DNA from: Haliclystus octoradiatus
Taxonomy: Eukaryota > Cnidaria > Staurozoa > Stauromedusae > Haliclystidae
DNA: 64,000 nt
Assembly: GCA_916610825.1 (NCBI GenBank)
Contig: OU744448.1
Location: forward strand, 20,501,032 to 20,565,031
Reading direction: 5' to 3'
Numbering within the stretch: position 1 is the first letter of the stretch; the number at the start of each line of letters is the position of its first letter. Under the pieces are notes generated by a model. It saw only the letters and a list, made by a program, of their open reading frames with translations, searched no databases and was not told the origin of the DNA. The position numbers and the translations under genes are program-made. Positions 1-64,000 of the stretch are shown piece after piece.

Positions 1-3000
1 GGAATTCAATTCAGGATGAGGATAGAGCTTCCTTATTAACAGATTTAAGTGATATATGCCCATTAATAAATTCAATAAATTCACCTTTATCAAAACTTAT
101 TGATTTGCCAAAAATACATACTACTTCAAATGATGAAAATAATTCAACAGATCAGGAGGGTTCTAATGACAATATAAATCATGAAAACTTAATTGTCTCA
201 AGAATCTCCTTACAAGCTAAAAAGAAAATTCATCAACATAGAAACGGTTCATGCTGTGATGTATGTAAATATGACGAGGAATATATTGATAAAGTGAAAT
301 GTCTGTCAGATGTACCTATTGCAACAGAAAGAACGATTGACTCAATACGCCAACTTGGTAAGTAGGTCATTATTAGGTTTAGTTGTAAGCAGTTGACAAG
401 TTCTTGTTTCTGGCCATTAGCTGTCTGTCATCAGTACTGCTCAGTGAACAAGTGACTGAATTCGCCTGTTATAGCTAGGCCAATGAGTTAGTGAATGTGG
501 TGAAAATTCACCACATGTAAAAAGCAGCTGTGCCATACCAGAGTGCTCAAGAACCAAAATAGTGAGCAATGCATATCGAAAATTGTGTGGACACATCTTA
601 AGTCAATAGTGCTCAACATTGCGCAAGTGCAATCCTCCAGACATACATAGCAGCAGACAGCACTTGATTCTGGCCAATAGCAGTCACTGGTAGCGTACTA
701 CTCAGTGAACAAGTGAACTTTTCAATTCAGTAAGACAATCACAAAATGATAGGCCTATATTTGCCCGCTACAACATACATACCGGTATCTAACATTTTGG
801 TCATGTGATGTGCTATCATGACTGATTAGCAAATTGTAATTTTCAAATAACACTTTTCAAAGACAAAATAAACTGTTACCTAAGTGTAATCCATTAGCTG
901 GTTTTTTAGTGGTTTGGTTCGCTTGTAGAGTGAAAAATTGCCTGGAACGTCTATTAGAAGCAAGATAAACGACCTGTTAGTTCCGTTAGCTCATATAATT
1001 CCTGGTAATACTATTATGAATATACAAGCTCAGACTGAGAATATGACCACTTTAACACTAACATATTAGGCATCTTTGAATTGAGGTGTTTAGTTTAGGA
1101 GATCCCATATATGTGATTGCGAAGGGTACACAAGACACCAAAGATGTTTCATTGAGTAGGCCTACCGGCTGCTTAGCTTCTAAGGTTGAATAACTTGATG
1201 AAGATGATTTTTTTTGTTTTGAATAATATAAGCTGAGATATAAATTTTTATTATATAACCATCAGTGTTTCATTGGTTTCCCCGCCACTCATAAAAGCCA
1301 TATTCCATAAAGTTGATATTTCACACGTAAAAATAACACTTTTCAACCAATCACAGAGCGTCTTGCATTTGCATTACCAAGGAAACTCTAGCCTGCGTTA
1401 CAGACCGCGATTCATTCACGAAAGCCTATTCTTTTGTGAATGAATCGCGGTCTGTAACGCAGACCAAGGAAACTCCTGCTTGAAACTTAAAGGAACATCA
1501 TGTTTACAAGGTTTTGAATCAATTCGATACATACATCCGATTGAATACATTTGAAATATTCGATGAATAGAGAATCATAATAAAGTTGTTTTTCGGAGTT
1601 CTACATGCTCAGATGCTCTCAAGTAATTTTTTTATATAATGAAGAGAATAATTTACGGGCGCTTGGTGATATAAATTTATTTTTCAAGTGTTCAAATCTT
1701 TATCTCACGAGCGAGGCGATATTTCTCTCTATATATTTGAGGTATGATATTTCATGTTTTCGAAACTCTGCAAGAATAACTTACAGAATGATTATAGGAT
1801 TAACCTACAATAGAAAACAGTCAAATCAAAATTATAAAAATTGTCATCCCTTTGGCCCTTTCACTCTTTTCATTCGACCAACAACTAACTCAGGTAAGCC
1901 CACATATTTTAAACAACTTTTTCTAGCTAAAATTATTATATTTTTTATTCTATTTAGCTCAAGGTAAAAAGAAACAACCACACCCAAGAATGAAAGTAAG
2001 AGGAGCACGGCGTGGAAGTAAAAAGAATACTTCAACAAGCACTTCATCAAAGGAAACCCCCACTAAAAGCAATGAAAGTAGCTCTAAAAAAGTGACACCC
2101 ACGAAAAATATTATTGTGAATTGTGCAGATGTATTCCGTAGAATGATGTCATCTAGGTCAAGTGTTGGCAGTAAAGATATACAATCTGATAGTATTCAGG
2201 TCACATTGAGTAGCGAATCAGAAACAGAAGATGACACATGGTCAACGACAGGTCTTCCGGATGACACAATGTCTAATTTAGATGATTGTCTTTCACTTGA
2301 GCCAATAAATAACTCACTAACTATATCAACTTCTGACACAAATGAAACAATACCCACTAACCATACTAATGAAACAAACGATTACGATTCTGGTTTACCA
2401 CAATCTACTGACGCAGATACAGACCATTTAGATAACGATATGTCTACTGCTTCAAACATTGAGATATGTTCTGCTTCCTCTACTACTGCAGCATCAAATA
2501 CAGCTACTTCACAATCTGTTTTTGTACCATTAATTACACCAGTTCTTAAACCGGTGTGTGAAAGTGAATCTTTCCTTGGTTATGTGAGTGAATCAAGCCA
2601 TCAAAGTAGTGATGAAGCATCTACACAGATAACTGACCCTGTTGCACGCTTAAAAACAATTTCATCTGTTTTAGAAGCTACTGAAAACGCACAACTTGGT
2701 ATGATAAGAACTGTGGATAAGACTGTACAAACTGATAGTTTGGTTTCTTCACATGACTCAACTGAAAATGGAACTGACTTGAATCAGCAGAAAGTATTGG
2801 TAGCATATATTTCAACCCAAACAGATGATGTGAACATTCCTAAAATCTCTATTACAACACAAACAATACATTCTGCTAATTCCTATGAAGATAGATCATC
2901 ACAAACAAGCTTGTCGTCATTACAAAATTCAACTAAAGCAATCCAAACGGTTGCTACTATGCCTCAAGTTAAATCTTCAAGTAGTCAAACTTTGTATGAT

Positions 3001-3762
3001 AAACCAATGTGTGTAGATAATGTGTCACAAACACCCTTACCTCGTATCAAGAATTCTTCGTTTCAAACAGAAAAACAGTGTAACACACAGCGTACAAGTT
3101 CATGTCAGACAGAACATAGTAATATCAATTCAACATCAATTGCTACTCAAGTTGGAAATCCTGTGATAAATAATGTCACTAAATCAAATCAGACAGATGC
3201 GATAAATAATAATAATAACAATGCTTCATGTCAAACTGAATCAGTATATAATGAAACTGTAGATACACGTAGAAATTGTCATTGTGAAGGGTTGGCTACT
3301 AATGATAACTCAAATATCTTATCTCAAACATTATCATACAGAGACTATTGCAATGGTCAGTATATGAATCAATACGGTGGTAATACTTCATACCACAGTA
3401 ACACATTGCCACAGTCATCAAATCAACACTATTTACATATGAATCATACAGATAATCTCACATCGACACCTTTTCATGATCATGAAAGACCTCAAAGATT
3501 AATTTCAAGTAGATTTAATAATGAAAATGATTTGATGTCATTTCAAAGAAAACTTTTAGATTTGGAAAAAGAAAATATGAAATTAAATGAAGAAAATAAA
3601 AAAGTAATAAAAGATAAAGAAATGTTAGATGAAAAATGTAAGTTGCTTGAAACAAAAGTTAAAAGTCTTGATAGTACAATAACATTACAACGAAATTTAT
3701 CAATGATTATCAAATGTGCTTGTGATAACTTTTTGACGCTAGATAATAATTCAACCAAATAA
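1..3762 (+). CDS. 3' part of a Ser/Thr-rich, multi-QT-motif (LC8-ligand-like) coiled-coil protein
   Basis: Partial gene; its 5' end lies outside the window. Two exons are visible. The first runs from 1 to 357 (open from base 3) and ends in phase 1 at a GTAAGT donor. The terminal exon is 1958-3762, after a pyrimidine-rich stretch ending TTTAG; joining the two restores the frame (GCT codon). The first exon carries a Cys pair (CCDVCKYD). The last exon encodes about 600 residues rich in Ser, Thr and Asn, so probably disordered. Counting from its first Met (1990), residues 246-448 hold about twelve Q-T motifs spaced roughly 10-40 residues apart (VQTD, TQTD, TQTI, SQTS, IQTV, SQTL, SQTP, FQTE, CQTE, NQTD, CQTE, SQTL) plus TQVG. 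Residues about 515-570 are a Lys/Glu-rich heptad-like coiled coil. LC8 (DYNLL) binds short TQT-type motifs, so a dynein light chain hub or centrosomal/spindle role is inferred. The family was not recognised; ASCIZ/ATMIN has similar TQT arrays but is not known to me to end in a coiled coil. Confidence 0.8.
1389..1463. mobile_element. 75-bp near-perfect palindrome with 12-bp flanking direct repeat
   Basis: It lies in the intron of the QT-motif gene. Arms 1391-1419 and 1436-1464 are inverted copies matching at 28 of 29 positions around a 16-base loop. The 12-base direct repeat CCAAGGAAACTC stands at 1377-1388 and again at 1464-1475, as expected of a target-site duplication. Diverged relatives or half copies occur near 4918-4968, 7466-7500 and 30500-30545 (TCTGTGACGCA- or CAGACCCAATT-type sequence). 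It is too small to encode anything. Confidence 0.75.
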
Positions 3763-6340
3763 AACTAACACAAATTAGCATTCATGACTATAATTAACAA
3801 TTTTTATGATAATGTATTATATCGGATATATTTTATTAATGCATCCTCCCAAGTGATTTAAATTGTAGCTGAATATGCTTTAAATGAATAATACTTTTGT
3901 TCAGTCATGTCAGTTGTGTTCATTTGACATACTTTTGTTCAGTCATTTCAGTTGTATTCGAAAATCATCTGATCTGATCCAGGTTTTTCACCTACATCCG
4001 AAAAAATCTGAAATATTTTGTAGCCTTTTAAAAAAGATTTTTAATGTTGCAATATGACTGTTATCGGCAGTGACTATTACTAATATTGGCATCACAGTGT
4101 CTTGATCATCATGATTACCATGACATTGTTTGATAAAATCTATTATCAAAAATTTTTCAAACTGAAAAAAAAATGTAAAAGTATTTTCAAAATCATAAAT
4201 AATCCGACAGAAGAATGTTGATCCGATCCGAAAGTCATTCCTAATCCGATTGGGTCAGATTTGCACTCCTTCACATTAGACGTACTGAGTTACTGACAGT
4301 CAACCTGCTCTAGTAATCATCATGTTTAATTGTTTATGTAGATAATCCATCGTTCAATAACGTTTCTCACTTATCATTCTATAGAAAGGTCACATGCTAT
4401 TCCTACAGAATTTTAACAACCTCTAAAAAGAAAGCAATACAGTCAACAGTTAAACCTGTTATAGAAGTCACTACTGTGCAACAGCCACCTGTCTATAAAA
4501 GTCAAGTTCATATCTGAATGTGATATACACTTTACAGCTTTAACTTTATAGCGTTAAAAATACTATCAGCGCACAATCTGGAATTAAAATTACAAACTTT
4601 ACCATTCAGCTTACCCTCCAGGATTTTGCATCCTACGTCGCGGAACTAACTAGTTCTTGAAAGAATAGTGTGTAGTATGCTCGGTTATTCTGTAAATCAC
4701 ATGTCTGAGTGGTAAACAATTTACCTGTACTGTAATCATGCAAGTTTTTTTCAAACTTCTGTGTAAAATCAGATGAAGGTGTGAATGAAATATTACACCA
4801 CAGACTGTTCAAGGAGAGTACTAATGAAATCAAATTATTGAAGCCTTAGTATACAACCCATGAATGAATAATGCACTTCCTTCTAGAGATCACTACATAT
4901 TACAACACATGCCTGATTCGGTCCGGTTCTATTGTAAATGAATTGCATCTGTGACGCAAGCTAGGGATCTTGAAGCCCAACTTTTCTCAAACCCTGAAAC
5001 ATGTCTTCTTCATAGAAAATAAACTCTTCAACTACAGGATTATCTAATTACTGTACATCATGGTAAACACAAGCAGTTCATTATTGCATTATTTTCCAAT
5101 GTTCCTTTTCTTGACAATTTCATGGCAATTTATTAACCATTCACAATTATTTTATGGAAATTGAGCCTGTGGTGATTCATGAACTTAATGATTTAAAAAA
5201 TGTAGAAACACTTTTCAATTCAGCAGCCTTGTTGATGTCAATTACAAACATTTTGAATTATCCTTCGCTGTGGATTCATTTGACTGACCTAGATAGATGA
5301 GTTTATTTGATGGAAGTGACATCATGCAAAATTCCAAAACAGAAGTTCATGATAATCTTGATTATTTCTTTCCTCGTTGTCCATCAGTTGTATTGTTCTT
5401 ATGTTGCTCTGTGAAAAATCTTTTGGCCAAGTTATCACCGTCTGATCGGTATCAGTAGTCAACACTTTTGTAATGATAAAATATAATATAGCTACATTGA
5501 CTTTTGTATATCTTTACCATGATCTCTACTACTGCAAACAAAAGTTTAGCAACGTTAACTTACTTACACAAACTGAATTTTAAGAGGAGATTCTAGGTCA
5601 TTCACCCCTTGCATAACTTGATGTAAAGTTCATTGTAACCACTGTGAAAAAATAGTTCCCGGTAAGTTCATGAACTGCTGAACTAATTTGCAAACTCTAT
5701 GAACGTTAACTAGCCCAGTTTCCATGAACGTTCTTCATGAACTGTTCATGAAAATTAGGCATTTAGCATTCATCAACTGTTTTCACAGGGGAGGTTTTGA
5801 GTCATTACAATCCCTGCAAAACTTAATGAAAAGTTAATCAGAGGTGTTAGGTTACTATACCCCCTGCGAAACTTGATGAAACGTTCATCAGCGGCAACCA
5901 CAGAATGTCCATGAACAAGTAATAGAAAATTCATAAGCATTAGATGATGCTCCTTTTTATGAAGTTTTCACGAATAGTAACAGCATTCATGAAAAGCGTA
6001 GCTTTTTATGTTCATGGACTTATTTGCAGGGATCATCTACATGCAACCAACATGTTTCGCTCAATGTAAACAAAACATAGCATCAAATGTTTTAACACAG
6101 CATAGATCATTTAATCTGTCTGTTGATCCATGTGCATTATTTTCTAAAAGAAAATTTTAAAATGCATCTTAACAATGCACATACACATTAAACAATCACC
6201 TTAATTACGATTACTGCAATATGCGTTAAAAACAAAAATAAGTTTAACGACTTGATATGATTTTATAAAATATTTAAATACAGTGCAGTACTTCTTTTTC
6301 ATATAAGCTACTTTCATATTACAAACGTATAAGAATAGAT
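3763..6340. other. Convergent intergenic region with dispersed repeats
   Basis: No convincing coding exon on either strand. At 3893-3959 an approximately 44-base segment (ACTTTTGTTCAGTCAT) is tandemly duplicated. The stretch 3960-4275 carries ATCTGATCC/ATCCGATCC words resembling the ends of the hAT-like element at 43060-44274, so it is probably a worn relative. The stretch 5580-6030 is dense in TTCATGAACTG-type inverted words and resembles 11380-11960 in PGGHG intron 1. Confidence 0.5.
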
Positions 6341-9300
6341 TTAAGATTGTATCATATGTACCAACTGTTTTTGAAATTCAATAGAAGATTCTTTGGTAAG
6401 AATATAGCGTTCACCAGTCTTGGGTATATTTAAATATAGAATTTCACAGGGCTCAATGCAGTCAATTAGAATAAACTCCATATTCTTTGAATCAAAGGAT
6501 ATGTTGATATTATTACCTAGATAGGTTATGCCTTTCATATTAACGTTAGTTGCTTTGGGTGGCAGAATTGGATTAACTTCCAGACGGTTATCTTTGATAC
6601 GTATTCCACCATACCCAAATAAAATACTTTGTAAAAATCCACCTGCACCCGTAATAAAGTTAACAGCTCCACCTTCTGGTGTTTCAGTCCAAACTTGGAA
6701 TGGTTGCCTAACATTTGCATAACCTTTTTTAAAACTCTCAGCTGCTTGTTTAATTTTATTACATTCTAACCAGCCAATAGCAAACATTGATTTTGTCATT
6801 GCTGGACCATCGGGGTCAGTTCTTTCCTCGTAGTATAATAAATCATTGTATCGCGTTGTGGTGTTCATATCAAGCATTAATGGGAAACCAAGTAGAATGA
6901 CATCAGCTTGTTTGACTGTTACGTTTAAATTATAACCATCATATTCAGGGTGGTAATCTAGAACTGTGTCATAGGGGATATACATATGTTCTGCAACATG
7001 ATCCCATTCTGGATTTATATTGCCTTGTAATACTTTGACAAGTTTTGTCGCAAATTTGAGATTTAATTTAGCAATATAATTTGTGTAAACAGAGTTATTG
7101 ATATCATAATGGTATTCATCTGGACCTTGGACATGATTTATAACATATTGCAATTTTGTGCTGCTGTAAGTGACACGGCTTACCCAAAAGTCAGCAATTG
7201 CTGTGACCATTTCTAGTCCAATATATGTGAACCATTCAATATCATGCGAGGTCATCCATAGTTGTTCCAGCGCAAAGCCAATATCTCCAGTTATATGATG
7301 TTCATATTTTGAATATGGGTCGGGAGCAGGACAAACCTCAAAGCCTGAAAAAGAACTCTCCCATGGGAACATAGCACCTGTAAAGTAAAGCAAAATAAAC
7401 ATTAGATACAGATATGACAGAGAACAAAGCGAATGGAAATGTTATCTATGCTATGCAGGATATAGCCTGGCAGCCTGTGTAACAGACCCAATTTATTTAC
7501 GAAAGAATAACGTAGACTCTTGGGTAGACTTGTGTAATACGCTACAGATTTTTGTTCATTCCATCCCGTAATTTAGTATCCAGGGATCTCCCAACAGGAA
7601 GTAGTGTTGTCTCACTTCATTGTTTCTTGTTTCAGTGTAGTCTTCATAGTATCAGGTATGAGATTCTACTCTCATTTTACACGGAAAGTGAGAAAGCCTA
7701 TATTTACAACTCAAGCATGTGGCGGGACCAGTGTCTGATAAAAGCCATCCAGAATCTTACAACAATGTCTATGGGACAGATGCGGATGGGAAAAAACAAC
7801 AAAAGAGTGTATCACACAGACCCTATTCAATTGCGACACAGGCTATGTATCTGCTGATCAGTTGCAGAATAAAATACAATAGAGCTGGATACACCTCGCA
7901 TCATTGGAAGTTTAATTTTCTACTACCCGTTAGTCTAACAACAAAAGATTTTAATACCATCACGATGATGGGATACATGTGTAAGCATCCGAAAAACACA
8001 AGCCCACTCAAATATTGGGACGTGGGGCGAGTATTGTTTGGCTATCGAGAGTCAAGTCAAAGAGAAACATCTCAAGTGTTTGCATCATAGAACCCAAATA
8101 CAAGGCTGACATGCAGTAACCCTTTTTTGAGACAAAAGATAATTTTTGTCGTTTTTGACTGAATGTGAATTCAAAATCTTCATTGATTCAAAATCCTAAA
8201 TCTTTTTGATAATGCTATGAATTGTCTACCTTCATAACCTGGTTTGGTTGTTCCAAATTGTCAGTTAATAGGCTGATAGACCTAACAATGTTTTTGTTAT
8301 TAAACATCATTACTAAGTTTTTTTGGCTTGTGTGATCAAAACACGAGAGTTAGCCAAACATGTCACTAGAACAGCCTTGGAAACTTTCTTGAGTTTTACC
8401 ATAAGACTTTCACAACAAGAAAAAACAAGGACTAAGATTGAAGGTCATCAACCTCCTAATGGCCATATTTGCATGTTCAGTTCATGAACTGAGACCTTCT
8501 GGAAATGTTCTGAGTACTGTACTTTCATATGAAACTTTTTCATTCTGCCAATTCTATCAACCATGTCAAGTACAATGAAATAAATGCCTAAACCACGTCA
8601 AATTTGATAATGAGGCCAGGGCATTTTTAATTCGATGTATTTGTAGCGAACGAAGCAAATACTTGGAATTCCAAAAATATGCAACTGAAAACTCAAAAAA
8701 TATATTCCGTCGAACCAGTGACCTAAGGATATCAGGACTAAAAACTGTTATGTAATAAATGCCATTACCACGTACTCCAAACAAACAAGCTCTCCTGCTT
8801 CAAGAGTTACGCCAAACATATTAAATTCATCATTGTAATTGGCTAGCCTAATATTATGTACAATAACTGTCATATTTGGCTCAATGCTATCTTTTGTAAT
8901 TTTGTATCTTCCTATAATATGTATAATATATGATCTATCTATCTAAGTGTTTATGAACAACTGATCCCTGTTTCACATGGAGTTATCAATGGATGCAGTA
9001 TCAATTAAGTTTCATTTGAAATTCGACAAACATTAAGCATCCTACACATTGCACCTTATTCCGAAATGCATTCAACCTCCCGATAAGCAGATGTGAACCA
9101 ATACTAGTTTCAAGAAATTAATTACGACAAAATGTTGCTCAATTTCAAGTATTTTTCCAACATTTATGGAACATGTGGTCTAGTTATTTCTACTCAACTT
9201 TTGAATAACTTTAAATTGCATAATTAGCAGTTCAACGCATTGATTTGAACTATAAACACATTCATTTTAGGCTATCCTGATATTCTGTTAAGAAGATTCA

Positions 9301-12300
9301 AATCTATACATTTGGTAATAAAAGATATTAAGAAAATCATTACATGACCTATGCTATCTTTTAAACATCAATTATCTTGCTATTCACCACAAGACATGTA
9401 ATATGGTTTACCTTTATAGCCATAAGCTTTGGCTCTTGATTTGGCAGATTCTAATCTGTTTCGACGATACACAAGTGCAGACTTTGCTAACTTAGGATGT
9501 AACAACAGCAAATTGGGATACATCCATGTCTCTTGGTCCCAGAAAGTGTGGCCAAGATAGGCATTACTGCTAAGCCCTCCTGGACTCAGACCATATGGCC
9601 AATCATCTCGAATTGAGCTACAAAATAAAATACACTATTACATAAACTGCTGATAGAATAGAATATAAATGGCTTAAATTACTCTTTTATCAGAGTCGCT
9701 TGGATTATTTAAACTTTTGCAATCCAGACGTTGATTTTAGTGGTAAATAGCTCTGCCATACCTGAAAGCAAATTTCAAATAGCTGTAAATATTTATTAAA
9801 ACACATTTAATTGTTTCAGTATATTCACCTTGACTTTAACGTTACGCTAAATGGGGGTATTTTCATGGATTACCACTGTATGTAGGCATAGTTGTTTAAT
9901 TTATTTTGATCGATATCTTAACATATAAAAGAGAGATGCTTCAAACACATGTTTGCTAATAGCTCTCCGCATTCTCAATAAAAAGTTTGAAAGTAGTATT
10001 GTTCTAATCATTGTGTTTTGAAGTATATCTTTATTTGGCTTGCTGTTTTATGTTTGTTTTGTAATCTTCGTATCAAAACAAAATGTATCTTTTCATTTAG
10101 CTTTAGTTTTTTCCGACTTCACGTCATAATTGCTTGGCTTGCGAGGGATCTCCCAATGGGTCTCCGCAATCCAACTCCACATTAAACTCAGCAACACTGG
10201 TAGCCTATTGCTAGTAAGCAATATATTACAAACCTTATGATATAATAATGACTGCCATAGATTGCTTTTGCAAGTGCATTGTCACCAAATACATCAATGC
10301 TACCACGATTCCAAATTTGTTGCCATGCAGCTGCATGCCTTTTCCACAATTCGCTTGGGTTCTTTTTATAAATATAAAGGGCATCAATCATATTGCTCCT
10401 AGCTTCTGCTTCTGGGTTGGCAGTTTCCAAGTCACAACTAATAGATGTTGCGAATATCTTCTGGATTTGTGAATTTTGAGCTACAGTCATCTTTGATGTG
10501 TTATGTTTAGAATTCCAAATCATAGCAATTTTGATATGTTTAACAGAAGGTCGTTCAGTAATCCTTGTTTTGCCAGACATTAACTGGAAGTCTAAGAAAA
10601 ATAAGGAATATCATTATAGCCTACACTTCATAAAATACATCATTTTGGTGACTCGATTATATGGCCAAACAAATTCAGATGATGATAGGTTAACATCACA
10701 TATTAGCCAGTCTAAAGCTTTCCTGATTATAATTCATCTTCATATAAACAATGTTAAGCCTATATGGTCAACTTTCACTTTTGATTGTACATCAAATGAT
10801 CTATGCCATTGATTGTTATGATTGCCTTTATCTATATATTGTCCTTATGCTTTGTTCCTACGATGTTCTGTACATGTCACATTCTTCATCCTGCTGATAA
10901 CGCCTTCAGATCAACTACACAAATAATTTGGTTTAAGACGCCGTTCTAGGCATTCCATGGATGAATTCACACCTAATGGAGTCATTCCAAATGGGTTAGA
11001 AGGTATTTGGAACGCCTTAACACTATCCAATCACTAAAGGCGCTCTCAATCTGTTCTGAAGTCGATCTTACATTTTTGATTAGAGCGTAATAGGATCGGC
11101 ACATGCACCGAATGGCGTACGAACCAGACCATATCTAACAACATCCAGACAAAAAATCAAAACAAAAGATATTTCTAATTTTTATCCAAAACTGTGAAAA
11201 TCGAAAACAAACAACATTTATAAGCGCATGAAGCATTCATAGTGTTGTATCCCATAAATTCAGGTCAGTTGCACTCTCTAGATAAAGAATAATCAACATT
11301 TACAAAATCAAGCTTAAATAAAGTAAGTTATTAAAATTGTATGAATAGCTAATGAGGTTCATGAAAATCTTGTGGGGTTTGTGGACTTCCTCCTGTTAAA
11401 TAGTTCTTCACCCTACGTAAATGGCTCACTTTGAATAAAACACTTCATGAACTGTTCAAAAAACGTGAGATGGAAATTTTAAAATGATCAATAGGACCAG
11501 TCTTCTTGCGAATTTTTCATGGATTTTAACTTCTTCAAAAACATTGTCAAACTGTACATTCCAAATAGCACACATGAACAGTTCATCAAAATTCAACAGT
11601 TCCTCAAAATTTAACTGGCTGCCTGTTTCCGTAAGCCCTTCCATAAAACGTTATGAAAAACATCCCAAAAACATCTTTTCAACTCAGTTAAACTTTTAGC
11701 TTTGACAGAAACTCACACACTTGTATAAGTGACATTTTGAAAAATAGATTTAAAGCAATTTTGTTTTGAATAATCTTTCAAGATTCAAGTTACATACATG
11801 ATTAAATACATACATTTCTAATTGGGGATAGTTATACCAAAGACGATAGATTCAATAACACATTTGTGCTTGAGAAAACAACTAATGAAAAGTTGATAAG
11901 GTCCGTCAACATTTTATGAAGTTTATAAAAATCCAACAGTTCTTTTTGCAGGGGTATACTACCACAAAGTAACTTATTGAACAATTGCTTCTACTAAAGT
12001 CTCACATTTAACTGCTTTGTATTTTTCATTACGCCACACAGATTCAACATGGCATTCATTAGATAAAACACCTACTCACCACCTTCAGTCTTTTTCATTT
12101 GAAAATTAACATCTTCGCTTTCATCACCAAGAAAATTTCCAACCGTAAAAACCAAATCTGTTATATTTCCATTCTCTATATCCAGTTCAGATATCAATAG
12201 ATTTTCATATGTTTGATGAGCATAAACCTTCTGTACTATACTCCAATCTTTACTTTTATCGTTAATATAATGATAAAATGTCCCTGTTTCTGTATCAAGT

Positions 12301-12758
12301 GAATATGAATGATTCAAGTCATTATTTTCTAATACATCAATGTTCGTTATTAAAGATGAAGGAATCCTTGCTCTATGACTATTTAAATTGTTACCATTAA
12401 ATACACCAGATAAATATATTGTATCACTGTATATCCTAGTGCCAATGAAGCCGTTAGCAACTGATGGGTATAGCTCTTGATTTTCTGGAAGTTTATTACT
12501 GGTAAAAACCCTATTACTATTTTGTCCATCCAGCGGTGCTATTGGAGGTGATACGTGTTTGAATGATGAATGATCTCTATTCCATAAAACGTTTACAAGC
12601 TGCACATTGAACAACATCTTATGAAATTGGACAGATCTCTTGCTTGTCAGCAGAGTAATAAAGCCGAGAACAATTATAACACCAACCCAGATGTATAGAT
12701 GTTTCGAAACTGTATTGATCATTTTTGCCATGTCTTTATTATGAAATGAGATTTTCAA
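6341..12758 (-). CDS. PGGHG: Protein-glucosylgalactosylhydroxylysine glucosidase (GH65 family), complete
   Basis: Four exons: 12758-12080, 10591-10234, 9617-9412 and 7377-6341. All have GT-AG junctions and consistent phases (1, 2, 1), giving 759 residues against about 737 in human. The family removes glucose from the Glc-Gal-hydroxylysine unit of collagen. Conserved blocks include YGLSPGG, GHTFWDQETWMYP, FEVCPAP, the GH65 signature GPDEYH and WTETPEGGAVNF. The three carboxylates shown to be essential in the human enzyme (Asp301, Glu430, Glu574) fall at Asp373, Glu502 and Glu646 here, a constant offset of 72. Odd: residues about 20-42 are a hydrophobic segment (LYIWVGVIIVLGF) after a short basic head, so the protein looks like a type II membrane protein with a luminal or extracellular catalytic domain. 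Alternative starts at the next two Met codons would still include the anchor. Confidence 0.95.
7552..8090 (+). other. Unclassified overlapping open frames inside PGGHG intron 3
   Basis: Two overlapping frames (7552-7857 and 7719-8090; 101 and 123 codons) lie antisense in the PGGHG intron, in sequence less AT-rich than its surroundings. I recognise no domain. A worn copy of the foldback family (CAGACCCAATTTATTT) sits just upstream at 7466-7500. It may be a decayed mobile-element or processed-gene fragment. The frames are not convincing as a gene. Confidence 0.2.
11380..11960. repeat. Dispersed repeat rich in TTCATGAAC words, PGGHG intron 1
   Basis: It contains many direct and inverted copies of short words such as TTCATGAACTGTTC and CATGAACAGTTCAT, and ends near TTTTTGCAGGGGTATAC. 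The stretch 5580-6030 shows the same vocabulary and a similar end (TATTTGCAGGGATC), so the two look like diverged members of one family. Boundaries are approximate. Confidence 0.4.
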
Positions 12759-13199
12759 TGTATTTTATCTTGATAATAGGAAGATATGCCAACATTGATA
12801 AAAATTAAAATTTAAATAATTTTATCGGCACGTCTGCACTAAATTTACAGTGTTACAAAAGTAGCGTGATGAATTGGTAAAATGTTACATTTGAAGTAAT
12901 TTTAGGGGTAATTACTTACTTTGTCAAGCAACGAGAATTTTCTGCGATAAAGTAATTAAAGTTACTTTACAATTTATTCACAAAAGATTTATTGTTTTGT
13001 TACTATCAGCTTGGTAAAAAAAATATTCAGAGCAATAATAAATTAGGACTGTCATTGTAAAGTCACAAATGATTTGAAATACCTGTTGTTTGTGTGAGTT
13101 GGTTATTGTTATTGGAAATGTTTTGATTATGAAAATATATTATGAACAGAAAGATTTTTGATCTAAAAGATTCCATTGTTTACATAGAATTTGTTTGTC

Positions 13200-13600
13200 C
13201 ACCCCTGTCAAGCTGGCCCCCACCTTTGAAATTTCGTATTTTTTGGCATCAAAGGTTAGCTCACAATTAGTTCACAGTTACTCAGGGGTAACAAAAATGC
13301 TCACACAAAACTAGCGCTGTAATTAGCAATACCAAGTAGGGGGAGCTTGACGCCAACCCTCTTCCCCACCCTCGAAGTTTGAAATTTTTGGTATCAAAAA
13401 TTTAGTTAACAATTGCTCAGAGGCCAAAAAATTTGCTGAAATAGTAGTTCTTTCTTGAATCGCTATTTAATCTTTTCTAAAACCGTCAAGCTGCCCCCAC
13501 TTTTGAAATATGCCATTTTTAATATCGAAATTTGGATCACAATTAATCAGCTACTTTGAAATTTGCTCACGCATTAATTTCTGTATTACTGGATTTCCAG
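13200..13600. repeat. Three diverged tandem units of about 140 bases
   Basis: The phrase GTCAAGCTGGCCCCCAC or AGCTTGACGCC, followed by TTTGAAATTT, a ...TTTTTGGCATCAAA-like stretch and CACAATTAGTTCAC, recurs near 13206, 13345 and 13485. The copies differ by substitutions and indels, indicating an old tandem duplication. No coding role is visible. Confidence 0.5.
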
Positions 13601-14581
13601 TTTCAACAAATGCTGCCACTGTTTAGAATCTCAGTTTCATGTCAAACAATAACTGCGGTAGACAAAAGATATACTACACTATTTATAATGATTTTGCATG
13701 TGCAAAGGACGGACGGAACATTAACTTTTTAGAAGAGCTTTCCAGAAGTATTGTTCCAATACCCATCGCATAAAATTAATGTTTTAGAGAGAGTGTCGAG
13801 TTGGCTGCTTGTGAATTTATGAAAACAATAACGATTCAAAACTCGAAATTTGAGTTCTTCTTTTCATGATTTTCTAACAAAATTTACATCAATTCATATC
13901 ATATTCACTTGTTTTATTATTATTAAGTAGTAAAAATCAAGAAATATGAGTATCGAAAAAGTCACAAATTTTTTGTTTACTCCACAGTGTGACACTTGAT
14001 TGCAAAATTCTTTCACATGCAAAACATAAAATAGCTACTTTGCATATTCGGCGGAAATATTGCTCTTTCTCAACGTCATACTTTAAATCTGCGTGTCTGA
14101 CAGACTAAAAATATTCATACGGACGAACAGTTAAGATCTAATGTAGGAGTCGGCATTTCAAAGCTTATGATCATATAAGCAAAGAAGCAGTGTGACCGCC
14201 TGCCCGTTGCTTTGGACACTTCACACCAGGTGGTAATTTGAGGTTCACTGTTGTCAATATTTAGTTATGCGTGTTGACTGTTTTGTTGCATATGAAATGG
14301 AAATGGCAGTTCACTTGGTCTTATTGTTTAGAATATTATCTGTATGTGTGCTACATTTTGAACAGAAAGAACAAACAATTTACATCACAGAATGATTAAA
14401 GATTTGGAATGAATATATAAAAGTTTGATAAAAGTATATTAGCCTACTTGTAGCCTATTCTATGTTAAATTATGTCAGCCAGACACAAACTGCTTCGGAG
14501 AGGTCAGTCAGACACGAAAAACATGTCAGTCAGGTCTGAGAAACATTTATTCATTGCCTTGTATATTTTGAAAGTATTTGG

Positions 14582-15405
14582 TGGGTCAGGACCGCGGAAC
14601 ATGGAATACGGAATCGTTGGCCGTTTGCAGTAGAAAGCTCTGGCTCATCTAAATGGGTTAGTTAGTCTTTCTTTAGAAGGCTTGAAGTTGTTTAGCTCTA
14701 ATTGCTACATTGCGCTGATTGAATATATTTACAAAATTCAAGTATATACCTTTGTGCTGACTATTCAAAGCTGACCATTGAATTTCAAGAATGAAAGGCA
14801 AAAAAGCCACATTTCAAGTCTGCTGAGCCCGTTTTTTTAATCTGTAAAGCCGTTTTCTGGGTTTTTATTTTCAACTTCCTTCTCAATGCATAAACAACCG
14901 ATAGAAGTCAAATGTTAGGCCTACTCTTTTCCTAATCAGCGCAATCACCATGACGACAGAAAACAAATTTAGGGTTTATTTGGTCCGATAGCTTGCTCAT
15001 AGTGATTATAGTAAATTCCCTATCATCAGTAGAAGCAAAGTTATTCGAAATTGAAATCATGTCTTTAAATTTAACAAAAATTTATGATTCTTCTCTTCAA
15101 ATTAAAATTAGAAAAAGCAATATATAAATAAAATTATTATTATTATTGGTAGGCCTACACATATCAAAGGAAAAAACTAAATACAAAAATCGTTCTTCCA
15201 AATGATATAGGCCTACAGTGTACTTCTAAATTGTTTCTTGAAAATCTATTTGAAAGTTTTAAGTTTCTAACCAAGGCCCATCTAGATGAGCCACATCTTT
15301 CTATACTACTGCAAACGGCCAATAGCTTAATCGCTGGGAACAGCGGCAAACAATAAAGAAATTTGACACTTTTATTCCGTATTCGTGTTCCGCGGACCTG
15401 ACCCA
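14582..15405. mobile_element. Non-autonomous element with long terminal inverted repeats
   Basis: The left arm (14582-14670) and right arm (15256-15405) are inverted copies. Outer ends read TGGGTCAGGACCGCGGAACA and, on the opposite strand, TGGGTCAGGTCCGCGGAACA; further in both share GGCCGTTTGCAGTA and GGCTCATCTA.ATGGG. The 80-codon frame at 15406-15164 (-) lies mostly in the right arm and is not a transposase. No target duplication is obvious. Confidence 0.65.
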
Positions 15406-15468
15406 TTACAATTTATTTAATAAAACAAATAATATTTGTGAAGTATAATATCTTTACAACAGGATGGC

Positions 15469-15930
15469 CAGTGATGCTTGGAAGGGGAACGCGGGGGACA
15501 CTGTCCCCCCACTACTTTCTTTGGGGGAGCGACATCCCCTCACTTTTTCATTTGAAGTGAAGTTTTATATGTTCTTATTCCGAATAATATTATCATCAAT
15601 ATTATCAGAATAGAAGTATTAGTTTCAGTCAGTGGCAACAGTTTCTCGAATTTATTATTTATCTGAACTGTGTTTCGGCTATTAAATATCTCTAGCCATT
15701 TGGCCCATTTTCAAGATAATAACTTCATATTTTAACACTAGGAAGTAATTAAATAACTCAATAGATTATACTGAATTGGTCTCTTGAAATGCACTACAGA
15801 GCTCTTGAAAGATTATAATTTTGAAAAACTTTCTGGGGCGAATGCCCCTGGACCCCTACAAGAAGGGGCTTTCGGCCCCTATGAAAATTGTGAGCCGTTT
15901 CCCCACTAATTTTTTTCAAAAACATCACTG
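15469..15930. mobile_element. Short non-autonomous hAT-like transposon with 8-bp TSD
   Basis: It begins CAGTGATGC and ends CATCACTG (inverted). It is flanked by AGGATGGC (15461-15468) and AGGATGGT (15931-15938), matching at 7 of 8 bases. An 8-bp duplication and CAGTG-type ends are typical of hAT elements. Inside are GGGGCGAATGCCCC and GGGGCTTTCGGCCCC hairpins and C-runs. At 462 bp it is too short for a transposase, so it must be mobilised in trans. Confidence 0.75.
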
Positions 15931-18902
15931 AGGATGGTAGTGATTTTATTCTTCTTTATGCTAACAGTTTCAGATATTTACAAACATTTACGTCTAATCA
16001 ACAGAATGGTGAGCGTCCATGTCAGTCAAACACTGACTTTAAAATCGCTGTTATTTATTTATATTTGGAGTTATTGTGAATATTTTTACTTTGTGGGATT
16101 TTTTGTGCCACTCTTTATTTGTGAGAAATAATAACTGATTAATCTTTGCGTCGATGCCCAATTCGAAAATATCTTCTGATGTATCAGTCAGACATGATAG
16201 AATTGCATGTCTGATCGATTATATGATTCAAATTCCCAAAAAAGGTCAACCCAGTCTTGCTTTTATCTAAAAAAAAACATCAAATGAGTACTATCTATAT
16301 GTAAGGACTGGAGGATGGAATGGTCAAGAGGGAATTGCATTTTGAGTAGCTGCGGCGCATCGTTTGACAGCATTGTGTTTAACAAGTGTTTAATAATTTA
16401 ACATTTGTATATTGTGATGCAGTTTAGCATTCATTTGCATTTCTACCATTTGAATTTTGATAGTCTGCATTATTTTATTTAAATGTGTAGCTCCATTAAT
16501 TAATAGGCCTGACCACATAATCTATTCAGAATAACCAATCAGATATTTTCAAGTCACACGGATTGCGAAGCAATCCTTTTGCAGCGAAGCAAAACAGCCC
16601 CGGACGCAAGCTACAGTCTCGACACTTGTGGACTACATCACCAAGATAACCAAATTCAAAATATTAAAGACATAAATTTGACTGGCAGCTTTTTGCACTC
16701 GGCATTGGAATATGGTGCGTGATGCACTCTACGGTCTACTTGTGGCTTGAGGAATCACATGGCATTCATGTTTCAGCTTTTAGTCCGCAAAGCGTGAAAT
16801 ATGTCTTATGCCATTCAGTAAAGACAGTAGACTAGCCCAGAGCCATCTAGACTAGCCTACTCAACAAGATTTGGTACTCATTCGTACGATTTCAGTTCCA
16901 AAACAAGAACATTCAATCAAGATTTAGTAATTCACATTCCTATGGTCATTCTTATGGGCAATATATATTTCTCTTAAGAGTTTGTTCAATAGTTTAAACT
17001 CAAGGAGCAAGAACAAGACAATGCAATCTATTGAGGTTTTGATGTTAATTCAATTGAATAATTAATTGTGAATTAAGTGAACACTGAATTGACTATCTTA
17101 CCTTGGACTTATTTTGCACGAAGGACTTCAGAATATCAGTAGTAAGGAGTATCAATGTAATTGACTTCCATCCTTTATCGTGCCATCATGATTCCATGCC
17201 ACATGTTTATTGCTGAATGAAAATTGGGACAAAGGATGAAGCATGGCCATAAATGCTGGAGTGATAGCCTGCATTATATTATACACTTTCCTTGAGAAAC
17301 GTTGCTGTCTGTACCATGGTCTGTACGCATGCATGTTGGCATCGGCCTCGATTTCAGCCACTGTTTTGTTATTGTTTTATGATTTATTACTAATTAATAT
17401 TACTAATTATTACAATTAATAATCACTTGAAAAAATTCGAGTCACGATTGGTGGATTTATATCACGTGTTTAGCAGTTATGTCAAGACATGGTCAAGCCA
17501 ACGCACGAGATGGCGACTTGCTGCGACAGATTGAACATTTTCATAAAATCAAATTGAATGTATACTCTGTAATTAAAAATTCAACTTGAGAAATTCAAAA
17601 AAGTAACAACTTGGGACTTTCTATATTCAGATGTAACTTTAGATATATTTTCAATATTGCAAGCATGTTTGCCGTAGTGAAATTGATGAGAGATAATTGA
17701 TGTTACAGACAAAGGCTATGCTACATGATTATTAAAATGATTAAGTGATCTAATCCCTCAATATATCATAAGCTAAATTTAAATACAACTAGAATTCGAG
17801 TTGCATGCAAATGCATGCTTATATTGAGTTGTGAATCATCTGGTTTAACTGGTTCAAAATAAATGCATGAACAAATTTATGTAGAAAAGCCGATCAAAGC
17901 CACAATTTAATTGAGAAAATAAAATTTAAATATAAAACACCCTGTTACAGAACTACAGAACATGTAAGCAGTATATGTTTTGAACTGTTTAATCTGATCA
18001 TGATCTGATGGACCGAACTGGTCATAGAAAGCTGGCGTATAATATGGCCACGTGGGGAATCAGCTGACGAAAACTCAGTGGTGATTTTATTTGCAAATAT
18101 GGCAGTTATCATTTAAATTTTTGGACGTGAAACAAATATTTGTCGAATATGATACATCGGTACTGTCGATACTGTATGGATATCTAAAGAAAGAAAATTG
18201 ATCTTAGGTAGTTCACGTACGTACGTATTAAATTCTAGGTGTTTCTCTGAAAAGATTTCTGGAGTATTTAATTATTGTCATACACAACAACAAAAAATTG
18301 ATAGCCGATCATAAATGAATGTGTTTTTCCAGTGATAAATTTTAATTCCTTAATAGCTTAGCAATGATATAGATATAAGATAAAGATTATAATACATGAT
18401 TGTTTTTACAATTCGAAAGTTTACAAGAAAAGTCTTGAAAAAAGGTATTAATTGATAATTAAGTTGCTTGGCAACTATGACATTATTCGCTTTAGAATAA
18501 TATGACTTAATCGTGCAAGTAGGCGGCAGATGGCCATCAGCATAGCGTAGTGTCTTTTATAACTAGAAACAATCTATCTAGGTATCAATAAAGTTAAGTT
18601 AGTAAACTTCTTAAATTGTAAGTAAAATTAGTTTAATAGTATTCATTGAACTCTGCAAAAATGGAGAGTTCGGTTCAATTAATGACGGTTAAAAAGTTTA
18701 TAAGAAAACGTACATACATAAAATATTAATTGCCACTGAACATTAATTTACAAAACACAATCAAACCACATTTACATAAATGTTTTCAAAACCGTCAAAT
18801 TCAACAGGTGCATTGAACAGTTACCATGGTGACAGAGAATTGAGAATTGTTGTGATCTGTAGCACACACAAAAATACAATTACAAATGACTGAAATATCT
18901 CT

Positions 18903-20236
18903 TCAGTGAATCCAGAATGCAGCAAATAGGGCGATAAATGAAGTAAGACCAGCTGCCAGAGTCGCAGCACCGCTAGTGGGTCCGGTTTCCATAAGATTAA
19001 CACAGACTTGACCATACTTTGCCATTATACTAAACTTTGGAATGCGAATAGTCACGTGGAGTTTACCGTTGACGACTTCAAATTTGGGGTAGCCGGTAGC
19101 CATATCGGCGGCAGCACTGGTGTCAATTTTTACCTATAACAGAATCAAATAAAAGTTAAAGTCGATAGTATACGAGAACATTCTTCCTTGGCCTGCTCGC
19201 AGACTCACTGTAAATCGGGAACTTTGCAGAACAGTAGATATCATCTCCACTGTTCTACTAAGTTCACTAAGTTTCCGATTAACAGAGAGTCTGCGAGCAG
19301 GCTATAGCCTTTCCTCAGAATGGGCGTTTTCTTCTATTGCAGTGATTAATTATTCATAACAAAAAAATAACCTATTTGAAGAGAATTGGCAAAGTTATTA
19401 TAACTACAATTTCAAATCCTATTTTTTAATCGCGAAAAATAAGGGTTTTCAATCAAAAGAAATAATTGTCGAGATGATATCTATAAATGATATAGATGTA
19501 GAATGACATGCAAGAATAATAAAACAATTTAAAACACAAATAATTTTAACAATTTTGAAAATCTTGAACAACAATTAGTAAAATTCACCTGTTTAGGTAA
19601 CATGATCGATGCTTTTCCGAAAGTTATCTTTGATGCAGTTGTGTTGGGAGTTCCAGAAACACCGTTAGCCGAAATTTCAAACTTTGCATCGAGTAGATCG
19701 CCAGTCTCCATAGTACCACTGTTGTTACAAGGGATTGCACTTCCATCGCAGAACTCCCAGCCGGAAATTTCGACACGAGTGCATACCATACCAGTTACAA
19801 CATCGTCAATAGCTGGTTCACCATCTGGAGTGATAGTTCCATTACCTTCAGATATCAAGCTGAAAAACTTGACAGTGATGTTTGCGCTGCCACCAAGGGG
19901 AACCATTGTGTTCATCTCTTTCATGTGGTAAGCTGGAAGGGTTGCGTTCTTGTAAGTGGGTGCCTCCAGGGTAAAGTCTTTCTCTTTAAACATATCGTAG
20001 GCATGTTTTTGAGTGTTTGGGTTCTGAACGACAGGATCGCCATTCGTTTTCAGTTCTGTCAGCGCATGAAGACGAACTGTGAACATACTCATACCCATCT
20101 TAGCCTCTACAATTCCTCCTTTAGCATGCAACTTCAGACTTGTCTTTCCTCCATTCATCACCATTGCAGATGCCATGCAACTGTATACAAGATACATTGC
20201 TAAGAATTGTAAAATTTGATTGATGTGAAAAGCCAT
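18903..20236 (-). CDS. Secreted GPI-anchored glycoprotein, family not recognised
   Basis: Two exons, 20236-19589 and 19133-18903, joined in phase 0 with donor CAG|GTGAAT and acceptor TTATAG, giving 292 residues. The N-terminus is a clear signal peptide (LQFLAMYLVYSCMASA). The C-terminus has small residues (TGPTSGAA, likely omega-site region) and then a hydrophobic tail ending at the stop (LTSFIALFAAFWIH), the layout of a GPI-attachment signal. Candidate N-glycosylation sites are NAT, NIT, NGT, NNS and NTT. The mature part has few cysteines (VCTRV, EFCDGS, IPCNN, QVCVN), perhaps two disulfides. I recognise no named domain and do not propose a function. The intron holds the palindrome at 19191-19302. 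The exon model rests on signals and phase alone. Confidence 0.75.
19191..19302. mobile_element. Palindromic MITE in the GPI-protein intron
   Basis: The ends are inverted copies: GCCTGCTCGCAGACTC on the left and GAGTCTGCGAGCAGGC on the right, continuing inward through CGG(G)AAACTT and a central AGAACAGT...ACTGTTCT pair. A relative lies at 53742-53832 in the SLC7 gene, and a half copy at 62703-62752. Confidence 0.7.
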
Positions 20237-23200
20237 GATGAAAAATTATCTTATCCTAATTAAAACAAAGATAATCCAGAAACTGCAAATAAATATTGCG
20301 ACCGTTCTTCAGTGCTGACTGATAAGGAGTGTCTCGCTTCCTCTTTTCACTGCTGAATTTTTAAGCGTGAAATCATCTATTATGGATGATTTTGCATAAT
20401 TTAGTGGGAATTCAACCACAGAGCGCTTGCTTCGGCTTTATTCAAAATTATTTGTAATCAATATTATAGACAATCCGCGATGTCTTTGCGAAAAACCGAA
20501 ACTAACGAATCATTTAACATAGATATCTCTAAGATATCCCTTGACGCTGCAATCTCAGAAATTTCAACATTAAGTAGATGAAACATCAAATTTAATCATC
20601 TTTGAAAATAGAAAATAGTTACAAAAAACGGAGTATATTTTTAGTCTCAATTGACAATGTTTACAAAACAGTCATTCAGAAAAGAATTTTTGGCTTTAAT
20701 ATTTTGTGTACACTTTCAAAGATGTCGGGCATAATTTTTATTGAAAATGGAAGCTTGCATTCATGGTGGCTAACAACTATTTCAACCAGCTGCCCTCATG
20801 ACTGACTAGTCATTATCAAACCCAACAATCAAACACGCATGCGTAGTATGAATAATCTACTAAAATATTGAAATTGGTAATAAGAAACTATTCTGTCACA
20901 GTTTCAACCTGTTGCTGTCAGTGTGATTCTACCAGACGGGATATATATATATATATATACAAAAGATCTCTACACATGATAATTAAAAAAAAACCTACAT
21001 CTGATATGTATACGAGCGGCAACTAACTTGCCTAACATAACCACTGATATGTAGAGTATTTCAAGTTTATGATCCGGATTGTAATCAGACCGGGATTAAA
21101 GTTTTGACTTGAACAGCAAGAAAACATGCATGCAAATGAGGTTACAACAGTATAGACTCGAGTCTATATTTAGTTTTGTTTGAAGTTACGTCTAAATTGA
21201 AAAATTGCTGAAAATTTGATGACAAATTACAAACTATTATAATTATTAATACGAATGACCAGAGAAGGCCAGAGAGAGAAAATCTAAATGATATTCGACT
21301 TACGTATGTAGTACATTAATTACTTAGGACAGTTATAACTCTTTCAAAGTAATTGAAATCTATCTAACGCGCAGTTACTCAGTAGCATTACTAAATTCGT
21401 CATCACCTCATAATTTGTTCAGAGTACCTGCCTGTCTGTCACAGTTACGACAAAAACATATTGACATACCTGTTGGTATTTTTGTAGTCGTTTGCGTTTT
21501 GTTTGTCATTTGGTTGCAAATAGAACCATTTATATATATATATATATATATAACCAAGATCTCATATAAACAATATTGAATGTATATTCCATACAGTAGA
21601 ACTAGATTAAAACAATGATTGAGTCGTTACTAATTTAAATTTCAACCGAAATATTAATTATCAATTTTCAACGATATTTTTCAGACTGATAAAGAATTTT
21701 AAATCAACGACGACAAAAATTAATATTGTTATGTGTCGTTTTTATAGGTCAGGGCAATGTAGGTAACAAAATTTCAGTTTTTTTCCCCACAAGGCTTGTG
21801 AGCCTCAATTTGAGTGCAGGCATCGGAAAAATGTTGGTATTGTAGGCCTATACTGTTGCGCTTGCGCAATCGTTATGTTCAAATTTTCATAGAATTCTTC
21901 AATTTTTCAAAATGATTCCAAGCATAGAAGTGTTAACGCCCTGTTTTACTTCATTTTTAAAAGGTCTAAAATTGAAATCTTATTAATCATATATGCAGTT
22001 TCGGATTAAAATTGTAAACAGGATTAGTATTTAGGTAAGAAAAATCAACAAAATTTGAATGTGTAATTATAGACAAGCTGGGGCTGCATGAAAAAAAGCG
22101 TGTAACCTCGAGGGGAGGGGGGTGTAAATACGTATTAAAATTTACATATTTTCCGCTACTTTTCTGAAAAATAGAAGATCTATCACGAGTAGTAACATAA
22201 AACAAAAATATTTATAACATCTTTATAGTAGTAGTTATTTTAATTTGCATTTTTGAAGAAGTTTGATGCCTAAATCAGGTTAAAAATCTCGAAGAAATAT
22301 ATATGTGACGAACAATAATTTTTAGCTTTATTTCTAGACAATTCGTTTATATTCATACGTTATTATATAAAATAGTAAAATTGATAATAACGAATAATGG
22401 GGGCTTATCATAAAGCGTATATGACATTGCAGCTGTGCATATAGTAAGAGGAAGATGGTTTAGATGTTAGAATATTTATTAAATATACTTTAAGGATGAT
22501 CTACTATATGAGATAATGCAAACAAATATTTCTTCCTTATATCAGTAATCACAGTAGCCTGAATTTAGCTTGAAATGCTTCCAAGAGAACTGTTTTGAGT
22601 AAAAACCTTTTTAAGATGTATTAGACCGAAGAAACTCTGGAATATTGGATTACTTTGATTACTATGACTAAACGGCGTATTTAACCGGTATAAGAATCAC
22701 TACGCTCGGATGGCTATATCCGGTGTAGTGAAATCCCAACTTAAAACTCCATATATTGCATTATTGACCGCAAAATTCCGCTTTTCTAAATGGAGAATAC
22801 GAAATTTTAGTACCAGTTGGTAATCTTTACGAATTGATTGTTATTCATTCGAATGGAAAAACACCTGCAAATCGTAGCGTCACATTTTGGCACCACTGCT
22901 TGCGTACTAACTATATTATACTCTATCATCTATTAAAGTCTCAGCGTTGACCAAGATATCATTTTATATCCGACGAAAATGTATGTCGTCTGTTGATGTT
23001 GAAGTTGTAAAAATCGGCTGTAAAATAAATATTCGATAGAATTTGGCTAGAATATTCGATGTCAATAAGTCATTATTCAAAACATTTTGAATGTAGAAAT
23101 TAGTCCTTTTCTTTAGATGATTAATTAATCTATCTGATATCTGCATTGTTTTCATTTTCAACTTGATTAACGTTACAAATGGTTCAATAAAATCGTGTTA

Positions 23201-23818
23201 ACAAACTAAAATCCGGACTCTGGGACTCGACAATCATATGCCTACAGAATTAGTTTTAATTTTTCGGAGTCCGAAGATATAGCGTGTCAATTGATACCTG
23301 AATTCGGTCCATAGTCCAAAACCGGGAGTCCGAATAAAAAGAATGATGATTACAAATAATCCAATTCCAAAACACTGCGTGTATGACTCAAAATTTTAGT
23401 GATGAATAATATATATTTCAAAGCCATAATATATATAGGCTAACATTATTAAAAAATCTGCTTCCAAAAATGACGCACAATGAATTGAAACTAAATGATC
23501 GAATATTATAGATGATTACTACAATTTATTTAAAAGCATGCCGAATGCTATAGTATGCTTGTATCAAGACGTAAAATCCATACACAGAATAGGACAGTTT
23601 CAAGTATATGAAACGTTTTGCCGGGTTAGATGAGCTATGCAGATAATTAGACTCCTATGGGTAATGAAGTTTAGATATACGTCCAGGTATACGCATTGAT
23701 TGTTCCGATACAAATAAGATCTGAACGTATATGCCCTGTGACTGATAAAGTTACCCGAATGTTTGTTATCTGGAAGTCCAGAAAATGATCAATAGAATAG
23801 AATAAACCTGTCTGTCCA
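20237..23818. other. Intergenic region without recognised genes
   Basis: No exon supported by both splice signals and homology was seen. It contains short (TA)n tracts at about 20940-20959 and 21533-21552. On the minus strand AATAAA (complement at 23526-23531) lies about 290 bases past the HYLS1 stop and is a possible polyadenylation signal. The 5' flank of the GPI-protein gene begins at 20237; I saw no clear core promoter there. Confidence 0.4.
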
Positions 23819-26800
23819 TTATTTCTTTGCTAGAGCAGATCGTACTTGCCAGCGTAACGCAAGACGTTTTTTTTCGGTTGGCACGATGTAATTATTTGGT
23901 GCCAAATTATGACGACGTGGCTGAAATAAAAAAATGTAGACATTTAGGACCATCCTGCATTCAGACTAACGAAGAATCATACAATGAAATTAAAGACACG
24001 CTTTTCATTATTTAATAAAATGTGTGTGTGCCCATGGCAACGAGTATGAAATAAAGCCCAGAAAATTAAACCTTTTCAACATGTATTGGTAAGCAATCTC
24101 AAATTCTGGATTGTCTGGAATCTAGGGAAAATTATTCGCTAGTCCCTTTCTTGGCAGCCCTTTGCATCTAATGCATAGAAAATGCAAATCTTATTTCGTT
24201 GGAACTGATGAGAACAATGATCATACTATTAGCCCTATGTATATCCCTGTGCCTTGACAATAAGGGCTACAATATAAAGGCTACTACGAAATAATAATAA
24301 TAAAACGTGGGTCTACCATGTAAACCCTGGAATCTCCGAATCAGTATTGAGAATATATCTTCATTGCACATTAAAGACCAATGAATGATGTTCTTGTATA
24401 AGCATAATAAATACCATATAAGGCTGTTCGCGCATATCTTCTAGTCAACAAATATAAATATTCATTATTACTGTAAGAAAAATAAATGACTTTGTAAAGG
24501 CTTACTTGACATAAATTTCATGATGGTATAATATGTGATAAATGTGATAAACATAATAAATGTATATGGACTGTGTGTTTTCATCGCATATACCATCATA
24601 AAAAAGAAAAAGAAAACCCAAAGAATCTCTATTAGAGCTCTTTCACATCAGCCATGTTGATGTGGTGTAACAATACATCCCGGGGTTATTATCTTTTTTT
24701 CAAAATACACCATCAGGGGTATCAATATTTTCTTTATATCACTCTCAGGGGACTCATTGGGAACCGGTGAATAAGCTCTATACAAAACATTTATCAGAGA
24801 TTTAAATAACAATACAATACATTACCTGGATGTCATCAGCATACATCATGTGTTCCTGAAATTGGAAAAGATTTTAAAAAATTGTAAATTCAAAGGAAAA
24901 CAAATCAGTACAAATATACTTTGAAGAATGTGTGAATTATAACTCGAAAATCAGACTCAATTAATCAGTAATTGTGGCATCATGACCGTAGATTATAGCT
25001 ATTCAGATGAATGATTGATTTAAAATTATAATTCATGAACATTATCAGTCTAACTAGAGAATGTATATAATTTGCTTATGATCTACCATCCATACCAGAC
25101 TCAACAATCATTTGTTTGTGTCCAAGGGTGTACTGACTGGTATACAGCATTGATCCATTCTCTCGTTTTTGTATTTTCCATTCTCAGACGAAGCATATAA
25201 AAATACTAGCGGATATCAGTATCAATACATTAATACTCTATAGCTTACATTCAAAGGCAAACAATCATCATCATCATTAATTGAGTTACCTATTAAGCCA
25301 CTACCTTGATGATGGCTTTTTTCAAAGGGCTCATACATAGTTATATACAAATAATTAATAATAAAATAATTGGTCATACATACTATAATTTCAAATAAAG
25401 TTTACCAGATATTTTAAAAGCCGCACTGTCAGAGGTCTACAGTGAAGTGATAAGGTAACTTATAAATACTATTTACTGACAGATCAGGTTAATAATACAC
25501 GTTATATGTCAAATTGATATCAGACAGGGTGGTCTAAGTTGCATATAAAGTGCAATTCAGATAAATGGAAATTCCCAATCATCTGAAACCCTGTAAACTA
25601 TTTTGTGATCAAGGTCTTACAGGGCTGAATACTTTCTAATCTGATTACTAAAGTGTCACACCTTAGAGAAGCATCACACATGCCATGCATGAGAGAAGGG
25701 TTCAGTCAAAAGGGAGGAAAACTTTAAAAACATCCTTAAATCCTTAAATATAGCTATTTTAGTGATTTCTTTGAAACCTACTCTAACATTCCATCTTAAG
25801 CGATTTCGGTTGTCTTCACCAGGGACTTTGTACATTTGCCATTCTTCTTTAAACTGATGGTAGCTGAATCAATAATAACAATAAAATGCAATCAATCAAT
25901 CTTAACGAGAATACTTTATCAATTTAGAAAACCAGAATACGAATGTCAAATAAAATCTACAATTATCTATCCTGAGTTGCAGTAGAATGCTTTAAATGAT
26001 GTGAAATATTATATTATATTTATATCAGTGATATGATGTAAGCATGTTGATACAGTATTACTGTGTCTACCAGTTTAATATTACGTACTTTTCAAAATCA
26101 ATTTTTAATAATTCAATATTATCTTCAATTAATATATCACCCCCAGTACTATCATCGTCTTTGGCAGTAGTAAGACAGCTAGTGATCATTATTTAAACTC
26201 GAAAACATCAAAAGGAATAAACATGTTGAGTAGGAACATGCTATAGCGTTGTATTCGATACCATAAACCCACATGGTGTAACTCAAAATGACAGCCGTCT
26301 ATACAGAAGTGCATGAATCCTTTTCGAACTGCATATAATATACGAAATTGTTTTCAATTTAGGAGATTTATGAGTAAATTATTTTAAGAAATTGGCGCAG
26401 GTTGGGTTTCGGAAAAGCTCTTCAAAGTAAAATTGAAGCTGATGGATCAAAAATATTGACGATCTGGAATATAAAGATGTATATCTGAGAGTTTTCTTGG
26501 TGATTCATTTAATTTTTAGGTACTACTGCATGATCTATATTAGGTCGAGACTTTCCTGTCAAGTGATCCAACCCTGTTCATCTAGTCTAGGATTTTCACC
26601 CCCTCCTCTTACCTACAAGACCCTGTAAACAGTTGTTAGAAAATCAGAGAAATGATTGTTGAATCTGATATGGTAGACCATAAGCAAATTACATACATTA
26701 TCTAGTTAGGCGTAATGTCCATGAATTATAATTTCAAATGCAGCCATTCATCTGAATAGCTACATAGGAAATATCTAACTGTTGCAAGCCAAAAAATTCT

Positions 26801-29800
26801 TGTTTTGAGGAAATATATTACACATGTCCAACATTTAAACGAGTTTGGCTTGCAGGAATTTTACTTCAAGTCAAGCTGATTTGAAGAAAGCAAACTATTC
26901 TTGCCTTGACATATATAGAAGAAATAAAAGTTTTCCTGTGTATAAGGTACAGTCAAAATGTCACAATTACCGATTAACTGGGTCTGATTTTCTTCCTATG
27001 TTTGATCCACTTGTTGATGGCCGAATAACTATAAACGTAAATGTACATGGTACTTAAAATAGCTGCTGTGACCTACAAATAGTAGCCTACTAACAATGAC
27101 ACAAAGTTAGTTATCCCATATCGGTGAGTTAGATCCTCCCTGTGGCATTAGACTTCACATAGAAAAATCAGTTTGAATAAGGTGAACTCCAATTGGGACT
27201 TGTCTCAGGGTAAATCATGTTGATAATTCAGATTTCTAACATCTGCTTAACTCATTTGAAATGTCAAAGAGTATCCCTACCACACATATCAGAATTGCAG
27301 TGTACAAGGTCTGCATAAGTCCACTTCAGATAAATGGCATTCCTACTAATTTGTAGCCTAGCTTTGGGACCCTATAAACTATGTTGTGGTCAAGTCCTTG
27401 TTAATCAATTCCAGATAAGTGCGAATTCAGTTGAATCATAATAATAATTTACAATGAAAACAGCCTTTTGAAAACCCTAAGTAAAAATTATCCATTTCCT
27501 CAGTTATAACAAATTCTAATGAAATCTATCCAAAGTGTGTAAAATCCACGCAGAATATACATTAATACAAAGTATACTAGACCTACTTGGAAAAAAAACT
27601 TATTGGAACCTGCCTCCGCATATAGTATGTGGTAAAGCAGCATATAGTATATGTAATAAAGCAGCATATAGTATGTGGTAAATCAGCATATAGTAAGTAG
27701 ATCCCCAACAGTAATACAGCTAGCACGGAAGGTAGGATAAACCACATCCATATAAACCTTGATTCTATTTCAAAGTTAATTAATAGGATACAGCCACTGT
27801 AAGATACATACCGTAAATAGAATTGCAATAATGCAGAAATAATGCAAAGCTGGCAAAAAGTTTGATTGCAACTCCTTTATTATGAAGCATGCAATAAGTG
27901 TTTGTAGCTCGCAGACATGAGAATTCAAATTTGAAAAATAGTCTGAAATCTAGAATATCTAGATCATTTGTAATGGATTTCGATAGGAAAAATGCAATAA
28001 CAAGAGTTCAAAACGGTGAAATAGTCTGAAATCTGCTAAAAATCTAAAAATTCTCATGTCTGAACTCGAGGGTACCTTACCAAATTATGTAGGCTAGGCC
28101 TAAATGAAATTAAACTCACATGCAGGTAATTGATCGCAACTTTGATATGAGTATCCAGAAACAGTGGATAAAGAGTGTGAACGTCTGTAAGGTGGACATC
28201 TGCTACTAGACACTGATATTTGTTCTGCATCTTTGATAGGTAAATCTTGTAGACGTCTTTCAAGAACAGTAATATCGGCTGATGACTCAGTTTCTGTTAA
28301 GGATTCGTCAAAAATACGTGACCCTCCATCATACTTCCTGAAAAATACCCAGAATAAATGACTGTCATTATTGATTGAGACTTATGTGCATTGTATAGTA
28401 ACATATGGTAGGCCTACTGTACTTAGAAAATTATTCAACTTATTACAACCTACTCTTATTTTAATTACTCTGCCGTTGTAGCATTCAGCTTCTTGAGATA
28501 GACATGTAAATTCCAAACATAAACATAATTTGGCCTATTAGGAGTCATTATTGACCTACAAAGTGGTAATATAATAAAGAAAACTATTTCAGGGGTAAAA
28601 ATGTTGTGACCACTTGGACTGGGGTCGCAGGCACAATTATTGAACAATAGAAGTCCTGCATGCACATTTTTCTCAAATTTAAAAGTATTCTTAATCTATA
28701 ATAATGCATACACTTTATTGATGAAATCGAATAAAAATGTGCAAAATGGATGAAAATAATTACCCTATATATAAATAAGGTTCCAGTTTAAATTGATCGA
28801 CAAGGGAAATTTTTGGCACAGCATGTAAGCAGGCACTTTGAAGACAAAAGTGTGAGGTCGCAGGCACTGAAAAATGTTTTGACCCCTCGCTATTCTTGCC
28901 CATGAATAAACAAAATCATGGGTTAGTGAAAATGCCTCCAACTTTTTTCTTCTGAATTTTTAGTTGAGTTCAAGTCTAAAATAAAAAAAAACATCAATTC
29001 TCCTCTCAAGATTCTCTAGCCTCCTACCATATAGGATCCAAAGATCAATCTAGGGTTCAATAAAATGGGGAATCTGGAACTGAGAGTCCCGAAAGGCTAG
29101 CATAAATTCAGAAGGAAGAGGAAGAAATAGGTGTATTCAACATTTTAAAACCAGAAGAAGAATTTCCTTTCCTATCCGTGGAAGATCTAACTGATTAGGT
29201 GCAGTTTTGATCATATTTTATGACAATAAATGGACAATAGCCTCTAAATAAAAGCTGTGAAACTGCTTGCATTATGTAATCAAGCCGAAAAAACAGTCCA
29301 TGTATGCAGGGGCCGACAAAAGTGGGAATCCTGGAATCCTAGATTCCGGAAGGTTAGAGAAAATTCAGAAGAAAATTGATATTTTAATGATTTACTAATC
29401 AACCTTCTTTATAATATTTTCATGACTGTTTTTCACAGGGATGTCAGACAATATGTAATATGATTACCTAATAACTTTACGTCGCACGCCATGTGGTTTA
29501 TATGTGGCTCCTTCTTGAGATTGCATTTCATTAAAATTTATTTTGTTACCAAGGTGCGGATTATTTTCATCATCTTCGTAACGATATTTGCTAGCAGACC
29601 TGCACCTAGCTGTCTACATGAGAATAAATAAAATGTCTAGATGATAAAATGCTTTGGAAGTAGAAAGCAACTGTTACTCTCAGCCTAGCCCATTACTAGC
29701 CCCAAAGTTTTTTCTGAAACCATAGGGTCTGTGAACTGATGTGTGATTTTCAGCTGAACAAGTTCCCATGATATGTATTGCGCTGTATTATCATTAACAT

Positions 29801-32800
29801 CATTGTCGTGACTTATTACAATGACATGTTTGACGAAGAGTTGTGATTTGATGAAAATTGATGAATTGTGACAGTGGGTGAATTGGAGTGTGAATAATTC
29901 ACCAAATTCATATAGGTGTTATTTTCGATGGGCTGAAAATCACTCATTAGCTCACAGACCCTATGGTTTTAGAAACAAACCTCAGGGCTGGTACGAAGGC
30001 TACTCTCAGCAATGCATACACAATAATTCAAGAGATTGTTAGCCCTTGTCACAATGTCATATACCAAATACAAATGGAAGAATAGGGTCTCAGCTACATT
30101 CTCTGCAGTTGTTCTGTGGAACCATCAAATAATGAGAAATAATTCATTGCAACAGTGCACAACTTTCTCATCTTCCAAGTGAAATGAGAAGGAATAGGAA
30201 GGAAATCTCACGCCTCTGATCATTACATTGATATACAAAAATGAAGCGAAACAATGTTACTTGTTCTGTGGAACCTTTTTTTGTGAAACCGTCAAATAAT
30301 GACAATTAATTCATTGTAACCGTGCACAACTTTCTCGTCTTCCAAGTGAAATGAGAAGGAATAGAAGGGAAATCTCACACCTCTGATCATTACATTGATA
30401 TACAAAATGAAGCGAAACAATGTTACTTGCAGTCGAGAGATCTCTGAATCTAAGTAATCACACAAAGGGATACTGAACAACATTGTAGAGCGCATTACAC
30501 AGACAATATTCTTTTGTAAATGAATTGGGTCTGTGATGCATGCTAATAAAATCTACCCCCTACTCAACTCAAGGCTCACAGTGAAATTAATTATGCTTCA
30601 TATCCAATTCGTAGGTAACATTTCTATATTTGATTTCAAATTATGAATCAGATAATAGGAAAATCCGAGGGAAATTGACAGTTGTTGTCCGTATATGTGT
30701 GTTTTAACTGTCATTGAATCTGCAACGCCTAGCCTCAACATTCAATGGAAAATTCAATTGCTAGGTCTACAACTTCTGATTACAGAATACAGATGGGATT
30801 GTCCTGAAAGAACTGCATTATTCAGAAGCATGATGAATCCCTGCACTCTGGAAATCAAATCTTATCTGCCAAAAAATTTGCAGGGTACATTGTCATCATA
30901 GCTCCTAAGCACATTGGTCTAGGAATGACAAAATGGTATGCATGGACACCTTGGATAGAACAATATAATCCACATTACCTATGGTCTACTACTTGAGATT
31001 AAATTCCACATCTCACCTTTCGCTTCATGAAAGAACTGGATGACGAATCATTTCTTTCTGATAAAATGGACACATCACTACCTTCAATTCAGAATTGATA
31101 AAAAAGAGGTCACACACTTTTAGCAACATAGGCCAGGACATGTTCAAAGACTGAATTTATAGTGTCTTAAATATAGTGTTATATTATAAGTGTGCAAATA
31201 TAGGGTTGTTTTGACTAGGCCTACTGATTTGAGCTTCAAAATCAAACTGAGAATGAAGCTACATAAAGTACACATTCATCACAATTATCAATACACCAGT
31301 TAAGATACCTAATGATTGTAGAAATGTTTCAGTTAGTTCTCTAGATCAATACATTTTACAAGTGCATATATTTTACAGGTTCTTAGATAGATGCACAAAT
31401 CACAACAGCTATCAACACATCGGAACATCTCAATTAACGAGAACCTTTACTCAGCGTTAGCAATTTGATTTTTAGATCATGTAAATATCTCTTGGTTGAT
31501 CATGAATATTGACTAATAATGTATAAATATATAGCCTACAATATCGTCAATTAGTATAGAGCCCAATGCCTGCTTAGTAGGCCCTACTTACCATCTAGAG
31601 ACTCGTTCTGTGTGTTATCTACATTGCTTTCAGACACAATTGAAGTTAAAGAGGAATCAATGTTGTCACTGTCTTCTTCGTCTGAGTCACTCAGCTCATT
31701 CAATTCTAAAGAATCACATAACATCCATATAGTTCTCAAAAATAAGAGAAAAACCAATTTAACAGTGGAAGCTCATTGCAGTAATAAACTATCAGATCTA
31801 TGGTAGGTCTAGAAACATAACTTTCTACATATAAGGCTCTGGGTAAGTAGGCATATCTAGACATGGCTTACGCAAATATAAACATATACTTATAGGTGTA
31901 TGTAAAAACATGAACTTATGAATGCACAAATACCTTTTACTGTACATGACTGTAACTGTACAGACTTGTACATAAAATTGTTTGATTTCTTTGAATTTTC
32001 AAATGGAGATCTGATTTACAATCAATCCTTTGAAAATTTACTACTGAATGCCAGAAAGCCTGTAAGGATGAGATGAGCTATATGTAGTTGCAGCTTATTG
32101 TTTTGCAACTCAATTTTACAAGTCACATTAGATGGGCATTGGGCATGATAGCTTTTACAGGTTAGAATGTTGGATCGATTGATAAACCAAATCAAGATTC
32201 TTTGCAAAAAGGAAATTCAATAATCTCAAATTGAATTATATAGCAGTTATATAGCAATAAATATCGCCTCCGGACGATGGATTGTAACAAAATTTAAGCT
32301 ATACTTGAGTACCAATTTTCCTCAAACCAAGTAATAGGCCTAAATCAATTTTCTTTACATCTTGAAGAAACTATCAAAATACTCTACATGGATTTCAACC
32401 ATGAAACAATTGTGCCACAGAATGATTGCCACATCACAGTCAGTTTTATTTCTAATTGAATTGTAGAAGATTAGCCTACATCTATAATGTAAGAGTTTGT
32501 TAGGCTATGCGTAGCTGCAGGACAAGGTCAAGGATTATTATCTTTCTGGACGCACATAACGCAGATTGGAAAGAATGCATTGTGCACAAATGTATTTTTT
32601 CTCTCAAAACGTGCAGCTCAAAGCCAAATTCTGGCAGTGTTGTAAATACTCGTTACTAAAGTAACAGGTTACTCGTTACTTGTCACTATTAGAGTAATTT
32701 TAGGAGTAGCCTGATTAGTTACTTTTTTGAGAAAAGCAATAAGTAATCTAATTGATTACTTTTTGAAGTAGGTCCTAACGAGTATTATTTGAGAGAAAGT

Positions 32801-35125
32801 CACTGACGTTACACTCCAAATTACTTTTCCCATTACAAAATATATGCTTTATTGTCTTGTGATAAATTTCAAAGGTGTTGCTGTCACTAAGTTCCGATTT
32901 TATTGTTTTGTCTGTGATGCAATCTCACATTATTTTTAGCATTGATGAGAGCTATTAGCCAGGTAAATTGTGTGATAGCCTACATGACCAATAAACCCTA
33001 TCCATAATCCCCTATCCTATTCTTCTCTGTTCTGACATTGTTCTGTTGATCAATAGTTTGTCACTTATTATTTGAATGAGTTGGGAATATTGAAAGGATG
33101 TAAAATTTATGGCTATTATGATTAGATTGATCGGACAAAAATTAACCATTTTGATAAATCAAATGTAACCTTTTTCTTTGGCAACTTTATTAAAAACTTT
33201 ACGACGTCAATTATCTGCTGCTGTAGTTGCCAGTATTAAATCAATATTATTAAATCGATCGTTCTCCTTCGTGAGACCGCCATCAATTCGCCGAAAAAAC
33301 AAGATAACCGCCATCAATTGTCAAAACGAGACATGTCATTATCGAAAGGGAGGCAATATCTTTTGTTTGCACAAGTTAAAGTAATCATGAAGTATTTAGT
33401 AATTAACTTTTATTTTAGGAAAGTGAATAGTAATTGTAATTATCAATAACTTTTTCAGCTGAAGTAATTAGTAACGTAATTAGTTGACTTGCTCAAGTCT
33501 CACTTCTGTGTTATGCCCATATTGATGGATTGGGAAGTGAGACTTGTGTCCTTTGAGAAATCTATTGTCTTTAAACACAGAGAAACCGCTTCAGTTTTCA
33601 GGAAGTGACGCACATAGTCTGTTAGTGTTCCAGGGAGTCAATGTGCAACTTGAAATCCTCCTCTCGTCATTCACAATTATGGAGCCTGAAATTTGCGAAG
33701 CTATTGAGTTTGTGTAGAGTTCTGAAAGATGACATTTATTACATGTTGATTCTTCAATGGTTTACTTATAAAGAGAGTGACTATAAATTATAGTGATAAC
33801 TTACATGTAGAGCAAGACGAAATACAAACAGGATTAATGTAAGCACAACAAACAAACCACAAGATTGCACGGAAAAATGTTGGTTGAAGCATTTCCTTAT
33901 CATCAAGTTGACGCTGTCGAAGCTGTTTGTTTTCAATGGCAGAGATATTTCGTAGTCAAGTTGCTCTGACATTTCTTTGATTGATATCAAATATTGATCA
34001 AATTTCCGTTCCTGAAAAACCTTGCGAAGTCGTGATTTCTTGAATATCGTAAATATTTTGTTCTAATCAATTGTCATGTGCTACGTCTAACGAAATTACG
34101 AAAGACCAAACTACTATTTTAAAAAACAATTACTTGTCTTACTTTGTAAGATGTGAATGAACATTGAATATTCTAAACGTTATGTAAACATTTCTAATTC
34201 CAGGAGCCTAAAATTCTTTAAAACGTTATCAGTATTAGAGAACTTACTTGTGTTGGGTGCCCCGTCTTTTTCCGCCTTATGAGGGTGAACATTTATGAAA
34301 CAATAGGATCAAACAAAATACCGTTGTGAAGGATTCTGCACAACGGCTCTCAAAGGACACAAGTCCCGCTTTCCAGTCATGAAAATGAGGCAGCAAAAAG
34401 AAAGCGGGGCTTGAGCCAGTCAACGTACTTAGTTACTTTTGAGGAGAAGTAATTTGTAATGTAGTTTATTACTCTGTAAAGTAGTAGCCTATATTAACTC
34501 TCACATCACTGAATTTTGGTGTAGCTTTTCACCAGTCTGTAAATAATGGCAATCTTGACAAGATCTTAGGGGCGGCAGCGCCGAAAAAAGTTAGGGGTGG
34601 GGGCGGTAACTGATCAAATTTGACTTCAGGGGCGGTAAAATCCATCATTTCAGCAAAAAAATACAAGGGAAATGACAAAACAAACATTTTTAACTGTCGA
34701 TTTCTGATGAAAATTGCAGCTCCAGGGAGGCAATCATGAGAAAAATTTTCATCTCGGGGGCGCACCTGCCATGCTTTGCAGACCAGGTTTTTCGCAGGTA
34801 GATTGTAGGCAAATTTTAGATATAGCCTAACATCTAAATAATCATGGAAATTATATCATTTTCTTATAAAATAGGGATAAAATTATGAAATGTGCGGCTG
34901 GAGCAGTTCAACAGTAAGTGTCTTGGTGATTTACTGATGATGCTAGACACAGCTAGAGAGAGCAGCTAGAGTGACTAGAAAAGTATGTCTGAACTTTCAT
35001 GCTACTGAATTTCAAATTTACCTACCTTGCCAAAACTTTGTTAGGTAAATGTCCGGGATTTGTTTGTAGCCAAGTTCGGCGAGTTTTGTCTTGATCTCAT
35101 CTTTGCTAAAGCGATATTGAGACAT
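23819..35125 (-). CDS. HYLS1: HYLS1 centriolar and ciliogenesis protein, complete, nine exons
   Basis: Exons: 35125-35026, 31705-31592, 31081-31017, 29613-29468, 28337-28120, 27028-26971, 25863-25782, 24855-24826 and 23920-23819. All junctions are GT-AG and every phase matches, giving 304 residues (human HYLS1 has 299). HYLS1 is a conserved centriole component needed for cilium formation. The N-terminus holds an ELGY motif (KLAELGYKQIPD). A middle block, VRRKVIRKYDGG...FDESLTETES, parallels a human block with the same charge pattern. The conserved C-terminal HYLS1 box is at residues about 229-263 (SDPVNRYHQFKEEW, KVPGEDNRNRLRWNVREHMM). The tail APNNYIVPTEKKR...LRWQVR, then KK and a stop, matches the human C-terminus. 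Exon 8 is only 30 bases. The first intron hosts a hAT-like element (32635-34511). Confidence 0.95.
29684..30000. mobile_element. Inverted-repeat element with 9-bp target duplication, HYLS1 intron 3
   Basis: TACTCTCAG stands at 29675-29683 and again at 30001-30009. Inside, the left end (AGCCCC..., GAAACCATAGGGTCTGTGA, GTGATTTTCAGC) is repeated inverted at the right end. At 317 bp there is no coding capacity. A 9-bp duplication fits Mutator-type elements, but I cannot assign the family. Confidence 0.65.
30111..30430. repeat. Two-copy tandem duplication, about 155 bases each, HYLS1 intron 3
   Basis: Units 30111-30262 and 30263-30428 both begin GTTCTGTGGAACC and both end GAAGCGAAACAATGTTACTT, with small differences (a short insertion in unit 2 and several substitutions). 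No coding content. Confidence 0.8.
32635..34511. mobile_element. hAT-like element with nested inverted repeats, HYLS1 intron 1
   Basis: Outer ends are CAGTGTTG (left) and CATCACTG (right, inverted), flanked by AATTCTGG (32627-32634) and AATTTTGG (34512-34519), matching at 7 of 8 bases. Both ends are rich in GTAACT/AGTTAC words (ACTCGTTACTAAAGTAAC on the left). Inside, a second inverted pair lies at about 33483-33570 and 34340-34420: TTGCTCAAGTCTCACTTC...GACTTGTGTCCTTTGAG is mirrored by CTCAAAGGACACAAGTC...GGGCTTGAGCC. A relative of the inner repeat is at 52225-52325. No transposase was recognised; the 69-codon frame at 33990-33781 has a hydrophobic stretch and a good donor but no link to HYLS1. 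Confidence 0.7.
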
Positions 35126-36348
35126 GGTAGGCTAATAATTTTACTGATATTGTTACAGTTGCTACTTTGCAGTAAAATAGGGTTTTATTAATCAGTAAAT
35201 AATGCAAATAGCTAATCATGAACACTAATCCATAATGAAACATGGACTGAACAACAACCATTAGTTAACTCAAAAATGAAAACTGTAAACAGTAAACACT
35301 GACATTTAAAACGATGGGAAATTTGAAAATCCTGACTTTTGAATTTGCCTCTTTTTAGTAAAATTCAAAGACGAGGCTGTATTTTAATATTCATTCATTT
35401 CGGTTCACTAGATTCACTATCTGGATTATCGAAATCAGTTTTATTTCCATAAATCCTAATAATTATTTAATCAATGAACTAAACTAAATATAGTGGTTTT
35501 GGTCGAATTGAATGAATGTGATAAATGTCTGTTTGGGGATATTAAAGAAAATCGCAGATTGTGTGCATGAGTCAAAAATATAAAAGATCATAGTATCATA
35601 TTCATAGTTTATATAGTGTCACTACATATATAAATTATGGTCAGATAGAAAGTAGATTGCCTACATCATATAAACATAAGTTACATTATGACTACAATTG
35701 GAATTTTTCATGCAACATTGAAGATACGGATATCAATTGCGCTGATATGCATATAATGTATTATATGATACAAGAGAAATAAAAAGAAGTAACCCTTTTT
35801 AATATTACTTTCTGTAAGTATTTTAAAATTATAAGTTTTCTATCTACATTATTTATTTACTGGAACTTTAGCAATAGCTTTAGCTATATATAGAAGTGAG
35901 AAAAAGTTATTTTTTACATAAAGCAAATGGTTTACAATTAGCAAAATAGTTACACATAATTTTCTTACAGATATTCATCATAATCTTGCAGTTCTCTATA
36001 TAATAATGAAATATGTATTTAATCTGCTAACTTCCCAACTACATAATTTCAAGTATTAAAACATCAAGTATTTCTCACATACAGTCATAGAATTCTGTCA
36101 TTCAAGACAACACATTTAAGAAATGCAGTATCAATCTCTGTTATACCTTTGGACGATGTGTCATCTGTAATATATAGTTGTGTAGCAAGAATTCTGATAC
36201 CACATAATTGATGTGAGTATTGAGTCACATGTATTAAATTTTCAGGAATTAAATTTAAATTCTTTTTAAGTTTCTGTCACTCGAGAAAATGTATTATACA
36301 GTAGGAAGGAGTGTAATGTTAAATTATTGGTCATCCGTATACCATATA

Positions 36349-36356
36349 ATTTATTT
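36349..36356 (-). promoter_or_regulatory. Candidate YY1 polyadenylation signal
   Basis: AATAAA on the minus strand (complement of TTTATT at 36350-36355), about 230 bases downstream of the YY1 stop codon. Inferred from position only. Confidence 0.4.
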
Positions 36357-36584
36357 GTGTTTGTGTTGCTTTTCAAATTCTTTACTGTAAAGTCTTTTGT
36401 TGAGCTATAACCAACATTTCTGCTTGTAAATAAACAATAACTAGCCATCATATGTACATTGGTCTCCCACACTATACAGACAGTGTCTTTAATGGAGAAA
36501 TAGTCTGTCTTTATACCATTCCAGATTTATAATCTTCTTCGTGGTGTAATTATATAAGATTAAAAAGTTGAACAATACATTATT

Positions 36585-45326
<8,742 letters not shown>

Positions 45327-45331
<5 letters not shown>

Positions 45332-45408
45332 CTTGGCGCGATGATAGAACGATGCTGGGGGGAACTGGTCACGTGACGTTATGGGCGCCATGTCACAAGG
45401 CAAGATGG
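45327..45408. promoter_or_regulatory. YY1 start region with three YY1-like sites and an E-box/CRE
   Basis: GCCATCTTGG (45327-45336), a near-ideal YY1 recognition sequence, overlaps the chosen YY1 start codon. GCGCCATGT (45385-45393) and CAAGATGG (45401-45408) are further CCAT-core matches. CACGTGACGT (45370-45379) combines an E-box and a CRE half-site. Autoregulation is inferred; mammalian YY1 also has clustered YY1 sites near its start. Confidence 0.5.
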
Positions 45409-46053
45409 TTCCAATCTATCTGCTCAGTTCAACCACTCTTCACCTGCCAGAAAAATGGAACTAATGCATATCTCGCTTCTGAAAATTTATTTTGGTGATT
45501 TATTTCGTCGATTTACCACATCCAAAATAAATTGGTAAATTTTTGACAAGGAAACAATTATTGGCATTTTGCTGCCTCTACTTATGGGTGCTGCTTGTAA
45601 CAGCTGCCCAATAAAACAATCTTATCGGTCCAGTATAATTTCATGGGCGTTGGTCGACCGTCTAAGTACAGGGAGTATATGCTGTTTCAAAATTGGCATC
45701 GGTAAACTAAGGCAGCTTTCGACGGGGCTTTCGAAGATGAAAATATATATACTTATGATTGGGAAATAATCATTTGCATGTAATACTAATACTAGCTGTA
45801 CTCGGCACGTTACCCCAGCAGGTTTTTGAAATGTCGCCTGAATAAAATAGAGATCGGGATAGATATAGAGTGGGTCACAATAGGAGACTTAATCAATATT
45901 GAAAAACTATGAGGAATTGCTGCATAATTCTCCTGGTACACATCATCTCCAATACATGATAGTCGACATAGTATATATAGATCATGTTTTTATCTTCTAA
46001 AGATCGCAAACAAGCACCTAAACTCAAATTAAAAATACAATCAAAAATCTCAG

Positions 46054-47170
46054 GTGAGTCCCAACAAACCCATACTTTCGTGCACGTTTGATAACATTAA
46101 AGAAAACAGCAATAAGATACGCAAAGGCAGGTACATAATATTTCATTTTCATAGAACTGATGGACACATGTACAAGGACAAATCTAAATGTTGGCAAAAA
46201 CTTAAATCTCTAAACAAGGCAGAGAATAACTTCAACTCTTCCAAATCCCGAAATTCTTTTTCGCCATTTCAAAAATTTACATGAACATGATGTTATCCTA
46301 ACTAAAACCTTAAGTGAGGAACAGGTACAACATTTTGATAAATTCCTTGACACTCCCATGATTTTGGATGAAATAGAGAGTGCAATTCAAAATTTGAAAG
46401 TTAAGAAGTCCCCTGGAAATGACGGATTATTGCCCGAAATGGTTAAATCAACTAGCAAAAACTTAAATTTCCTAAAGTAAACTCTTTAATAAAATATTAG
46501 AGCAAGGCAATTTTCCTCAGACATCTATAATTAATTCTACCATTATAAAAATCGGGAAATCCTTTGGATCCAAGTAACTATCGAGGAATAAGTATGGTAA
46601 ATATTCTAGGCAAATTATTCTGCATAATTCTCAATCGACGACTGAGCTTTTTTCTTTTTAGGCATAAAATTTACACAAATGTCAAGGCTTTAAGTTCTTT
46701 GGGTTCTAAGTGTCCTAATTTAACCGCCGAACCACTGACCATTTGTTCTGCTTGAAACCATAATTTCAAAATACACTCGCAATGGAGGTCAACTTTTCAC
46801 TTGTTTTATCGACTTGCGAAAAGCTTTCGACACTATCAGTCATTCAGAATTGTTTATCAAATTACGCGATTTAAACATAAATGGTCGATTTTACAGCAGT
46901 TTGCAAAGTCTATAGATCGGCTAACAATACTGGACAAATGTTATACAATAACTCAATTACACCTTCTGTCGCCTCAAATATATAGGTGTTCAACAAGGAT
47001 GTGTGTTAAGTCCGTCACTTTTTAATATTTTTATTTATGATCTACCTAAAAAAATATAGTCAATTCTTCTAGCGACCCAATCACCCTTTTAGATGAAATA
47101 TTAAATTGTCTGACGTTTGCAGACGACATCGTTTTGTTTTCTACTAGTAAACAAGGGCTACAGTAATGTC
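46054..47170 (+). pseudogene. Decayed non-LTR retrotransposon reverse transcriptase
   Basis: Fragments of an LTR-less reverse transcriptase appear in order but in several frames: a pre-RT block AIQNLKVKKSPGNDGLLP (about 46380-46440), NYRGISMVNILGKLF (46570-46625), FIDLRKAFDTISHSEL (about 46805-46850), GVQQGCVLSPSLFNIFIYDLP (split by frameshifts, about 46985-47048) and LTFADDIVLFST (about 47108-47146), which carries the catalytic F-A-D-D box. Frameshifts and stops show it is dead. The 3' end runs into the SINE-like head on the other strand. Confidence 0.85.
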
Positions 47171-47189
47171 TTCTAAAAACAAAATTAGT

Positions 47190-47320
47190 ATTTTTGAAGC
47201 GTTTGTGGATTTTATTGCTGGATGTCCTTCCTGGCATAAACCAATTGTGCTTCTGCCAGGGATTGAACCCCAAACCCTGCAGGGTGAGGAGGTGTCTTGA
47301 CCACTACACCAAGGGTCGCT
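47190..47320 (-). mobile_element. tRNA-derived SINE head
   Basis: On the minus strand, TGGTGTAGTGGTCAAGACA matches an RNA polymerase III A box. GGTTCAATCCC (complement at 47259-47269) matches a B box at tRNA-like spacing. It starts GCGACCCTTGG near 47319. The downstream body TGCCAGGAAGGACATCCAG is unlike a mature tRNA and typical of SINE tails. The acceptor stem does not close, so it is not called a functional tRNA. Confidence 0.65.
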
Positions 47321-47750
47321 AATGAATTTTAGTACTGTACATCCAATCAATCCTCTATTTATTTTCTTTTTTGTTGTAATAATATGATATCAAATGAAAT
47401 GTTCTATGTTCCACACACATAAGAGACTCTTTGAAAGTCTAACTTCCGCGTTTCTTGACTTTCTTCTAAATGCTGAGATAAGCGATCGGATCGAAGATCT
47501 GCAACCAGTGATCCGTGTCCTAAGAGACAATTGATTATATAGTCCTGTTCGTGGCCCATATCGGAGTAAATACTGCGAATTACGGAAAATTCAAAACAAT
47601 ATTTGGCTAAAAAGAAGTAAAAGTATATTCTATATAGTTTATTATCGGTATATCATCTCAAATTTATTCGCATGGTTTGTTTATGTAACTGCATGGAACT
47701 ATTGTCGATACGAATGCAATGCGCAAGAAGAAACTTAGCCAAGTAGTCGC

Positions 47751-49458
47751 ATGAACTCCAATCAAAAATTAATGGCATTTTTTGTAATATATTTATCATT
47801 CTTATTAACTGTCGCATTATTATTTCATGTAGTTGAATCTGATGTGGAATTTGAAAATAAGAACGATTTCTTAAAAGCAAGAAAGACATTTTTAGCCGAA
47901 CATGATTGTTTATCACCAAAAGATATGGATGAACTTATCAGATTTGTAAATGATGCGGTATTATATCATGGGGTCTCAGTCAGAGCTAATAAAACATCTG
48001 TACCCAATTGGTCATTTGGAGGATCTCTCTTGTTCACAGTATCATTGGTCACAACAATAGGTATGCTCTACACGCCCGGGGGCTACTTCGATATTTTTTA
48101 GACAGGGGTGTGCCATTATCAAAAATTGAGGAAACCCCTAAAATTTCACAGCAAAAGAGGATGGACACCCCCAAAAGTTCATGTTTTAATGAGTAGAGCA
48201 AAGGAAAGTTCTAACAATTTAAAAAATCTCCAAATTGACACCATAGAATTTCACAAAAATTTGGAGAAAGGCACCCCTTAAAATGGCACGTCCCCGTATT
48301 TCCAATGTCCCCCGGGTCTACACGAGTATATATTACTCCAGGGTATACTGTACGGCACTTGTTTAGAAGAATCAGATATCTCAGTTCGTAAAATAATGTT
48401 GACACTAATTCTTCCCTACCAGCGCCTGCGCATGAACTAACAGTTGAATAAAACAATCGACGGAAACATAGTGATGGAAAGCAGATTTCGATGCGCAATA
48501 AAATACATTAAACCATTCGTAGAGGTAGAATTATCAAAATGTTGACTTTTCTTAATTTGTAATGTAAAACTCAAAATAAATAACTCTCGAACTTTGAATT
48601 AATCCTTTTTAAATGCGAGGCATTACTAAAACGAGGATATGTTGTTCTTCAGTATGCTACAATATAGGTCAAAACAAAGCCATCAGCCAGCGGTTAGTTT
48701 CTAACCACCAAAATATCTGTATGTCATCATAATTATGTTGTCTTTCTCTCATAGGATTTGGTGATGTTTATCCATCATCGAAAGAATCTCAATTATTTGC
48801 AATGTTCATAGTTATTGTTGGAATTCCAATGACTGCAGTACTGTTATCGGCAATATCAGAACGTTGGCTTAATTTAATAGACAAAACTGGTTTACTGCAA
48901 ATGCCTATAGCAGGAGAAACATGGGATTTCCTTGACGTCATCTCTCGTCTTTGGCAAATTATGATAATTGTATCCATGGTGGCACTTTTAGTTATTTGTG
49001 GACCGGCAGTATTATTTTGCTACACTGAACAATGGACATTGTTTGAGGGTATGTATTTTTCATTAATGACTTTAACAACTGTTGGATTGGGTGACATCTC
49101 AATTGGAGACAGCGTTGATTGGTTAAATAATCCAAACAGAAGCTTGTATAAAGTGTTTGGAGCAATTTATTGCATCGTGGGGTTAACTTTTATTGCGCTT
49201 GTATTGGAGTTGACAAGTCGTTTACCAAACGCAACCCTTGGTATTTTATTCAGATCACGAAGACGAAGGATAATAGAACGAACAGTTAGATCTCCACCAT
49301 CAGATTCTACTAATGTGGAACGTCTCAGTAAATCTCGGTTATGTCCATGCTGCCAAGAACAGCTACTTTCAAATGTTGAAGACATTCTTAATAATAGGAA
49401 AGAGGACACGGCAGAGATTAATGAAGAAAAGAAAGATAATAGAAGAAGCAATCACTAA
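47751..49458 (+). CDS. Two-pore-domain potassium channel, TWIK-like (K2P), complete
   Basis: Two exons, 47751-48060 and 48755-49458, joined in phase 1 inside the first selectivity filter (TTIG|FGD), giving 337 residues. An in-frame stop lies at 47736-47738, just upstream of the ATG. Order: M1 (residues about 8-28), extracellular cap, pore 1 TTIGFGD, M2, M3, pore 2 TTVGLGD, M4, then an Arg-rich cytoplasmic tail with a CPCC motif. The cap phrase FLAEHDCLS and later YHGVSV resemble KCNK1 (TWIK-1); its Cys matches the cap cysteine that links TWIK-1 dimers. Pore 1 has Ile where TWIK-1 has the unusual Thr118, so ordinary K+ selectivity is expected. K2P channels set resting potential as dimers in the plasma membrane. 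AATAAA at 49734-49739 may be its poly(A) signal. Confidence 0.93.
48070..48320. repeat. CCCGGGGG-bounded repeat in the K2P intron
   Basis: It begins CCCGGGGGCTACTTCGATA and ends with the inverted GTCCCCCGGGTCTAC. The interior phrases GACAGGGGTGTGCCATTATC and GGAAACCCCTAAAATTTCAC have weaker inverted counterparts (AGGCACCCCTTAAAATGGCA). This is an intronic inverted-end repeat, not coding. Confidence 0.55.
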
Positions 49459-50236
49459 ATCCAGAGACTTTTAATCAACGCAAATATTTGACGCTTCTTC
49501 GTGGCATTGTATTATATTGATGGCGTTCGCTGGGCACTTTCAATCAACGTCAGTCTTTCCGACCCATTTCTCAACCAATGAGTGCTTGGCAATCAATTGA
49601 ACAATTTCAAACATCTTTCAAAAAACTTTCAAAAAGGGTTTCAAAATAACAATCTCATAAACTAAAGACCAAAACTCCTTAGAAATCATGTATTAATGAT
49701 TTAACTAGGAATATGTTCAATTCATTTTACGGAAATAAATACGATCAATATAATATAAACGTATATTTTTTACCAAAGATTTTCACAAGAAAATCAATAT
49801 GAATACAGAATTAAGCACAAGGAATTGAAACGATTTATCTCCCTTCCAATTTATATTACATCTTTAAAGTCATGTAGTGAATGAAGATCATTTTGCGTAA
49901 AAATTCTGCAACGAACACTGAGTCTACAACGGACAACACAACACTCGACAAGCTGTCTGTTACGCAGCCATATATTACATTAGAAATATATCGTATTATT
50001 CAATTACAAAAATCGGAATACGCCTTACGATTATACATTAAAACAGGAATTCCAAAATGCAGATAAATGTATCGTATCGCTGAATGTATTTCATGTATCA
50101 CGGTGAATCACTTGGGGTTCATATTTTCTTTTTGTAACTTCAGACTGTATAGTACAAATATATAACATAATTATTTTCCTTTTCCATCTGTGATAATATG
50201 AATTTGAGTAGTTCTAAAACACAAGATACCATGAAA
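49459..50236. other. Convergent 3' intergenic region between K2P and SLC7 genes
   Basis: It contains the K2P 3' flank with AATAAA at 49734-49739. The open frame at 49881-50066 has no recognisable features. Nothing else was seen. Confidence 0.4.
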
Positions 50237-53200
50237 TCATCCAACAAACTTTGTTTCATCTTCTGGTAAAACGACCAGGCATAACCTTTGACACAAGAAA
50301 GTGAATGAATCTAAAATAATTGAAAGAAGAATAAATGACTATCGGTAAAATAGAACTAGTGTAATCTAGCCATGAAATAGCTAATGTTAAAATAGACTTG
50401 TAATCTAACCATGAAGCAGCTAATGCTTTTTAAAGAAGTTAGAAGTCCGCCAGAGTCAAAAAGAACATATCTCCAGGGTTTGATAAAATGGGGGTATTAT
50501 GTCTTATACAGTAGAACGTGATTACAAATCTCATTCTTAATTAATCCATTCCCAAATTATTAATTAGTGATCAGAGTAGTGGTCATCATTTTTGTGGTTC
50601 ATGTCCCTTCATAAAAACAACTCACCAACTAATCGATAGAAGGCATCAGGAATAATCTTGCTGACGACAAATAGATAGTAGAAAGGTAATCCAGCCAAGA
50701 TGATTACCAAAGCAATAACAGAACCAACGGGTTGTTCCAAGATAGGTGTGACAATCAAAAAGATCGACACCAATAACATGAAGATTGGAATCACAATGAA
50801 AACCTATAGGGATAACGTTGAAGAATATTATCCAACTATGAAGGGGATACACGAAAAAAAACAAAAATAAAATACTAATCGCAACCACTGCACCATTTTA
50901 AGAATCTAATTGGTTGAAAAGAATCTCGAAACAGGACCAAATATATGACCTAATTTTAGAAATTGAGTGTAACCAAAAATAAAGCTAGTCTTACATAATT
51001 GGTCTGATCGAGACAGTTCTATAAGGAATAAAACAGATTTTGGAAAGTAATCTATAAAATAGTTTGAAATATGAATTTTAATATATTTTGAAAAGGTCTC
51101 CGATGAAGAGCGTTAATGAGATTTCGGCTAATTGACTTTCACATATTGACTTTCATGACTTATATTATGATCTATAAAAATAGCAATGCCATTTTCTTCA
51201 AAATATTGGAAAAACCTACTTTCAATGCAAGGCTATGGGTAAAAACGTCCATGATCGAGATGAACTTAGTGTTTAATTTATGAGTTGAAAAACATTCTTC
51301 CCAATCTCGCATATTAACCTCAGCTATGATTTCCGTACTACTATGAAATATTCGAATGGCGAACAACAAAAACTTCAAAGTAGCTGTTTTTTATATCCAC
51401 GACAGTCATGCTAATGCTGCTTAAAGGCATCTCATAGCAGTAATGTTTCAATATAAGACTTGCCTTATAAGGACGTTCCAAATTTGGTTGACTGAATCTT
51501 AGATACAATAAAACAGCAAAACATGCCCCATAGAACAGCCAAGATGCAAAACTAAAGAAATCCACCAGTGTTGAGAATTCACTTGCATCAGGAATTAACA
51601 TAATGCATGAAATAAAAGACTAAAATGAAACAAAATAACTGTTTTCAATATATCATATTGGATGAAAATCATCCCTGCGCGGCTAATATTAATATAACTG
51701 AAAGATAAAAACAATCATATTCGAATAGATAAATCAAGAAGTACATAGAGCGTTAGCGGTCACCTGTATTTAATGGTAACTATTGTGTTGGTTTTTAATG
51801 ATAATCTAAAGGAAAATTATCCATAAACTTACGGTGAAAACCAGAGAGGGCAATGGCGTGAATTTAGTTGAATGGATCATAGCCAACAGCGAAGGCATGT
51901 GACCTTCACGAGCAGCCGCATATACAAGTCTGAAATAGAACAAAATAAAAAGACAAATAAATAACAAGTAATAATATTTAAAATTATGTAGAAACTTGTG
52001 AAATGATGTCTGTAGTATTACCTTCCGTTACTGAATGCTAAACCATTGACTGCACCAAATGTTGATGCAGCAACTAGAATAGGAATAATCCAGTTCACAG
52101 GCCCAAGATAAGCATCGCCGACACTCTGCAATACGATAAAACATTGTATACCATTAGAAATATGCAGTACATATGATTGAAAGCTAGAGGGTTATATCCG
52201 CGTTATAGAGAGCGGGCACAATTGACTTGTTTATTTCTCAATTCTCACTTCTGTGTTATTCCAATCTTGATGGAAATGCTGCTTTTCGATCATGAAAATG
52301 AGGCAGTAAAAAGAAAGTCAACGGGCACAAGCGAAATCTCACAACATAATCGTTCAATTTCATATTAGATGAGGTATAAACCATGAAGAAAATTTCGAGT
52401 AAAAGGTCTTTGAAAAATCAGGACACTTGAATTACATAAAGGCGCTTAAAGTCTTCATTGATTGCATGCAGCTGGAAGTTCTGGAACATCCCGATTCTCA
52501 AGCATTTAGTATGTAGGCCTACCGTATAGGCTACTGTGCTGTGTGTTGTGTGACTGTATGTATACCGTATACGGCGATAAACATAGGATTTCGAATCGTA
52601 CGGCAATAAACATTACGTCGTGTGAGGATGAGGATAACGTATGTTCAATCGAAGAGCACAATTTCATTCAAAAGAGCAATCGAAAAGAATCGCTCGATAA
52701 ATGTTTGTACATGAAATAGGTGATAACGGAATGATATGTTTTGATGGGAAATATGGTGCTAATTGAAAATATTTCAAGACTCTAATAAAGCCTTATAGTT
52801 ATAGGGTTTCTCATACTCTAATAGTAACTAATACAGTAGTATGTCATGCATATAATCTATCTAGCTTATTTACCATTCCTTTGTAACTTGCAATACGATG
52901 ATGAATGATGATGATAACTTACTAACCAAAGCAACAGCAGACGATGAGAGAATTCCATCTTTGCCAAGAACAGCAATATATGCAACGTTTACAAGTATAT
53001 AACACACAGTGACTAAGATCATTGATATTGTGATTGACAATGGTAGATCCCTGCAATAAATATACAAATATTAAGCCTAGTTCCACTAGATAAAACTGGC
53101 AACGGGAATTTGTTTATTTCATTTATATAGCCTATACCTTGATGGATTTCTCATTTCTTCAGTTACATAATTCAAAGTATTCCTGATAAAATGATAAAAC

Positions 53201-55624
53201 AAAATGATTTGATGACAAATATACAATTAACGGGAAAATAATAGTAGAGGGAAATCATAAATACAGTTCCAGTTTCATTTTCACGATTTAATGCATAATA
53301 ATTCACGGCAATTTATTGAAGTATAATACACAATTACACATAACAGTAGTAACAGAGTTATAGAATCTTGGACCTATTGAAGGACAAGGTAGGCTAGGGC
53401 TTTTGGGTAAGGCCCGTGTTTGATGATTCCAAAGGCGGGTTGAAGGGCAAAGGCATATAGCCTACACAATCTTTAAATACCAAGCTAAAACACTTTGCTC
53501 GGGAAAATTGCGGGACAACAGTTTTAAGTATGAGTACATTTTGAATAGCCAATTTCTATACTCACCAGCCATCATATGCCCATAACCCGACATAAAAAGC
53601 CAGACCAATTTTACCAACATCTAAGGTACTGCCTTCAAATGAGTTATCAAAGTATTGAGTGTTGCCTAAGGAGCAAACAAAGATGACATCAGTGCAGTTC
53701 TGACAGGGTCCTCCAAATCTGGAAATCTGGTTTGTAGCCAAACTCACAGACGCTCTGTCAAAATGTAAACTTGGTAAAACAGGACTACTGTTTGACCAAG
53801 TTTTCATTTTGACAGTGAGTCTGCAAGCAGGCTGCCTGGTTTGCGGTAGGCTAGGAAAATTCAAAAGGAAATGGGGAAATTCTGGATGTCAAGTTACAAT
53901 CATTAAATTGCATATAAAAATAGATTTTCAAAGTCAACCTTTGAAAAAGGCAAATTTTACTTTTTATGTAATTAAAACATCCCAAACACTTGTCAATATT
54001 AATCAAAATATTGTGTCATCTCTAAAATTAAGGAGTTAAGGAGCAAACAAAGATGACATCAATGTAGTTATAGCCATGCAGTAGGACCAATAAAATTGCT
54101 TTTATAAAAACCCTTTTACCTTTGCAAAGCTCAATGAGTCCAATCACAACTAATATTGCAACACAAACCAATTTGGCATAAGTGAAAATATCTTGAACGC
54201 GAACTGCCAACTTGACACTGATACAGTTGATGAGGGTGATAACAGCTATATGTATAAAGAAAGAATATAAAATAATTTATAAGCAGAATGCATATCAAAA
54301 CATCATTCATAGGCATTTATATAACAAAACTTTTAAATTTAATTTAAGAAGCAAATATGAGCTACATGACAGTATAGAACATCAGTCTAAATCATCACGC
54401 CCTATGGGCTCAAATTATGATAGGCAACTTTATATGTTTGTTATTGGATCAATGAATGCCTTTGTTATGTCTCAGTATCAGGGTCCAACAAAAGTGGGCA
54501 TCCGGGGATCCTAGATTCTTGAAGGCTAGAGAAAATTCAGAAGAAATTGATAATTTTTTAATTATAGCACAAACCTAAACAAAAAATTCAGAAGATAATG
54601 TTGAAAATGTTCCCAAAATTCCAGAAGGAATTATTTTTGTCGGACACTGCACAGCGTTACGCCTATCAATCTAGACATGTGCCACATTCCCTTGTACTTT
54701 ACTTAACATAGTTGCCGCTTCGTATAGGCATGAGTGCAGTGAAATAGTGGGCCTTGTGGAGCTAGGCTACTATCAATCAGTAAGACATTATGCGACAAGC
54801 AATATTACAGCACATTACAAATTACAGAAACTATTCAGGGTAGATTTTATTAATGAAATAGGAACAATGATATCTGTCAACACATCAGGATAAAAAGTCC
54901 TTGTCCTTTTGATCTATTTAAGGTCGAAAGTAGCATTGCCATACAAATTAGGGGCAATGCATCAAGCATAATGCGGGCGCTGGGGCACAGGATAATGGCC
55001 ATGCACTATATGAAAATTTAATTTTAATCAAAATACCATAAATATGGATAGATTCTATTAAAACTTGAATATAGATTACAGGTATATAAAAATAAAGTAT
55101 TCATGTAGGCCTAGCTAATTCGATTGTTACACTTTGAGCTGTCCTTCTAAAGTAGTCACTACAGTATTAGCTCATATCCAATTCAGCTGTTATACTACTA
55201 ATCCTATTTGCCAAATAATGTTAAATCCGATTTGAGAATTAGTGAGAATTGATTGTGTTTAGTTTGCATATAGATAGCAATCATGACACCGCATACAACA
55301 CTGATACATCGTATCAAACTACTCAATGAGGAAGCAATAATAATAGCCTACAGATTCAAAATCAAATAACCAGTCTATAGATTTCAGTGTTACATTTGAT
55401 CTGCTTACTACAATATGCAATTACTAATATATGCCTATAAACTGCATCTGTAGCAAAATTGTGAGTTTTGTAAAGTGTAGGCAAGCAAAGAAGTTGTTTT
55501 ATCTGAGAACGTTTATAATATAGCAAGTTGTTTGACATAATGATTTATTGAATTATCGCACACATTTCGAAAGAATATCATTTCACGTGGAAGTAGGTCT
55601 CTAGAAGAAACAATACTTTGTTTG

Positions 55625-55694
<70 letters not shown>

Positions 55695-56505
55695 AATTGT
55701 GTGGGCAAAACATCAATTTGAGTGCTCAATGCTAAAAGCAGAGCAATATAAATAGTAGATCAAAGATCACGAGTTTATTCCGTTACTCTGAGTTTCCCGT
55801 AAAGACGCTCTTCAGACGGTTTTATTAAATTAATAAAACATTTCCAAATGGCATGGCACGGTATACTACTATACGTTGAACAGGTTGACCTCCCCAGAGC
55901 TATCGATATACATTTTATATCGATGGCTCTGGACCTCCCAGCCCAACACGGCATATGATGACTACGATGGTCAAAATCAAATGGTCAAATCTCTTTATTA
56001 AACTATACTGTAAATACTAACCGATGCATAGAAAAGCCAAAAGTTTAACAAGGGCAACGGGTGGCTGACAATCGACATAGAAAGGTTTGCAAACATATTC
56101 AGCAAATATCAACGCAATGATAGCCCCAGCAGAAGGACGAGTAACAAGAGCTGATGTCCATGAAAATAAAAAGGCGACCAATGGACCAAATGCTTCATAT
56201 AAATACGAATATTCAGCACCCGATTTCTGTATAGTTGTTCCAAGTTCTCCGTAGCAGAGTGCCCCACATAGACCAAATAATCCACAACAAAGCCATATCA
56301 CTAAAGATAAACCAATTGACTGAGTATATCCTAAAATGCCAGTCGGCGAAACAAATATTCCAGACCCGATAATACTGCCCACAATTAAACCAATGCCGTT
56401 TATCAAAGTGACATTCTTCTTCAAAACAACAGCAGATGGGTTTGATTCTGTTTGGTTCAACTCATCACTATTTCCATCTTTTAGCGCAACGTTTTCACCA
56501 TCCAT
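50237..56505 (-). CDS. SLC7A9-like (b0,+AT) amino-acid transporter light chain, isoform with first exon 1a
   Basis: Ten exons: 56505-56022 (1a), 54245-54120, 53665-53566, 53182-53138, 53050-52927, 52125-52022, 51929-51833, 51619-51464, 50803-50626 and 50310-50237, in matching phases, giving 495 residues. The product is a 12-helix APC-fold exchanger that pairs with an SLC3 heavy chain. Visible: the TM1 motif GSGIFVSP; the cysteine in [10 protein letters not shown], in the position of the heavy-chain disulfide; [30 protein letters not shown] with Trp232 and Asp235, the pair typical of b0,+AT (LAT1 has Phe and Gly there); [16 protein letters not shown]; and ASTFGAVNG. The tail is [11 protein letters not shown]. 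The intron after exon 8 (51464) has a GC donor (AAG|GCAAGT). Substrates (cationic and neutral amino acids) are inferred. Two more first exons lie upstream. Confidence 0.93.
53667..54067 (-). repeat. 31-base duplication of the exon 3 splice-acceptor region
   Basis: The sequence TAAGGAGCAAACAAAGATGACATC (read in two parts, 53667-53697) recurs at 54037-54067. On the minus strand it forms the pyrimidine-rich TTTGCTCCTTA before SLC7 exon 3. In the real site it is followed by G, giving the acceptor AG. In the upstream copy it is followed by A, so the AG is missing and that copy should be inert. Confidence 0.6.
53742..53832. mobile_element. Palindromic MITE in SLC7 intron 2
   Basis: Inverted arms ACTCACAGACGCTCTGTC / GACAGTGAGTCTG and AAATGTAAACTTGG / CCAAGTTTTCATTTT surround a short centre. 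The right end GTGAGTCTGCAAGCAGGC matches the end of the palindrome at 19191-19302. Confidence 0.6.
54478..54652. mobile_element. Member of the CAGGGTCC...GGACACTG hAT-like MITE family
   Basis: It starts CAGGGTCCAACAAAAGTGG and ends TTTTTGTCGGACACTG. The interior shares CCTAGATTCTTGAAGG and AAAATTCAGAAGAAATTGATA with the 36888-37070 element. The flanking octamers (CTCAGTAT and CACAGCGT) agree at only 5 of 8 positions. It lies between SLC7 exons 1a and 2. Confidence 0.6.
55627..55690. repeat. (TA)n microsatellite
   Basis: About 32 uninterrupted TA units. It abuts the half copy of the palindromic repeat that starts AAAGTAATTGTGTGGGC at 55690. Confidence 0.95.
55690..55828. mobile_element. Half copy of the palindromic repeat seen at 41493-41723
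   Basis: It shares AAAGTAATTGT, GGCAAAACATCAATTTGAG, TGCTCAATGCT and GATCAAAGATCACGAGTTTA with the YY1-intron copy in the same order, but lacks the second arm. It lies in the intron after exon 1a. A separate small hairpin (CCAGAGCTATCGATATA / TATATCGATGGCTCTGG) follows at 55893-55932. Confidence 0.7.
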
Positions 56506-58337
56506 CGTATTTAATAGGTGTGAAAGCTGCTATATTTCTACGAAACACGTGTTCTATAGACCAGAGTGTTTAATGATTCGGTCTGGAAGGTTTTTAACAA
56601 AATAATATTGCATCAGAAAAATGGAGGTTCTACTACGATGAAGGCGGGAAAAATCCCAATGAAAACATGGGATCTCTTTTCATTGGCTGAAAATTTTGTA
56701 ATTGTTATTCATTGGTTTAGAAAACAATAAAAATGAACATGTGCGTTGTCAAACCAATGCCAACCATAATCTACTTGCACGTGTTCTTTGAAAAGGGAAA
56801 CCAGATGTCACTACATTGTAACAACAGCATAAAAAGATGATTTTTCACAAGGCACAACAACTACTATTGCTTTCACTATACTGAGTTACTGTCAGTGTCT
56901 ATACTATATAGGATCGTGTATAAAAGAATGAAAGGCGATACATCGTATTACTATCGTTTTGCTAGTAAATCTTTTAAGTAAAAGAAATAATTCTTCATTA
57001 TGAAAATAAAAACGTTTGTTTTTCAACAAGAACAAGTGGAGATTAGTTGATGATCTTAATTTTTTTAATTTGAGGCTGCAATGATCCTTATGACATTATA
57101 CAATCTAATCTGAGAGAAAACCTTATGAGATAGAAGCAGCTTCCTAATAACTTCCATATGATCCGGTATCCGTGTCCATATTAAACCTCGTAACCAGATT
57201 ATTCCGATTACTCAATCGGCTAATGCTGTGTAGGCCTACTCATGGCCTACTGTATAAGAGTGTCGTTTGAGTTCATATAGTACATGACGGAGTTCTTTGA
57301 TCTTGTCATGTTATTTAAATAACGCATAACCTTGTAGGTTTATCAATAGATGACTTGAGTTTTAAATATGACATTAATGAGTATACGATTGCGAGTACGG
57401 TGGTCATACAAAATATCGTGCTTAGGCCTACAATCCGTCAAGCATCAATTTTGCCACCGCATTATGCCCTCATGGACAATCTTACGCGTAATGTTCCGGG
57501 TCATATTGTACATCATAAACACATTTTCAATCAGAAGAGATACGACCGATCGGTAATTGAGTTTGAGAACAATTTTGTTATTTGTAAAGGAATCAGTCGT
57601 AGTAGTCTACCGTGTAGCACGTTTTAATTGGCTAGGTCTGTATTCGATCATGGATTAAATATTATATTAGAACTATGATTAGATACATGATGTCGTTAAT
57701 GTTTAATATACAGCGTACTGTACAGTATATATAAATGTTACAAAACGCCTGTAGTTGTTGAAACCTGATTTCGCTAAGATAGAGTATAAAATCTATCAAA
57801 ACAATCTAAATAAATATAGGCTAATCGTGGCATCTTGAAAAGCTAGAAATAATTATAGAGATAAACGTTTGCGGACATCGTAATAAATTTCGAACAAAGT
57901 CAAAGTGAATATTTGTATCAAGCATTCGAAGTTTTAAACAATGACACAGACGTAGCGCGTATTGATAAGGCGTAAATAGTGTTAATCCTATGTACGGGTA
58001 ACTAATACGGGTATTGTCATCGAGAATAATAAGTTCTGTTCACGTTATGGTACATTGCTTAAATCTTCACAAATCATTTAGAGTTTTGTTGAAAATTTAT
58101 TACCCTAATACAATACTTTCATACGATCTGTTCAGCAGCACTGGAATGGAAAGCACATAAAAGCATTATGATTATTAGCATGATATTCTACTTCTTAGAT
58201 ATTTACATTTTACATGAGCTACAGCATTAGTTGAGTTTTTTTGATATGATGCAATAATCAGGCAAATTTTATATCATTTCAGGCAATTTGTACTATTTAA
58301 TTTTCATTTCGAAATGCTGTAACCGGTAGAAACTTAC

Positions 58338-58926
58338 CAATGCATAACACAGCCATTAATTTCAACGCATAAACAGGCGGTTCGCAATTCTGATAAAATG
58401 GTTTCAAAGCATATTCACCAAATATTAAACTAATGATAGCAATAGCAGATGGTTTGATTACTAAAGTGGATGTCCATGAAAATAAAAAGGCGGGAACATC
58501 ACCGGCTCCAAATTTCAAATAAGCATATTCGCCACCTGACTTCTTTACCATCGTACCAAGTTCAGCATAACATAATGATCCGCCATATGCAAACATACCA
58601 CATGCTACCCATATGAGCATTGATAAACCAACGGAATTTACTCCTTTAAGTATTCCTACTGGTGATACAAATATACCCGAACCAATGATGCTACCTACTA
58701 TTAAACCAATCCCATTGATGACACTAATACTCTTTTTTAACTTGACGCCATCGTCTTCTTCTAAACTTTCTGGTTTGTATTGAAAATCATCCTTTTCTTG
58801 AGAAACCATTTTCGTTGTTGCTCCTTCATCCGCCATTCGAATAAATGTATTATCGCGCTTCTTGCAGTTTATCGATTTTACACATTTGCTCAGGTAACAC
58901 CCCTCCACTAGCCGCCTTTTTGACAC
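58338..58926 (-). CDS. Alternative first exon 1b of the SLC7A9-like transporter
   Basis: An intact paralogue of exon 1a, ending in phase 1 at a consensus donor (TTG|GTAAGT) after VLCI, exactly where 1a and 1c end. It would splice in frame to the exon at 54245, giving 530 residues from the first Met (58926) or 500 from a second Met at 58836 (ATGGCGG), which is nearer the length of the others. It encodes an acidic cytosolic N-terminus, [18 protein letters not shown] (TM1), the ELGTMVKKSGGEY loop, and the cysteine in FYQNCEPP. It differs from 1a and 1c in TM2 (VACGMFAYGGS) and around the TM2-TM3 loop. No matching downstream exons were seen between it and exon 1a. It could alternatively be a stranded duplicate exon, but its open frame and donor argue otherwise. 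Confidence 0.75.
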
Positions 58927-61407
58927 ATCAAATCATAGATCAAATAATTGAGGCGACATAGACTTTTTATCCTTTGTTATTTCCGTTCAGAAATTCAGTG
59001 GTGCTCATCAGAGGTTTACAGAGACAAATAAAATACAAAAGGAAAGTTAGCATATCTTCCCATGCATCGAAACATTGTCTTCTACATAGTCCGCTAATCA
59101 AGGAACTGTTATGGCCTTTTACTTTGACATAGTTAATGGTGCAAAGTTATTTTTATGCACAGCGTGCTTCTATATTAACGATTTCGATCCCCCTTGATCT
59201 TATCATGATCTTATTTAAACCTTTAATGAATGATTTACACTCAGACTGAATGTAAATCATATAGTCGAGGACATTATATATAATACTCAGATTGAAGCAT
59301 TTGGCTCCAAGCACGTATCCGAAAATGTAAGAAGAAATAGATTTCAACTCCGACTCCGGCTCCAACATTATTCCAGACAAACTCCTGTAAAAAGAGTAGA
59401 AAGTCCAAAAACGGATAAATTCATAAACCTAAAATACATATAAATTAACATCATGTAATCTGAAATACATATGCAATCCTACCTCTATGTTGAAATATTT
59501 AGACAATTCCCAACTTTTCAATGCTTATTAAGATTATGTTAAGAAATGATCAAGCCTGCACTCTAGACTCCAACTCCAATTTGTGCTCCTGGATTGGCAA
59601 ATATTCACTCAGTCTGGCTCCTACACCTCTGACGCTTTCATATACAAGTCATGTGCAGTGTGTCTTTAATTAGCGTCAAAAAGGAGTTGCGGAGATGTAG
59701 CCGAAGGAGGTTTTTAAGGTTGAATTAAATAGAGCATAATTTGTGGGGCTGTATGCTGCTGGCAGTGCTGGGTAAAGAAATGTTGTTGACATAATTGTCA
59801 TACAGTATTTCTTTTTGATTTTAAATATTTATTATTATCTTGCTGTTCAATGTTTTCAAATTATTCTCATTTCTTTTGATATATATAATAAGCTTTAAAA
59901 GCCTTGTCGGAAAATTTATTCACGTGAAGATTGCGTTCACAGAGGATTTCATAATGATTTAAGGCCCTTTGATAACTGATTAATTTCTAGCTTTCTATCA
60001 AAGCTTTTTTCGGATTTTTAACGTAGTTCTCTGAAACTATAAATCAACCATAAATCCACCGTGTGTCATCGGAGCTATTTTTCTTACTGTAATGTATACT
60101 TTCTTAATGCCATATATACTTTTCTCCCATTTTCTAATCCGTTCAGATATCTTTTGTAACTAGCAAGTCTAGTAAATGATTAAATCTATGTTCAACGTAG
60201 CTTTATTGGTACAATCCATGAATTGTGAATTTCCAGTTTCCTGAATGTCGTGAAACGTGAGTTTCCAAAATATAATATAGGAAGTTCTACATGTAGGCTA
60301 TAGCCTTCTTCGTGTGATACATCATTGATCATGAATTGTAGAAACTGCGGTGTATGGAGTCAGAATTTTGAGATTCCGAATCCGAAAAAAGTCTTATGGA
60401 AGCATTTGACTCCGAGTCCGGCTCCGAAAATCTAAGAAATATAGACTCCAACCCTGACTCCGGCTCCAAAATATTTCAGACAAACTCCTGTAAATTCTGT
60501 TAAAGTCCGAAAATGGATAAATATCTCAACCCAAAATTAAGCAAACATAGGGAGGTACAACTAATAGTTCATAGTCCTTCATCCGGGTAAATAAAAATAT
60601 CAAACATTTGACCTTATTACCTACCTAACTACTTCTTGTTTGAAGTGATTCTTTGGAATTATGGCGAATCAAAAGCAACCTAATTCTACAATATTTATTT
60701 AATGAAAATTATATTTATTTAATAATCGAAGATTTACAATAAGAAGAATTTGGTAAGTTCAATAAAAATATATATTCGATGTGGGGTAACTCCTTAAAGT
60801 TACAACCATGGTTACAACTGACAAATGTATCTAAATATCAGCAAATACCAATTTATCAATCGACTAATTCCATGGTGGAACAGCTTACCAGAAAGTGTTG
60901 TTACCTCAAAAACATTATTTTCTAGTCAAATCAAAATTGAACACTGTTGATTTAAATGCCTTATGCAAAGTTAACTAACAATCTATATGGTCTACATTCA
61001 CATGTTTGTTATGCTTTCTTTGTGTATTTAAAGGATACATGAAAGTGGAAATTTTACTTTCCTATATAATCCCGTCAGTATTTTTGACAAATAAACAACA
61101 AAGTACGACAACATTCGAGAAGTGTCAGAGGTATCGATTCTAATAAAATAATATATATTATGTTGATACTTCTCTGAATATGCATCTTGTATATAACAAA
61201 ATACATAGAATAACTAGTCAGTACTATGTTCATGCACTCTCTACACCGCCTACATAAGGTATTAAATTAAACATCTCTAACAAACATTAAATTTATAATC
61301 TCATCATCTCTGTAATAGCCAGGTAATAGCTGATGACAGACAATCGGATATGAAAATGATGATGATCGGTTGACAGTACGTACCTCTAATTAAATAACAA
61401 AACTTAC

Positions 61408-61939
61408 CTATACATAAAAATGCCAATAGCTTCACAACATGGGCTGGTGGTTCACAATCGCTATAAAATGGTTTGCAAACATATTCGGCAAATATCAAGC
61501 TAATAATAGCGGCAGCAGAAGGCTTAATGACAAGTGTTGATGTCCACGAGTATAAGAATGCTGCAACAGGGCCACAAGCAAAATACAAATAATTGTACTC
61601 TCCTCCAGATTTCTTTATACTTGTCCCTAATTCTGCATAACATATTGCTCCACCTAATGCCAAAAGGCCACAACCAAGCCATACAACAAGACTTAAGCCA
61701 ATTGAATCCACTTTTGATAGAATACCCGTTGGCGAAACGAATATTCCAGAACCGATAATTGAGCCAACAATAAAACCAATCCCGTTTATGACACTTATAT
61801 TTTGCTTCAACTCAATTTGTTCTGGTTTGTTCGATGGTGAAGTATCATCGTTATTTGTATTTAACTTTACTTCTTCAAAATCATCTTTTAACTTATCTTT
61901 AAATTTCCGTTCGTTGAGCGAAATTGAAGCTTGTGCCAT
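61408..61939 (-). CDS. Alternative first exon 1c of the SLC7A9-like transporter
   Basis: The third intact paralogue of the N-terminal module. It starts MAQASISLNERKF and ends in phase 1 at ATAG|GTAAGT after FLCI. Spliced to the common exons it would give 511 residues. It encodes [50 protein letters not shown] and the heavy-chain cysteine in FYSDCEPP. It is closer to 1a at its end ([18 protein letters not shown]) and closer to 1b in the SWTSTLVIKPSA stretch. It is the most distal first exon in the window; no further copy was seen up to 64000. Confidence 0.75.
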
Positions 61940-64000
61940 TTCTAATTTGCTGTTTCTTCACAAATCCTTCTCCTTCAAGGAAATTATGAATTTGTAAATG
62001 ACATGATTGAGATAAATGTTTCACTAAATGCTACAAAAGTACGTGTTTGAAATCCAACTACATTTTCACAGTAGGTGTTACTTGACCCTTTACAAATCGA
62101 AACAAAATAAACATAACAATGTATCCGTGATGAATGTACATATTAAAATATGTTAATTATATTTTTCGTTTTTGCCTGCATCACTATGCAACATGCATAA
62201 TATTCACTGATATTATATATTCTGTGCTCAAACAATGTCCTCGAATTGATACATTTTATATTTTTATGATAACAGATAACAAATAATGTATAGACACTAC
62301 GGTCACAGAGTCATTTTGTGTTTCCGGAAGAAACTCTCACATGTCGATTTTCAGTATTCATGCAATCAAACAAATACTTTGCCAGCTATGTACTTTCTCA
62401 TTGTTTGATCACAAGATATCATTCAGTCGGAAAACCCGTCGATCTTTATGGTTTACGTGGTCGGGTTATATGGTAAGTGGTAACAGTGTCATGGAATGCC
62501 GTATACACGGGGCCTGTTACGCCTGTTACTCTTCATCATCAAATTAATTATATTCAATATGATCAGTTGAAATCCGTGAATGCCTTTTAACGAATACTCT
62601 TACTCAGGAAAGTCTTTCAGAGTATTGAATATGTCTAAGTAATTAATTCAATTTTAACAATAATTAATTTGTATATCCGTAAAATCGTAAACTTATGATC
62701 TGCCGTTCTACTAAGTTTCCGATTTACAAATACTGTAGTCTGCGAGCAGGCAAGCTATATGTAGTACCGAATTACTATTTAAAAAGAGCTATGCGTGCCG
62801 GTGCTATCGCCTATACCGAATGTGCAGCTACTACTCCTCGGTTTCTAGACGGGTATCCTTTCGCGCAGAGGAGAGGAATATGGATACCTTAGCAATATAT
62901 AAATACTGTATTCAGATATATCAGCTCAGGTGCGGCGTACTGGATCAATGTGACCATAATTTACTAGCCATCTCACACCGCAATATCAATCTACGTCTAT
63001 GATTATAGACATTTCAAGTTAGTTATTATGTGAGTAATAGTAATGTGTGTATATTTATTTGTTGCCCTGTAGGCTGTATATACAATTCATATAACGAAGA
63101 TGATGATCCTGGGACGCTTACAAATCAAGCCAACGACAGAAAAAGCTTATTATAGGATAATTTGATTGAAGATTGAATGTTTGATGTAGTGATGTAATTG
63201 GCCTAATTGGGGAAAGTCATCATCATCATCATCATTTATTCAGAAACCTTTTAAGTTATACATAACTTTTTTTCAAAGTACTGATTTAGTTAGTCAATAA
63301 AGGGCAGCAGAATATCTATCTAAATATAACATTCCTTATAAATCATATAATATTATTTGATTAGTTGCATAACATATGTGCATACTTCTGCCCCTACACA
63401 AAATCTTAGATATCTATAATCATAATGCAAGATTACGTCATATTAGCTCAAAATAATATTCACTTTACGCATTCAAACAAAACTGATTTCACCAAAGTTA
63501 TAAGTAATTACAGAACTAAATATATCTAACTTATATCATAGTCAGTAGAATATCTAGTGACTATGCTTATATCTAATATGGCGTGTAATTATATTAAGTA
63601 TTAATCCCTTCAAATTTAGTTGTTCTTAAATTGTAATTCGGACATATCCCGTTTTTAGAACTCATTTATTTGCTTGCAGACATAAATATCTAAATCAGCG
63701 ATACTTGAGTTGAAAAATCAATTTCTCGATAGGAAAGTCAAAACCTTTTTACAGCGGCATATTATAGTCCCTTGGGGATCATTTAAACGATAAGAAATAA
63801 TGCGTTCCCATGCTAGGCTGTGATTTGCATAGAAATTCCTTATTAAACAATAGATAATTTCTCCTCACGTAAAGGCTTCGGCATAAGCGGTAAATAGTAG
63901 AGCCAATCAAGCGACACTTCCCGTTCTATACAAATTTCACAAACGGTACAGAATGCCATTGTTATCTCCTAATTTGCAATGAACTTTCGAAAAAGATGCT
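61940..64000. other. 5' flank of the SLC7 locus without recognised genes
   Basis: No supported exon was found. The stretch 62703-62752 is a half copy of the 19191-19302 palindrome (TTCTACTAAGTTTCCGATT, then TCTGCGAGCAGGC). A short CATCAT run lies at 63219-63233. Promoter elements for exon 1c are expected here but none is clear. Confidence 0.4.

Follow-up and report, generated by a model that had tools for sequence, protein, structure and literature searches.

How one amino-acid transporter gene comes to carry three first coding exons, and whether all three serve it, is the question raised by a locus of the stalked jellyfish Haliclystus octoradiatus (Staurozoa). The window, meaning the whole 64,000-nt stretch analysed here, covers positions 20,501,032–20,565,031 of contig OU744448.1 (assembly GCA_916610825.1). 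On its minus strand, three tandem paralogous first exons, hereafter labelled 1a, 1b and 1c, stand upstream of a single set of exons 2–10 (54245–50237). The genomic sequence makes it very probable that this is one b0,+AT-like gene in which tandem triplication of the first coding exon gave copies that serve as alternative first exons on a shared body. The triplication most likely took place within the cnidarian lineage.

Layout of the gene and identity of its product

Farthest upstream, exon 1c (61408–61939) holds 177 codons plus 1 nt, ends at the donor G|GTAAGT and encodes an N-tail of about 41 residues, TM1–TM3, EL2 and the start of TM4. Exon 1b (58338–58836; 166 codons plus 1 nt) has the same donor, and exon 1a (56022–56505; 161 codons plus 1 nt) has the weaker G|GTTAGT, a donor also used by exon 5 of the same gene. 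The first exons are 484 (1a), 499 (1b) and 532 nt (1c) long, all equal to 1 modulo 3, and each was assigned by its open join, tblastn and an omega test. Each has its own ATG, with an in-frame stop upstream of it; all three end at one and the same codon, in one phase, and their joins are open to the common stop, and the predicted spliced products have 495, 500 and 511 residues. A preliminary description of this DNA had placed three intact first exons with phase-1 donors at 56022, 58338 and 61408 before one acceptor at 54245, which our coordinates and joins confirm. Its 1.8-kb gap between first exons also stands (1832 nt), but the other gap, given as 2.4 kb, is 2571 nt.

The shared body, likewise on the minus strand, begins with exon 2 (54120–54245), of which no second copy was found for any of the three first exons and which encodes the rest of TM4 and TM5. 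Exon 3 (53566–53665), with the motifs NSFEG and LWAYDGW, contains TM6, where the residues equivalent to Trp230 and Asp233 of human b0,+AT lie, and exon 4 (53138–53182) starts with the Asn236 equivalent after a split Trp codon. Exons 5 (52927–53050), 6 (52022–52125), 7 (51833–51929) and 8 (51464–51619) follow, then a GC-AG intron, exon 9 (50626–50803) and the coding part of exon 10 (50237–50310), with the stop TGA at 50239–50237. Scans with Rfam (gathering threshold) and for tRNAs gave no hits.

Among solved SLC7 chains, the full-length product matches b0,+AT best (504 bits), ahead of an engineered xCT consensus (483 bits) and LAT1 (462 bits); this best solved relative, b0,+AT/SLC7A9, is represented by structures 6li9, 6yup and 7nf6 (E 4e-150). 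With exon 1b alone, the scores are 158 bits for the xCT consensus, 156 for LAT1 and 155 for b0,+AT. The L-type transporter model TIGR00911 is by far the best among the 12 models listed, but its 573 bits fall below the cut-off of 701.8, and we therefore describe the gene as SLC7 light-chain-like without assigning it to TIGR00911. Trees with this gene (C4), a related SLC7 pair at another locus (C7) and human SLC7A9 give no resolved grouping among them.

The b0,+AT equivalents of Asp233, Asn236, GSGIF and Cys144 are all kept. The motif AYDGWN, spanning shared exons 3 and 4, supplies the Asp233 and Asn236 equivalents of TM6, residues described as having a role in cationic and neutral substrate handling (PMC9110406). 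The Cys144 equivalent in EL2, numbered by alignment to b0,+AT, is present in 3/3 first exons, and the heavy-chain disulfide is described as being made through the EL2 cysteine (PMC9110406). Both this cysteine and the unwound, substrate-contacting segment of TM1 are invariant among 1a, 1b and 1c, and the TM6 charge pair lies in the shared body; the earlier remarks that GSGIF in TM1 does not vary and that the TM6 Trp and Asp belong to the shared part are thus retained. Two heavy-chain searches, of a kind that diverged copies can escape, found a single SLC3-like gene in the genome. Taken together, the sequence features point to a b0,+AT (SLC7A9)-like light chain, predicted to form a disulfide-linked heterodimer with an SLC3 heavy chain, and they bear out the original proposal of an SLC7A9-like transporter in a variable-first-exon layout.

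Selection on the three first exons

By tblastn the three first exons resemble one another far more than chance would allow (E 1e-54 to 7e-67), at pairwise nucleotide identities of 61–69%. Identity is 0.76–0.82 at second codon positions, as against 0.42–0.52 at third positions. In a branch model of 136 core codons, with the unalignable N-tails left out, omega is 0.050 for exon 1a (omega = 1 rejected, p 8e-7), 0.052 for 1b (p 7e-6) and 0.051 for 1c (p 0.019, the weakest of the three rejections). Synonymous sites are saturated, with the fitted 1a and 1b branch lengths at the upper bound, and we quote NG86 and the branch model because the maximum-likelihood dS values were saturated. The dN/dS comparison that the preliminary description had proposed as a check thus returns values near 0.05, with neutrality rejected for each exon. 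Neutral simulation at nucleotide identities of 0.59–0.69 produced a mean of 5–6 stops and amino-acid identities of 0.32–0.45, compared with 0 stops and 0.64–0.73 observed. By these measures all three first exons are under purifying selection, maintained rather than relics, and their use is predicted. Since selection has kept all three, the animal is probably able to make three versions of the transporter.

With a long-branched row (C5) dropped, the first exons group together at 93/98 to the exclusion of human SLC7A9, SLC7A5, the xCT consensus and the C7 pair, a value below the starred level of the tree tool; the clade did not resolve when C5 was included. The branching order within it differs by method, codon likelihood joining 1a and 1c by 0.4 log units and the protein tree joining 1b and 1c at 80/84.

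One downstream body and the choice of first exon

Searching the window with exons 2–10 by tblastn finds each of them once at E < 0.001, with weaker scattered matches from E 0.097. The gaps between the first exons contain no detectable remnant of exons 2–10 (15 exon queries, minus strand): the best scores are 13.1–18.9 bits, values that at least 4 of 50 shuffled gap sets equalled or exceeded for every query, and the gene body, as positive control, gives 39.7–107 bits. The earlier by-eye search, which saw neither the exon 2 nor the exon 3 signature in the gaps, is upheld. Genome-wide, exon 1c has 10 matches, and the three close ones (67–100% identity) are all at this locus; exons 2–10 have 28 matches, 8 of them here at 59–91% identity and the other 20 at 20–56%. 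One close exon 2–10 body was found in the genome, and a second close body was not. A search of the 20 kb upstream, taking matches of E up to 1, found no fourth first exon. The gap search and the selection tests led us to reject a tandem duplication of whole genes that then lost their bodies.

A different history is seen in the same family and genome, where the C7 pair, related to this gene but located on a different chromosome, is an example of whole-gene duplication (the copies being whole or nearly so) and its locus also holds a further, decayed piece (exons 8–9). This precedent would suit a reading of 1b and 1c (or 1a) as orphan relics of whole tandem genes that have lost exons 2–10 by deletion, with only one first exon in use. 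Against it, the three exons are free of stops despite saturated synonymous divergence, every terminal branch departs significantly from omega = 1 and neither gap yields a detectable remnant, and we consider relics very unlikely; a very recent loss of use may still be compatible with the sequence. Still less credible, to the point of being negligible, is that the extra exons are an assembly artefact, arising from uncollapsed haplotypes or from mis-joining. PMC9975415 does report Hi-C scaffolding of the assembly and the removal of 33 haplotypic duplications in curation, but the identities of just 61–69% are far from allelic and the window is free of any N.

The same array could instead be chosen by splicing, with a common 5′ untranslated exon or a trans-spliced leader joined to 1a, 1b or 1c as mutually exclusive exons. 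Spliced-leader trans-splicing occurs in some hydrozoans. Acceptor-like AGs lie 33 nt upstream of the 1c ATG (61972; score 7.3, rank 13/490) and 24 nt upstream of the 1a ATG (56529; score 6.3, rank 22/490), within the 1.2–9.3 that the real acceptors of the gene score leave-one-out, and they make a shared untranslated exon or spliced leader possible for 1a and 1c. The 600 nt upstream of each first exon have no 8-mer in common, no TATA position recurs consistently, and their shared 7-mers number 3 versus 4.1 expected; with no shared or consistent promoter elements found there, promoters for the individual first exons stay putative. Exon 1b, however, has no good acceptor-like site, its best AG within 300 nt upstream scoring 0.12 (rank 200/490); each first exon has its own ATG behind an in-frame stop; and the scoring matrix was built from only 9 acceptors. 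Choice by splicing therefore seems unlikely to us, if less so than relics. By the same matrix, 9 of the 490 AGs outscore the 54245 acceptor, some of them between 1c and 1b, and the splice partner was accordingly taken from coding fit and not from score.

Under the preferred reading, alternative first exons on one shared body, transcription would start upstream of 1a, 1b or 1c, and the donor of the chosen exon would be joined to the one exon 2, whose acceptor lies at 54245, as coding fit suggests. Intervening first exons would be skipped, having no clear 5′ acceptor of their own, a feature clearest for 1b. The three predicted transporters would differ in the cytosolic N-tail, TM1–TM3, EL2 and the start of TM4 and be identical in the remainder. 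All three would have the same TM1 substrate-backbone site, heavy-chain cysteine and TM6 charge residues, so their substrates should stay b0,+-like; differences would lie mainly in the place and time of expression, in trafficking, by way of the N-tail, and in a modest tuning of kinetics by TM2, TM3 and EL2. Partner choice, another effect the preliminary description had predicted, is weakened and becomes the weakest of the expected effects, given the single SLC3-like gene and the invariance of the TM1 segment and disulfide cysteine. As a whole, that earlier interpretation is partly supported.

Relation to known first-exon arrays

The locus shares several features with variable-first-exon clusters of the PCDH, UGT1, UGT2A and GCNT2 type: tandem paralogous first exons in the same orientation, with their own ATGs and a common phase that, by coding fit, suits a single acceptor in front of one constant region. 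Mammalian GCNT2 (IGnT) is described as having three highly similar tandem first exons and one common downstream set (PMC1885805). As predicted for the present gene, each of its tandem exons goes with the common downstream exons. GCNT2, however, encodes a glycosyltransferase with one N-terminal membrane segment and has two constant exons, each variable exon having a promoter of its own according to the same account, whereas the gene here would encode a polytopic cnidarian transporter with nine constant exons. UGT2A is reported to have two variable exons with 64% nucleotide identity and five constant exons, next to UGT2B, which consists of independent whole genes (PMC1885805), an arrangement mirrored here by C4 and the C7 pair. 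The swapped half of UGTs is described as binding the acceptor substrate (PMC1885805); here the motif for the substrate backbone is invariant within the swapped part. Within the SLC7 superfamily, SLC7A2 is reported to yield two splice variants, CAT-2A and CAT-2B, with 42 differing residues and different affinity and expression (PMC12839458), but its product is a cationic transporter from the CAT branch, and its variants do not come from an array of first exons.

Unlike b0,+AT/SLC7A9, this gene has three alternative N-terminal thirds, and we know of no comparable first-exon array in human SLC7A9. Our search of the open-access literature found no paper on alternative first exons in SLC7A9 or amino-acid transporters. 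A selected three-member array on a polytopic cnidarian transporter would carry the first-exon layout into a new phylum and a new class of protein. It would also offer a natural chimaera series for a heteromeric exchanger, with TM1–TM3 varying on a constant remainder, from which one could learn what TM1–TM3 contribute to rate, affinity and trafficking. We suggest more tentatively, as a fuller picture that is possible though short of probable, a LeuT-fold exchanger with three N-terminal thirds, an ancient set from which promoters select, so that each cell type would put its own TM1–TM3 module on the same b0,+ core with one SLC3 partner. Kinetics and trafficking would then be tuned by isoform, and the array may extend across Medusozoa. 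Poly(A) RNA-seq for this species is available as ERR9434978, according to PMC9975415.

A side observation concerns the mitochondrial genetic code. In COX1, AGR codons stand at the Arg positions of other animals and ATA at Ile positions, both of which we take to be conserved in those animals, and this usage fits a cnidarian-type code.

Three first exons and a single body

The minus strand of the window carries a complete SLC7-type gene, in which three tandem first coding exons, each with its own ATG, stand before one body of exons 2–10 that runs from the acceptor at 54245 to the stop at 50237. Exons 1a (56022–56505, 484 nt), 1b (58338–58836, 499 nt) and 1c (61408–61939, 532 nt) all have lengths of 1 mod 3 and a final codon identical in position, and each, joined to exon 2, reads openly to one common stop. 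An in-frame stop lies upstream of the ATG in all three. The donor is G|GTAAGT in 1b and 1c and G|GTTAGT in 1a, a type reused by exon 5 of the same gene; with a matrix trained on eight other donors of the gene, the share of minus-strand GT/GC sites in the window scoring at least as high is 0.75% for 1a, 0.11% for 1b and 0.07% for 1c. A GC donor (AAG|GCAAGT, 51464, minus strand) opens the intron that follows exon 8. Pairwise amino-acid identity among the first exons is 64–73% in a 136-residue core and nucleotide identity is 61–69% over 151 codons; the N-tails have unequal lengths and little similarity.

Each of exons 2–10 is matched once in the window at E < 0.001. The gaps around the first exons (54246–56021, 56506–58337, 58837–61407 and 61940–64000) were searched with 15 exon queries, taken from this gene and from its paralogue on contig C7. 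The best minus-strand scores for exons 2–10 are 13.1–18.9 bits, a level that for each query no fewer than 4 of 50 shuffled gap sets reach, whereas the real gene body, as positive control, gives 39.7–107 bits. Across the genome, the exon-1c protein matches at least 10 places, three of them in the window (67, 68 and 100% identity), with two on C7 (46–48%), one on C5 (38%) and four on C10 (26–34%) among the others found; exons 2–10 match at least 28 places, 8 in the window (59–91%) and 20 elsewhere (20–56%), all lower bounds because only the best candidates were scored. No further SLC7 exon was found at E up to 1 in the 20 kb past the window end that lies upstream of the gene, nor in the 10 kb beyond the opposite end. 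Within the reach of the genome and window searches, the array comprises three first exons and a single body.

C7 offers an internal control, with two tandem, nearly full-length SLC7 genes at 14286919–14279130 and 14267918–14263156 (loci L021–L024, G000:C7:14250001–14290000) that keep the AYDGW and NNLNYVTEE motifs. The search recovered exons 1–9 of each gene, though just part of exon 9 in the second, and exon 10 of neither; a relic of exons 8–9, with a stop within exon 8, lies near 14255 kb. Because this pair has later-exon copies, whole-gene duplication is recognizable in the SLC7 family of this genome and leaves such copies behind, whereas in the window exon 1 alone is repeated. The displayed exon boundaries of the C7 genes agree with those of the window gene (the start of exon 3 lies outside the coverage), and the comparison shows the large first exon, which ends in TM4 and in phase 1, as an older structure and no peculiarity of the window gene.

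At the sequence level, the layout is that of vertebrate variable-first-exon clusters. In mammalian GCNT2, three similar first exons go with two constant exons, and UGT2A combines two variable exons (64% identity) with five constant ones, the adjoining UGT2B genes being independent whole genes (PMC1885805). The Ugt1, Gcnt2 and Ugt2a organizations are termed vertebrate-specific in that source. The window gene has the features that mark such a cluster at the sequence level, and the preliminary description, which had reported three paralogous first exons fitting 54245 in one phase, no exon 2 or exon 3 signature between them and a likeness to the UGT1A or protocadherin type, is borne out on these points. 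We found no SLC7 gene with such a first-exon array in the open-access literature; the putative array is a known layout, but both the phylum and the protein class are new for it.

Constraint on the three exons and their origin

The NG86 dN/dS values are 0.37/2.0 for 1a–1b, 0.255/1.22 for 1a–1c and 0.274/2.79 for 1b–1c. A codon branch model of the 136 core codons, for which the two C7 exons served as outgroup, yields omega of 0.050 for 1a, 0.052 for 1b and 0.051 for 1c, and 0.16 on the remaining branches. These values are rough, given the saturation of synonymous change and the 1a and 1b branches, whose fitted lengths lie at the bound. Forcing omega to 1 yields 2ΔlnL of 24.3 for 1a (p 8e-7), 20.3 for 1b (p 7e-6) and 5.5 for 1c (p 0.019), the weakest of the tests, so that the dN/dS comparison suggested earlier indicates purifying constraint on each exon. 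Neutral simulation of one copy diverging from 1c (400 runs per setting) gives, at nucleotide identity 0.59–0.69, a mean amino-acid identity of 0.32–0.45 and an average of 5–6 stops, and no more than 0.5% of runs keep the frame unbroken; the observed values are 0.64–0.73 and zero stops. Together, constraint tests and simulation show that 1a, 1b and 1c have each been preserved in their own right for a long period.

The three exons form one clade (support 93/98, below the tool's starred level) in a tree with human SLC7A9, human SLC7A5, an xCT consensus and the C7 pair, from which the long-branched C5 gene was left out; the grouping loses its resolution when that gene is included. They share residues distinct from the VGTIIG of three reference chains, and the trees do not settle their branching order. 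A repeat finder detected no family linking their flanks, and the three 600-nt upstream stretches have no 8-mer in common, as expected at the age of the array.

Probable first-exon choice and predicted isoform properties

Very probably, 1a, 1b and 1c are alternative first exons joined to one body, with separate promoters as the likeliest mechanism. A common leader, either an untranslated exon or a spliced leader joined to the first exons, would be possible at 1a and 1c, where an acceptor matrix from nine acceptors, applied to 490 ranked AGs, gives candidates at 56529 (6.3) and 61972 (7.3), but in the 300 nt preceding 1b the best AG reaches 0.12 (rank 200 of 490), which makes 1b a very unlikely internal exon; a leader shared by all three is improbable. 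Since the matrix has nine acceptors and nine AGs score above the one at 54245, the splice partner is assigned by coding fit. No upstream element common to the three exons was found.

Among solved structures, the full predicted isoform is closest to human b0,+AT (504 bits, E 4e-150), the other families next in line being an engineered xCT consensus (483) and LAT1 (462 bits); exon 1b alone is marginally nearer the latter two. Pfam AA_permease_2 scores above cut-off, and the NCBIfam L-type model is the best match yet under cut-off (573 vs 701.8 bits). Aligned to human b0,+AT, 79 of 136 positions are invariant among the first exons; with helix limits that we take to be approximate, the variable positions amount to 0/6 in the unwound TM1 segment, 13/21 in TM2, 10/28 in TM3, 8/17 in EL2 and 3/9 at the start of TM4. 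All three keep the Cys144 equivalent, and the Asp233 and Asn236 equivalents lie within shared exons (AYDGWN). An invariant TM1 GSGIF with varying TM2, loops and N-tail, and an Asp kept in the shared part, had been described before and stand.

In ovine b0,+AT, the substrate backbone is held at the unwound TM1 and TM6 segments, TM6 Asp233 and Asn236 govern cationic versus neutral selectivity, EL2 forms a disulfide to the heavy chain and TM4 packs against the heavy-chain helix (PMC9110406). Because the TM1 backbone site is invariant and Asp233/Asn236 are shared, all three isoforms should handle b0,+-type substrates. Differences are to be expected in trafficking or regulation that depends on the N-tail, and TM2, TM3 and EL2 should affect rate or affinity; the SLC7A2 splice variants CAT-2A and CAT-2B differ in affinity (PMC12839458).

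Searching the genome for the SLC3A2 N-terminal domain gives one place, C4:19518259, and the alpha-amylase domain carried by SLC3 chains has a single match, within that same reading frame, which by eye has a membrane helix, then a cysteine, then an amylase-like domain. This locus (L028/L029, G000:C4:19518259–19518939), which shares a chromosome with the transporter at a distance of ~1.0 Mb, is the sole SLC3-like heavy-chain gene found by exon-level searches, which may overlook diverged chains. With a single detectable heavy chain, partner choice, proposed earlier as an isoform effect, is therefore improbable as the purpose of the array.

Genomic surroundings

The contig OU744448.1 is chromosome 3 of Haliclystus octoradiatus (PMC9975415). 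Tail to tail with the transporter gene lie ion channel exons (47739–49455, plus strand) with Ion_trans_2 in two frames, probably a two-pore-domain potassium channel. An exon at 6344–7441 (minus strand) has glycosyl hydrolase family 65 domains, and an open frame at 12075–12764 (minus strand), without a Pfam match, may belong to the same gene. Another at 44882–45415 (minus strand), also without a Pfam match, has an end resembling the YY1 family. The mitochondrial COX1 frame fits a cnidarian-type code.

Intron 2 of the transporter gene holds two 33-nt copies (94%), at 53667–53699 and 54037–54069, of the sequence directly upstream of the exon 3 acceptor. A 37-nt GGAGTCGGAGTC-like repeat family (62–81% identity) has three copies between 1c and 1b (59337–59373, 60399–60435 and 60441–60477) and another at 55270–55306. 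Across the 64-kb window there are 15 occurrences of the palindrome TAGGCCTA, against ~0.6 expected by hand arithmetic from base composition.
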